Positions 1 through 64,000 of a stretch of DNA of 64,000 nucleotides are shown one piece after another. The stretch's first letter is position 1, and each line of letters begins with the position of its first letter. The DNA lies in contig KV908589.1 of assembly GCA_002005505.1 (NCBI GenBank), positions 62,001 through 126,000 of the forward strand. Direction: 5' to 3'. Position numbers and translations under genes: made by a program. The notes beneath the pieces are model-generated. The model ran no database searches. It saw nothing but the letters and a program-made list of their open reading frames with translations, and had not been told where the DNA came from. The DNA is from Botryococcus braunii (taxonomy: Eukaryota; Chlorophyta; Trebouxiophyceae).

Positions 1-5
1 CTTGC

Positions 6-3000
6 TTGCAGGAATTGCACTCTCTTGTGGCCTCCAAATTGGGAAAGGAAGGGGTGAACCTTGTGGTGCCAAATGTTAGGAAGGCTGAATCTGAGATTTC
101 CAAGTTTTTAGGGGAACAAAGGTGCAACCCGTCCCTCACTTGTTGTTTCATTGTGGAAAGGAAAGCTTGGAAAAGTAAGAGTCTCTATGCTCACCGTATG
201 CAAGGAAGGATTGTGGAAGTGTGTTCAGGAAGGAAGGGACAGGCGGTAGACATGAATGGTCAAACTAGTGTATACCCATTCTCTTTTATATGTTGTGTGA
301 TCCCCCAAGACCCACACTCACCATGGGAAGTGTTACTACTGACTCTCCGCTCGCTATGACCTTTCCTGCGAATGTTAAGGGGAAAATCCTTTCAGTGTTG
401 TTTGACAGTGGGGCGTCTCATTCCTTTATTAAAAGTGATACTTTGCAAGGACTTGGGGTGCGCTATAAACCCTCGAGTATCTCAGTGACTCTTGCGGATG
501 GAAGTGTGTCTGATACGAAAGGAACGGTCGATGTGTCATTTACGCTTAAGCCCGGTGTAAGCTCCCGTCATAACTTCATTGTAAGCCCTGCCATGATTGA
601 TGGGGTAGACATGATTTTGGGGCAGGATTGGATGGAAGCAAGGGGAGCCTCCATTGATTTTCGTGTGAAAGCTGCTCACTTTAGACATCATGGGAAGTGG
701 GTTACCTTAACACGAGCAGATTCACCCTTGCCGGTTGGGCCAAAACCTGTTTGGGGTCTTCAAGCAAAAGAAAGGAAGGAGGGAAGGAAGGACAGGAATG
801 GAAGGGGATGGAAGGGGCAAGATGTATGGAAAGTTTGCTTGTATACTGTGCTTGTGAATGACCAGGCTGAGTTGGTGGACATCACCGGGGAGGACGCCTC
901 AAGTGGGGTCGACCTGGCGGATACCGACCAATCTGTGGACGACACGCCCGTCGTCACAAAACCCACCAGTGGTACCGGTATGACTTTCACTCAACAAATA
1001 AATGATATGTTGGAAGGAAAACCGCAGGCATTGAAGGAGTTGTTACGTGCTAATGAGGATTTGTTTGCCAAGCAACTCCCGGGGCTACCTCCGGAAAGGA
1101 AAGTATTTCACACAATAAATTTGGAGGAAGGACATCGGCCTCCCAATAGGCCCGCGTACCGGCTAGCTCCAAGTGAGCTTGCGGAGTGCGAGAAAACAGT
1201 GGATGAGATGTTGAAATTGGGATTGATCAGGCCAAGTTGCTCCCCTTTTGCTTCACCTGTTTTGTTCGTTAGGAAGAAGGATGGAAGTTTACGGATGGTT
1301 ATAGATTACCGTCCCCTCAACAAAATCACCATCTCTGATAGATACCCTCTACCCAGAATTGATGACCTGTTAGATAAACTTAAGGGAGCAAAAGTGTTTT
1401 CAAGCTTGGACTTACTGTCTGGATACCATCAGGTCAGGCTTCGGAAGGAGGATGTGCCAAAGACTGCCTTTCGGACCCCTTTTGGTTTGTACGAATTTCT
1501 TGTTCTCCCCTTTGGTCTGACAAATGCCCCCGCCACATTTCAGAGGTTGATGAATGAAGTCTTTCATGACTTTATAAGGGAAGGATTTGTGGTGGTGTAT
1601 TTAGATGATGTGCTCATTTACAGCAAAACGGAAGATGAACACTTGGGGCAGTTGGAGAGAGTTTTCACCCGTCTGCGTGAACATCAACTCTTGGCAAAAC
1701 TTGTTAAATGTTCTTTCTTTGAGAACCAATTGAAGTACTTGGGACACATTATTGGTGCAAATGGATTGGAAGTGGATATGGATAAAGTCAAGGTGGTGCA
1801 AGAGTGGCCTTCACCCACAAACGTAACGGAAGTTAGAAGGTTTTTGGGGTTGTCTAACTATTTTCGCAAATTCATCCAAAACTATAGTATCCTAGCAACC
1901 CCATTGACCGCTCTCTCTGGAGCAAAGGCACCTTGGAAGTGGGGACAGGAGCAACAGGAAGCATTCACCAAAATCAAGGAAGCATTGGTAAGAGCCCCTA
2001 TCCTGACACTCCCGGATGTACGTCGGCCATTCACGGTGGTGTGCGACGCATGCGATTACGGCGTGGGAGCTGTGTTATTTCAAGATGGGAAGGTTTGTGC
2101 TTATTTTAGCAAGAAGTTGGGAGCAAGCGAGAGGAACTACAGTGCCACGGAACGGGAATTATTGGCTGTGGTGTATGCTCTCACGGAATGGAGATGTTAT
2201 CTTTTGGGGAAGCCAGTGACAGTGGTAACGGATCACAAGTGTAATACCTTCTTGGGTCAACAGGTTGGGCTTAGTCCTCGGAGGGCTCGGTGGGCCGAGC
2301 GCCTGCAGGAGTTTGAGATTGAATGGGTATGGGAACCGGGAAAGACCAACATTGCGGACCCGCTCTCCAGGTGTTTCACTCAACATGGTCACCCTGGATC
2401 TGGGGGGAGGGACAATGGAGTAGTGGCCGGGGTTGCCCTCCGGCGCAAGCGTACGCGCCCCTCTCCGGACTGCCTCACCCCCTCCAGATTGGATGCAGCT
2501 CGGTCCCGCAAGGTTCGAAAAGTCACGGAGCCCGCTCAGGAGGTCCAAGACCCCCTCGGCACGATGGAGCAAATTGGGTTGGCCAGCCCAAGTGAGCTCA
2601 CCCCCGATACCGATGGGTACGAAACCTTACTTGGAAAACTTGGGAAGGCTTACACAGATGATCCTTGGTTGGCAGTGCGCGCGAATCGTGGGAAGGTTAG
2701 TCTTAAGGGAGGCTTTTGGGAAAGGAATGGACGGAAGTATGTTCCTGCATTGTTTGAGGAAAGGAAGAATGGGGAACTTGTTGTTGAGAATCTGCGACGT
2801 GGAATTTTGGAAGCATTGCATGACCCGCCTCATGTTGGCCACCCTGGAGTAACTCGCATGTATGAGCTTCTCACAAGGGAATGGTATTGGCCTGGAATGT
2901 ATGAGGATGTCAAAGCCTATGTTGCTCATTGTGACTCTTGCCAGCGGGTCAAGGCTCGGAATACTTTGCCTGCTGGTCTTCTTCACCCTTTACAAATACC

Positions 3001-3658
3001 AGTCAGGAAGTGGCAAAGTTTGTCCATGGATTTCATTACTAATTTGCCAAAGACTCCCAATGGAAATGATGCTATTTGGGTTGTCGTGGATAGGCTTAGC
3101 AAGTGTGCTCATTTTGCAGCTACAACCATGAATGCGGATGCTTATACGGTGGCACAATTGCTAAGGACACGGGTATGGATGTATCATGGATATCCGGAGG
3201 AAATTGTTTCTGATCGGGACCCCCGCTTTGTGAGTAAGTTTATGAAGGCGTTACATGAACTTACGGGATGTCGGCCTGCCCTTTCAACTGCCGCCCCCGC
3301 CTGGTATCATCCGACCGTGAATGTCAACTTCCTCACCCCCTACCGTACCGCTGATGTCGCACGTGTGCGTCCGCCGCCGCCGCCCCCGCATCTCGTCAAC
3401 GACCATATCGAATACGAGATTGGTGGCATTGTGGACCACAAGCCACTCATGGACGACCGCGGCCGCACTCTCTACGACCCGGATGGAACCCCGCATATGC
3501 AATACCTTGTGCGATGGAAAGGTTACAAGCCCGACGACGATACGTGGGAACCACTCACGAATTTTACGCGCTGCCGCCAACAAGTGGAGCAATACAGAGA
3601 GAGTCACGGGTTGCCTCCATTGCCTCCCAGGGGCACAATCCCTCGGATTCGCCCTTAG
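6..3658 (+). pseudogene. Gyp-1 Pol: protease-RT-RNase H-integrase (deleted)-chromodomain
   Basis: The first part (to about 299) matches the N-terminal Pol extension of Gyp-2 and Gyp-3. A one-base loss near 299, in the GTGATCCCCC tract, shifts the frame relative to Gyp-2. From the ATG at 290 an 1122-residue frame is open. It has the protease motif DSGASHS at residue 39, RT from about 285 with YLDD at 437-440, RNase H (aspartate in VCDACDYG near 586, TDHK near 648), and the integrase zinc region H-x-H...CDSC near 849-884. Integrase core aspartates are in MDFITNLP (914) and VSDRDPRF (975). The sequence then jumps from ALSTA (about 1001) to an HPTVNVNFLTPY segment. The catalytic glutamate region (normally HPQTDGQxE) is therefore missing. 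A chromodomain (YLVRWKGY, DDTWEP) lies near 1070-1090. The product should not be an active integrase. Confidence 0.88.
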
Positions 3659-4182
3659 GCCCCGTCGACCGGTTGGCCCTCCTTGGAGGGGTCTCTCTGT
3701 ATGGCCATATGGACTGTGGATAGGCTAGGGTAAGGCTGCCTTACCCGGTAGGGTGGACCATGGGTCCCTTACCTGGATAGATCATTGTGCACATTAGGCT
3801 CGACATGGTCGCTTCACTTCATTGCCACTGGACACGGAACTTTGGACTCTGGAACTTTGGACTCGAACTTGGTTTGAACCTCACTTGAACTTTGCCTTAT
3901 GGACTTGTGGACTTCTCGACTTATGAACTTCTGGACTTTTGGCTCTACGTGGACTTAGCTGTTTCCTCCGTTTCGTCTTTTGTCATGTTTGTCATGAATT
4001 ATACTTATTCTTATTTCTATATGGTGGGGACCCCGATACGCAGCGATCGGCTGGGGTCTGGCAACACGGGAGGCGGGTTGCCCGTAGGTAGTGTTCTGAG
4101 TCTCCGCATGTTGGAAGGTCTTTTGTTGTTTTGTTGCGCTCTGCCTTCTGCGCGGGGACGCACAGGAATAGGGGGGGGAGTA
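3659..4182 (+). other. Gyp-1 3' untranslated region with polypurine tract
   Basis: About 520 bp lie between the Pol stop and the 3' LTR. I see no gene. A purine-rich run (GGAATAGGGGGGGGAG, about 4164-4180) sits directly before the LTR start. It fits the polypurine tract that primes plus-strand DNA. The same tract is before the 3' LTR of Gyp-2 (about 30712-30730). Confidence 0.75.
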
Positions 4183-4672
4183 TGTAGTGAGGTGACGCGT
4201 GCGGTGCCGCGTCTGCGTACCTCATGCGGCTCGCCTTTCGAATTATGTGCAGGTCTTTCGAATTACGTGCACGCCTGCATGTGTGCGCATGTGTCTTCAC
4301 GCATGTCGTACTACGAGAAGCTTCACAATATAGGATGTTCATGAAATGTCCAAAAGGATGCCTCTCGTCATCCTTCTCGTGGTGCTCGCGAGAGCATCAC
4401 ATAGAAGGGCGATGTAGCCGGGTTCACCACAAGTTGGACTCACACTTCGAGAGACACACTTATCTTTGGGGCCTGGATATATCTGTTGCATATTATATTG
4501 TATTGGCGTTGGCCATATTGTTTATTGGAGACTCGGAATCGCCTGCGTGAGGAGGAGCTGCGTATTGTAAGAGGAATCGGCGTCACGTTTACTGTCTCGC
4601 GGTGTCACCCCTTCCTTAAACCCTAGTATCTCTTATTATTAAACTTGCATACACGTCTCCCTTTGTTTCATT
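4183..4672 (+). repeat. Gyp-1 3' LTR
   Basis: It begins TGTAGTGAGG after the polypurine tract and aligns along its length with the 490-bp LTRs of Gyp-2 and the 452-bp LTRs of Gyp-3. Shared internal landmarks include the CTCGCGAGAGCAT palindrome. It is the most diverged copy. It ends near CCTTTGTTTCA where the others end CTTCGTTAAA. The right edge is set by where Cop-A sequence resumes and is good to about 3 bp. Confidence 0.85.
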
Positions 4673-5704
4673 ATGTGAGATGCTCTGAAGATGGGGGTAA
4701 ATCCTACGTGCTAATTTATGTAGATGATCTCTTGATTGTATCCAAGGGCATGTCAGAGGTGGAGAGAGTGAAAGAGCTTCTCAAGAAAGAATTCACCATC
4801 CACGATCTAGGGGAAGTGAAGGATTTCTTAGGTTGTCAAGTCATGAGAGATAGAGAGAAGGGGTTAATCTCCCTGAGTTGCATTCCTAAGATAGATGCGC
4901 TTGTGGAGAAGTTTGGTCTTGATCTTTGAGTCAGTTGGGCCCGATACCCCAATGACAAAAGATTTTGTAATGTCTCAGATGCCTGCACCAAAGGATGGGA
5001 ATGATAGTATTGGTGCTGGGAGTGTTCTGCCTCCTGGTCATCGATACTGTGAGTTAGTAGGGTCACTACTCTACATAGCTAACACCACTCGTCCTGATAT
5101 ATCCCAGGCTGTAGGAGTTCTGTCGAGGTACAGGATGTCACCCACAACAGCACACTGGAATGAAGCAATCCGTGTGTTGAAATATCTTAAGGGAACCCGA
5201 GACCTGGTTCTGATCCTTGGTGGAAAAGAAACAGAGTTGGAGGGATATGTTGATGCTGATTACGGTGGGGATCAAGACCACCGTTTCTCCACCACCGGCT
5301 TCGTTCTCACTGTGTTTGGAGGAGCAGTTGTGTGGGGAAGTAAAAAGCAATCTGCTGTGGCTACTTCCACAGTAGAAGCAGAATTCATGGCAGCAAGTGC
5401 TGTTGTGAAGGAAGCTAATTGGCTGAGGGGATTCCTAGAGGAAATTGGTGTGTTTCCCTGGATAGTGAAGATACATTGTGATAACCAAGGGTGCATCAAT
5501 CACCTCAGGAATCCAGTGTATTCTAAACATACCAAGCACATTGCAATCAGCTGTCACTTTGCACGTGAAGCTATTGCAAAGGGGCAGGTTGACTTCAAAT
5601 ACATTCAGTCTGCCAGAAATGTGGCTGACATCTTCACTAAACCTCTAGTAAGATTAGTGTTTCAGGGTCATAGAAACTCACTGGGTCTTGCCAAATTCTG
5701 GTGA
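4673..5704 (+). pseudogene. Cop-A Pol fragment: RT C-terminus and RNase H
   Basis: The fragment starts inside RT just upstream of the catalytic motif LIYVDDLLIVS (about 4714-4746), continues through HDLGEVKDFLGCQ and reaches copia RNase H: DADYGGDQDHRFSTTG, then STVEAEFMAAS, then the C-terminal ARNVADIFTKPL. The frame breaks near 4927, where one extra T relative to Cop-G shifts it; translation resumes in the other frame and ends FW-stop at 5704. The 5' part of pol, including integrase, is missing because Gyp-1 was inserted. Cop-G has the intact counterpart, so this is a recently damaged copy rather than an old relic. Confidence 0.88.
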
Positions 5705-5706
5705 GG

Positions 5707-5722
5707 AAAAGGCAAGGGGAAG
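5707..5722 (+). other. Cop-A polypurine tract
   Basis: A purine-rich run ending AAGGGGAAG lies between the Pol stop and the LTR start. The same AAGGGGAAG precedes the 3' LTRs of Cop-E, Cop-F and Cop-G, so it is conserved across two LTR families. Confidence 0.75.
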
Positions 5723-6414
5723 TGTTATATTGGATGAGTTATTTATGCCTTTCCCTCAGTGGAGTAATAGTGGCTATTCCGTCAGTGACAATAATAAATG
5801 ACTAATATGGGCGAAACTACAAAGACTTAGCGGTTAGGAACAATTTGAATGAAGATAAAGATAACGCAAGTTACAGACACGTTTAGTGCAGGAAGGTAGT
5901 GGTGCTAGCACGGAGAGGCAAGGCACTTGTTTGGGACTTCACAAGCACTCCGGGTGTTTCCTTAAAGTTGCCCAATCAGTCCTTGATTGTTCATGTTCTA
6001 GACTCTACTCTTCGTCACACAGTAGAGCGAACTTTGACTCACACCCTCCGTGCCGCCACTGCACAGGTAACGTGATGGTGAATAGATTGGGAGATTTGAG
6101 GCTTTGTTGACCTTAATAGTTCGTGTTATGTGTATGTGCTTGGCTATCTTATCATCGGACAATGAGATTGATCCTTTCTGAGTACGTACCAGTTAGGATA
6201 GTTTGAATTCCGTTGTTAAGAGAGAGCAAGTGAGCAATTGTAATAGACTTGTTTGGGACTTCACAAGCACTCCGGGTGTTTCCTTAAAGTTGCCCAATCA
6301 GTCCTTGATTGTTCATGTTCTAGACTCTACTCTTCGTCACACAGTAGAGCGAACTTTGACTCACACCCTCCGTGCCGCCACTGCACAGGAATACGCCAAG
6401 CCCATAACCTAACA
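5723..6414 (+). repeat. Cop-A 3' LTR (692 bp)
   Basis: It starts TGTTATATTGG after the polypurine tract and ends CATAACCTAACA. Both its length and its sequence agree with the Cop-G 3' LTR (60900-61591, minus strand), with only scattered differences. The last 26 bp contain GCCCATAACC, complementary to the copia primer-binding site GGTTATGGGC. Confidence 0.9.
5925..6388 (+). repeat. Intra-LTR direct repeat of Cop-A (2 x 142 bp)
   Basis: Copy 1 is 5925-6066 and copy 2 is 6247-6388, spaced by 322 bp. Both begin ACTTGTTTGGG and end CACTGCACAG. Copy 1 is followed by GTAACG, a good splice-donor match. Copy 2 is followed by G and the 26-bp LTR tail. The repeat is reproduced in Cop-G at 61248-61389 and 60926-61067. 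Confidence 0.93.
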
Positions 6415-7256
6415 ATGGTCCATCCTACATACATCGTTGCCCGTGAGGTAATGCCTTCGCACCACTCAGAGGATATGCAATAGTTGAGACATATGAAGTA
6501 ATTGTTTCATCTTATGTTGGTGTTTGCCGCTGGCATTTCACCTGCCCCTCTTATGGTGGGTTTCACACGTACTATCTTTGCTCTTAAGTCCCAGCGTGCG
6601 AAACACTATTGATGTCATGATCATGATCCTCATGATCATGCAAGGAGTGGTATATCCTAGGTGGATGCACACCAAGTAAGAGCGACTGCATCACAGTTAG
6701 GAACTCTGTTTGGAGCCAATCCTTCTATGTAATAGCTGAGCTGCTAGACAACTGTCCCGGCGACGTCTCATGGATAGCAAGAGAGGGCATCCATTCCCTA
6801 ACGTCAGAGTTCCCCATGTTCGCAAGGGTCCTCAAGCTTGCATTGCTGGAGGTGCAACGGGATCCCGGACATGGTGCCTCGACATCCTCACAAGCTCATC
6901 CATGGCCTCAAAACCTTGTAGGGAATACCTTTGGAACTTCTGGCCCATCATCAAGTACGCCGTTCCAGGCTACGTCTCATGAATGATAGCAGACGGCATC
7001 CATTTCCTATAGTCAGAGATCCCTGTGCTTGCCAGGCACCTCGAGTTCGCAACGTAATTCCAACTCCTATTACAACCATGTCGTCAGTGTCTTCCAGGCT
7101 CTACTCCCACCATCACCATCTCACCCACCAGCCACCCACCCACCATCACATACCCACGAGCTACCATCACCATTTATGCACAATTGTGACTCACTCCACC
7201 TTCACGTATCGCCAAAGGCCGGGGCTGAAGCTGGCTCTTTTCGCCAGCAATACTCG
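6415..7256. other. No gene seen; faint diverged repeat
   Basis: I see no credible coding region. Two diverged stretches (about 6764-6835 and 6969-7041) share CGTCTCATG, GGCATCCATT and GTCAGAG in the same order, suggesting an old tandem duplication about 205 bp apart. A short self-complementary ATGATCATG cluster lies near 6618-6645. Confidence 0.5.
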
Positions 7257-7390
7257 TTCATTCTGTCGAACTGCACCGGACTTGTCAGGATTCGGGCCTT
7301 TCATTCTCGAGATTCAATGTTTCCGTGTTTTCCCGCGTCCGACGCCGTGTCGCGCTGTAATTTTCGCTATCATCGGAATTCCTCCGTCGC
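7257..7390 (+). repeat. Dispersed repeat, copy 1 (134 bp)
   Basis: It matches 18525-18658 along all 134 bp with about five differences. It contains GACTTGTCAGGATTCGGG and CCGACGCCGTGTCGCGCTG. No coding sense is evident. The two copies flank the LINE/Cop-B region on either side. Confidence 0.85.
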
Positions 7391-7465
7391 TCCAGTTTGT
7401 CGCCGAAGGCTGCGACTCCTCCGGAGGAGGAGGAGCAGCCGGAGGCGACAAACTCTCCACGAGCC

Positions 7466-7709
7466 GCCGCCCGCGTCCTGCCCCGTGTCCTGTACCGTGT
7501 GTTTTGTCGTTTTTGCATGTCCAGCCCCGCGTCCTGCCTCGTGTCCTGTGCCGTGTGATTTCCTTTGGGCGCAGTTTGTCGCCTCCGGCTGAGACGGAGC
7601 TCGCCGCCCGCGTCCTGCCCCGTGTCCTGTGCCGTGTGCTTTGTCGTTTTTGCATGTCCAGCCCCGCGTCCTGCCTCGTGTCCTGTGCCGTGAGATTTCC
7701 TTTGCGCAT
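7466..7709 (+). repeat. GC-rich tandem duplication (two copies about 107 bp, period 137)
   Basis: The segment from GCCGCCCGCGTCCTGCC to GATTTCCTTTG occurs at about 7466-7572 and again at about 7603-7709. Inside each copy the phrase CGCGTCCTGCC...GTGTCCTGTGCCGTG recurs, so there is also a shorter internal period. Open frames here come from the repeat, not from a gene. Confidence 0.8.
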
Positions 7710-7775
7710 TGCAGGATGCCTCCGCATGGGGGTTCACAACCTTCCTATTGATGCTGGTCGTCGTCGGGGCATCCC
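7693..7775 (+). mobile_element. LINE ORF2 C-terminal remnant, left part
   Basis: Translated in one frame this gives RIAGCLRMGVHNLPIDAGRR followed by RGIP. Such segments precede the terminal zinc-binding motif of non-LTR retrotransposon ORF2 proteins. The sequence is cut at 7775 by Cop-B and resumes at 15968 in a compatible frame (RSHRFCDQC...). The 5' side of the LINE is missing; the exact start, near the end of the GC-rich tandem repeat, is uncertain. Confidence 0.65.
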
Positions 7776-8840
7776 TGTAGATAAAAACAACATGAAACAA
7801 ACAATTACTTCAACAATTACTTCAAACCTTGCTGACGGAACACCATCGTCAGTAAGGATAATGCCTGCATGCGCACCGACACCAGGACTTCAAACAAGCC
7901 TTATTGAAGGCACATAACAACAAGACGTGAGCCGTGGTCATATAGAAAGCCAACGAACTTTGTTACAATGTGTGTGTCTTGTAATTGTAGCCTATAGCTA
8001 AGCAAGCTATAATGAAGGTGATTACCTGCATGCGCACCGACACCAGGACTTCAAACAAGCCTTATTGAAGGCACATAACAACAAGACGTGAGCCGTGGTC
8101 ATATAGAAAGCCAACGAACTGTTGACTTCAAGAGACTGGCCCTCTTAAATACCATGACAAGCTACGTAGCCGTACCCGAGTCAGCCCAAGTACGTCTACC
8201 TTGTACATGGTGTACAATACACCGGACTTCGTGTTCGAATTTGTAAGTCCGAACATCCGGGTCCTGATTCGGACCAGAACACTCATGTTTCTAGTCACGA
8301 TCGTCGGTGCTGGCTACTAAATGGCTAATCAAGGGGAAAGGACCGTGAATGCATACGGTCAACCTTTCGGTTACCCCTTGGGTTTGCCCACTCATATTTC
8401 TATCTCCTGGAGGTGCTAGTTGACTTCCAGAAGTGGCACAACACATTGAGGCTTATGAATTGCCAAGATCTAAGTGCTTAGTCAATTCCAGGCCTCAGTA
8501 TTTCATCATAAGACTAGACAAATGATAAGGTCATACTGGAGTTCATGAGAGAACACCAAGATCAGCGTCCAAACAGCTTCTATACAAGTATTCACGCATG
8601 GAATGCCTTAGAAACTGTCTGAGCACCCGCAGACACTCTTAAAGAGTACATAGACACTCTTGAAGATTACAAATAAACAGCAGGTACGTATCTCGCATTG
8701 CTCAGTAAGTACAAACCACGTGGCAGATGAGGTCGGCATGGCCTAGATACTTTGTTCAATGATCCTTGTCCCCAAAGTCACATGTCAATTTATTGGATAA
8801 TGACAATTAGGGTCGCATCTGCAATTAGATTATCACAACA
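7776..8840 (-). repeat. Cop-B 3' LTR (1065 bp)
   Basis: It aligns end to end with 14899-15962. I see one extra A in an A-run near the left end, one C/T difference beside it and one T/C difference in the CCTCAG(T/C)ATTTC stretch. On the element strand it begins TGTTG and ends TACA. Confidence 0.96.
7864..8120 (-). repeat. Intra-LTR direct repeat of Cop-B (2 x 96 bp)
   Basis: Copies lie at 8025-8120 (first on the element strand) and 7864-7959, spaced by 161 bp. On the element strand both end GCGCATGCAG. The first is followed by GTAATC, the second by GCATTATCC. The same pair is in the 5' LTR, with left edges at 15147 and 14986. This is the same CAG|GT ... CAG|G layout seen in the other copia LTR families, although the sequence is unrelated. 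Confidence 0.92.
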
Positions 8841-8862
8841 CTCCCCCATGACTGAAGGGGAC
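8841..8862 (-). other. Cop-B polypurine tract
   Basis: On the element strand the bases before the 3' LTR read CATGGGGGAG, directly next to TGTTGTG. This fits a plus-strand primer. Confidence 0.65.
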
Positions 8863-8880
8863 AATATTCATGTAGACTTG

Positions 8881-9251
8881 TGTCAAGGAGCTACACGGTG
8901 GCACGGTCTTCTACGTCGTGTCGTTCCACCACCCTGCTATCCAGCCACCAGAGACTTCCCCCTTTGGGTGCGAAGCCACTCCCACCCTGTGGGTTTATGG
9001 TGGAGAAGCTCTATGATACGCAAGGCAATCAAGTAGCAGCTTGACATGCATGCATTATGTCATCGGACAATGTTTCAGTACGTCTGTCAGGGAGCTACAC
9101 GGTGGCACGGTCTTCTACGCCGTGTCGTTCCACCACCCTGCTATCCAGCCACCAGAGACTTCCCCCTTTGGGTGCGAAGCCACTCCCACCCTGTGGGTTT
9201 ATGGTGGAGAAGCTCTATGATACGCAAGGCAATCAAGTAGCAGCCTGACAT
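8881..9251. repeat. Cop-B 3'-region duplication (2 x about 167 bp)
   Basis: Copy 1 is 8881 to about 9047 and copy 2 is 9085 to about 9251, spaced by 204 bp and nearly identical. Each begins TGTCA(A/G)GGAGCTAC and ends GTAGCAGC(T/C)TGACA. The ends of a unit are therefore inverted complements at 12 of 14 positions. The units lie between the Pol stop and the polypurine tract and carry no gene. Confidence 0.85.
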
Positions 9252-9258
9252 CCATGAA

Positions 9259-12200
9259 TTACTCCATCCCAATCCCAGCCCTCAATTTCTGGAATTGCAC
9301 TTTAGGCAACGCTTTGGTGAACATGTCCGCCAGATTTGATGCAGACTCCACATAGAAGGGGCTGATTGATCCTTGCTCCACTTCCTGCCTGACTCTGTGG
9401 TATCTGACCCCGATGTGCTTCGTGCGCGGCGAGATCGGAATGCCCTTGATGTTGGCCAGCGCTCCCGTATTGTCGGTGTAGATCCTGATTGGCGCTGGAA
9501 CTCCCCCAAAATCTGACACGAGCTTGGAGATCCACAGGGCTTCCTGTACTCCGCTGCACATGGAGACAAACTCTGCCTCCACTGTAGAGAGGGCTGTGAC
9601 CTTTTGCAGCTTACTCCCCCATAAGATGGCAGCCGTACCACTGAGAAAGACATGGCCAGAAGTGGACCTTCTGCCATCGACTTCTCCTGCATAATCACTA
9701 TCGACAAAGCCAGTTATCCCATTCTTCCCTTTATCCCACAACAGCCCAAAATCCTTGGAGCCGAGCAGGTATTTCAGCACAGAGATGCCAGCCCTGTAAT
9801 GATGACTTGTAGGGCTGACGGCAAACCTAGCAAGGTGGTTGGCAGCAAAAGCAATATCTGGCCTTACGGTATTTGCCAAATACATTATCCCACCCACCAG
9901 CTCTCTGTACCTATTCCCAACTGGAAGAGGATCACCAACATGTGCAGATAACTGAAATGCTGTGTCCATAGGTAGGGCTTTGGGTTTTAAGCTTTCTTCA
10001 CCATGAAAGCTGGTTATTATTTCTGCAGTCAACTTTTCGTTTGACAATTTGATTGACTGCAACACACCATTGTTGTCAAAACTTTGCGTTACGCTCATGC
10101 CGAGAAAATACTTAGCAGGACCTAAGTCTTTCACAGCAAAGTGTGCATTGAGCAAGGCTTTGACAGCAGTGACTTTGTCCATGTTCTTGGAAGCGACAAG
10201 AATGTCATCAACATAGACGAGCACATAAACATCATCATCTCCCAATTTTCTTGCTATGAATAGGGAGGGGTCAGAATCAGCAATGACAAAGCCATCATCG
10301 AGCAAAACTTTAGACATAGTGTCATACCATGCTTTTGGTGCTTGCTTTAAACCATATAGGGCTTTGTTTAGTTTGCACACTGTGTTTGGTCCTCCCTCAT
10401 AAAAGCCAGGTGGCTGCTGAACATAGACGGTTTCCTGCAATTTACCATGGAGAAATGCAGTACTAATGTCCAGCTGGTGTAGATGCATTTGTTGCTCTAC
10501 AGCCATGGAGAGAAGGTACCTTAGAGTTGAGTGTCGAGAGACGGGAGCGTACACTTCTGTATAGTCCACTCCGTATACCTGCTTAAACCCTTTGGCGACG
10601 AGTCGGGCCTTGAATTTCTCGACGTCTCCACTCTCTGTCAGCTTGACCTTGAACACCCAGCGTACCGGCAAAGCTCTCTTTGCTTGTTGCTCCGACACCT
10701 GTACTAAATCCCAGGTCTCCAAGGCATTTAAAGAACCCATTTCTTCAAGCATAGCAGTAATCCATTTTTCGGCTTCGGGACTATTGATTGCTTCAAGATA
10801 AGTGTTGGGTTCTGCATACACAGTGTTTGCTTCAATTTGAATGACACCCTGTACAGAAGTGTCAGCAAAATGTGCCTGTGTTGTGTGTGTGTATCTCTTC
10901 CTAACCGGATACCGACCGGCAAATAGACCAGCAGGGGTAACAGGGATTTTAGACCCAGAGAAGTCAAACTCAACTACCTTCTCCGTTCGAGAGCCCGAGA
11001 CTTCGCCCTCTACACTGTTGTGAGTGGAGACTTGTGGAACACCCTTGGGCAAAGGGCGCGCTCCCGGAGGACTTGTGGAACGGGAGGGAATCAAATGATC
11101 ACCATGCCCCGCGCCTCCTTTTTGCTCACCCCTAGCCTCGTTTGGAAAGGTATCCTGCTGATCCACTTCCCCATCCCAGGCATCAGCCACTGCAGATCTA
11201 TTGCCACTAAACTCCATATCAGACACATCAGGCACATACTCTAAATCAGGCTCATCATCCGACTCAGGCTCAAAATCTTCCTCTTCCTCCATTGCACTTA
11301 GAGGAGAAGAGACACCATAAGTGAAATCAAGATCAGAAGATGCATGCGTGCGATGATTTACAGCACCGTAAGGCTGCGCTGCGGAAATCTGCGTGTCGGG
11401 TGCGACTTCAAAGCACTTGCAGTCAGCACCTCTATGCACTGTCACCTTCCCATCTATCAAGACCCTGTACTGCTTGCTGTCTCCCTGATAGCCAAGAAAA
11501 ACACCAGTTTGACAAACAGGATGGAATTTACCAGTCCTAAGGGTCTTGGGTGTCAGAACTTTGCACTTGCTTCCAAACACTCTCAAGTATGAGACATTTG
11601 GGACAACACCATACATGAGCTCGTAGGGTGTTTTGTCATGCAAATTAGTAGGGGACAAGTTTCTTACGTGACATGCGGTCAACATTGCTTCCCCCCAATA
11701 CTTTCGTGGTAGCTCTGAGTCTGCAAGCATGGCCCGTGCTTTCTCTTGGAGAGTCCGGTTCAAGCGCTCAACCTTCCCATTTGATTGATGAGAGTAAGGA
11801 GGTGTCACTTGGTGCAGAATCCCATGTTTTCTGCAGAACCGGTCAAGTCCCAAGAATTCAGTCCCACCATCCGTTCTAATGGCTTTGACTGGCAATTCAG
11901 TAGAGAGAGAGAGGGTCTTCAACACTAGAATAGCCTCCGAGCTCGCGTCGCTCTTCTTCTTGAGTAGCACTGTTACTGAAAAATCAGAACGTTCATCAAT
12001 AATATTTAATGCATACTCTTCCCCCTCAGGTGTGACAGGTCTGATGGGACCCATCACATCCATGTGTACAAGTTCCATCCTATTAGAGACAGTGGACCCT
12101 GTTGGTTTGTGGGGAGCAGACGACATTTTACCATCAATGCAAGCTTCACACATGCCATTCATCCCAATGAGGGAAGTCAAGTTCCCCGCCGGAAGAACAA

Positions 12201-14559
12201 CCCCTTGCACGCATGAGGTTTTCCTAATTTTGCTCAGCATAGCAGGAGACAAGTGGCCAAATCTTCTATGCCATAAGTCAACAGACATGGAAGCAAGAGG
12301 GTTGGCTTCAGGCTGTGTGTGTTCTACTGGATTAGCAAACGTCACTCGTTTGGCAGGAATAGACTTATCAATCAGCCACCAATAAGGGTGAGCGTGGTAA
12401 GCCGCAACAATGGGGGTACCCTCTGAGTCTTTAATTATGCAAGTGAGACCATTGAGGGACACAAACAGACCATCTCTGTATGCTTTTCCAACGGAAAACA
12501 GGCGCTTCTGCGTAGAAGGAACATGTTTAACATTGAACAGTTGCATGGTACTGCCATTTTCTAAATGCACAGTGACAGTGCCCTCCCCCAGGATATGTTC
12601 CTTCCTACCATTTGCCACAGTGACGTATTGAGGATCAGTGTATGCAACATAATCCTCCATACAAGACATGTCAGAACAAATATGGTCGGTCGCACCGGAG
12701 TCGACCAACCAACCAGGAAGAGGAGGGGTTGCGCCGAACTCATGAGTTTGCACAACGTTTGCCTGAGACTTGTTCTTTGGGCAGTACGTCCTGATATGGC
12801 CTGCCTCCCCACATAGGAAGCATATAGGTACAGGCCTCCCTGGGGTTTGGACTGCAGCCCTTCCTCCCTGCACAGCTTCCTTGACAACTGCAGTGTCAGC
12901 TTCCACAGCACCTTCTACAACATTCAAGGATGTTGAAGTTCTAGTGAACTGGGGCCTATTGCCCTGAGGGTGTGGGTTGAAGTTCCTATGTAGTTTAGGA
13001 ACTTCTGCTGTGGTCGCTTTAGGTGTATGTCCCTTTGCGGCACGCAACCGGATAAACGTAAGTTCTAGGTTGCCCTGCAGTCTACCAATATCCGGGTTAT
13101 CTTGGACAAGATTGAACTGTGTGTTCTTGTCTTGTTCATATTCAGGAGTCAAACCTGCAAGTATGACATAGCATAGAGCCAGATCTGTGTAATTTTGCCC
13201 AAAACTTCTCAATGACATGACAAGTTTCCTAGCTCTGCTGACATACAAGGAGGGTTTTTCTCCTGGATTCATCTTCAGAGTGTGAAGCTCTTGGAATAGA
13301 GCCATCACCAGCCCTCGACCTCGTACTGTGAAGATGTTGATTAAACATGACCAGATACCATATGCAGATTTCTGATCACTGACCTCAATTTGGTACGGCT
13401 CTATGAGTGAACCAGTGAGTAGAGTTTGGGCTACCCAATCGTGGGGATACTGACTACAGTCAGAGTGTATACACCATTCAACCCCAGCAGACAACAAGAT
13501 TGCATGAGCAAACCGGGACCAAGCTACCCAATTGTGATCGTTTAATTTCATAACGTCGAGCTTGGGCAACAGTTTGGAAATTATTCCTTGCAACGCATCG
13601 GAAGAGTTTGAAGCGTTACCCATAGGGAATGGATTTGGGAGGCCAGAACCTGATCCCCCCGGTCCCCCTGGCCATCCCGGGCCACCTGGGCCACCTGGTC
13701 CACCCCCTGGAGGCCACCCACCACCTGGTGGTCCGCCCCATGTAGGAGGAACGCCGGGAACGTTTGGATTAAATTCACCTGGTGGCCAACCTGGTCCACC
13801 CGGTGGTCCCCCACCTGGCCCCCCACCACCACCACCTCCACCAGGCAGGCCTGGTGGTGCTGAGGTCCAAGGGAATACCAAGGATGCCTGACTAGTGTTA
13901 TTTATACTAGCATTGGCATTCATTGTACTTACTAGATTTGGATCAGGAGCAGACATGGTAACACCAGGTTGTGGAATAGGCATAGATGCAATGCCTAGAC
14001 TACTAGTAGGTACATTTTCTGCAGCAACTGGTGCACTCGTATCGGGGAATGTATCATCAAAGGTTTGTGTATGAGACATTTCCCTGAAAAAATTCATGGG
14101 CCTGACTCCACTCCCAATGGGTGTTCCTAGAGGTGGTCTATAGGATAATGAACTCCTACCCATGGAGCGTGGTATGCCATATGTAACATCCATAGGGACA
14201 AATGTTCTAGGAGTGGGTCTGGACTGAGAGGGTGACCAACCTAAGGGCACCGCTGCACCTCTGTGTGGTGGGGCAGAGTACCTGACCCCATCCCTGCTGA
14301 AAGACTGCTCCATATCGCTGAAGTTACCGTGGTCACTTTGTTGAACGTGTGGGGCAGCCCTCCCGGAGAGTGGAGGTGTAACTGCTGCCCCTTGTCTAGA
14401 CAGATTTGGTGCCTGCACAGTTTCAAACAAAGGATTCTCGTCAATGGTAACGTGATCTGCAAACCTATCGTCTTCAACAACGTTGAAGCGATTGCGAAAA
14501 ATATTGCCAGATCTGGTTTTAGAAGGGTAGGTCCCACCTGGACCAAGCCCTGAACTCAT
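9259..14559 (-). CDS. Cop-B Gag-Pol polyprotein, intact
   Basis: A single frame of 1766 codons runs from the ATG at 14559. Numbering from that ATG: a low-complexity Gly/Pro segment at about 235-305, a copia Gag domain at about 320-520, and a zinc knuckle CFLCGEAGHIRTYC at 580-593. The protease motif VDSGATDH has its aspartate at 620. The integrase zinc site is H764, H769, C804, C807, and the catalytic triad is D834 (HMDVMGP), D897 (RTDGGTEF) and E931 (SNGKVERLNR). An acidic linker (EEEEDFEPESDDEPD) is near 1091-1105. RT has LDISTAFLHGKL and LVYVDDILVAS (YVDD 1449-1452). RNase H has DSDYAGEVDGRRSTSG and ends SNLADMFTKALP. All catalytic residues I can check are present and there is no stop or frameshift. 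It can encode everything needed for its own retrotransposition. In-frame codons run upstream to 14583 but lack an ATG. Confidence 0.96.
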   Translation of the reverse strand: MSSGLGPGGTYPSKTRSGNIFRNRFNVVEDDRFADHVTIDENPLFETVQAPNLSRQGAAVTPPLSGRAAPHVQQSDHGNFSDMEQSFSRDGVRYSAPPHRGAAVPLGWSPSQSRPTPRTFVPMDVTYGIPRSMGRSSLSYRPPLGTPIGSGVRPMNFFREMSHTQTFDDTFPDTSAPVAAENVPTSSLGIASMPIPQPGVTMSAPDPNLVSTMNANASINNTSQASLVFPWTSAPPGLPGGGGGGGGPGGGPPGGPGWPPGEFNPNVPGVPPTWGGPPGGGWPPGGGPGGPGGPGWPGGPGGSGSGLPNPFPMGNASNSSDALQGIISKLLPKLDVMKLNDHNWVAWSRFAHAILLSAGVEWCIHSDCSQYPHDWVAQTLLTGSLIEPYQIEVSDQKSAYGIWSCLINIFTVRGRGLVMALFQELHTLKMNPGEKPSLYVSRARKLVMSLRSFGQNYTDLALCYVILAGLTPEYEQDKNTQFNLVQDNPDIGRLQGNLELTFIRLRAAKGHTPKATTAEVPKLHRNFNPHPQGNRPQFTRTSTSLNVVEGAVEADTAVVKEAVQGGRAAVQTPGRPVPICFLCGEAGHIRTYCPKNKSQANVVQTHEFGATPPLPGWLVDSGATDHICSDMSCMEDYVAYTDPQYVTVANGRKEHILGEGTVTVHLENGSTMQLFNVKHVPSTQKRLFSVGKAYRDGLFVSLNGLTCIIKDSEGTPIVAAYHAHPYWWLIDKSIPAKRVTFANPVEHTQPEANPLASMSVDLWHRRFGHLSPAMLSKIRKTSCVQGVVLPAGNLTSLIGMNGMCEACIDGKMSSAPHKPTGSTVSNRMELVHMDVMGPIRPVTPEGEEYALNIIDERSDFSVTVLLKKKSDASSEAILVLKTLSLSTELPVKAIRTDGGTEFLGLDRFCRKHGILHQVTPPYSHQSNGKVERLNRTLQEKARAMLADSELPRKYWGEAMLTACHVRNLSPTNLHDKTPYELMYGVVPNVSYLRVFGSKCKVLTPKTLRTGKFHPVCQTGVFLGYQGDSKQYRVLIDGKVTVHRGADCKCFEVAPDTQISAAQPYGAVNHRTHASSDLDFTYGVSSPLSAMEEEEDFEPESDDEPDLEYVPDVSDMEFSGNRSAVADAWDGEVDQQDTFPNEARGEQKGGAGHGDHLIPSRSTSPPGARPLPKGVPQVSTHNSVEGEVSGSRTEKVVEFDFSGSKIPVTPAGLFAGRYPVRKRYTHTTQAHFADTSVQGVIQIEANTVYAEPNTYLEAINSPEAEKWITAMLEEMGSLNALETWDLVQVSEQQAKRALPVRWVFKVKLTESGDVEKFKARLVAKGFKQVYGVDYTEVYAPVSRHSTLRYLLSMAVEQQMHLHQLDISTAFLHGKLQETVYVQQPPGFYEGGPNTVCKLNKALYGLKQAPKAWYDTMSKVLLDDGFVIADSDPSLFIARKLGDDDVYVLVYVDDILVASKNMDKVTAVKALLNAHFAVKDLGPAKYFLGMSVTQSFDNNGVLQSIKLSNEKLTAEIITSFHGEESLKPKALPMDTAFQLSAHVGDPLPVGNRYRELVGGIMYLANTVRPDIAFAANHLARFAVSPTSHHYRAGISVLKYLLGSKDFGLLWDKGKNGITGFVDSDYAGEVDGRRSTSGHVFLSGTAAILWGSKLQKVTALSTVEAEFVSMCSGVQEALWISKLVSDFGGVPAPIRIYTDNTGALANIKGIPISPRTKHIGVRYHRVRQEVEQGSISPFYVESASNLADMFTKALPKVQFQKLRAGIGME
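13630..13836 (-). other. Low-complexity Gly/Pro segment of Cop-B Gag
   Basis: The Gag N-terminal region contains a run of eight glycines followed by PGG, PGGP and WPPG repeats, about 70 residues in all. No fold is predicted from this. It may be a flexible, phase-separating or RNA-associating tail; that role is inference. Confidence 0.7.
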
Positions 14560-14898
14560 GTTTAAACGTAATGAAGGGTTCAATCAGTGTAAAAGCACGA
14601 GTTTGCCTCCCATTAACGGAAAACAAAACACCAAACTCAACACAATCCAAAAGCTCTGTGTGACGTGGCTTGGATATATGTGAATTAACACGGATCCTCC
14701 ACCACACTATGCTCCAACAGCCACGAAGTAAATAGTAGTGTAATGCAAGTGATAAATGCAGTAAGCAAAATAATCAAAAAGCACGACATTAATTTACTTC
14801 CCTTCCAAAATTTGTACTCCTCACACAGGCAGATGATGTCCGATCGGGACTAAGATCGCCTCTACTTGCGATCCCATACGACGGGATCGCCGATACCA
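14560..14898 (-). promoter_or_regulatory. Cop-B leader and primer-binding site
   Basis: The site adjoins the 5' LTR end: on the element strand TGGTATCGGCGA (14887-14898) follows TATCTACA. TGG is the expected start of a site pairing with a tRNA 3' CCA end. The same 12 bases are the primer-binding site of Gyp-2 and Gyp-3. About 330 bp of leader without a gene separate it from the Gag ATG. Confidence 0.85.
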
Positions 14899-15962
14899 TG
14901 TAGATAAAACAACATGAAATAAACAATTACTTCAACAATTACTTCAAACCTTGCTGACGGAACACCATCGTCAGTAAGGATAATGCCTGCATGCGCACCG
15001 ACACCAGGACTTCAAACAAGCCTTATTGAAGGCACATAACAACAAGACGTGAGCCGTGGTCATATAGAAAGCCAACGAACTTTGTTACAATGTGTGTGTC
15101 TTGTAATTGTAGCCTATAGCTAAGCAAGCTATAATGAAGGTGATTACCTGCATGCGCACCGACACCAGGACTTCAAACAAGCCTTATTGAAGGCACATAA
15201 CAACAAGACGTGAGCCGTGGTCATATAGAAAGCCAACGAACTGTTGACTTCAAGAGACTGGCCCTCTTAAATACCATGACAAGCTACGTAGCCGTACCCG
15301 AGTCAGCCCAAGTACGTCTACCTTGTACATGGTGTACAATACACCGGACTTCGTGTTCGAATTTGTAAGTCCGAACATCCGGGTCCTGATTCGGACCAGA
15401 ACACTCATGTTTCTAGTCACGATCGTCGGTGCTGGCTACTAAATGGCTAATCAAGGGGAAAGGACCGTGAATGCATACGGTCAACCTTTCGGTTACCCCT
15501 TGGGTTTGCCCACTCATATTTCTATCTCCTGGAGGTGCTAGTTGACTTCCAGAAGTGGCACAACACATTGAGGCTTATGAATTGCCAAGATCTAAGTGCT
15601 TAGTCAATTCCAGGCCTCAGCATTTCATCATAAGACTAGACAAATGATAAGGTCATACTGGAGTTCATGAGAGAACACCAAGATCAGCGTCCAAACAGCT
15701 TCTATACAAGTATTCACGCATGGAATGCCTTAGAAACTGTCTGAGCACCCGCAGACACTCTTAAAGAGTACATAGACACTCTTGAAGATTACAAATAAAC
15801 AGCAGGTACGTATCTCGCATTGCTCAGTAAGTACAAACCACGTGGCAGATGAGGTCGGCATGGCCTAGATACTTTGTTCAATGATCCTTGTCCCCAAAGT
15901 CACATGTCAATTTATTGGATAATGACAATTAGGGTCGCATCTGCAATTAGATTATCACAACA
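14899..15962 (-). repeat. Cop-B 5' LTR (1064 bp)
   Basis: It is the partner of 7776-8840. On the element strand it starts at 15962 with TGTTGTGATAATC and ends at 14899 with TTTTATCTACA, immediately before the primer-binding site. It should hold the promoter, but no core promoter motif is clear enough to call. Confidence 0.96.
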
Positions 15963-15967
15963 ATCCC

Positions 15968-16440
15968 CCGTTCCCACCGGTTCTGTGATCAGTGTCAGGC
16001 TGGTTTGGTGGGTGATGAACACCACCTTGTCTTTTCCTGTTCGGCCCTTCAGCCGATCCGGGACCGTTACCCCATCTTTTTCGTTCCCCTTTCGGTCGTT
16101 ACGTCAGTTCGTCTGGCAAGATGACCTTCAGTCTGTGGTTAACTTCATTTATGATTGTTTTCAGTTTCGGTCTTAGGTTTGTGTCTTGCCCTTTGCTGGC
16201 CCTTGCCCACTCTTGGGCTGTGTCCTGGGGCTTTCCTGCCCCTTCCTTTGTGTCCTGGGGCTTTCATGCCCTTCCTTTGTGCTCTTGGCTCCCCACTCGG
16301 TAATTTGGGTTTGTGTTTGGCCTTGATTCTTAGGGTTTGTGTTTGGTTTCTCTCGGTGTCTTGCTGCGTTGGTGTTCGGTTTTCCATCTCATCAGCCCTT
16401 TGGGCTGGGTTGATGTAATTCCTTCCTTCCTTCCTTCCTC
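15968..16440 (+). mobile_element. LINE ORF2 3' end and tail, right part
   Basis: The frame continues from 7775 as [20 protein letters not shown] then [18 protein letters not shown]. The C-x2-C...EDEHH-x4-C arrangement is the C-terminal zinc motif of non-LTR retrotransposon ORF2. Homology fades after about 16176; a frame break lies near 16085-16110. A T-rich 3' region follows and ends in a short (TTCC)n tract at about 16421-16440, a plausible LINE tail. No target duplication was located. Confidence 0.65.
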
Positions 16441-17266
16441 CGCTAACGTGCAGTGTACTTCCTCGCACGTGGACGCCGGATAGTGCACGAGGCCAGCCTA
16501 GGGGGCTCTCCCAGATTAGCACGGCCTTCACTGCTTGCGACTGGCCCATCGTGTTTCTACTCTGCCGCACTCTCAGGTTTCGTTCGTAATCTGACGTTTT
16601 CTTTATCCTCACTACAGTGGCAGGCTTACCCCGTGATTGTTTTTAAGTATGTGTGTCGGAGGCGAGATCCCCCGCATCGCCGCTCGCATCCTAGACGCGC
16701 ACGCCTGCTTTCGATGTCATGTGCCTAGGTTTTTACCTCACTTCTGTATCTTCCGATGCTCTTTGTCGATCCCACCATCGCATGTCTGCTTCTATTTTTG
16801 TCTCCTGCCGGATCCGCATCCTCGCCACACGTCTCTCTGCCTCCCTGGCTAGGCATCCACGCATCGAACCCAGGGTATGTCTATCTTCTTTTAAATTGTG
16901 CTCGTTGCCACCGATTCTCTGCATATTTCTGCCGTCGCCCCATTTTTCCACCGAGGTCTTAGGGGCATCGCGGCATCGCAACGCTTTCTCCTCTTTCGGG
17001 CCAAACCTTTACCTTCGGTCCATGCCACTCGTGTTTCCATTCTAAAATTTCATTCCACAGTCTGTCTTTCCTCTTCTTTGCCCCTGTCTGCCACATTTCC
17101 TGCTCTTCACCCGACTCCCATCCTCTCTTGCCCTTCCCCTTCTACCCGTAAACCTCTTTGCTCGACCTTTATGAAATGCACATATGGGGATGGCCTTTCT
17201 CTCGCTGGCGTCTTCATGTTCAGGTCTGGAGGGGTGGGGCCCCTGCTTCTTTCCTCCACAATTTCT
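16441..17266. other. Unassigned sequence, no gene seen
   Basis: T- and C-rich sequence with short open frames in several phases but no recognisable domain, conserved motif or start context. Could be intergenic, an intron or an unrecognised repeat. Confidence 0.5.
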
Positions 17267-17682
<416 letters not shown>

Positions 17683-17705
17683 AAGTGGGGAGGGTGGTGG
17701 GGTTG

Positions 17706-18200
<495 letters not shown>

Positions 18201-18230
18201 AAAGGAGAGAGAGACAGAGAGAGAGAGGTT

Positions 18231-18524
18231 TTGTTAAGGATGTTTTTTAAGGATGTTTTTTGGGGCAGAATGTGGGTTTTTTTTGGGGGGGGGGGTGATT
18301 TTTCAGGAGGGGGGCTTTTTAGGGGCGTGGGATTTTTGATGGAGATGGGTTTCCATTGGTGGAGCGTGGGTGTATTTCAAGGCCTCTGCCTTATGCGCAT
18401 TTTTTCCGCCGCTGCTCGGTCTGTTGCACTGCTTAGAATTTCTGGGTTCTCACCTCTGGACATGCACCTTCGGACTCAGGCGTTTTTTCCTTGGACACAG
18501 GCGTCCTCGTCCGGAATCCGCCCT
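18231..18524. other. Low-complexity T/G-rich sequence, no gene
   Basis: It has several GATTTTTT and GGGGGG runs and no credible coding region. The sequence grows more mixed toward the dispersed repeat at 18525. Confidence 0.5.
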
Positions 18525-18658
18525 TTCATTCTGTCCAACTGCACCGGACTTGTCAGGATTCGGGCCTTTCATTCTCGAGATTCAGTGTTTCCATGTTTTC
18601 CCGCGTCCGACGCCGTGTCGCGCTGTAGTTTTCGCTATCCTCGGAATTCCTCCGTCGC
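18525..18658 (+). repeat. Dispersed repeat, copy 2 (134 bp)
   Basis: It is the partner of 7257-7390, same length and orientation. Just after it, CTCCATTTTGTCGC is reiterated (about 18659-18690), echoing the CAGTTTGTCGCC phrase after copy 1. Confidence 0.85.
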
Positions 18659-19003
18659 CTCCATTTTGTCGCCTCCATTTTGTCGCCATTTTGTTTGTGT
18701 GAACGCCAGGAGCCCTGGTTTTACTGGTTTTACTGTTCGACTCGAGTGAGTTCGAGTGGTAGTTATGCGCTTTTAGGATTGAGACTCCGTGTCGAATTGT
18801 GAGTTTTGTCGATCGGGGTACTGTTCGATACTCCGGACGATTTGTGGTTCGAATCTCCTAGTTGTCTTAATTTCATGATTTATCTGAGCCATATTTATCG
18901 GCTGAGACCTTGCTGAGGATCACTTGTGTTTTGACCCTTGAACATTTGGTCACTGTTTTGTGCCGTGCTTCTCTCCAGGGTTTGAGGGGAGGCATTTGGA
19001 TAC
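18659..19003. other. Flank of Cop-C, no gene seen
   Basis: No domain or RNA gene recognised. Its right edge depends on the uncertain start of the Cop-C LTR. If 19004 is right, the 5 bases before the LTR are GATAC. Confidence 0.4.
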
Positions 19004-19703
19004 TGTTGAGTTCTGAACATTATTATTGAATGCCTTGTGCTTTAAGTGATCTTCAGGTGTGCACTATTAGGATATGGGTCCGTTGAGAACATAAGGCACC
19101 TTAAGACACGTTAGGTTGTGGACGATTTCGAACATAAGGTACAATTTGATCTAGATTACGCGTTAGTGTGAAAGGACTATTAAAGCTGCGATCACCGCAT
19201 AGTCGAGCAACTGGTTTGGAAAGATACTGGGCACATAAGGATGCGAGTCTTGTTCATGCAGTTGCATGTGCCTAAAGAGCAGACAGTCGTCGAGGACTGT
19301 AGCTGGAGAGGCACGAACTTACGACCTGTCTGCTTGCTTACAGGTGCGGTGACGCAGGGTGTGTATTGGTAATGTGTTCATGGTTGATTGCTTGCTTGTA
19401 AGTGAACCATCTTAGTGCACAATTAAGTCTCCCAAACAGCTAAGGGACGGAGTCTTGATTGAGTATAGGAAGGTACCTGCTTTCAGCCGTCAGGAGCTTA
19501 TCCGTGTGTAGATGCTCATTGACAGATCAACGTGTAACGAAACTGGTTTGGAAAGATACTGGGCACATAAGGATGCCAGTCTTGTTCATGCAGTTGCATG
19601 TGCCTAAAGAGCAGACAGTCGTCGAGGACTGTAGCTGGAGAGGCACGAACTTACGACATGTCTGCTTGCTTACAGGATACGCCACTGCCCATAACCTTTT
19701 ACA
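19004..19703 (+). repeat. Cop-C 5' LTR (start uncertain)
   Basis: The right edge is firm: TTTTACA is followed directly by the primer-binding site GGTTATGGGCCCACGCC. The left edge is placed at TGTTGAGTTC because it resembles the Cop-E start TGTTGAATG and leaves about 205 bp before the internal repeat, as in the other families (202-235 bp). No second LTR is available for checking. Confidence 0.65.
19209..19675 (+). repeat. Intra-LTR direct repeat of Cop-C (2 x 135 bp)
   Basis: Copies at 19209-19343 and 19541-19675 are spaced by 332 bp and nearly identical. Both begin AACTGGTTTGG and end CTTGCTTACAG. Copy 1 is followed by GTGCGG and copy 2 by GATACGCC. The copy-2 end, TCTGCTTGCTTACAG|G, is a good splice-acceptor match. 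Confidence 0.93.
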
Positions 19704-19720
19704 GGTTATGGGCCCACGCC
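19687..19720 (+). promoter_or_regulatory. Cop-C primer-binding site within a perfect hairpin
   Basis: GGTTATGGGCCCACGCC from 19704 is complementary to the anticodon region of eukaryotic initiator tRNA-Met (contains GGGCCCAUAACC), not to its 3' end. The last bases of the LTR, GCCCATAACC (19687-19696), pair perfectly with GGTTATGGGC (19704-19713) around a 7-base loop TTTTACA. In RNA the LTR end could therefore mask the site. Confidence 0.85.
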
Positions 19721-20135
19721 CTTCCAGCTGAGCCAAGGGCAGACAGGAGTGCATGTCATCATCGGATGCATCTGTACTGGGTTTTCCGCGGACTCGCCTG
19801 ACGGCAAGAAGAAGTAATAAAAGGAACAACTGGATATTCACTCAGAAGGCCTACCTACAGAGTCTTCAATCTCTTGGGAAGTTTTTTTTTTTTTTTTTTT
19901 TTAAATTTGTGAAGTGACCTGAGATTATCACCCGTCGTCGTTATCGTGAGACCGTCAGTAGGTCCGGGTGGTCAGGCGATTGAATTGCTGAAGACTTTTT
20001 TGCATATTTTGCATATTACGGTTACATGATAGACCTCGAAAGGGTGGAATACTTGAAAGTGCTGTGGTGGACGCCGGAAGTGTTATGCTTAAATCAGCTG
20101 TGTCAGGCTGAACTGTGTGAGAGGAAGTGAAGTGT
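19721..20135 (+). other. Cop-C leader with poly-T run
   Basis: About 415 bp separate the primer-binding site and the Gag ATG. No gene. A run of 22 T lies at about 19880-19902. Confidence 0.7.
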
Positions 20136-23100
20136 ATGACCAGACCTCAAACTCGTTCTCAAAGCAAGGTTTCTGAAAGTAATCCCAGCAGTACAGAGAC
20201 TATGGCAACACCAGCAGGAGGCAGCACAGCCTCCTCAGGAGCTGGACAGTCAGGACAGACCGCTGGAGGCACTGCAGCCAGCTCGTATGCATACACGATG
20301 AACTCCTCCAATCCCAAGATGTCTACGCTGCTGAAGGCCGATCGCACTAATTTCAGGGCCTGGCGTGAAGAGCTAGAGTCCTGCGCAATGCAAAAAGGAG
20401 CTATGGGAGCGTTGTAGACAGCCATGCCTAAGACTGCAGAGAACGCAGCAGTAAAACATTTCATTCTCCAATCTGTCCCACCCATGTGGCATGACGAAGT
20501 CAAACAGCGGGGGAGCGCTTTTGACTTCATTCAGTGGATGGCAGACCGCTGCACTGGAGGGAAGGACAGGGAAATAAACGAGAAGTGGATCAAGGGGCTC
20601 AAACAAGGCATGGTGAAGGGAGAGACAGTGCAAGAATGGTGCCACCGAGTCATCAGTTATGCCGCCTCCCTGGAGGCCAATAACCATCAGCTGGGCGACC
20701 GCCAGATCTGCAGGTATATGTATAAGGGGCTACCTGCAGTCTTGCAGAACGACGCTTGGGCAATTACCTCCGCCAAGTCAGACCCCTACAACATGCTGGA
20801 GACGATCCTCACTGCCATTGAGAACTTGGAGTACCATGATATCCCGTTGGCAGAGTCAGTGCAAGTCACAGCATCAGCTGCAGCAATTGTGGCAGCAGCA
20901 GCAGTAGCCGTGCCAGCTCAGGGTGGAATCCCTGGGCCTCCCCAAGGCGCTGGAGCTGCACCGGGTGCTGGACCAGCACCAGGAGTGGGAGCTGGAGCAC
21001 CTGCTGATGGTCAGGCCCCCTATGGCCCTTCTGCTCACAACGTTGGAGGCCGGGGGCGAGGGTCTGGACGTGACAGGAGGCCAAAGGAGGAACTGGCGTG
21101 TCGCTTCTGCAACAGGACGGGACATTTCTGGAGGGAGTGCCTGGATCTGAAGAGGCTCCAAGCTCTACATGGCACAATGCAAGCTGCAAGTGCGGGCCCA
21201 GCTGCGTGGTGGGGCACTGGAGCTCGTCAGCAACAAGCCAGCTAGTGGGATGCTGGCCAATCCAGAGGAGGCCCTCCCGTGTCAACCTCACATGCTCCTG
21301 GATCTGTGTCCACTATCTTCCCCTTCTTCCCAGGCTGGCATCTCCCACCACCACCTCCTCCAGGTGCTGGTGAGCCTATGTTCGTTTCGTTGAATGTGCT
21401 TACCCCTACGTCTCATGGGGCTTGCAGTACCTCGTGGCTGATAGATAGTGGTGCATCGGTGCACCTTGTAAATGATCTGTCGTTACTACATAACCCAGTC
21501 ATGCATGCCCAACCCCTCCCTCTTCACTTGGCCACTTCTGACGCCAAAGGAGGGATAGTTGCAACTGGGTCTGTGTGTCTGATCAATGCCAGACAAGAGG
21601 TGTTTTGGCTGCATAATGTGCAGTGTGTGCCCACTGCCCACACTAATCTGATTTCTGTCACAGGAGCCATTCAGGATGGAGCGTCATTCCTCACTAACAG
21701 TGCAGGTGGGTACACGACCATGAAAGGCCCAGCAGGCTGGTCTGGTCAGATAGCCAGAGGGCGAGGGCTGTTTTTTTCAGAATGGGTGTGTCCAGTCAAG
21801 AGCCAGCATGCTGCGCAGCCACAGTCCAGTCCTCATGTTGCCTTGTATCATGCTAGGAAAGGACACGTGTGTATAGATAGACTACTGTGGCATGCAAGGT
21901 TGGGTCATCCTGGGGTTAAGAGTATGACAAGGTTGGACAACGAAGATCAGGTAACTGGGATCCATGTGTCCCTTGCTCCATGCTCAGAGTGTCCTCCCCA
22001 GTGTGAGTCATGTATACAAGGGAAACATTCTCGACCCCCCTTTCCAGCTTCATCTAGACCTGCAGAGAGTGTGGTAGATCGAGTGCACGTGGATATTGTG
22101 GGGCCCATTTCACCAGCTGCCATCACGGGAGAGCGTTTTTGGGTTACTGTGGTTGATGAAAAATCCCATCTGATAGCCTCATTGGCAGTGAAGTCGAAAG
22201 AAGTCATTCCCAAAGCCCTCATGGAGCTCTTGAAGTACTGGCAGACATTTCATGAGAAAGTGGTGAAGTGTGTGAGATCTGATAGAGGGACAGAATTTCT
22301 GAATCAGCAGTTCAAAGAATTTTGTGCTCAGCAGGGCACTAAAATGGAGACCTCAGCTCCATCCACGCCTCAGCAAAATGGACTTGCTGAGCGCATGAAT
22401 CGGACTCTGAAGGAGCGCACAAGGACCCTGTTGGTGCACGCTGCAGCAGACCCTTCCTTGTGGAAGGAGGCACTGGAGTCTGCCACCCTGCTGTACAACG
22501 TGGGCCCCACCACAGGCAGGCCTCTGACCCCTACTGAGATGTTCTATGGGGTAAAGCCTGATGTTGCTTCCTTGCGCACATGGGGCTGTGTGGCACATGT
22601 TCACATTCCCCCAGGTCAGCGGTCTGTATTTGGACCAAAGACCATTCCAGGCATGTTCACTGGGTATTGCCCACAGTCTAAGGCCTATAGAGTGTACGTA
22701 GGCAATGGTGTATGGAAAGAGAGCAGGGACGTTACATTCCTTGAGCATTTAAGAGGGGGGAGAGAGTGGGTATGTCTAAGGTGCAACCTGTATCCCCTCA
22801 ATGGCTCTCAAGAGCGTCCTCGCATGGCAGGGGAGGCAATTTCAATGTCCCCAGCTCACCAACAGCCATTCCCGTGAATCTTTGGGAAGCAGAGGATGAC
22901 CGAGTGGTGGAGTGCAAGCCCACTGGATCTCCTGCTACCACTGCCAGCCCTCCAGAGGATCACAGCAGGCTGAGGAGCTCAGTCGGACCTGTGGCTGGAG
23001 CCCCCAGCAGCCAGGATGGTTCCCCTGCCACCTCAGGGACCTCACAGCAGTCCTGGTCAGTGCTGGGACATCTTCAAAATTTAGCTCGGGGGTGTGCTGA

Positions 23101-23198
23101 AGCGCAATCGCAACTGGACAAACTGCAGAAGATGCAGGAGGGGGTCAGGTTCCAGGGAGACTTCCCCTGGAACCACCCTCACAAGGGATCAGCGTTAT
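20136..23198 (+). pseudogene. Cop-C Gag-Pol (Gag, protease, integrase), broken
   Basis: Reading starts at ATG 20136 (MTRPQTRSQSK). A TAG at 20415-20417 interrupts Gag, and the same frame then continues as a copia Gag with the zinc knuckle CRFCNRTGHFWREC near 21095-21136. A second TAG at 21243-21245 lies between Gag and protease. Protease DSGAS has its aspartate at 21444. The integrase zinc region (LLWHARLGHPG, CSECPPQCESC) and core motifs follow: HVDIVGP, RSDRGTEF and NGLAERMNR near 22088, 22277 and 22377. A G-run near 22756 shifts the frame, after which the linker reads SWSVLGHLQNLARG, homologous to Cop-E and Cop-F. Close relatives have one continuous frame, so the stops are damage rather than programmed recoding. 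Confidence 0.88.
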
Positions 23199-23813
23199 TG
23201 TTATAATAGTGAAAGAACATTTGGTGCCTTTCCCTCAGAAGAGTAATAGTGGCCAGATCAGCTCGGATTAACCAGCAGGAACATTCATTAGAATGAGTAA
23301 TAGGTGGCAGAACCTAGGAGTTCTGCCAGAATCAATCTAGACCAATATCGCATAGATTAGGGAGAATGAGGTAATTGGACACGGTTTGCTAGAAAGGACT
23401 TATGACGCCGGCGTGCAAGGACGAGGCACTTGATTGGGACAGTAAAGGCACTTCGGGTGCTTATCTCTTAACTGTTGCCTATCAAGTCCTCATTCACATT
23501 CGGTCACTGCTTGTTCTCCAACACACAACAAGAGTGCCGACGAGCTAATCACCCTTCGTGCCCGGGTCATACAGGTAACCTGACGTTGAGTGACAGAAGC
23601 CTCATTGACAATTGGTTAGGAAGAGGTCTAGGTAATATTATTAGGTTGGTGCTAATGCTTTTGCTCATTGAACACTGGTAATGCAGACTATCGGTAGTTA
23701 CGTAGATTAAGTAGTTTGAATTACGGAGTGATGAGAGAAAGCAAGTAGCATTGTAATGACTTGATTGGGACAATAAAGGCACTTCGGGTGCTTATCTCTT
23801 AACTGTTGCCTAT
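23199..23813 (+). repeat. Cop-D 5' LTR, left part
   Basis: It starts TGTTATAATAG, right where Cop-C coding sequence stops. The phrase GCCTTTCCCTCAG...GAGTAATAGTGG near the start is shared with the Cop-A/Cop-G LTR. It is interrupted at 23813 (CCTAT) by Cop-E and resumes at 37314. The total length without the insertion is about 732 bp. Confidence 0.88.
23428..23813 (+). repeat. Intra-LTR direct repeat of Cop-D (2 x 147 bp, copy 2 split)
   Basis: Copy 1 is 23428-23574, ending GGGTCATACAG and followed by GTAACC. Copy 2 is 23759-23813 plus 37314-37405 (55 + 92 = 147 bp), ending GGGTCATACAG and followed by GAAACGCC. Cop-E landed inside copy 2, so copy 1 serves as the empty-site reference across GTTGCCTATCAAGTCC. 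Confidence 0.93.
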
Positions 23814-24692
23814 TGTTGAATGAATTGGTCAATACTGTACTTAGTGACATCCCCTGTCACATGCCATCAACAGCAGTGTAAACTATAGCCCCTATAGCCC
23901 TTTATGAACGGTATAGATCATACTCGTACCTCAATGACATAACACGTGACTTGTACGATATGCGTTCTCAATAGACATTACGTATGGTAGTACTTTAGGA
24001 TCCCTGCAGTCCGAGCCATCCCTGGGCAGCCCAGGAACGGCTCGGTACTTGTCCGAAGCATGTTGGTATCCTTGACCAACCTCAACTGTTGGAGAGTGCT
24101 GTGTGCTGTTCCTGGAAACGTTGTAGCGTGGACGGTTTTTCCCACAGGCTACGAACTGACGCTGCCGTCGTGCCATCACTGCAGGTGTGTTTAGGATTCT
24201 CAAAGTCGTTCCAGATATGATTGTGCTCAAACATTCAGACCAGTTAGATATTACTGCTGTGTGCATTGATGAGAGTGCATGACGAGAGCGCACTGAATGT
24301 TTGACCTCATTGAGACTTATGTTGAAGTCCACCATTGTGGCGGTAAGATAGTTTCACTGTACAAACATCACAAAGAGACCTTGCTGAGTTACTGATGAAC
24401 TATTATTGTATTCTAGTGACGTAAAGTAGACATCGCAAGGCCTCTTTGGTGCTGAACTCTGCTATCAGGCAAGGCGTAGTGTTACGTGGTCTTTAGCAAG
24501 AGTGAGAGCAGTTAACATCATTTGTAAAACTTGTCCGAAGCATGTTGGTATCCTTGACCAACCTCTACTGTTGGAGAGTGCTGTGTGCTGTTCCTGGAAA
24601 CGTTGTAGCGTGGACGGTTTTTCCCACAGGCTACGAACTGACGCTGCCGTCGTGCCATCACTGCAGGTGACGCCGCAAGCAGAAATGCTTGA
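23814..24692 (+). repeat. Cop-E 5' LTR (879 bp) with internal repeat
   Basis: It contains two 136-bp blocks at 24049-24184 and 24531-24666, spaced by exactly 482 bp. Both begin ACTTGTCCGAAGCATG and end CATCACTGCAG. The first is followed by GTGTGTTTAGG, the second by the 26-bp tail GTGACGCCGCAAGC...TTGA. The primer-binding site follows directly. Confidence 0.95.
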
Positions 24693-24965
24693 GGTTATGG
24701 GCCCACGCTTTCAAAGCTGAGCTTGCAGTGGCGCACGACAGATTTCCAGGGAGAAAAAGGGTTTCGGACCCTGCTTCGAGACTGCGGGCTTCACTGACGA
24801 GTGAGGTCTGGCCGTTCAAACATATCGAGCTAGTCACGTAAAATTATTCCTTCTGTAGTGCTGGAAGGAATTGTTGTACAGTAGCAACTGGGCTGGGAAA
24901 GCAGAAGTACTTCTGGGACTTATCAACTCAGTGTCAGAGCTAGGAAGAAGTGCTTCCAGGGGAAG
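24693..24965 (+). promoter_or_regulatory. Cop-E primer-binding site and leader
   Basis: GGTTATGGGCCCACGC (24693-24708) abuts the LTR and is complementary to the initiator tRNA-Met anticodon region. The leader continues to 24965, is interrupted by Gyp-2 after GGAAG, and resumes at 31226. Cop-F has the same leader uninterrupted at 48517-48824. Confidence 0.85.
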
Positions 24966-25455
24966 TGTAGTGAGGTGCCGCGTCAGCGCGACGCGTCTCA
25001 CGTCGCCTGCGCGTAGGATGTGCGCGTAAGCATAATGTTCGTAATGGTGTGCGCGTAGTTCATGTTTCATCGTGCCCTTTGGGATACGAGTAGATCTCGT
25101 TGTCCTTGTGTGTAGGAAAATGACTGTAATATCCTAGTGGGTCTCCTCTCGTCATCCATATCGTTATGCTCGCGAGAGCATCTCGTAGAGGGACGACGTA
25201 GCCGGATCCGCGCATAGGTGGACTAGGAACTCGGGTGGTTATCATTGTCTTTGGGTTTTCTGCAACAAGCGGGGCATCTAGAAAGTCCTATATTGTTCAT
25301 TATATATTGTTCTTTGGAGACTCGGACGACCTGCGTGAGGAGGGCTGCGAACTTGTAACGGATTGGAACTTCGATTTCTACCTTCGGTGTCACCCTTGCC
25401 TGATACCCTTGCTTAGCTTGTTATAAATCTTAGTTACACGTCTCACTTCGTTAAA
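24966..25455 (+). repeat. Gyp-2 5' LTR (490 bp)
   Basis: It starts TGTAGTGAGG and ends CTTCGTTAAA. The differences from the 3' LTR are clustered in the first 120 bp. A palindromic CTCGCGAGAGCAT element lies in the middle. Confidence 0.95.
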
Positions 25456-25456
25456 T

Positions 25457-25468
25457 TGGTATCGGCGA
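25457..25468 (+). promoter_or_regulatory. Gyp-2 primer-binding site
   Basis: TGGTATCGGCGA follows the LTR after a one-base spacer. The first seven bases match the usual plant initiator-Met site, but GGCGA does not. The same 12 bases occur in Gyp-3 and Cop-B. Confidence 0.85.
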
Positions 25469-25534
25469 GGCGGTTAGAGCCTCGAACCGAAGGGAGACGT
25501 AGGGAAGGTTGTAATTGCATTGTTCCATTGCAAC

Positions 25535-26743
25535 ATGATGGCGGTTAAACGGAAAGGAAACAAGTACTCCGGTCTCCCCCTTAAAGAGAAAGAAATTTTG
25601 GAAGGTTTGGAAAAGGAAGGTATTGAAGTCGATGATCTTTTGGAAGAGTCCGAAACGGAATTGCAATTGGCCCCATCGCCCAAACCGACCACACCCAAAA
25701 CGAAACCCAAACCCACTCCTTTGAAGACACCCTTGAAGAAAAATAAGACTAAATCCCTAATTCTACGGTTATTGAAGCGGATTGAGGCCTTGGAGGGAGA
25801 ACGAGCATCCAAGCGGACGTCATCCACCACTAACGTCGTGCGTGTGCCTACACCAGCCATGTTTACAGGAAAAAGAGGAAGCTTCCAATTCTTTGCTAGT
25901 AAGGTGGAATCATATGTGAACATTTCAAATGTGTCAAGGGACAAGTGGGTGGCAGTCGCGCTGCAATGTATGGAGGAGCGACCTACAAAGGTTTGGGGGA
26001 CATACCTCAAAAGAAAGGAAAGGGAAGGAGGTCAAACAGAGCCAACATGGGAAGACTTTAAAAATTTTATGGGAAATCGATACGACTCTACAGATTTGGT
26101 TATGGCTGCCCGGCAAAAATTAGACCATGTTTATCAAGGGCAAGAAAGCGTTGAAAGATACATAGAAAGGTTTATTTCCTTGTTGAGTGATGTAGAAACC
26201 GAATATGACATCTGCGAAAATGATAAAATATATATGTTCCTCAAAGGCCTGAATGCTCCTATTAGAGTTGCTTGCACAGTTAACCCTCAAACTGGTGTCA
26301 GGTTCACAAGCCTCGACTCATTGTGCACTTATGTGGTGCAATATGAAAGCAACTTAAAATCAGGGGGGATGCTGAGGGGACAGGAAGGAAGGAAGGTTCT
26401 CAACGTTGTGAAGAGGACTCCAACAAGCACGCCGGCATACTTTCCGGGATTCACCCAGGGGCCTGTGCTTGGAGCCGTCGGACACAACGTTGGTGGGAAG
26501 TTAGATTCTCGGACAAGCGTCCCCTCCGAGCGCCAGTGTTATTTCTGCAAAAACTTTGGTCACGAGCAATGGCAATGTCAGGCCAAGCGGGACTACTTGC
26601 AAAGGAAGAGCAGGCGCGACAGTCAATTGCCCCCACCTCCTCCTTTCCCCTCTAATCAAGCTCGAGGTGGGCAGTGGAAGGGCCGTAGTGGCCGGGGAGC
26701 ACATTGGAAGGGAAAAGGGCCGGGGCATAATCCTCAAAAGTAA
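25535..26743 (+). CDS. Gyp-2 Gag
   Basis: An intact 402-codon frame runs from ATG 25535; five upstream in-frame codons lack an ATG. The N-terminal third is charged and proline/lysine-rich. A gypsy Gag domain spans about residues 100-270 (motifs KWVAVALQCMEERP and QESVERYIERF). A zinc knuckle CYFCKNFGHEQWQC is near 26538-26579, with a basic Gly-rich tail. It would assemble the virus-like particle and bind genomic RNA. It ends TAA 12 bp before the Pol ATG, in a different frame. Gyp-3 has the frameshifted counterpart. As no lesion is seen here, the protein could be made if the LTR is active. Confidence 0.88.
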   Translation: MMAVKRKGNKYSGLPLKEKEILEGLEKEGIEVDDLLEESETELQLAPSPKPTTPKTKPKPTPLKTPLKKNKTKSLILRLLKRIEALEGERASKRTSSTTNVVRVPTPAMFTGKRGSFQFFASKVESYVNISNVSRDKWVAVALQCMEERPTKVWGTYLKRKEREGGQTEPTWEDFKNFMGNRYDSTDLVMAARQKLDHVYQGQESVERYIERFISLLSDVETEYDICENDKIYMFLKGLNAPIRVACTVNPQTGVRFTSLDSLCTYVVQYESNLKSGGMLRGQEGRKVLNVVKRTPTSTPAYFPGFTQGPVLGAVGHNVGGKLDSRTSVPSERQCYFCKNFGHEQWQCQAKRDYLQRKSRRDSQLPPPPPFPSNQARGGQWKGRSGRGAHWKGKGPGHNPQK

Positions 26744-26754
26744 ATTCTGAAGCC

Positions 26755-29700
26755 ATGGATGCCACTTGCTTGCATGTTTTGCACTCTCTTGTGGCCTCCA
26801 ATTTGGGAAAGGAAGGGGTGAACCTTGTGGTGCCAAATGTTAGGAAGGCTGAATCTGAGATTTCCAAGTTTTTATGGGAACAAAGGTGCAACCCGTCCCT
26901 CACTTGTTGTTTCATTGTGGGAAGGAAAACTTGGAAAAGTAAGAGTCTCTATGCTCACCGTATGCAAGGAAGGATTGTGGAAGTGTATTCATGAAGGAAG
27001 GGACAGGCGGTGGACATGAATGGTCAAACTAGTGTATACCCATTCTCTTTTGTATGTTGTGTGGTTCCCCCAGGACCCACACTCACCATGGGAAGTGTTA
27101 CTACTGACTCCCCGCTAGCTATGACCTTTCCGGCGAATGTTAAGGGGAAAATCCTTTCAGTGTTGTTTGATAGTGGGGCATCTCATTCGTTTATTAAAAG
27201 TGATACTTTGCAAGGGCTAGGGGTGCGATACAAACCCGCATGCATATCCGTGACTCTTGCTGATGGAAGTGTGTCCGATACGAAAGGAACGGTAGATGTG
27301 TCGTTTACACTCAAGCCTGGTATAACTTCCCGTCACAACTTCATTGTAAGCCCTGCCATGATTGATGGGGTAGACATGATTTTGGGGCAGGACTGGATGG
27401 AAGAAAGAGGAGTCTCAATTGATTTTTGTGTAAAGGCTGCTCAATTTAGACATAATGGGAAGTGGGTCACCCTAAAACACGCAAATTCATCGTTGCCAGT
27501 GGGGCCAAAACTTGTTTGGGGTTTACAAGCACAAGAGAGGAAGGAAGGAAGGAAGGATAGGAATGGAAAAGGATGGAAGGGTCAAGATGTTTGGAAGGTT
27601 TGTTTGTATACTGTGCTTGTGAATGAGCAGGCTGAACTGGTGGACATCACCGGGGAGGACGCCTCAAGTGAGGCCGACCTGGCGGACACCGACAAATCTA
27701 TGGACGACACCCCCGTCGTCACAAAACCCCCCAGTAGTACCGGTATGACTTTCACTCATCAAATAAATGACATGTTGGAAGGCAAGCCACAGGCCCTGAA
27801 AGACTTGTTACTTGCAAATGAGGACTTGTTTGCAAAACAACTCCCGGGGTTACCCCCGGAGCGGGAAGTGTTTCACACAATAAATTTGGAAGAAGGACAT
27901 CGGCCCCCCAATAGGCCCGCGTACCGTCTTGCTCCAAGTGAGCTTGCGGAATGCGAAAAAACGGTTGATGAGTTGTTACAATTGGGATTGATCAGGCCAA
28001 GTTGCTCACCATTTGCATCACCTGTTTTGTTTGTTAGAAAGAAGGATGGAAGTTTGCGTATGGTAATAGACTACCGTCCCCTGAATAAAATTACCATCTC
28101 GGATAGGTACCCTCTCCCCAGAATTGACGATCTGTTGGATAGGCTTAAGGGAGCCAAGGTGTTTTCGAGCTTGGACTTGTTGTCTGGGTACCATCAAGTG
28201 CGACTTCGCAAGGAGGATGTGCCTAAAACTGCCTTCAGGACCCCTTTTGGCTTGTACGAATTTCTTGTACTTCCCTTTGGTTTGACCAACGCGCCCGCGA
28301 CATTTCAACGGCTTATGAATGAGGTTTTTCACGACTTTATAAGGGAAGGCTTTGTGGTTGTATACTTGGATGATGTGCTCATTTATTGCAAAACGGAAGA
28401 GGAACACCTTCTGCAGTTGGACAGAGTTTTCACCCGTCTACGCGAACATCAACTCCTGGTAAAACTTGTCAAATGCTCTTTCTTTGAGAAACAATTGAAA
28501 TACTTGGGACACATCATTGGGGAAAATGGGTTGGAAGTGGATATGGATAAAGTCAAGGTGGTGCAGGAGTGGCCTACGCCCACAAACGTAACGGAAGTTA
28601 GGAGGTTTCTTGGGTTGTCTAATTACTTTCGAAAGTTTATTCAGAACTACAGTATCCTGGCAACCCCATTGACAGCTCTCTCTGGGGCAAAAGCACCTTG
28701 GAAGTGGGGACAGGAACAACAGGAAGCATTTGACAACATAAAGGAAGCTTTGGTAAGTGCCCCTATCTTAACACTACGTCGGCCATTTAAGGTAGTGTGC
28801 GATGCATGCGATTACGGCGTGGGAGCTGTGCTATTTCAAGATGGGAAGGTTTGTGCGTATTTCAGTAAAAAGTTGGGAGCAAGCGAGAGGAACTACAGTG
28901 CCACGGAACGGGAGTTATTGGCTGTAGTGTATGCTCTCACGGAATGGAGATGTTATTTGTTAGGTAAGCCAGTAACGGTGGTGACGGATCACAAGTGCAA
29001 CACCTTCTTGGGTCAACAGGTGGGGCTTAGTCCTCGGAGGGCTCGGTGGGCCGAGCGCCTGCAGGAGTTTGAGATTGAATGGGTATGGGAGCCGGGCAAG
29101 ACCAACATTGCGGATCCGCTCTCCAGGTGTCACTTCACTCAACACCCTGGACCTGGGGGGAGGGACAATGGGGCTGCTGTGGCCGGGGCTGCCCTCCGGC
29201 GCAAGCGTCGGCGCACCAGTCCGGACTCCCTCACCCCCTCCAGCCGGGATGTCGAGGGTACCCTCACAGCTCGGGTCCGCAAGGTCCCCAAGGTCACGCT
29301 CCCGGGGCCCGCTCACGAGACCCCAAGCTCCCTCGGCACGATGGAGCAAATCGGGTTGGCCAGCCCGAGTGAGCTTACCCGCGAGACCGATGGGTACGAA
29401 TCCCTACTTGGCAAACTTGAGAAGGCTTACACATACGATCCGTGGTTGGCAGCGCGTGCGAATAGAAGGAAGGTTAGTCTAAAGGGAGGCTTTTGGGAGA
29501 GGAATGGACGGAAATATGTTCCTGCATTGTTTGAGGAAAGGAAAGATGGGGAACTTGTCGTGGAGAATCTACGACGTGGAATTTTGTAAGCTTTACATGA
29601 TCCACCTCATGTTGGTCACCCTGGAGTAACTCGCATGTACGAGCTTGTCACAAGGGAATGGTATTGGCCGGGAATGTATGAGGATGTCACAGCCTATGTT

Positions 29701-30174
29701 GCTCATTGTGACTCTTGTCAACGAGTCAAGGCTCGGAATACCTTGCCTGCTGGTCTTCTTCACCCCTTACAAATACCAGCAAGGAAGTGGCAAAGTGTGT
29801 CTATGGACTTTATTACCAACCTCCCACAGACCCCAAGTGGAAATGATGCTATTTGATTTGTCGTGGATAGGCTTAACAAGTGTGCTCATTTTGCTGCTAC
29901 AACAATGAATGCTGATGCTTATACTCTAGCACAATTGTTAAGGACATGGGTGTGGATGTATCGTGGATCCCGGGTGTGGTGGCATTGTGGATCACAAGCC
30001 ACTCACTGGCGAACGCGGCCGCACTCTGGACGATCCGAACGAGCCAAATGAGGATAGCTGGAAATAACTTGCACAGGTCACGCGTTGTTGCCACAAGAAA
30101 GTGGAAGAATACAGAGAGAGTCACGGGCTCCCGCCATTGCCTCCCAAGGGCACGACTCCTAGGGTCCACCCTTA
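26755..30174 (+). pseudogene. Gyp-2 Pol with stops and integrase deletion
   Basis: Pol opens at ATG 26755 in a frame different from Gag. A TGA at 26992-26994 separates the N-terminal extension from protease (DSGASHS, aspartate near 27168). RT has YLDD near 28363, and RNase H has VCDACDYG near 28797. Further stops are TAA at 29587-29589 (codon GAA in Gyp-1) and TGA at 29854-29856 (TGG in Gyp-1), between the integrase zinc region and the core. After WMYRG (about 29960) the sequence jumps into the chromodomain coding region (GGCATTGTGGATCACAAGCC), which is itself degraded. The second aspartate and the glutamate of the integrase triad are absent. The last stop and the deletion are identical in Gyp-3. 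Confidence 0.88.
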
Positions 30175-30730
30175 GGGTCCCGTCGACCGGTTGGCCCTCC
30201 TTGGAGGGGTCTCTCTGTATGGCCATATGGACTTTGGATAGGCTAGGGTAAGGCTGCCTTACCCGGTAGGGTTGACCATGGGTCCCTTACCTGGATAGAT
30301 TTTTGTGCACATTAGGTGTATGGCCTTTTCACTTCACTACCACACCTGATCAATATGGTGCAATACTGGCGTAATACTGGACTATATGTGGAAATTGGAC
30401 TCCCCTTGGACTCTGGACTTTTGGACATCTGGACTTTTAGCTCTGCCCTTGTGTCTCATTTTGGCTGTTCATCATGTGGACTTTCGTTTTTCTTTCAGTG
30501 TTTTGTCTTTTGTTCTGTTAGTCATGCCTGATCCTTGTTCTTATTGCATTATGGTGGGGACCCCGATACGCAGCATTCGGCTGGGGTCTGGCAACACGGG
30601 AGGCGGGTTGCCCGTAGGTCTAAGTCTGAGTCTCCGCATGTTGGAAGGTCTTGTTCCTTTGTTTGTCTTGTCTGTTTGTTGTTGCGCTCTGCCTTCTGCG
30701 CGGGGACGCACAGGAATAAGGGGGGGAGTA
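30175..30730 (+). other. Gyp-2 3' untranslated region and polypurine tract
   Basis: About 555 bp without a gene, homologous to 3659-4182 and to 39783-40340 (reverse). GGAATAAGGGGGGGAG immediately precedes the LTR. Confidence 0.75.
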
Positions 30731-31220
30731 TGTAGTGAGGTGCCGCGTCAGCGCGACGCGTCTCACGTCCCCTGCGCATTGGATGTGCGCGTAAGCATAA
30801 TGTTCGTAATGGTGTGCGCGTAGTTCATGTTTCTTCGTGCCCTTTGGGATACGAGTAGATCTCGTTGTCCTTGTGTGTAGGAAAATGACTGTAATATCCT
30901 AGTGGGTCTCCTCTCGTCATCCATATCGTTATGCTCGCGAGAGCATCTCGTAGAGGGACGACGTAGCCGGATCCGCGCATAGGTGGACTAGGAACTCGGG
31001 TGGTTATCATTGTCTTTGGGTTTTCTGCAACAAGCGGGGCATCTAGAAAGTCCTATATTGTTCATTATATATTGTTCTTTGGAGACTCGGACGACCTGCG
31101 TGAGGAGGGCTGCGAACTTGTAACGGATTGGAACTTCGATTTCTACCTTCGGTGTCACCCTTGCCTGATACCCTTGCTTAGCTTGTTATAAATCTTAGTT
31201 ACACGTCTCACTTCGTTAAA
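30731..31220 (+). repeat. Gyp-2 3' LTR (490 bp)
   Basis: It matches 24966-25455 with about four differences and is followed by the target duplication GGAAG. Confidence 0.95.
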
Positions 31221-31287
31221 GGAAGTCATCTAAGGCTTGGAGTGAAGAACTGGCTTGATCATCAAAACTAGAAGCAGACAAGTGATC

Positions 31288-34200
31288 ATGAAAACGAGAA
31301 GTAAGCGCACTGCAACGGAGTCTGAATCAGCTGGGTCTGGCTCCTCCATCAGTGCATCACCCAGCCAGACAGCAAACTCCACTGCGCAGAGTGGAGAGAT
31401 GTGCATCGCAATGACGAAAACCGGTGGCGTCGTCACCACGAATGTCAAATGTCCAGTGACTCTGGACAGAGAGGGAGTGGAATTTCCACTCTGGGATCTG
31501 GCATATGTGGCAGCCTGTGGCCTCAAAAGGTGCAAGGCAGCCATTGAAGCTCCAATGCCAGACACAGAGGAGAATGCAGCAGCGCTCCTAATGCTGATTG
31601 AGAGCGTCCCCAAGGCGTGGGGTGCCAAGCTGGCTGCAATGCAAGTGGCAGCCAATGCCTACCAGTGGGTTCGAGAGCGTTTTACTGGAGGGGCAGACCA
31701 GGAGGTAACAGCACGCTGGCTGGAGCTCCTACACACCAGCATGGGAGAGACAGAAACGTTGGAGGACTACTAAAACAGGAAGGTGGCACTCTTCCATGCG
31801 CTCAAGCGAAATGGGCACTCCATCATGGAGAGAGAAGCCAAGCTGGCAATCATCAAGGGCCTGCCAGAGGAAGCGAAGGAGACTGGGATGTTCTCCTCAT
31901 CTGCTGGGAAGGATCTGGAGGGACTGTGGGAGATCATCTCCACCACAGCCAAGGGACTGGGCTTCAACGACCAGGTCCCCAGAGTCACCCCTGTGGCCAG
32001 GGCAGCCATCACACCAGCCTACTCCACCACACCAGGGACTGCAAGCCCACGGGAGACCCAAGCTGGAGGCCAGGGGGGCCAAGCTTCATCGACCAAGGTG
32101 GAGGGACGGGACCGGCGTGACAACAGGCGTTGCCGCTACTGCAACAAGCTAGGCCATTTTGAGAGGAACTGCCTCAAGAAGGAGGCGGACGAGAAGATGC
32201 AACAAAACCTGCAGCAAGTGATGGCTGCAATGGCCAATCTGCTTCCGCAATTTCAAAATCAAGTGTCGGCTGCAGTGGCTCGACCTCCGGAGGGCAGCGG
32301 GAACGGCAACAACTTTTTCCCCGGGGGATATCCACCACCCTCTGGTGTGTCTGCCATGATTTCTCTGAATGTCTTAACACCAACACGCGTCATGCTAGAA
32401 GCGAGAAGTTTTCTGGTGGACAGTGGAGCCACCATCCACCTAGTCAATGATCTGTCCCTGCTACATTCCCCCACCCTGCACAGAAATCCCATTCCTTTGC
32501 ATATGGCTACATCAGATGCCACGGGACAGATAATTGCAACTGGTTCCCTGTGCTTGAGCAGTGCAGAACAGCAACCCCTGTGGCTTCACAATGTGCATTG
32601 TGTTCCTTCAGCTACAGCTAATCTGATTTCAGTGACAGCTGCTATACGTGATGGGGCTAGTTTTGTGACAGACAGTGTGGGAAGTTACACTGGGATGCGT
32701 GGCGCTCAAAACTGGTCTTGTTCAGTTGCACAGAGAAATGGCCTGTATTTCTTGCAGAAGGTCAGTCCAGTCAGAAACCCTGTCTCTGTGTTTGTTAACA
32801 CAGCCAGAGCACCAGTCGCTCATGATTGCAGATTGAGAGCACTGTGGCACAGTAGACTGGGGCACCCAGGGGAGGTTAATATGAGGCGACTGCAGTCTGA
32901 AGATTTGGTCCTGGGCATCCCTGTATCTCTCTCCCCTTGCGCAAACTGTCACTCTTCATGTGAAGCGTGCATTCAAGGAAAGCACAGTCGTCCCCCTTTT
33001 GGAACCAGTTCTTGAGCAGCCACTGAGCCCCTTGAGAGAATTCATTTGGACACAGTTGGCCCCATCTCCCCTACAGCTATTACTGGGGAGCGCTTCTTTG
33101 TCACGATTGTGGATGAGGCTACGCACTACGTCATAGCCCTGGCAGTAAAAACCAAGGATGCAATCAGTAGTGCAGTCAGAGACCTCCTGATTTTTTGGCA
33201 GAGGCAGTTGAACCGCTCTGTTAAGTGCATTCGTACTGACAGGGGGACAGAATTCCTCAACAGTACATTGAAGGGTTTCTGTACGCAGGAGGGAATTAAA
33301 TTGGAGACCTCTGCAGCATACACGCCTCAGCAAAATGGCGTTGCTGAACGGATGAACCGAACAATCAAGGAGAAGGCCAGAACACTCATGTTGCATGCAG
33401 CTGCCAAACAGTCACTCTGGAAGGAAGCAGTGGAGACAGCCTGCATCCTGTACAATATGGGACCTGTGACTGGACGTGACAAGACGCGTTATGAAGCCTT
33501 CCATGGGGTAAAGCCCGATGTATCCCTGCTCAGGACTTTTGGCTGTCTAGCACATGTGCACATACCTGATAACCAAAGGGGTGTGTTTGAGTCTAAGACC
33601 TCCCCTGGTCTCTTCACAGGGTATTCCAGTGTGTCAAAGGCATATAGAATTTATATGGGAAACGGGATTTGGAAAGAAAGCAGAGACGTCACCTTTCTGG
33701 AGCACTTAAGGGGCGCAGACAGAGTGGGGCTTAGCACCATGTCTTCTGTGAGTCCAAATGCAGTCCAGCAGCCCTTTGCCTTGCCTTTTGTACAACAGGA
33801 GGGCCAGCAGTCCTTGGGTCAGTTGTCTTTTTGGGACTCAGATGATCCTGAGCCTCTCTGCAACCGAGAGGTCAACGTGCAGCAGTCCGGACCTGACTCC
33901 CCTGTGCAACCACCCCCTGCCCAACTACCCCATGTGCAATCAACCCCTGTGAGAATTCTGAGACTACAAGTGTCAACGTGGACGGGGAGCCCACTTCCTC
34001 GGAGCTGAGCCATACGCAGTCCGGCCACAGCTGGTCCGTACTCGGACACATGGAGAACCTGGCGCGAGGAGGCCAGGAGACCAAGTCACACCTGCAACGT
34101 TTGAATAATGTGCAAGAATGTGTTCGAATGGAAGTTGGGGCCATGGGTGTCCGAGGGCAAGACGGGCTGACCCGGCAGCAACGGTATGATCAGAGAGTAG

Positions 34201-36404
34201 CAGCACGTGAGGCTGCAGCTGAGGTCACTGTGGAACATGATGGAGATGTGAGTGATGGAGAGAATAGGAGAATGTCAGAGGCCATTTGCCCAGGGGAAGC
34301 AACGGAAGCTCAGCCTAATGGACAGGACTTGGCCAGGCTGGAGGGCATGTCTGATCATGTAAGCGCTGAGAGTGAGGCAAGAGAGGTCAGTTTGGAGATT
34401 TCCAATCAGACACTTGATGGACAAAGGGAGTCTTCAGATGGCCAGGCTCTGCGTGCTTGTGAGGGACACACTGGGGAGTCTCAGGTGTGCTGTGAGAGTA
34501 CAAGCGTGGATGAGAGAGACACCACTGCAGAGTGTCGCACAGTGCCAGATTATGCTGCGCCTGTGAGTGATGAGTGCATTTGGGACATGATGAGTGATGT
34601 AAGACCCAGATTGAGTGGAGCAGCATGTGAATCCTCCAAGGAGCGAAAGCTGCAGACACCTGCAGAGTGGGAGAGAGTAAGAGAGGTGTGTAACGCAGTA
34701 ACCTCGAGCGAAAGAGTAGTGGAAGCACCTGCGTGTGAGCCTAGAGAGGATAGCCATGTTGTGCATGATCACAATCTGAATCCTGTAAAGGGTCAGATAC
34801 CTGGGGTGAGGTGGTCCAAGGTGCCAGTCCCTGGAAACCTCAGGGAGGCGCAAAGATCCCCTCAGTGGGAATTCTGGCGCCAGGCAATGCAAGAGGAGCA
34901 AGATTCTCTTGATGCGCACGAGGTGATGGGGTACGTTGAGAGACCCAGGGGACACAAGGTGATCCCTGTGCATTGGATCTTCTCTGTGAAGACTGATGCA
35001 CATGGGAACGTGTTGAGATTTAAGGCTTGGCTTGTAGCCCAGGGCTGTAGACAGATTCCTGGAGTTGATGTAGATGAGGTCTTTGCACCTACAAGTAGCT
35101 ATGGGTCCAGGAGGACTTTGCTAGCAACTGCTGCAGCAAAGAACATGGAAATTCACCAGGTGGATATAAAGACCGCCTTTTTGAATGGTGAATTAGAGGA
35201 GGAGGTGTATGTGACACAGCCTCCTAGGTTTGATAATGGCAACCCCAACATTGTGTGCAGACTGCGTAAGGCCCTTTATGGCCTGAAGCAGGCTCCCAGG
35301 GCTTGGCACAAGACCCTGAATGAGAAGCTGCTAAGTATGGGATATGAAGTGTGTAAGAGTGATGCGGGAGTTTACATAAAGAGACACGAGGATGGGGAGC
35401 TGTCATACATGCTTGTGTATGTTGATGATCTTTTGATTGTGGCAATGGGTGCGGAAGAGATAGAATGGGTAAAAAAGGAGCTGTTGGCAAGCTTCAAGAT
35501 TCATGACCTCGGTAAAGTCAAGGATTTCTTGGGCTGCCAGATCCTGAGAGATAGAGAGAATCGGTGCTTATCACTGAGCTGCGTGCCTAAGATTGATGCA
35601 CTGTGTGAGAAGTTTGGGGTGAGTGCTGAGTCACGTACAGTCGATACTCCCATGAGTAAAGACTTTGTGATGTCAGGGATGCCGCAGGTTACAGTGGGTG
35701 AGACCAGCTTTGGGTCTGGGACTCCAGTGCCTCCCGGGCATAGATATTGTGAGCTTGTTGGGTCTCTGTTGTATATTGCTAATACAACTCGACCTGATAT
35801 AGCTCAGGCTGTGGGTGTTCTGTCCCGTTACCGGAACGCTCCCACCACTGCCCACATGAATGAGGGCTTGATGGTATTGAGGTATCTTCAGTCTACTCGA
35901 GAGTGTGTCTTAGTGCTGGGAGGGAAAGGGCCTGTGTTAGAAGGTCATGTTGATGCAGATTATGCTGGCGATATTGACAGCAGGCATTCTACCTCGGGGT
36001 ATGTGCTATCAGTGTTTGGCAGTGTTGTGGTCTGGGGTAGTAAGAAGCAACACTCAGTTGCTACCTCCACTGTGGAGGCAGAATTCATGGCAACCAGTCT
36101 GGCTATTAAGGAGCTTAACTGGCTGCGTGGGTTCATGGAGGAAATCGGAACTCCTCCTTGGTCAGTGAAGCTATACTGTGACAATCAGGGGTGCATTGCT
36201 AACCTGAAAAACCCACTGTATAGCAGGTATACTAAGCACATTGCAGTGTGCTTCCACTTTGCACGTGAAGCTATTGCAAAGGGGCAGGTTACACTCTGCT
36301 ATGTGGAGTCTGCAAGGAACAAGGCAGACATGCTGACAAAGCCTCTCGCTCGCCCTGTCTTCCAGGTGCACAGGCGAGGGTTTGGACTTGTGAAGATGAC
36401 ATAG
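31288..36404 (+). pseudogene. Cop-E Gag-Pol, three or more lesions
   Basis: The first ATG of Cop-F has mutated to ATC, leaving 31288 as the likely start. The order is Gag (zinc knuckle CRYCNKLGHFERNC near 32130), protease (VDSGATIH near 32418), integrase (HSRLGHPG; HLDTVGP near 33050; RTDRGTEF near 33238; NGVAERMNR near 33340), a 300-residue linker, RT (LVYVDDLLIVA near 35415) and RNase H (DADYAGDIDSRHSTSG near 35955). Lesions relative to Cop-F are a TAA at 31771-31773 (TAC in Cop-F), a TGA at 33013-33015 (AGA in Cop-F) and a one-base loss in a C-run near 33898 that moves the frame. From about 33978 to 36404 the frame is open through RT and RNase H. It was recently active by LTR similarity but is now dead. 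Confidence 0.92.
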
Positions 36405-36414
36405 GTGAAAGGGT

Positions 36415-36429
36415 GCTGTCAAGGGGAAG
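36415..36429 (+). other. Cop-E polypurine tract
   Basis: TGTCAAGGGGAAG sits directly before the 3' LTR start TGTTGAATG. The core AAGGGGAAG is shared with Cop-A, Cop-F and Cop-G. Confidence 0.75.
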
Positions 36430-37308
36430 TGTTGAATGAATTGGTCAATACCTTCCTTAGTGACATCCCCTGTCACATGCCATCAACAGCAGTGTAAACT
36501 ATAGCCTTTATAGCCCTTTATGAACGGTATAGATCATACTCGTACCTCAATGACATAACACGTGACTTGTACGATATGCGTTCTCAATAGACATTACGTA
36601 TGGTAGTACTTTAGGATCCCTGCAGTCCGAGCCATCCCTGGGCAGCCCAGGAACGGCTCGGTACTTGTCCGAAGCATGTTGGTATCCTTGACCAACCTCT
36701 ACTGTTGGAGAGTGCTGTGTGCTGTTCCTGGAAACGTTGTAGCGTGGACGGTTTTTCCCACAGGCTACGAACTGACGCTGCCGTCGTGCCATCACTGCAG
36801 GTGTGTTTAGGATTCTCAAAGTCGTTCCAGATATGATTGTGCTCAAACATTCAGACCAGTTAGATATTACTGCTGTGTGCATTGATGAGAGTGCATGACG
36901 AGAGCGCACTGAATGTTTGACCTCATTGAGACTTATGTTGAAGTCCACCGTTGTGGCGGTAAGATAGTTTCACTGTACAAACATCACAAAGAGACCTTGC
37001 TGAGTTACTGAAGAACTATTATTGTATTCTAGTGACGTAAAGTAGACATCGCAAGGCCTCTTTGGTGCTGAACTCTGCTATCAGGCAAGGCGTAGTGTTA
37101 CGTGGTCTTTAGCAAGAGTGAGAGCAGTTAACATGATTTGTAAAACTTGTCCGAAGCATGTTGGTATCCTTGACCAACCTCTACTGTTGGAGAGTGCTGT
37201 GTGCTGTTCCTGGAAACGTTGTAGCATGGACGGTTTTTCCCACAGGCTACGAACTGACGCTGCCGTCGTGCCATCACTGCAGGTGACGCCGCAAGCAGAA
37301 ATGCTTGA
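36430..37308 (+). repeat. Cop-E 3' LTR (879 bp)
   Basis: It is the same length as the 5' LTR and carries both 136-bp internal blocks. It ends ATGCTTGA followed by the target duplication CCTAT, which fixes the LTR end and shows that the 26-bp tail after CAG belongs to the LTR. Confidence 0.95.
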
Positions 37309-37313
37309 CCTAT

Positions 37314-37430
37314 CAAGTCCTCATTCACATTCGGTCACTGCTTGTTCTCCAACACACAACAAGAGTGCCGACGAGCTAATCACCCTTCGTGCCCGGGTCA
37401 TACAGGAAACGCCACGCTCAGAATTGTTCA
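37314..37430 (+). repeat. Cop-D 5' LTR, right part
   Basis: It continues copy 2 of the internal repeat from 23813, ends GAATTGTTCA at 37430, and is followed at once by the primer-binding site GGTTATGGGCCCACC (37431-37445). Confidence 0.9.
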
Positions 37431-37445
37431 GGTTATGGGCCCACC
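37431..37445 (+). promoter_or_regulatory. Cop-D primer-binding site
   Basis: GGTTATGGGCCCACC adjoins the LTR. It is complementary to the initiator tRNA-Met anticodon arm, as in Cop-C, Cop-E and Cop-F. Confidence 0.85.
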
Positions 37446-37496
37446 AATTCATACGCTGAGCACTTGAGATGTGTGACCCGAACGGAAGGATCTGCG

Positions 37497-38021
37497 ATGG
37501 GACGAACGAGACAGAGCGGGAGAATGTGTACGGGCTCTGCGAGACCTATGAGGCTACCTCCACCTCCACCACCGACATATGACAGCTTGAGAAGAGCTGG
37601 TGGAGAGACAGGACCAAGAACACCTGAGGAACGAGCATTCATCATCAAGGACTTTGTCAGCCGAGCATACGGACAGGGCAGACTAGACCCTCCACAGTGG
37701 TTCAAACAGAGATTTCCAGTCTACCCTGCTTACAAAGTAACAGCCTGGGAGTGTTCCTTCATCAACGGAGACCCAGGATTTGTGACCCGGGCACTGTTTG
37801 AACGACACCTGCGGCAGGTCGGAGGTCCGGACCAGGAAGAATTCTGGGCAGAAAAGGCAGCATACACAGCTGTGGAGACAGCTCTCGCTTCGTTCGACGA
37901 GGACTTCCTTATTTCTCTCTTGGGAAGCAGAAAAGGATACAGTCCTGAGGAGTGGTGCTCTGAACCAGGCAGCGAGGACGAGGACGGAGACTCGAAACTT
38001 TCAGAACACAACGACGACTGA
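37497..38021 (+). CDS. Extra ORF upstream of gag in Cop-D, function unknown
   Basis: A 174-codon frame runs from ATG 37497 (MGRTRQSGRM) to TGA 38021, between the primer-binding site and Gag. The Gag ATG (38038) follows 16 bp later in another frame. I do not recognise the protein. Visible features are six prolines followed by TY (about residues 20-27), giving a PPxY-type motif; a central part rich in aromatic residues (PPQWFKQRFPVYP, AWECSFINGDPGF); and an acidic tail (SEDEDGD, EHNDD). There is no membrane segment and no Gag, protease or zinc signature, so it is not an env gene. The other copia elements here have only a few hundred non-coding bases at this position. In a family otherwise full of lesions the frame is still open. 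It could be an accessory protein, a second Gag-like product, or chance. Confidence 0.6.
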   Translation: MGRTRQSGRMCTGSARPMRLPPPPPPTYDSLRRAGGETGPRTPEERAFIIKDFVSRAYGQGRLDPPQWFKQRFPVYPAYKVTAWECSFINGDPGFVTRALFERHLRQVGGPDQEEFWAEKAAYTAVETALASFDEDFLISLLGSRKGYSPEEWCSEPGSEDEDGDSKLSEHNDD

Positions 38022-38037
38022 CCACATATCCAACAGC

Positions 38038-39330
38038 ATGGCAAAGAAGGGCTCAAGCACCAGTGAAGCATCGAAGTCAGCAGACGAGGAGTCAACGTCA
38101 ACCCCTACACGAGAGCCGTGCACACCCAGTACCTCTAAGGGTGAGGGAGATAGTCTTCCCAAGGTTATTGCTACGCAAGTCAAGGTCCATATCAAACTAC
38201 TGCGTCATGGTCAGAATTTTATAGTGTGGGACAATGCATTCACTGCTGCTAATAGTGCAAAGGGTTCATTGCCTGCCATTCAAGAAGCCATGCCTGGTAC
38301 CATCCACAATGCTGCTGCTATGCTGCTGATGTATGAATCAGTCCCGGAAGAATGGCTGGGAGAATTGTCTAGCAAGCCCTCTGCGTATGATGCATATGTA
38401 TTTATCTGCAAGAAATTTGTTGGTGGATATAATACCCAAGCCAATGCAGAGTGGTTGAAGGAGATGGCAAAGGCCATGAAACGAGGAGAAACAATATCCC
38501 AGTATGTATCCAGGATGATCAATCTAAAGAGCTGCCTGAAACGCAATGGACATGATCTCCTGGATGGTCATGTGGCAACCCAGATAGTGCAGGGACTCCC
38601 AGCAGCAGCCAACCCTCCAGGACTACTACCCACTGCAGTTGCTCACCCCTTGGATCAGCTGGCAGACCTGATTTCCACCACAGCCGAGGCCTCCGGGTAC
38701 AATGATGATGGGGATCAACAGGCTGTGGTCATGATGGCTCAGCCTACCCCACCTGCTCCTGTACCTGCTCCAGCAGCATGTGCGCTGACCCAACCCAAGC
38801 AGTCAGCAGATGGAGACTCAAAGGTGGAGGTAAGGGGGACCTGCAACTACTGTCACAAAAAGGGACACTTCTGGCGAGACTGCCGCAAGCGGCAGAGAGA
38901 TGCAGAAACCCAGAGGAACGTAGTTGCAGCTGTGCAGCAGCTGGCTGGCATGTGGCCCCAAGGGCAATTTCCCGGAGCACCCCAGCCACCTCCAACAGTG
39001 CAGCATGCCTTCCCTGGAGCTGGAGCGTTCCTACTGCTGCATCCACCTACTGGTCCTCCCTCTCCTCCTTCAGAAGGTATGCCATATGTACTGTCCTACA
39101 ATGTGCTGGATTCCCGCAGCAACAAACAGTCCAAACAGTCCTGGCTTGTGGATAGTGGAGCGTCAGTGCATCTTGTGAACAGCCTGTCCCTGTTGCATGC
39201 CCCCACTGTACATGCTACGCCTATTCCCCTTCAACTCGCCACCTGATGCTACAGGAGGAATTGTTGCAACGGGCTCAGTATGTCTATTGTCCCCACAGCA
39301 TGTACCACTATGGCTGCACCATGTGCAGTG
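38038..39330 (+). pseudogene. Cop-D Gag and protease, truncated by Gyp-3
   Basis: From ATG 38038 (MAKKGSSTSEASKS) the frame is open to 39246. A serine/threonine-rich N-terminus is followed by a copia Gag domain (WDNAFTAANSAKG ... YVSRMINLKSCLKRNGHDLL), a proline-rich spacer and a zinc knuckle CNYCHKKGHFWRDC near 38840-38881. The protease motif WLVDSGASVHLVN follows near 39143-39180. After LAT the frame is lost near 39243, where two bases are missing relative to the LATSDA of the Cop-E/Cop-F homologues. Coding sense continues in another frame to 39330, where Gyp-3 interrupts a stretch that resumes at 46475 (VQC-VPSATTN). Confidence 0.9.
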
Positions 39331-39782
39331 TTTAACGAAGTGAGACGTGTAACTAAGATTTATAACAAGCTAAGCAAGGGTTTCAGGCAAGGGTGACACC
39401 GAAGGTAGAAATCGAAGTTCCAATCCGTTACAAGTTCGCAGCCCTCCTCACGCAGGTCGTCCGAGTCTCCAAAGAACAATATATATAATGAACAATATAG
39501 AACTTTCTAGATGCCTCGCTTGTTGCAGAAAACCCAAAGACAATGATAGCCACCCAAGTTCCTAGTCCATCTATGCGCGGATCCGGCTACGTCGTCCCTC
39601 TACGAGATGCTCTCGCGAGCATAGCGATATGGATGACGAGAGGAGACCCACTAGGATATTACAGTCATTTTCCTACACACAAGGACAACGAGATCTACTC
39701 GTATCCCAAAGGGCACGAAGAAACATGAAGTACGCGCACATCCTACGTGAGACGCGTCGCGCTGACGCGGCACCTCACTACA
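39331..39782 (-). repeat. Gyp-3 3' LTR (452 bp)
   Basis: It pairs with 46023-46474. Relative to Gyp-2 it lacks about 38 bp near the start of the LTR (the AAGCATAATGTTCG region). Confidence 0.95.
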
Positions 39783-40340
39783 TACGCCCCCCGTATTCCT
39801 GTGCGTCCCCGCGCAGAAGGCAGAGCGCAACAACAAACAGACAAGGCAAACAAAGGAACAGAAAGACCTTCCAACATGCGGAGACTCAGACTTAGACCTA
39901 CGGGCAACCCGCCTCCCGTGTTGCCAGACCCCAGTTGAACGCTGCGTATCGGGGTCCCCACCATAATGCGATAAGAACAAGGGTCAAGCATGACTAACAG
40001 AACAAAAGACAAAACACTGAAAGAAAAACGAAAGTCCACATGATGAATAGCCAAAATGAGACACAAGGGCGGAGCTAAAAGTCCAGATGTCCAAAAGTCC
40101 AGAGTCCAAGGGGAGTCCAAGTTCCACATATAGTCCAGTATTACGCCAGTATTGCACCATATTGATCAGGTGTGGTAGTGAAGTGAAAAGGCCAGACACA
40201 ACCTAATGCGCAAGGTCTATCCAGGTAAGGGACCCATGGTCAACCCTACCGGGTAAGGCAGCCTTACCCTAGCCTATCCAAAGTCCATATGGCCATACAG
40301 AGAGACCCCTCCAAGGAGGGCCAACCGGTCGACGGGACCC
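39783..40340 (-). other. Gyp-3 3' untranslated region and polypurine tract
   Basis: It is the reverse-complement counterpart of the Gyp-2 3' region; no gene. The purine tract (ACGGGGGGCGTA on the element strand, 39783-39794) is somewhat degraded. Confidence 0.7.
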
Positions 40341-43300
40341 TAAGGGTGGACCCTAGGAGTCGTGCCCTTGGGAGGCAATGGCGGGAGCCCGTGACTCTCT
40401 CTGTATTCTTCCACTTTCTTGTGGCAACAACGCGTGACCTGTGCAAGTTATTTCCAGCTATCCTCATTTGGCTCGTTCGGATCGTACAGAGTGCGGCCGC
40501 GTTCGCCAGTGAGTGGCTTGTGATCCACAATGCCACCACACCCGGGATCCACGATACATCCACACCCATGTCCTTAACAATTGTGCTAGAGTATAAGCAT
40601 CAGCATTCATTGTTGTAGCAGCAAAATGAGCACACTTGTTAAGCCTATCCACGACAAATCAAATAGCATTATTTCCACTTGGGGTCTTTGGGAGGTTAGT
40701 AATAAAGTCCATAGACACACTTTGCCACTTCCTTGCTGGTATTTGTAAGGGATGAAGAAGACCAGCAGGCAAAGTATTCCGAGCCTTGACTCGTTGACAA
40801 GAGTCACAATGCGCAACATAGGCTTTGACATCCTCATACATTCCCGGCCAATACCATTCCCTTGTGACAAGCTCGTACATGCGAGTTACTCCAGGGTGAC
40901 CAACATGAGGTGGATCATGTAAAGCTTCCAAAATTCCACGTCGTAGGTTCTCCACGACAAGTTCCCCATCTTTCCTTTCCTCAAACAATGCAGGAACATA
41001 TTTCCGTCCATTCCTCTCCCAAAAGCCTCCCTTTAGACTAACCTTCCTTCTATTCGCACGCGTTGCCAACCATGGATCATCCGTGTAAGCCCTCCCAAGT
41101 TTTCCAAGTAGGGATTCGTACCCATCGGTCTCGCGGGTAAGCTCACTCGGGCTGGCCAACCCGATTTGCTCCATCGTGCCGAGGGAATTGGGGTCTCGTG
41201 AGCGGGCCCCGGGAGCGTGACCTTGGGGACCTTGCGGACCCGAGCTGTGAGGGTACCCTCGACATCCCGGCTGGAGGGGGTGAGGGAGTCCGGACTGGTG
41301 CGCCGACACTTGCGCCGGAGGGCAGCCCCGGCCACAGCAGCCCCATTGTCCCCCCCCCCCCCCCAGGTCCAGGGTGTTGAGTGAAGTGACACCTGGAGAG
41401 CGGATCCGCAATGTTGGTCTTGCCCGGTTCCCATACCCATTCAATCTGAAACTCCTGCAGGCGCTCGGCCCACCGAGCCCTCCGAGGACTAAGCCCCACC
41501 TGTTGACCCATGAAGGTGTTGCACTTGTGATCCGTCACCACCGTTACTGGCTTACCTAACAAATAACATCTCCATTCCGTGAGAGCATACACTACAGCCA
41601 ATAACTCCCGTTCCGTCGCACTGTAGTTCCTCTCGCTTGCTCCCAACTTTTTACTGAAATACGCACAAACCTTCCCATCTTGAAACAGCACAGCTCCCAC
41701 GCCGTAATCGCATGCATCGCACACTACCTTAAATGGCCGACGTACGTCCGGGAGTGTTAAGATAGGGGCACTTACCAAAGCTTCCTTTATGTTGTCAAAT
41801 GCTTCCTGTTGTTCCTGTCCCCAGTTCCAAGGTGCATTTGCCCCAGAGAGAGCTGTCATTTTTCTGTAGTTCTGTAGTTCTGAATAAACTTTCGAAAGTA
41901 ATTAGACAACCCAAGAAACCTCCTAACTTCCGTTACGTTTGTGGGCGTAGGCCACTCTTGCACCACCTTGACTTTACCCATATCCACTTCCAACCCATTT
42001 TCCCCAATGATGTGTCCCAAGTATTTCAATTGTTTCTCAAAGAAAGAGCATTTGACAAGTTTTGCCAGGAGTTGGTGTTCGCGCAGACGGGTGAAAACTC
42101 TGTCCAACTGCAGAAGGTGTTCCTCTTCCGTTTTGCTATAAATGAGCACATCATCCAAGTATACAACCACAAAGCCTTCCCTTAATAAGTCGTGAAAAAC
42201 CTCATTCATAAGCCGTTGAAATGTCGCGGGCGCGTTGGTCAAACCAAAGGGAAGTACAAGAAATTCGTACAAGCCAAAAGGGGTCCTGAAGGCAGTTTTA
42301 GGCACATCCTCCTTGCGAAGTCGCACTTGATGGTACCCAGACAACAAGTCCAAGCTCGAAAACACCTTGGCTCCCTTAAGCCTATCCAACAGATCGTCAA
42401 TTCTGGGGAGAGGGTACCTATCCGAGATGGTAATTTTATTCAGGGGACGGTAGTCTATTACCATACGCAAACTTCCATCCTTCTTTCTAACAAACAAAAC
42501 AGGTGATGCAAATGGTGAGCAACTTGGCCTGATCAATCCCAATTTTAACAACTCATCAACCGTTTTTTCGCATTCCGCAAGCTCACTTGGAGCAAGACGG
42601 TACGCGGGCCTATTAGGGGGCCGATGTCCTTCTTCCAAATTTATTGTGTGAAACACTTCCCGCTCCGGGGGTAACCCCGGGAGTTGTTTTGCAAACAAGT
42701 CCTCATTTGCAAGTAACAAGTCCTTCAGGGCCTGTGGCTTGCCTTCCAACATGTCATTTATTTGATGAGTGAAAGTCATACCGGTACTACTGGGGGGTTT
42801 TGTGACGACGGGGGTGCCGTCCATAGATTGGTCGGTGTCCGCCAGGTCGGCCTCACTTGAGGCGTCCTCCCCGGTGATGTCCACCAGTTCAGCCTGCTCA
42901 TTCACAAGCACAGTATACAAACAAACCTTCCAAACATCTTGACCCTTCCATCCTTTTCCATTCCTATCCTCCCTTCCTTCCTTCCTCTCTTGTGCTTGTA
43001 AACCCCAAACAAGTTTTGGCCCCACCGGCAACGATGAATTTGCGTGTTTTAGGGTGACCCACTTCCCATGATGTTTAAATTGAGCAGCCTTCACTCAAAA
43101 ATCAATTGAGACTCCTCTTTCTTCCATCCAGTCCTGCCCCAAAATCATGTCTACCCCATCAATCATGGCAGGGCTTACAATGAAGTTGTGACGGGAGGTT
43201 ACACCAGGCTTGAGTGTAAACGACACATCTACCGTTCCTTTCGTATCGGACACACTTCCATCAGCAAGAGTCACGGATATGCATGCGGGTTTGTATCGCA

Positions 43301-43754
43301 CCCCTAGCCCTTGCAAAGTATCACTTTTAATAAACGAATGAGATGCCCCACTATCAAACAACACTGAAAGGATTTTCCCCTTAACATTCGCCGGAAAGGT
43401 CATAGCTAGCGGAGAGTCAGTAGTAACACCTCCCATGGTGAGTGTGGGTCTTGGGGGAACCACACAACATACAAAAGAAAATGGGTATACACTAGTTTGA
43501 CCATTCATGTCCACCGCCTGTCCCTTCCTTCCTGAACACACTTCCACAATCCTTCCTTGCATACGGTGAGCATAGAGACTCTTACTTTTCCAAGTTTTCC
43601 TTCCCACAATGAAACAACAAGTGAGGGACGGGTTGCACCTTTGTTCCCATAAAAACTTGGAAATCTCAGATTCAGCCTTCCTAACATTTGGCACCACAAG
43701 GTTCACCCCTTCCTTTCCCAAATTGGAGGCCACAAGAGAGTGCAAAACATGCAA
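40341..43754 (-). pseudogene. Gyp-3 Pol, multiple lesions
   Basis: The N-terminal extension and protease (DSGASHS near 43350) read continuously from about 43754 to a TGA at 43095-43097 (TGT codon in Gyp-2). RT-RNase H-integrase follows with YLDD near 42160. Near 41857 a short stretch after QNY is replaced by a duplicated AACTACAG, which shifts the frame. A run of about 14 C near 41352 shifts it again. The TGA before FVVDRL (near 40659) and the jump from WMYRG into the chromodomain region are the same as in Gyp-2. The integrase core is therefore incomplete, and no functional Pol can be made from this copy. Confidence 0.88.
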
Positions 43755-43860
43755 TCTTATACACTTCCGGTGCTACTTCAGGGTGTTTTTCGAGGTGCTG
43801 CATTTCAGGAGTTCACCCAGCTTGTCCCATTGGCGCTGTAGCTTCCTTTCATAGGTGTGC

Positions 43861-43965
43861 TACTTCAGGCTGAAGTATCACACCTAGGCCCTCAAGTATC
43901 ACACCTAGGCCCTCAAGTATCACACCTATGCCCAAGTATCACTCCTACGCTGAAGTAGGCCTATC
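43861..43965. repeat. Short tandem repeat inside the insertion
   Basis: AAGTATCACACCTAGGCCCT recurs three to four times with small changes (CTATGCCC, CTCCTACG). Confidence 0.75.
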
Positions 43966-44528
43966 ACCCTACTATCTGCGGATGGGGTTTATTTTTTTCT
44001 CCCGTTTATCTGGGGGATTTGAACTCGCGTTCTCCTGCTCCATGGCCTTGTAGCGACGCTCTCCACACACGCCATCCGCATTCCAGGACAATTGTAGTAC
44101 GTTGATACTTGTATATGTACTGCGGAGCCCCATTCTTGGTTGAATCTGCAGTCGAATGGTCAACATACCTACACTTTCCGCCGTACCATACCACGAGGAA
44201 GTATGAAAAGAAAGTTTGAAGCTGCTTGTATGTCTGTTGGGTGTCTTTATAGGTTTCGACGGAGCCCAACAAATGGAATTCCGGAAACACACGAGCACGA
44301 TTTCCATGAACAATCCATGAAATTAAACGTTTTATTAATTAATACAGTATATTTTAACCTTGATTTCAAAAATGTGTTTACTATCAATTAAACGGGGCCG
44401 TGATGGTGAGCCGGCGTACCTGCTTCCCCCTGCCGGACGGCCTCATGAGTCATAACTAACCAAGCTAATCACAATATATAAACAGTGTACAGAACCACCC
44501 TGAAGTAGAACCGGAAGTGCATAAATTA

Positions 44529-44711
44529 GTTATACACCCGCTAAACCGGACCTCGGGGCACTCCGTCAGGAATGCACCTCCTCCCTCGGGAAGCTGGGAT
44601 TTTCAAGAGCCCTCGGCTTCGCCTCGGGCTCTCAAAAATCCCAGCTTCCCTCGGGAGGAGGTGCATTCCTGACGGAGTACCCCTCGGCGCTCGGTTTCGC
44701 GGGTGTATAAC
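44529..44711. repeat. 183-bp near-perfect hairpin
   Basis: The left arm (GTTATACACCCGC...CTTCAAGAGCCC) and right arm (GGGCTCTCAAAAATC...GCGGGTGTATAAC) are inverted complements over about 85 bp each. Mismatches are few; the loop is about 13 bp around TCGGCTTCGCCTC. The transcript would form a long double-stranded stem. Confidence 0.9.
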
Positions 44712-44741
44712 CTATACAAGTGGCATCCATGGCTTCAGAAT

Positions 44742-45942
44742 TTACTTTTGAGGATTATGCCCCGGCCCTTTTCCCTTCCAATGTGCTCCCCGGCCACCAC
44801 GGCCCTTCCACTGTCCACCTCGAGCTTGATTAGAGGGAAAAGGAGGAGGTGGGGGCAATTGACTGTCGCGCCTACTCTTCCTTTGCAAGTAGTCCCGCTT
44901 GGCCTGACATTGCCATTGCTCGTGACCAAAGTTTTTGCAGAAGTAACACTGGCGCTCGGAGGGGACGCTTGTCCGAGAATCTAACTTCCCACCAACGTTG
45001 TGTCCGACGGCTCCAAGCACAGGCCCCTGGGTGAATCCCGGAAAGTATGCCGGCGTGCTTGTTGGAGTCCTCTTCACAACGTTGAGAACCTTCCTTCCTT
45101 CCTGTCCCCTCAGCATTCCCCCTGACTTTAAGTTGCTTTCATATTGCACCACATAAGTGCACAATGAGTCGAGGCTTGTGAACCTGACACCAGTTTGAGG
45201 GTTAACTGTGCAAGCAACTCTAATAGGAGCATTCAGGCCTTTGAGAAACATATATATTTTATCATTTTCGCAGATGTCATATTCGGTTTCTACATCACTT
45301 AACAAGGTGATAAATCTTTCTATGTATCTTTCAACGCTTTCTTGCCCTTGATAAACATGGTCTAATTTTTGCCGGGCAGCCATAACCAAATCTGTAGAGT
45401 CGTATCGATTTCCCATAAAAATTTTAAAGTCTTCCCATGTTGGCTCTGTTTGACCTCCTTCCCTTTCCTTCCCTTTTGAGGTATGTCCCCCACACCTTTG
45501 TAGGTCGCTCCTCCATGCACTGAAGCGCGACTGCCACCCACTTGTCCCTTGACACATTTGAAATGTTCACATATGATTCCACCTTACTAGCAAAGAAGCT
45601 TCCTCTTTCTCCTGTAAACATAGCTGGTGTAGGCACACGCACGACGTTAGTGGTGGGTGACGTCCGCTTGGATGCTCGTTCTCCCTCCAAGGCCTCAATC
45701 CGCTTCAATAACCGTAGAATTAGGGATTTAGTCTTATTTTTCTTCAAGGGTGTCTTCAAAGGAGTGGGTTTGGGTTTCGTTTTGGGTGTGGTCGGTTTGG
45801 GCGATGGGGCCAATTCTGTTTCGGACTCGTCTTCCAAAAGGTCATCAACTTCAACACCCTCCTTTTCCAAACCTTCCAACATTCCTTTCTCTTTAAGAGG
45901 GAGACCGGAGTACTTGCTTCCTTTCCGTTTGGACGCCATCAT
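44742..45942 (-). pseudogene. Gyp-3 Gag, frameshifted
   Basis: It starts at ATG 45942 (MMASKRKGSKYSG). The charged N-terminus and Gag domain follow Gyp-2 closely, with small indels. The frame shifts near 45470-45490, in the AAGGGAAGGAAAGGG tract. The second half retains QESVERYIERF, the zinc knuckle CYFCKNFGHEQWQC and the Gly-rich basic tail, ending at 44742. Confidence 0.88.
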
Positions 45943-46009
45943 ATTGCAAAGGGAACAATGCAATTACAACCTTCCCTACGTCTCCCTTCGGTTCGAGGCT
46001 CTAACCGCC

Positions 46010-46021
46010 TCGCCGATACCA
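46010..46021 (-). promoter_or_regulatory. Gyp-3 primer-binding site
   Basis: On the element strand TGGTATCGGCGA follows the 5' LTR after a one-base spacer (C here, T in Gyp-2). This confirms that the LTR ends at TTAAA. Confidence 0.85.
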
Positions 46022-46022
46022 G

Positions 46023-46474
46023 TTTAACGAAGTGAGACGTGTAACTAAGATTTATAACAAGCTAAGCAAGGGTTTCAGGCAAGGGTGACACCGAAGGTAG
46101 AAATCGAAGTTCCAATCCGTTACAAGTTCGCAGCCCTCCTCACGCAGGTCGTCCGAGTCTCCAAAGAACAATATATATAATGAACAATATAGAACTTTCT
46201 AGATGCCTCGCTTGTTGCAGAAAACCCAAAGACAATGATAGCCACCCAAGTTCCTAGTCCATCTATGCGCGGATCCGGCTACGTTATCCCTCTACGAGAT
46301 GCTCTCGCGAGCATAGCGATATGGATGACGAGAGGAGACCCACTAGGATATTACAGTCATTTTCCTACACACAAGGACAACGAGATCTACTCGTATCCCC
46401 AAGGGCACGAAGAAACATGAACTACGCGCACATCCTACATGAGACGCGTCTCGCTGACGCGGCACCTCACTACA
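46023..46474 (-). repeat. Gyp-3 5' LTR (452 bp)
   Basis: On the element strand it starts TGTAGTGAGG at 46474 and ends CTTCGTTAAA at 46023. Its first base is preceded by the target duplication. Confidence 0.95.
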
Positions 46475-48119
46475 CAGTGTGTTCCTTCAGCTACGACTAA
46501 TATCCTATCAGTATCTGCTGCCCTCCGTGATGGTGCTTGCTTTGCTACAGACAGTGTGGGAGGTTTTACAGCAATGACTGGCCCAAATGGGTGGAGGATG
46601 CCAGTGAGTGTAGAGAATGGCCTGTACTATGTACACAACTGTTTGCCTGTAACAGCGAGTAAAACCCCATGCCCAGTGACAGCTGCCATGAAGAGCAAAT
46701 GTAAGAAAAGCCAGAAGCATGACTGCACTAGACGTTTCTTGTGGCACAGCAGATTGGGACACCCGGGTGAACCATGGATGCAACGTTTGAGCAGTGAGCA
46801 GTTAGTCAGTGGCCTAGACACACATCTTTCCCCTTGTGAAAAGTGCCCCAAGTACTGTGAAGCCTGCATTGAGGGGAAGCATGCTCGCCCACCTTTCGGT
46901 GAAAGTTTCAGACCTGCAGTGAACCCCCTTGACAGAATCCATATTGACACTGTGGGTCCTATATCTCCAGCTGCAATCACTGGAGAACGGTTTTGGGTAG
47001 CAGACGAAGCATCCGGATGGAAAGTAGCCTTGCCAGTTAAATCTAAGGATGTTATTGGAGCTGTTGTCAGGGACCTTATCCTGTTTTGGCAGACAGAAAG
47101 GAGAACCACTGTGAAGTGCATTCGATGTGACAGGGGCACTGAGTTCATTAATGCCAAATTCAAGGAGTTCTGTGCCTCTCAGGGCACTATATTGGAGATG
47201 TCTGCGCCATATACCCCGCAACAGAATGGGATAGCCGAGCGAGCCAACAGGACCCTCAAGGAGCGAACCAGGACACTTCTTAACTTTGCAGCAGCCACTC
47301 CAGTGATGTGGAAAGAGGCTCTGGAGACAGCTTGCACCCTTCTGAACATGGGACCCAGCACAGGCAGGCCTCTTACCCCCTGTGAAATATTTATGGGATA
47401 TAAACCAGATGTTTCCCTTCTACGTACCTGGGGATGTCTGGCATTTGTGCATGTACCAGACCAGTAGAGGAGTGTATTTGCACCCAAGGCAGTGCCAGGG
47501 ATGTTCACTGGATATTCGCCAGTGTCCAAGGCATTTCGTATCTATCTAGGAGGAGGGGTCTGGCGGGAGAGCAGAGATGTGGAATTTGTGGAGCACATTC
47601 GGGGGGCCTCCAGAGTGGGAATACACATTCTGCCTGGACAGCCTCAGCAGTTTTCATATCCTGAAGGCCTGCAACTCCAGCAGCAGGACAGTGAACCTCC
47701 TGCTGGTCCCAACCAACTTCGTACTCAGACTGGCGCTATCAGCATACCCTGCTCCAGCAACAGACCTGACAGCACCCTCCCAGAAGCCCCTGACGAGGCT
47801 GCAACCGAGCCTGTCGGTCAGGGGAAGTGCCTCCCGGAGGAAGCCGCCACTGACTATGTCACTGGATCACCGGGAGGAACTCATCCACTGGATCTGGACC
47901 AGTCCGGCATGGTGGAGACACTCCGTCGAATGGCAAGAGGGAATCCCGACGGTGGAGGACATCAAGAGTTTTTGGAGCGAGCACAGCAGTCCCTCCGAGA
48001 CCCACGGCCTGACAACGAAGGCCAGCCCCCGGATGGATTGACAAGATCGCAACGCTACGAGCATCGAACTGCTGCACGCGAACTCCTGCTGGCACAAGAG
48101 ACCACGAGCAGGGTGAGAG
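46475..48119 (+). pseudogene. Cop-D integrase and linker
   Basis: It resumes the protease/integrase junction (CVPSATTNILSVSAALRDG). The zinc region is LLWHSRLGHPG-like (FLWHSRLGHPGE) with CEKCPKYCEAC. Core motifs are HIDTVGPISPAAITGERFW, RCDRGTEF (near 47130) and NGIAERANR (near 47229). A few residues are missing after ERFW (VADEAS). A TAG at 47465-47467 follows VPDQ, and the same frame then continues into the linker (GIHILPGQPQQ ... GLTRSQRYEHRTAARE), homologous to Cop-E GLTRQQRYDQRVAARE. It is cut at 48119 by Cop-F. Confidence 0.9.
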
Positions 48120-48516
48120 TGTTGAATGAATTGGTCAATACTGTACTTAGTGACATCCCCTGTCACATGCCATCAACAGCAGTGTAAACTATAGCCTTTA
48201 TAGCCCTTTATGAATGGTATAGATCTTACTCGTACCTCAATGACATAACACGTGACTTGTACGATATGCGTTCTCAATAGACATTACGTATGGTAGTACT
48301 TTAGGATCCCTGCAGTCCGAGCCATCCCTGGGCAGCCCAGGAACGGCTCGGTACTTGTCCGAAGCATGTTGGTATCCTTGACCAACCTCTACTGTTGGAG
48401 AGTGCTGTGTGCTGTTCCTGGAAACGTTGTAGCGTGGACGGTTTTTCCCACAGGCTACGAACTGACGCTGCCGTCGTGCCATCACTGCAGGTGACGCCGC
48501 AAGCAGAAATGCTTGA
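48120..48516 (+). repeat. Cop-F 5' LTR (397 bp, single block)
   Basis: It matches Cop-E from TGTTGAATG through the first 136-bp block to CACTGCAG, then jumps directly to the 26-bp tail GTGACGCCGC...TTGA. The 482 bp from GTGTGTTTAGG to the second CACTGCAG are absent. Confidence 0.95.
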
Positions 48517-48824
48517 GGTTATGGGCCCACGCTTTCAAAGCTGAGCTTGCAGTGGCGCACGACAGATTTCCAGGGAGAAAAGGGGTTTCGGACCCTGCTT
48601 CGAGACTGCGGGCTTCACTGACGAGTGAGGTCTGGCCGTTCAAACATATCGAGCTAGTCACGTAAAATTATTCCTTCTGTAGTGCTGGAAGGAATTGTTG
48701 TACAGTAGCAACTGGGCTGGGAAAGCAGAAGTACTTCTGGGACTGATCAACTCAGTGTCAGAGCTAGGAAGAAGTGCTTCCAGGGGAAGTCATCTAAGGC
48801 TTGGAGTGAAGAACTGGCTTGATC
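48517..48824 (+). promoter_or_regulatory. Cop-F primer-binding site and leader
   Basis: GGTTATGGGCCCACGC is at 48517-48532. The leader contains the empty Gyp-2 target site GGAAG at 48785-48789 and runs to the Gag ATG at 48825. Confidence 0.85.
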
Positions 48825-51800
48825 ATGAAAACTAGAAGCAGACAAGTGATCATGAAAACGAGAAGTAAGCGCACTGCAACGGAGTCTGGATCAGCTGGGT
48901 CTGGCTCCTCCATCAGTGCATCACCCAGCCAGACAGCAAACTCCACTGCGCAGAGTGGAGAGATGTGCATCGCAATGACGAAAACCGGTGGCGTCGTCAC
49001 CACGAATGTCAAGTGTCCAGTGACTCTGGACAGAGAGGGAGTGGAATTTCCACTCTGGGATCTGGCATATGTGGCAGCCTGTGGCCTCAAAAGGTGCAAG
49101 GCAGCCATTGAAGCTCCAATGCCAGACAAAGAGGAGAATGCAGCAGCGCTCCTAATGCTGATTGAGAGCGTCCGCAAGGCGTGGGGTGCCAAGCTGGCTG
49201 CAATGCAACTGGCAACCAATGCCTACCAGTGGGTTCGAGAGCGTTTTACTGGAGGGGCAGACCAGGAGGTAACAGCACGCTGGCTGGAGCTCCTACACAC
49301 CAGCATGGGAGAGATAGAAACGTTGGAGGACTACTACAACAGGAAGGTGGCACTCTTCCATGCGCTCAAGCGAAATGGGCACTCCATCATGGAGAGAGAA
49401 GCCAAGCTGGCAATCATCAAGGGCTTGCCAGAGGAAGCGAAGGAGACTGGGATGTTCTCCTCATCTGCTGGGAAGGATCTGGAGGGACTGTGGGAGATCA
49501 TCTCCACCACAGCCAAGGGACTGGGCTTCAACGACCAGGTCCCCAGAGTCACCCCTGTGGCCAGGGCAGCCATCACACCAGCCTACTCCACCACACCAGG
49601 GACTGCAAGCCCACGGGAGACCCAAGCTGGAGGCCAGGGGGGCCAAGCTTCATCGACCAAGGTGGAGGGACGGGACCGGCGTGACAACAGGCGCTGCCGC
49701 TACTGCAACAAGCTAGGCCATTTTGAGAGGAACTGCCTCAAGAAGGAGGCGGACGAGAAGATGCAACAGAACCTGCAGCAAGTCATGGCTGCAATGGCCA
49801 ATCTGCTTCCGCAATTTCAAAATCAAGCGTCGGCTGCAGTGGCTCGACCTCCGGAGGGCAGCGGGAACGGCAACAACTTTTTCCCCGGGGGATATCCACC
49901 ACCCTCTGGTATGTCTGCCATGATTTCTCTGAATGTCTTAACACCAACACGCGTCATGCCAGAAGCGAGAAGTTTTCTGGTGGACAGTGGAGCCACCATC
50001 CACCTAGTCAATGATCTGTCCCTGCTACATTCCCCCACCCTGCACAGAAATCCCATTCCTTTGCATATGGCTACATCAGATGCCACGGGACAGATAATTG
50101 CAACTGGTTCCCTGTGCTTGAGCAGCGCAGAATAGCAACCCCTGTGGCTTCACAATGTGCATTGTGTTCCTTCAGCTACAGCTAATCTGATTTCAGTGAC
50201 AGCTGCTATACGTGATGGGGCTAGTTTTGTGACAGACAGTGTGGGAAGTTACACTGGGATGCGTGGCGCTCAAAACTGGTCTTGTTCAGTTGCACAGAGA
50301 AATGGCCTGTATTTCTTGCAGAAGGTCAGTCCAGTCAGAAACCCTGTCTCTGTGTTTGTTAACACAGCCAGAGCACCAGTCGCTCATGATTGCAGATTGA
50401 GAGCACTGTGGCACAGTAGACTGGGGCACCCAGGGGAGGTTAATATGAGGCGACTGCAGTCTGAAGATTTGGTCCTGGGCATCCCTGTATCTCTCTCCCC
50501 TTGCGCAAACTGTCACTCTTCATGTGAAGCGTGCATTCAAGGAAAGCACAGTCGTCCCCCTTTTGGAACCAGTTCTAGAGCAGCCACTGAGCCCCTTGAG
50601 AGAATTCATTTGGACACAGTTGGCCCCATCTCCCCTACAGCTATTACTGGGGAGCGCTTCTTTGTCACGATTGTGGATGAGGCTACGCACTACGTCATAG
50701 CCCTGGCAGTAAAAACCAAGGATGCAATCAGTAGTGCAGTCAGAGACCTCCTGATTTTTTGGCAGAGGCAGTTGAACCGCTCTGTTAAGTGCATTCGTAC
50801 TGACAGGGGGACAGAATTCCTCAACAGTACATTGAAGGGTTTCTGTACGCAGGAGGGAATTAAATTTGAGACCTCTGCAGCATACACGCCTCAGCAAAAT
50901 GGCGTTGCTGAACGGATGAACCGAACAATCAAGGAGAAGGCCAGAACACTCATGTTGCATGCAGCTGCCAAACAGTCACTCTGGAAGGAAGCAGTGGAGA
51001 CAGCCTGCATCTTGTACAACATGGGACCTGTGACTGGACGTGACAAGACGCCTTATGAAGCCTTCCATGGGGTAAAGCCCGATGTATCCCTGCTCAGGAC
51101 TTTTGGCTGTCAAGCACATGTGCACATACCTGATCACCAAAGGGGAGTGTTTGAGTCTAAGACCTCCCCTGGTCTCTTCACAGGGTATTCCAGTGTGTCA
51201 AAGGCATATAGAATTTATATGGGAAACGGGATTTGGAAAGAAAGCAGAGACGTCACCTTTCTGGAGCACTTAAGGGGCGCAGACAGAGTGGGGCTTTGCA
51301 CCATGTCTCCTGTGAGTCCAAATGCAGTCCAGCAGCCCTTTGCCGTGCCTTTTGTACAACAGGACGGCCAGCAGTCCTTGGGTCAGTTGTCTTTTTGGGA
51401 CTCAGATGATCCTGAGCCTCTCTGCAACCGAGAGGTCAACGTGCAGCAGTCCGGACCTGACTCCCCCTGTGCAACCACCCCCTGTGCAACTACCCCATGT
51501 GCAATCAATCCCTGTGAGAATTCTGAGACTACAAGTGTCAACGTGGACGGGGAGCCCACTTCCTCGGAGCTGAGCCATACGCAGTCCGGCCACAGCTGGT
51601 CCGTACTCGGACACATGGAGAACCTGGCGCGAGGAGGCCAGGAGACCAAGTCACACCTGCAACGTTTGAACAATGTGCAAAAATGTGTTCGAATGGAAGT
51701 TGGGGCCATGGGTGTCCAAGGGCAAGACGGGCTGACCCGGCAGCAACGGTATGATCAGAGAGTAGCAGCACGTGAGGCTGCAGCTGAGGTCACTGTGGAA

Positions 51801-53969
51801 CATGATGGAGATGTGAGTGATGGAGAGAATAGGAGAATGTCAGAGGCCATTTGCCCAGGGGAAGCAACGGAAGCTCAGCCTAATGGACAGGACTTGGCCA
51901 GGCTGGAGGGCATGTCTGATCATGTAAGCGCTGAGAGTGAGGCAAGAGAGGTCAGTTTGGAGATTTCCAATCAGACACTTGATGGACAAAGGGAGTCTTC
52001 AGATGGCCAGGCTCTGCGTGCTTGTGAGGGACACACTGGGGAGTCTCAGGTGTGTTGTGAGAGTACAAGCGTGGATGAGAGAGACACCATTGCAGGGTGC
52101 CGCACAGTGCCAGATTATGCTGCGCCTTTGAGTGATGAGTGCGTTTGGGACATGATGAGTGATGTAAGACCCTAGTTGAAAGGAGCAGCATGTGAATCCT
52201 TCAAGGAGAGAAAGCTGCAGACACCTGCAGAGTGGGAGAGAGTCAGAGAGGTGTGTAAAGCAGTAACCTCGAGCGAAAGAGTAGTGGAAGCACGTGCGTG
52301 TGAGCCTAGAGAAGATAGCCATGTTGTGCATGATCACAATCTGAATCCTGTAAAGGGTCAGATACCTGGGGTGAGGTGGTCCAAGGTGCCAGTCCCTGGA
52401 AACCTCAGGGAGGCGCAAAGATCCCCTCAGTGGGAATTCTGGCGCCAGGCAATGCAAGAGGAGCAAGATTCTCTTGATGCGCACGAGGTGATGGAGTACG
52501 TTGAGAGACCCAGGGGACACAAGGTGATCCCTGTGCATTGGATCTTCTCTGTGAAGACTGATGCACATGGGAACGTGTTGAGATTTAAGGCTCGGCTTGT
52601 AGCCCAGGGCTGTAGACAGATTCCTGGAGTTGATGTAGATGAGGTCTTTGCACCTACCAGTAGCTATGGGTCCAGGAGGACTTTGCTAGCAACTGCTGCA
52701 GCAAAGAACATGGAAATTCACCAGGTGGATATAAAGACCGCCTTTTTGAATGGTGAATTAGAGGAGGAGGTGTATGTGACACAGCCTCCTGGGTTTGATA
52801 ATGGCAACCCCAACATTGTGTGCAGACTGCGTAAGGCCCTTTATGGCCTGAAGCAGGCTCCCAGGGCTTGGCACAAGACCCTGAATGAGAAGCTGCTAAG
52901 TATGGGATATGAAGTGTGTAAGAGTGATGCGGGAGTTTACATAAAGAGACACGAGGATGGGGAGCTGTCATACATGCTTGTGTATCTTGATGATCTTTTG
53001 ATTGTGGCGATGGGTGCGGAAGAGATAGAATGGGTGAAAAAGGAGCTGTTGGCAAGCTTCAAGATTCATGACCTCGGTGAAGTCAAGGATTTCTTGGGCT
53101 GCCAGATCCTGAGAGATAGAGAGAATCGGTGCCTATCACTGAGCTGCGTGCCTAAGATTGATGCACTGTGTGAGAAGTTTGGGGTGAGTGCTGAGTCACG
53201 CACAGTCGATACTCCCATGAGTAAAGACTTTGTGATGTCTGGGATGCCGCAGGTTACAGTGGGTGAGACCAGCTTTGGGTCTGGGACTCCACTGCCTCCC
53301 GGGCATAGATATTGTGAGCTTGTTGGGTCTCTGTTGTATATTGCTAATACAACTCGACCTGATATAGCTCAGGCTGTGGGTGTTCTGTCCCGTTACCGGA
53401 ACGCTCTCACCACTGCACACATGAATGAGGGCTTGAGGGTATTGAGGTATCTTCAGTCTACTCGAGAGTGTGTCTTAGTGCTGGGAGGGAAAGGGCCTGT
53501 GTTAGAAGGTCATGTTGATGCAGATTATGCTAGCGATATTGACAGCAGGCATTCTACGTCGGGGTATGTGCTATCAGTGTTTGGCAGTGCTTTGGTCTGG
53601 GGTAGTAAGAAGCAACACTCAGTTGCTACCTCCAGTGTGGAGGCAGAATTCATGGCAACCAGTCTGGCTATTAAGGAGCTTAACTGGCTGCGTGGGTTCA
53701 TGGAGGAAATCGGAACTCCTCCTTGGTCAGTGAAGCTATACTGTGACAATCAGGGGTGCATTGCTAACCTGAAAAACCCACTGTATAGCAAGTATACTAA
53801 GCACATTGCAGTGTGCTTCCACTTTGCACGTGAAGCTATTGCAAAGGGGCAGGTTACACTCTGCTATGTGGAGTCTGCAAGGAACAAGGCAGACATGCTG
53901 ACAAAGCCTCTCGCTCGCCCTGTCTTCCAGGTGCACAGGCGAGGGTTTGGACTTGTGAAGATGACATAG
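48825..53969 (+). pseudogene. Cop-F Gag-Pol, single frame with two stops
   Basis: One frame of about 1715 codons from ATG 48825 covers the whole polyprotein. Gag has the zinc knuckle CRYCNKLGHFERNC near 49694-49735. Protease has VDSGATIH near 49978. The integrase zinc region has HSRLGHPG and CANCHSSCEAC; core motifs are HLDTVGP near 50606, RTDRGTEF near 50795 and NGVAERMNR near 50900. The linker contains a Cys motif (CRTVPDYA...ECVWDMMSDV) near 52100-52165. RT has LVYLDDLLIVA near 52980 and RNase H has DADYASDIDSRHSTSG near 53517, ending RNKADMLTKPLA. TAG at 50132-50134 replaces the CAG of Cop-E, and TAG at 52173-52175 replaces an AGA codon. No frameshift is seen. The RT motif is YLDD where Cop-E has YVDD, which should still be catalytic. 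Confidence 0.93.
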
Positions 53970-53994
53970 GTGAAAGGGTGCTGTCAAGGGGAAG

Positions 53995-54391
53995 TGTTGA
54001 ATGAATTGGTCAATACCTTCCTTAGTGACATCCCCTGTCACATGCCATCAACAGCAGTGTAAACTATAGCCTTTATAGCCCTTTATGAACGGTATAGATC
54101 TTACTCGTACCTCAATGACATAACACGTGACTTGTACGATATGCGTTCTCAATAGACATTACGTATGGTAGTACTTTAGGATCCCTGCAGTCCGAGCCAT
54201 CCCTGGGCAGCCCAGGAACGGCTCGGTACTTGTCCGAAGCATGTTGGTATCCTTGACCAATCTCTACTGTTGGAGGGTGCTGTGTGCTGTTCCTGGAAAC
54301 GTTGTAGCGTGGACGGTTTTTCCCACAGGCTACAAACTGACGCTGCCGTCGTGCCATCACTGCAGGTGACGCCGCAAGCAGAAATGCTTGA
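53995..54391 (+). repeat. Cop-F 3' LTR (397 bp)
   Basis: It is the same length as the 5' LTR and also lacks the 482-bp unit. It is preceded by AAGGGGAAG and followed by the target duplication GAGAG. Confidence 0.95.
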
Positions 54392-56052
54392 GAGAGCTGT
54401 GAGCGAGTGGGGCTGACAGAATGTGACACTGAGTCACAGGGACCAGGGGAAGTGCAGGACAGGGGTCAGAATCACGAGAGACCTGCATCACATGTGAGCG
54501 ATGAGAGGGGGACAGTCTCTGATCAGACTGAAAATGGTCCAAGTGAGCTGAGTTGTTTGGGTGGGACCTGTACAGTGCCTGAGAGTGATGTTAGAGATGC
54601 ATCATGTGAGACGAGCTGCACAGTCCAATTCCATGAAGCCCAGGTACAATGTGGTGCCAGCCACACAAATGGGGGCTATGCCTGTGAGCGCGTAGCTGGG
54701 CCAGCGTCCCAGCGCACATGTGTAGTGGGTGGAAGAAAGAGAGAGAGAGAGGCACTAGCTCAGTGCACAGAAGGAGCAGCCACACAAATCCTGTAGGGTG
54801 CTCAGACTGCTTGTGAGAGAACTGACGAGACCGCCACTCGCCAGACATGTGAGTGTGCGAATGAGGAGGTGAATCGGAAGCTCAGACAATGTGTGATTAC
54901 CCCAGACTACAAGAACTTTCCGAGAGATACCTGTGTCTGGGAGAATGATGTAAGCGTGCGGAGCAGTAAGCTTGAAAAGGCAAACTGCGAGTCGAAAAGA
55001 GAGAGAGAGCAGAGAAGGAAATCTGAAACTGCTCAGGCCATTCCAACGTGCAGTACGGCGACAGTCAGTGGAAGAATAGTGGGTGAGAGAGAGAATGAGA
55101 GCAGCACTGCTGAGAGCCAGGGAGAAAAGGGGAAGCATACTGGGGTGCGTTTCAGCAAAATAAGCGTGCCCTCAAGCTTGAGAGAGGCACACCAGTCTCC
55201 CCAGTGGGAATACTGGAAGGCTGCCATGCAGGAAGAGGAGAATTCTTTGGATGCCCACGAGGTGATGGAGTATGTCCCTAGGCCTCGTGGTCATAAAGTG
55301 ATTCTAGTTCACTGGATTTTCTCAGTGAAAATGGATGCTCATGGTAATGTGTTAAGGTTCAAGGCAAGGCTAGTGGCTCAGGGATGCAGGCAAATCCCTG
55401 GTGTAGATGTCATGGAGGTATTTGCACCAACTAGCAGTTATGGGTCTAGAAGAGCATTGCTATCAGTGGCTGCACAAGAGGGTCTTGAGATCCACCAAGT
55501 GGATGTCAAAACAGCATTCTTGAATGGTGAATTGGAAGAGGAAGTGTATGTCACACAACCTCCTGGGTTTGAGAATGGGGATGGCAACACTGTGTGTCGC
55601 TTGAAGAAGGCTTTGTATGGGCTGAAACAAGCACCCAGGGCATGGCATAAGACCCTGAATGAGAAGCTGCATACCATGGGATATGAGGTGTGTAAGAGTG
55701 ATGCTGGTGTCTATGTGAAGTGCTCAGTAGATGGAGGAAAGTCTTTTGTGCTAATCTATGTAGATGATCTGCTGATAGTTTCCAAGGGCATGGGAGAGAT
55801 TGAGAGAGTGAAAGGGTTGCTCAAGCAAGAATTCACAATTCATGATTTGGGAGAGGTGAAGGATTTCTTGGGCTGCCAAGTGATGAGAGAGAGGGATAAA
55901 GGCCTCATTTCATTGAGCTGCATCCCTAAGATTGATGCTCTAGTAGAGAAATTTGGGCTGGATCTGGAGTCTTTGGGGCCTGACACTCCAATGACTAAAG
56001 ATTTTGTAGCCACCCAGAGGCCTATGTCTAAAGACAACAGTGACAGTATTGG
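54392..56052 (+). pseudogene. Cop-D linker and RT, truncated by Gyp-4
   Basis: The linker resumes with a cysteine-containing region (ELSCLGGTCTVP) and reads to a TAG near 54794. From about 54869 it contains the motif CVITPDYKNFPRDTCVWE, then a basic/acidic segment, and RT from GVRFSKISVPSSL: VHWIFSVKMDAHG, QVDVKTAFLNGELEE, ALYGLKQAPRAWHK and LIYVDDLLIVS (near 55757). It is closest to Cop-G. At 56052 it breaks after DSIG, where Cop-G continues into ELVGSLLYIANTTRPD. RNase H is lost from the window. Confidence 0.9.
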
Positions 56053-56349
56053 TGATACAGTAGAAACGGCCAAAGGATGCGGGAACAATGGTTACAACTT
56101 GTTTGGGCTCCACCTCAGTACCCGTCCAGTCCGGCCCGGTCCTTCCTCTGCCAAAGCCTTATTCTATCCTGTTCTAAGTGTCCCTGTCTCCATCGCCAAT
56201 GCGCCTTGTCAAGTAAGGGGTCACTCCCTTGGCGCGTGAAGCAGCCACTTCTTGGCGTGGAGGACCATAACTCACGAAGGGACCTTTATGGAGGTCCAAA
56301 GCCTCGTGGTCCGGTCATTTTCCTATAACACGCGACTATTCCTGTTACA
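56053..56349 (-). repeat. Gyp-4 3' LTR (297 bp, inferred)
   Basis: On the element strand it starts TGTAACAGG right after a purine tract AAGGGGGGGAGGG (56350-56362) and ends CTGTATCA where Cop-D RT begins. Canonical TG...CA ends. No second LTR is in the window to confirm it. Confidence 0.72.
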
Positions 56350-56938
56350 CCCTCCCCCCCTTAGCTTGGACGTCACGGCCAAGAGGGAGACTCACTCTAA
56401 ACAACTACACTACGCACCTAACACACTTGGCAGAGGTACGGTCCTGTCACGTCCTGTCCGCGGGTACTAGTCTGGCGTCCCCAGCCCAATGCCAGACCCC
56501 TGTCCTGTCCTGTCTTGTCCAGCCCTGTCCGTCTAACAATGTAAAGTCTGTCCCGTCCATACATGAATTCGCCCGTCCTGTCCAATAGGAATTCTACCCA
56601 ACGGCAGTGGGCCACCCATCTACGTCGGGCGTTACGCTACAGCGCGAGCTAGCACGGATGTCGCGACATTACATGATTGACGTCCGAAACCTGACAAGGG
56701 TGAGCAGTCAGCACCGCACGCACCCGAGGTAGACGACACCCTACCTCGACGAGTCCTGTCCAGGGTGAGCGGTCATCACCGCTTGCACCCGAGGTAGACA
56801 TTCTACCCCGCTTACGTCCTATTCATCCGAGTGCGCTCTAGTACTGGGATACCCCCAGGGTACACTCTAAGGGCCAAGCTTAGAGCTTCCAAGGTGGCCC
56901 AAGGACGCACCGAGGGGCCGACCCGACCTGCCAGAGCA
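56350..56938 (-). other. Gyp-4 3' untranslated region and polypurine tract
   Basis: No gene. Contains a diverged duplication around AGGGTGAGC(A/G)GTCA(G/T)CACCGC...ACCCGAGGTAGAC (about 56698-56735 and 56762-56800) and a CTGTCC-rich tract near 56450-56580. The purine tract adjoins the LTR. Confidence 0.7.
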
Positions 56939-59900
56939 CTAAGCGCGCCTAGCGCGCTTCCGCTGCTTCTCAGCATTTTTACCACGTCCTTTACGTTTCT
57001 TGTCCACCTTTTCTTTTTGTTCCGGCCTGTGCTCCGTGGTTAAATCCCAGTACCGCTGTAACGCCTCCCTGGCGTGTTCTAAGTTATCCTCTGGCTCCCA
57101 AGTATTATGAATATCCTGATACCCGGTCCACTTTACAAGATATTCTCGCGCAGTTTTTCGACCTCGTAACTTTCGTTCCCTATGAGCTAGCACAGCCTCG
57201 ACCTCATACTCCTCTTCTCCATCAATAATCTCAGGTAGAGGAGGAGGTTGTACCGTCCCACCTTCCTTATAAGGCTTAAGCATAGAAACATGGAAGACAT
57301 CATGAACCCTCAGAGTTTTTGGAAGCCTAATTCTGAAAGCTACCGATGATACCTCCTGGACGATGGGAAAAGGCCCAATAAACCGAGGTAAGAGTTTTCT
57401 TGTCCGAGTATGCTTGAATTTCAGATTCTTTGTTGAGAGGAGGACAGGTTGGCCTATTTTTAAAATAGGAGCATCTTTTCTCCTCGCGTCCGCATATGCC
57501 TTCATGCGGTCCTGCGCAGCTTTGAGACATGTCCGCGCTCTTTCTAGATCCCATCTCATCCTTCGTACAAACTCTGCTGCTGCTAGTACACACTCACGTA
57601 CAGAAGATGTCACACCTTCATAGACTTCCTGGAAGGGAATCGTGGGATCCTGACCGAAGGTCAATCTAAAGGGAGTAGTGTTGATTGATTGCTGAAAAGT
57701 GTTGTTGTAAGAAAATTCAGCCTCACACAAATGTTTATCCCAGTCGTTGTGTCTTCCAGTGACGTAATGACGCAAGTAGTCCTCCAAGATCCTATTAATT
57801 CGTTCCGTTGACCGTCGGTCTGCGGATGAAACGCTGTAGATAGCGCAGAACGACAACCGGCCAACCGAAAGAGCTCTTGACAGAAGCGACCCACCCATCT
57901 AGGATCTCTGTCTGACACAATGTGAGTGGGAAACCCATGCAAGGTGAAGACACGGGTCCGCAACAGTTGAGCTATCACTTCTGCACTTGCGTCAGTGGTC
58001 GTCGGAGCAAAGTGCGCATACTTTGACAACCTATCAACAGCAACCCAGATAGCGTCATACCCTTCCTTAGTTCTTGGCAGTCCAGTGATTAGGTCCATAG
58101 ACATTGATTGCCACTTTCTGTCAGGTATTTCTAGAGGGTGTAGTAACCCTACAAGAAAGTGTGCTGGGGCTTTGACACGTTGACACGAGTCACATTGGGC
58201 CACAAAGTCAGCCCCATCTGAGGCCATCCCTGGCCACCACCACGAACGTTGCACTAATTCGAGGGTCCTGTCCCTGCCTGGATGACCAACTATAGGTGGT
58301 CCATGCAAATTTTCCAGGATTTCTCTACGAAGGTTACGTTCGTCACCGTCAGAACTCATAAGGTGGGAGGGAACGTAAATGCGCGCACCGCGCTTCCACA
58401 AGCCACTATGGAAGCTTAACTTGCGGCGATTTTGTTTACGATGGAGCCAATCATCTATCTCATATGCCTCACTTAAAACCCTTCCCCATCCCCTCAACCC
58501 GTCCATCGGCGTGGGTAGGGTGGTGGAGTCTGCAGCCTCCCCAACCCCCATCGCTCCTACTCCGACAGGGGGAGAGTGCTCCCCCAGGGGCCCTGCCCTA
58601 GCCTGAACCGACGCCTGAACCCCAGCCTGGGCCCGAGCTAGGGCTCGGACGTGGGCCCCGGCTAAGTGAGGACTCCTAGACAATGGGTCAGCAGGGTTAG
58701 TGGATCCCGGTGCATATTCCCATTGGATGTCGAATAACTGTAGAAACTCCGCCCAGCGCGCCCGTCTGGGTGAGAGTAGGGTTTGGGTTTGCAAAAAACT
58801 ATTCGCGCGATGGTCCGTAACAACTGTGAAAGTTTGCCCTAATAAGTAACACCTCCACTCCTTGAGGGCATACAACACACCTGCAAGCTCTTTCTCAGTT
58901 GTGGAATAATTGCGTTCGGCATTACTAAGCTTTTTACTGAAGTATGCTACAGGTGTACCTTCTTGCAATAGTACTGCACCCACCCCATAGTCACTGGCAT
59001 CTGAGATCACTTTGAAAGGCTTGCTACTGTCTGGGAGTGCTAGTACAGGAGCATTGGACAAAGTTTCTTTTAAACTTTGAAACGCGTGCTCTTCAGCTTC
59101 TCCCCACGTCCAAGGAACTTTGCCAGTGAGCCGGGTTAAGGGGGCCGCAAGCGTACTGTAACCCGGGACGAACTTGCGGAAGTAGTTGGCTAGTCCCAAG
59201 AATTGTCGTACGTGCGTGCTCCCCGTGGGTGTTGGCCAGTCCACAATAGTCCGAACTTTGGCAGGGTCAACTTTGATGCCGTCGCGCCCCACGAAATGTC
59301 CCAAATACCGCAACTCGTCAGCAAAAAACTCACACTTGGATAATTTTGCATAAAGTTTTTCCTCTCTCAGCCGAGTAAGGATGCGAGTTAAGTGCTCTAA
59401 GTGCTGTTCCCTGGACTTGCTGTATACCAACAAATCATCTAGGTAAACCACAACAAAACCCTCTCGAATAAAATCATGAAACACACTGTTCATCAGTCTC
59501 TGAAACGTGGAGGGAGCATTCGTGAGACGAAAAGGAAGCACCAAAAATTCAAATGAACCTAAGGGTGTTCAAAAAGCGGTTTTGGGAACATCAGATTCAT
59601 GTGATCGCACTTGATGGTAACCTGACAAGAGATCAAAAGAGGTAAAGAACTTTGAACCCTGCAGCTTGTCCAGAAGATCGTCTATCCGTGGCAACGGATA
59701 TTTGTCCTTCCTTGTTAAGTTATTAACTGCCCTGTAATCTATAACCATTCGGAATGTTCCGTCTTTTTTTCTCACAAACAATATGGGGCTACCATACGGT
59801 GATGCACTCGGCCTGATGAAACCCTGTGCCAGTAATTCCTCAACCTGCCTCCGACACTCCGCCACTTCTGGTTCAGCCAACCTATAAGTGGGGCGACAGG

Positions 59901-60837
59901 GCGGCGTATGGCCGGGTGTCATAGGTATAGTGTGCAAGATGCCCCTGTCTGGAGGTAAATCTGGCAATTTCTCTGGAAAAACATCCAAAAACTCTAACAA
60001 CAATTGCTTCAAGTCCTGTGGCTTGTCTTTCATACCCTCAATAACACGCCGGGAGTTTTCGTTTAAATTTAGGCCGGTGGCTCCGCTGTCTTCGTCCCAA
60101 GGATTATCCCCCTCTGTAGTTGCCACTGCAACCCTATGGAGATAGTGTGTTGCACAAACTGAGTCCTGTCCACTCCTTGCCTCTCGCACAACCCCCCAAA
60201 ACCCTGGACAACCCTTTCGCATAGCCCGCCTAGCTTGACCCTCACTTATAACATTCACTTTTTGCGCCGGTAAGGTACCTCTTTCACTAGGGGGCAGCGG
60301 GTTGAGGAGTGTAATGTAGTGTGAGGAATGAGGCGGTTTAAGATGAACTGCGCCATGATTGTAGTCAATTAACGCTTTTCTTTCTTTCAGAAAATCCTCA
60401 CCAAGGATTAAGTCCACCCCATCCAACAGAGTTTCGCAGACAATGAAATCCCTCTGTTCCACATATGTTTGAGATAAGTGCACCCTGAGCTTAGCTGTCC
60501 CCGCCGAGCGCATGGTCTGCCCATCTGCAAGCTGGACATCCACACACTTCTTTGACAGCCTCACTCCGAGAGTAGCTAGGAAGTCATGTCTGACGAACGA
60601 GTGCGTCGCCCCGGTATCGACTAAAGCGACGCCCTTCACACCAGTACAGTTAACATGAAAAAGCATTGCTAAATGCCTATTTGGAAAAGCGAGAGCAAAA
60701 GATACGCTAAATTTGGGTCCGGCATGGTAAACTACATAGGAGTAGGGGACATCAGGTCCCTTGGTACCTTGCAGGATAACTCGCATGCCTTTTAGCCATG
60801 GGTACACTGCCTTGGATTTCGCCACTTTACTACCCAT
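56939..60837 (-). pseudogene. Gyp-4 Pol: protease-RT-RNase H-integrase-chromodomain, two lesions
   Basis: Pol reads from ATG 60837 ([14 protein letters not shown]). Protease [10 protein letters not shown] is near 60620. RT opens with [16 protein letters not shown] [15 protein letters not shown], and a TGA at 59569-59571 replaces the arginine of PKTAFRTPLG. The frame then continues with YLDDLLVYS near 59435, RNase H (VISDASDYGVG; VVTDHRANSF), the integrase zinc region (HPGRDRTLELV ... CDSCQRVKA), and core motifs MDLITGLP and VSDRDPRW. At HPQTDGQ (near 57815) a one-base frameshift occurs and the next frame continues ERINRILEDYLRHY through to KLLPRFIGPF. A chromodomain (EYEVEAVLAHRERK, YLVKWTGY, HNTWEPEDNL) lies near 57045-57215, with a basic tail. 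All integrase domains are present, unlike Gyp-1/2/3. Confidence 0.92.
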
Positions 60838-60899
60838 TAGAAAACAAGCACTTAAATGTTTATTTGCTTGTTGCTCACGAGCGAAAGTGGATAAGGTGT

Positions 60900-61591
60900 T
60901 GTTAGGTTATGGGCTTGGCGTATTCCTGTGCAGTGGCGGCACGGAGGGTGTGAGTCAAAGTTCGCTCTACTGTGTGACGAAGAGTAGAGTCTAGAACATG
61001 AACAATCAAGGACTGATTGGGCAACTTTAAGGAAACACCCGGAGTGCTTGTGAAGTCCCAAACAAGTCTATTACAATTGCTCACTTGCTCTCTCTTAACA
61101 ACGGAATTTAAACTATCCTAACTGGTACGTACTCAGAAAGGATCAATCTCATTGTCCGATGATAAGATAGCCAAGCACATACACATAACATGAAATATTA
61201 AGGTCAACAAAGCCTCAAATCTCCCTATCTATTCACCATCACGTTACCTGTGCAGTGGCGGCACGGAGGGTGTGAGTCAAAGTTCGCTCTACTGTGTGAC
61301 GAAGAGTAGAGTCTAGAACATGAACAATCAAGGACTGATTGGGCAACTTTAAGGAAACACCCGGAGTGCTTGTGAAGTCCCAAACAAGTGCCTTGCCTCT
61401 CCGTGCTAGCACCACTACCTTCCTGCACTAAACGTGTCTGTAACTTGCGTTATCTTTATCTTCGTTCAAATTGTTCCTAACCGCTAAGTCTTTGTAGTTT
61501 CGCCCATATTAGTCATTTATTATTGTCACTGACGGAATAGCCACTATTACTCCACTGAGGGAAAGGCATAAATAACTCATCCAATACAACA
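60900..61591 (-). repeat. Cop-G 3' LTR (692 bp) with internal repeat
   Basis: On the element strand it starts TGTTGTATTGG at 61591 and ends CCTAACA at 60900. The 142-bp blocks are 61248-61389 (first, followed by GTAACG) and 60926-61067 (second, followed by GAATACGCC). The purine tract lies at 61592-61607. Confidence 0.93.
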
Positions 61592-61609
61592 CTTCCCCTT
61601 GCCTTTTCC

Positions 61610-64000
61610 TCACCAGAACTTGGCAAGACCCAGTGAGTTTCTATGACCCTGAAACACTAATTTTACTAGAGGTTTAGTGAAGATGTCAGCCACATTTCTG
61701 GCAGACTGAATGTATTTGAAGTCAACCTGCCCCTTTGCAATAGCTTCACGAGCAAAGTGACAGCTGATTGCAATGTGTTTGGTATGTTTAGAATACACTG
61801 GATTCCTGAGATGGTTGATGCACCCTTGGTTATCACAATGTATCTTCACTATCCAGGGTAACACACCAATTTCCTCTAGGAATCCCCTCAGCCAATTAGC
61901 TTCCTTCACAACAGCACTTGCTGCCATGAATTCTGCTTCTACTGTGGAAGTAGCCACAGCAGATTGCTTTTTACTTCCCCACACAACTGCTCCTCCAAAC
62001 ACAGTGAGAACGAAGCCGGTGGTGGAGAAACGGTGGTCTTGATCCCCACCGTAATCAGCATCAACATATCCCTCCAACTCTGTTTCTTTTCCACCAAGGA
62101 TCAGAACCAGGTCTCGGGTTCCCTTAAGATATTTCAACACACGGATTGCCTCATTCCAGTGTGCTGTTGTGGGTGACATCCTGTACCTCGACAGAACTCC
62201 TACAGCCTGGGATATATCAGGACGAGTGGTGTTAGCTATGTAGAGTAGTGACCCTACTAACTCACAGTATCGATGACCAGGAGGCAGAACACTCCCAGCA
62301 CCAATACTATCACTCCCATCCTTAGGTGCAGGCATCTGAGACATTACAAAATCTTTTGTCATTGGGGTATCGGGCCCAACTGACTCAAGATCAAGACCAA
62401 ACTTCTCCACAAGTGCATCTATCTTAGGAATGCAACTCAGGGAGATTAACCCCTTCTCTCTATCTCTCATGACTTGACAACCTAAGAAATCCTTCACTTC
62501 CCCTAAATCGTGGATAGTGAATTCTTTCTTGAGAAGCTCTTTCACTCTCTCCACCTCTGACATGCTCTTGGATACAATCAAGAGATCATCTACATAAATT
62601 AGCACATAGGATTTACCCCCATCTTCAGTGCATCTCACATAAACTCCAGCATCACTCTTGCACACCTCATACCCCATGACTTCAAGTTTGTCATTCAGGG
62701 TTTTATGCCAGGCCCGTGGGGCCTGCTTTAGGCCATACAGTGCCTTTTTGAGTCGACACACGGTATTGCGATCACCATTCTCAAATCCAGGAGGTTGCGT
62801 TACATACACTTCTTCCTCCAGCTCACCATTGAGAAAAGCTGTCTTAACATCTACCTGGTGAATCTCATAACCTTCCCTAGCAGCCACAGCTAGCAAGGTT
62901 CTCCTAGCTCCATAGCTGCTGGTGGGTGCAAAGACCTCCATGACATCTACTCCAGGAATTTGTCGACAACCCTGAGCAACCAATCTTGCCTTGAATCTCA
63001 ACACATTGCCATGTGCATCCATTTTCACTGAGAAAATCCAGTGAACTGGTATTACCTTATGCCCATGAGGTCTGGGAACATATTCCATAACCTCATGGGT
63101 GTCTAATGAATTCTGCTCTTCTTGCATCGCAGCCTTCCAGTATTCCCACTGAGGAGACATCTGAGCTTCTCTTAAATTAGAGGGAACATGGATTTTACCA
63201 AATCTAACCCCAGTGTGCTTCCCCTCCTCTCCCTTGCCCTTGGGAGAATCGTTGGTTGCACCCTCAGAACTTACTACTCTTCCACTGACACTCGCCGCAC
63301 TACAGCTAGCTTTTCTCTCAGTGGTATCAGGGCTTTCTCGCATGTTTCTCTCTCTCTTGGATTCGCACCTCGCACTGCTCAACTTGTTGCCTCGCACGCT
63401 CACATCTTCCTCCCAAACACAGGTACCTCCCGGGAAGCATCCATAGTCTGGAGGTTTCTCACATTGTCTGAGCTTCCGGTTCACCTCCACATCCACACTC
63501 TGACACATCCTCTCAAGCTCAGGCTCTTGAGGGCTCTCACAGGCAGAGGGAGGTAGGCTCTGGTCACCCCTTTTCTTCCCCTTCCTTTCTTGACTTGTAT
63601 GTCTCTGACTTTCACGTTGTGTCACAAGAGTCTGTGACCTCTCATCCCTGACATCCTTCTCCCAGACACAGGTACCTCTCAGGCTGCACTTGTAATTTGG
63701 TGGTACCACACATTGTCCGTGCACCTGATTCACCTCCTCTTCTCGGCTCTCACACAAGTACTGGGATGCTGACCCAGTACTGCTCGCACAGACATTTCTG
63801 GCTGATTCCGAGAGAGTGGAATGTCTCCTCTCAGGACTGTGGCTGTCACCACCTTCCCCTACCAGTTCATGCCACTGATGGGGAGAGCCAGATGTTTCCA
63901 CACAGGTCTCACCACTGACATGACACTCATTCACTGGACAGGACCCACCCGTGCAACTCAGCTCCCTGGGACCATTTGCAGTCATGACTGTGGCTGCCCC
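61610..64000 (-). CDS. Cop-G Pol: linker, RT, RNase H (partial, open)
   Basis: The frame is open from the window edge to the stop at 61610; 63985 is only the first in-window ATG. Counting from it, residues 1-260 form a serine- and cysteine-rich linker with two copies of a motif C-x4-PP(N/D)Y-x-C-x4-GTCVWE-x-DV at about 85-112 and 168-195. RT follows: VHWIFSVKMDAHG, QVDVKTAFLNGELEE, LKQAPRAWHK, LIYVDDLLIVS near 62580-62610, and ELVGSLLYIANTTRPD. RNase H has DADYGGDQDHRFSTTG, STVEAEF and ARNVADIFTKPL. No lesion is visible in about 790 codons. Gag, protease and integrase should lie to the right of the window, so it may be a functional copy. Confidence 0.92.
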   Translation of the reverse strand, partial: GAATVMTANGPRELSCTGGSCPVNECHVSGETCVETSGSPHQWHELVGEGGDSHSPERRHSTLSESARNVCASSTGSASQYLCESREEEVNQVHGQCVVPPNYKCSLRGTCVWEKDVRDERSQTLVTQRESQRHTSQERKGKKRGDQSLPPSACESPQEPELERMCQSVDVEVNRKLRQCEKPPDYGCFPGGTCVWEEDVSVRGNKLSSARCESKRERNMRESPDTTERKASCSAASVSGRVVSSEGATNDSPKGKGEEGKHTGVRFGKIHVPSNLREAQMSPQWEYWKAAMQEEQNSLDTHEVMEYVPRPHGHKVIPVHWIFSVKMDAHGNVLRFKARLVAQGCRQIPGVDVMEVFAPTSSYGARRTLLAVAAREGYEIHQVDVKTAFLNGELEEEVYVTQPPGFENGDRNTVCRLKKALYGLKQAPRAWHKTLNDKLEVMGYEVCKSDAGVYVRCTEDGGKSYVLIYVDDLLIVSKSMSEVERVKELLKKEFTIHDLGEVKDFLGCQVMRDREKGLISLSCIPKIDALVEKFGLDLESVGPDTPMTKDFVMSQMPAPKDGSDSIGAGSVLPPGHRYCELVGSLLYIANTTRPDISQAVGVLSRYRMSPTTAHWNEAIRVLKYLKGTRDLVLILGGKETELEGYVDADYGGDQDHRFSTTGFVLTVFGGAVVWGSKKQSAVATSTVEAEFMAASAVVKEANWLRGFLEEIGVLPWIVKIHCDNQGCINHLRNPVYSKHTKHIAISCHFAREAIAKGQVDFKYIQSARNVADIFTKPLVKLVFQGHRNSLGLAKFW

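Follow-up and report, generated by a model that had tools for sequence, protein, structure and literature searches.

HIV-2 and SIV have a leader intron in R-U5, and foamy viruses are copied from unspliced RNA. Drosophila copia and Ty5 are primed by half of the tRNA-iMet, and UGUAA is the usual poly(A) signal of green algae. In the foamy virus LTR the splice donor precedes the poly(A) signal and, by way of U1 snRNP, contributes to the skipping of this signal in the 5' LTR, as described in PMC3694450. Functional spliceosomal introns are reported for the plant LTR elements Ogre, EVADE and BARE1 (PMC12786077), and retroviral R lengths of down to 15 nt, the MMTV value, are given in PMC12789967.

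The copia LTRs considered here come from a stretch of 64,000 nt of the Botryococcus braunii contig KV908589.1 (below, the window) and from further loci of the same genome. A block of sequence is present in them twice, and we consider it highly likely that such an LTR is composed of a leader exon, an intron that holds the second copy of the block, and a tail, with copy 2 being rewritten from the spliced copy 1. Five block pairs (families A–E, or Cop-A to Cop-E) had been reported in the initial annotation, and all of them are present, apart from small corrections of start and strand. The two copies match at 142/142 bases in Cop-A, 133/135 in Cop-C and 146/147 in Cop-D, and, for the blocks as originally delimited, at 96/96 in Cop-B and 135/136 in Cop-E. 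The borders described there are observed in all five families of the window, copy 1 running up to an AG that is followed by GT and copy 2 closing with AG; in random draws of border pairs for eight of the families, AG|GT together with AG was obtained in 153 of 160000 cases. The Cop-B block exists as annotated, and it lies on the minus strand and had been extended over the splice border by one shared G, the corrected copies being 8120-8026 and 7959-7865 (-). The Cop-E block also exists, and its true length is 138 bp with the start at 24047, two bases before the annotated one; in this LTR (window 24047-24666) block base 38 is A in copy 1 and T in copy 2. The features of the window are as follows (coordinates, strand, description).

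5723..6414, plus, Cop-A 3' LTR: copy 1 5925-6066, intron 6067-6388, copy 2 6247-6388, tail to 6414; TGTAA immediately before copy 2
7776..8840, minus, Cop-B 3' LTR (approximate bounds): copy 1 8120-8026, intron 8025-7865, copy 2 7959-7865
9262..14583, minus, Cop-B gag-pol frame: 1774 stop-free codons, integrase core ahead of RVT_2
14899..15962, minus, Cop-B 5' LTR (approximate bounds): copy 1 15242-15148, copy 2 15081-14987; followed by primer site TGGTATCGGCG; TATA box at -31
19209..19703, plus, Cop-C LTR, partial: copy 1 19209-19343, intron 19344-19675, copy 2 19541-19675, tail to 19703; primer site GGTTATGGGCCCA at 19704; TATA box at -31
23428..37430, plus, Cop-D LTR, partial: copy 1 23428-23574, donor 23575, copy 2 23759-23813 and 37314-37405, split by Cop-E element 1; primer site at 37431
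23814..24692, plus, Cop-E element 1, 5' LTR (879 bp): copy 1 24047-24184, intron 24185-24666, copy 2 24529-24666, tail to 24692; primer site 24693-24705
36430..37308, plus, Cop-E element 1, 3' LTR, same layout: copy 1 36663-36800, copy 2 37145-37282
48120..48516, plus, Cop-E element 2, 5' LTR (397 bp), no intron or second block: GAGAG target duplication at 48115-48119
53995..54391, plus, Cop-E element 2, 3' LTR, no intron: followed by GAGAG
60926..61389, minus, Cop-A second LTR, partial: copy 1 61389-61248, copy 2 61067-60926

Two general statements of the initial annotation had to be narrowed. Not every copia LTR of the window is doubled: the Cop-E element at 48120-54391 has neither a second block nor an intron in both its 397-bp LTRs. 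The blocks had also been described as unrelated between several families, and some of them are related, those of A, A2 and D being 65–70% alike and those of C and C2 75% (A2 and C2 are families from outside the window).

The elements have the organization of Ty1/copia, with LTR pairs, tRNA primer sites and 5-bp target duplications (GAGAG, CCTAT, AGAAG). The domain order is rve at 836-931, then RVT_2 at 1289-1526 in the Cop-B frame (9262-14583, minus strand), and rve in 50136-52172, then RVT_2 in 52176-53966 in Cop-E element 2. The insertion of Cop-E element 1 is flanked by CCTAT at 23809-23813 and 37309-37313. The Cop-B element seems young; its protein has 1774 codons with no stop, and a 99% identical protein over 76% of its length is found in a JGI source, which suggests that the alga has also been sampled elsewhere. 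Beside the Cop-B LTR there is a 200-bp tandem duplication (94%) at 8859-9261, which does not have the splice layout. A CTTCC variant of U3 is present in the 3' LTRs of the neighbouring Cop-E elements (36430, 53995) and absent from both 5' LTRs; such sharing of 3' LTRs is unexplained by standard reverse transcription and possibly reflects gene conversion between the neighbours.

The genome searched was the 176-Mb assembly of 989 contigs that contains the window. Domains that bind chlorophyll a/b are encoded in it in separated pieces (two such genes were read), which points to a photosynthetic and probably green alga as the host. A search with RVT_2 yielded 2658 candidates, 150 of them scored, and 20 loci of 10 kb were hand-picked for spread of scores. 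At least one double-block LTR is present in 19 of these 20 loci, not always belonging to the element that drew the locus in. No LTR pair was found in the twentieth, heavily masked locus (L011, with 2566 masked bases); an intronless LTR similar to family F is located about 1 kb outside it. Together with the window, hand sorting yields at least 11 families (A, A2, B, C, C2, D, E, F, G, H, and I), and GT...AG intron borders are present in 11 families. As a border test, we considered near-duplicates of 60–260 bp with at least 93% identity from the window and all loci. AG|GT at copy 1 and AG closing copy 2 are found in 67/92 of them, a few LTRs being counted twice where loci overlap. Nineteen of the remaining 25 come from families H and I, as exon 1 pairs or pieces, with the border at the donor of intron 1. 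Six of the 92 do not conform: L013 contributes a GGGATCAA satellite, the window the 200-bp tandem at 8859-9261, L029 a partial copy of family I, and two loci (L019, the same as L030, and L021) three family G rows with one donor base lost. As a control, four gypsy LTRs (490, 490, 453, and 453 bp) from two elements of one family within the window were examined, and no direct internal repeat of 16 bp or longer was found. Satellites of the GGGATCAA type are located near an F LTR (L013, 8431-8803, minus strand) and inside the tail after copy 2 of an H LTR (L017, 1308-1400, minus strand). A protein search for relatives produced 13 proteins, one at 99% and four at 44–60%, with the DNA context absent, and two scans of viral contigs confirmed none.

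The origin of copy 2 can be read from families H and I, where copy 2 equals copy 1 minus a GT...AG intron. In family H, copy 1 contains an 86-bp intron (GTAAGC...TACAG) between exons 1 and 2, and in copy 2 these exons are joined directly, with identity at 201/201 bases (one LTR read). The 565-bp H stretch has 40 scored places of 105 candidates at 98–100%, 38 of them full length and two over positions 1–560. Similarly, copy 1 of family I carries a 108-bp intron (GTACGT...AATAG), and copy 2 is formed by the flanking exons joined, with 232–235 of 234–235 bases matching in 14 distinct LTRs. These LTRs correspond to 16 rows (L029 and L030 repeat L027 and L019), 11 without a mismatch and 5 with one or two, all picked by a pattern that required these borders and missed truncated or diverged family I pieces (L021, L023, and L028). 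Two variants of exon 2 in family I, an inserted A and a T at column 224 (in an LTR read twice), are each present in both copies of their own LTR.

A DNA duplication has no reason to lose a segment exactly at splice sites, while a reverse transcript of spliced RNA loses the intron automatically. The precise intron removal, observed at the level of DNA, thus demonstrates that in H and I copy 2 derives from the spliced copy 1 through RNA, as a reverse transcript of the spliced leader, and the direction is from copy 1 to copy 2, because copy 2 is devoid of the intron that copy 1 has. For the whole set of families, reverse transcription of the spliced leader appears to be the best answer to the question why the block is doubled. 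The leader intron that the initial annotation had suggested at these borders is supported by H and I, with one exception in the window. The LTRs of H and I do not follow the canonical U3-R-U5 scheme with a colinear leader and one uninterrupted R, and the same non-colinearity presumably applies to the single-intron families. One observation counts against the model: intron 1 of H and I lies wholly upstream of the likely RNA end in the 3' LTR, and so should be spliceable there, yet it persists. We can only guess that it is retained there owing to first-exon recognition near the cap. Among the matches listed, family I LTRs are recurrent, often a few kb apart, on contigs C38, C44, C119, C127, and C245, as well as C308, C340, C379, C523, and C684; perhaps this clustering on a limited set of contigs reflects a special chromosome region.

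Among 45 distinct single-intron LTRs, which were selected by the AG|GT rule, the two copies are identical in 38, the mean identity being 99.74% and the lowest, 93.75%. Between families, copy 1 identity is 75% (C and C2), 70% (A and A2) or lower, that is, families differ by at least 25%. At variable columns the two copies agree in 295/306 cells for family F (17 LTRs), with nine of the 11 disagreements coming from one degenerate LTR of L012, in 23/24 cells for A2, and in 17/20 cells for E (one LTR read twice); family G has no variable columns in this comparison. In the three elements that have a mismatch and had both LTRs read (L012, L020, and Cop-E element 1), each mismatch is confined to one of the two LTRs, which would be expected of later mutation.

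Immediately upstream of copy 2 the bases vary among the LTRs of each of the four families tested: C, CA, CAG, CAA or T in F, five T and three A in G, G or A (7:2) in E, and C or G (2:2) in A2. They are the same in both LTRs of an element. The junction base of G is the best-shared of only eight variable columns in 250; in F, variable at 55/259 columns, the length changes sit at the junction; in E and A2 junction variants track subgroup lines, as do other sites there. Hence the junction evidence is strong for G and for the length changes of F only. A strand-transfer junction with added bases would be a natural cause of this variation.

The block border, initiator and TATA box point to the first A of copy 1 as the probable transcription start. 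The base before this A is C or T in representatives of all 11 families; the block start was set at the A. The two copies begin to match at this A in A, B, C, C2, E, and G and, by sight, in D and I, and in H, 7/17 F rows and 2/4 A2 rows the preceding C is common to both copies as well. A perfect TATWWAW (7/7) is located at -30/-31 of copy 1 in B, C, F, and I, was not found before copy 1 in the other seven families, and precedes copy 2 in none of the 11, the background being 303/22000 random positions. In 10/11 families TGTAA occurs 1–3 nt ahead of copy 2 (beginning 6–8 nt before it), H having TGTAG at this position, while no TGTAA is found within 40 nt before copy 1 in any of the 11. The splice donor is upstream of TGTAA in 10/11 families.

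The primer site GGTTATGGGCCCA has 1906 occurrences in the genome, compared to one for the reversed control, and its complement lies in the anticodon arm of tRNA-Met (ARAGORN confirmed 2/3 pattern hits). The primer site of F, B, and H (of the latter, by its first bases) is TGGTATCGGC(G), matching the 3' end of the same tRNA. CAGG 20–30 nt upstream of GGTTATGGGCCCA yields 1745 matches for 1906 sites, and three at 31–41 nt, with possible double counts and with copies of a few families dominating; this shows a conserved acceptor-like site and is not evidence of the double block, as intronless LTRs carry CAGG too. The LTR tail of C, C2, and I contains GCCCATAACC, the reverse complement of GGTTATGGGC in the nearby primer site (window 19676-19716; L025; L027, about 9725-9765), and the RNA could form a 10-bp hairpin over its own primer site.

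The cycle that we propose would run as follows. Transcription would begin at the first A of copy 1, and in the 5' LTR splicing of the leader would remove everything between the last base of copy 1 and the tail, copy 2 included, giving an RNA that starts with copy 1, the tail and the primer site. In the 3' LTR the RNA would end just inside copy 2, the end probably being set by the preceding TGTAA; the acceptor would then be missing and the last intron would stay. At the 3' end of the RNA, the strong-stop cDNA of the spliced leader would anneal to the first bases of copy 2, and its extension would restore U3, copy 1, intron, copy 2, and tail. Rewriting of copy 2 from copy 1 would keep the copies alike, with borders at the start site and the splice donor; a cDNA landing on copy 1 instead would give an intronless LTR. 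That RNA with a spliced leader was copied is established by the sequences of H and I, and its role as the everyday genome RNA is our inference. For the single-intron families, the origin of copy 2, the start, the RNA end, the transfer onto copy 2, and the use of this route in most cycles are likewise inferred.

LTRs of the intronless kind do exist. Removal of the 482 bp between donor and acceptor from the 879-bp LTR gives the 397-bp LTR of Cop-E element 2. With an intronless Cop-E query, five of 40 scored places (415 candidates) are intronless: both LTRs of the window element, both LTRs of an element in contig C92, with the target duplication AGAAG and three private changes in common to the pair, and the 5' LTR of an element in C50 whose 3' LTR has the intron. 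In a comparison of 1300 internal bases (eight rows), the intronless window element groups with the intron-bearing element 1 by eight sites, and the C92 internal region is identical to an intron-bearing copy; as the two intronless elements belong to different subgroups, two losses are the simplest reading. A family I query (U3, both exons and tail) matches at least 29 places without both introns, end-to-end or nearly so at 93–100%, and at least 12 with an intron, one of which keeps intron 1 and is devoid of intron 2; with an F query, 10/40 scored places are intronless at 93–95% and 30/40 have the intron at 98–100%, both queries favouring intronless LTRs and 40 of 277–278 candidates being scored. 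The intron is clearly unnecessary in some lineages, judging from these LTRs, which also suggests that TGTAA before copy 2 is not the sole RNA end signal of intronless lineages; the number of near-identical intronless copies in family I points to an ability to spread. An intronless LTR is predicted if the cDNA lands on copy 1, yet the same sequence would arise by recombination between the copies; the C50 element and the I place with intron 1 only fit ordinary recombination.

On balance, we favour a distinct LTR cycle, in which the leader is spliced in nearly every round, the strand-transfer repeat is split, and the jump past the intron restores it. If the everyday RNA instead escaped splicing and had a long R that extends from copy 1 to within copy 2, the spliced leader being copied only occasionally, the layout would be preserved likewise, and the sequence data give no frequency for either route. 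This seems unlikely, however, as in F and A2 the copies differ at hardly any polymorphic site, the two variant sites in I exon 2 agree between copies, and the junction bases differ among close relatives in F and G; the copy agreement (F, A2, I) and the junction variation (F, G) indicate that rewriting was repeated within families. The jump could also be made in trans, with spliced-leader cDNA from one, perhaps subgenomic, RNA transferred onto another, unspliced genome RNA. Strand transfer between RNAs occurs in retroviruses, and the sequences are fitted equally well, but a second RNA is unneeded, since the leader-spliced RNA keeps the primer site and, presumably, the whole genome, and we consider such a jump improbable.

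Two simpler explanations were rejected. The high identity of the copies could be accounted for by plain tandem duplication with homogenization by gene conversion or unequal exchange, and the C50 element and one family I place do resemble exchange between copies; but this process cannot precisely delete a GT...AG intron from copy 2, which for families H and I contradicts it, and gives no reason for AG|GT and start-site borders over 11 families, leaving it a negligible probability. If transcription started at copy 2, copy 1 being mere U3, splicing would be unneeded, and the transcript would equal the spliced leader in sequence. Ordinary reads cannot tell the two apart for this very reason: a spliced read has the sequence of copy 2 and the LTR tail, and an aligner would place it without a junction. 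A start at copy 2 is nevertheless extremely improbable given the placement of perfect TATA boxes (before copy 1 in four families and before copy 2 in none), and it leaves AG|GT after copy 1, the identity of the copies, and intron 1 of H and I unexplained.

If the split-repeat cycle is true, copy 1 is the 5' repeat and copy 2 is the 3' repeat; the RNA end signal is spliced out at the 5' end and the acceptor is absent at the 3' end, so that two roles that conflict in ordinary LTRs become separated. In one alga this cycle would be shared by no fewer than 11 families, with primer sites of two kinds. Reverse transcription is expected to remove introns, and here the intron seems to survive, as the arrangement of the LTR puts it back. 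Such LTRs are a DNA record of splicing and strand transfer readable from assemblies, and an LTR with two copies differing by one GT...AG intron can be looked for in any genome. Among the titles and passages listed from open-licence full texts, searched mostly by narrow phrases, there is no description of an LTR intron rebuilt by copying.

As to the known systems, in HIV-2 and SIV splicing is possible within the 5' leader, as proposed for the algal LTRs, and we know of no spliced copy retained in their LTRs. Copying of the genome from an unspliced leader, as in foamy virus and HIV-2, is not what we find in H and I, where copy 2 comes from the spliced leader. Drosophila copia and Ty5 are alike in priming, the algal GGTTATGGGCCCA matching the anticodon arm of tRNA-Met; to our knowledge, their LTRs have no internal intron and no doubled block. 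In Ogre, EVADE, and BARE1, splicing is described in PMC12786077 as taking place in the body and producing subgenomic or short-GAG RNAs, and not as involving introns of the LTR. In MMTV a short 3' repeat suffices for the first-strand transfer, as would be needed at the start of copy 2, and R, as presented in PMC12789967, is single, uninterrupted and intron-free, unlike the proposed split repeat of the algal LTRs. The foamy virus LTR would resemble the algal one in having the donor ahead of the poly(A) signal if TGTAA has this function in the alga, and the abstract of PMC3694450 describes neither a doubled block nor an intron retained in the LTR. The algal cycle, if true, would be a new answer to the question how identical LTRs ignore the RNA end signal at one end and use it at the other.
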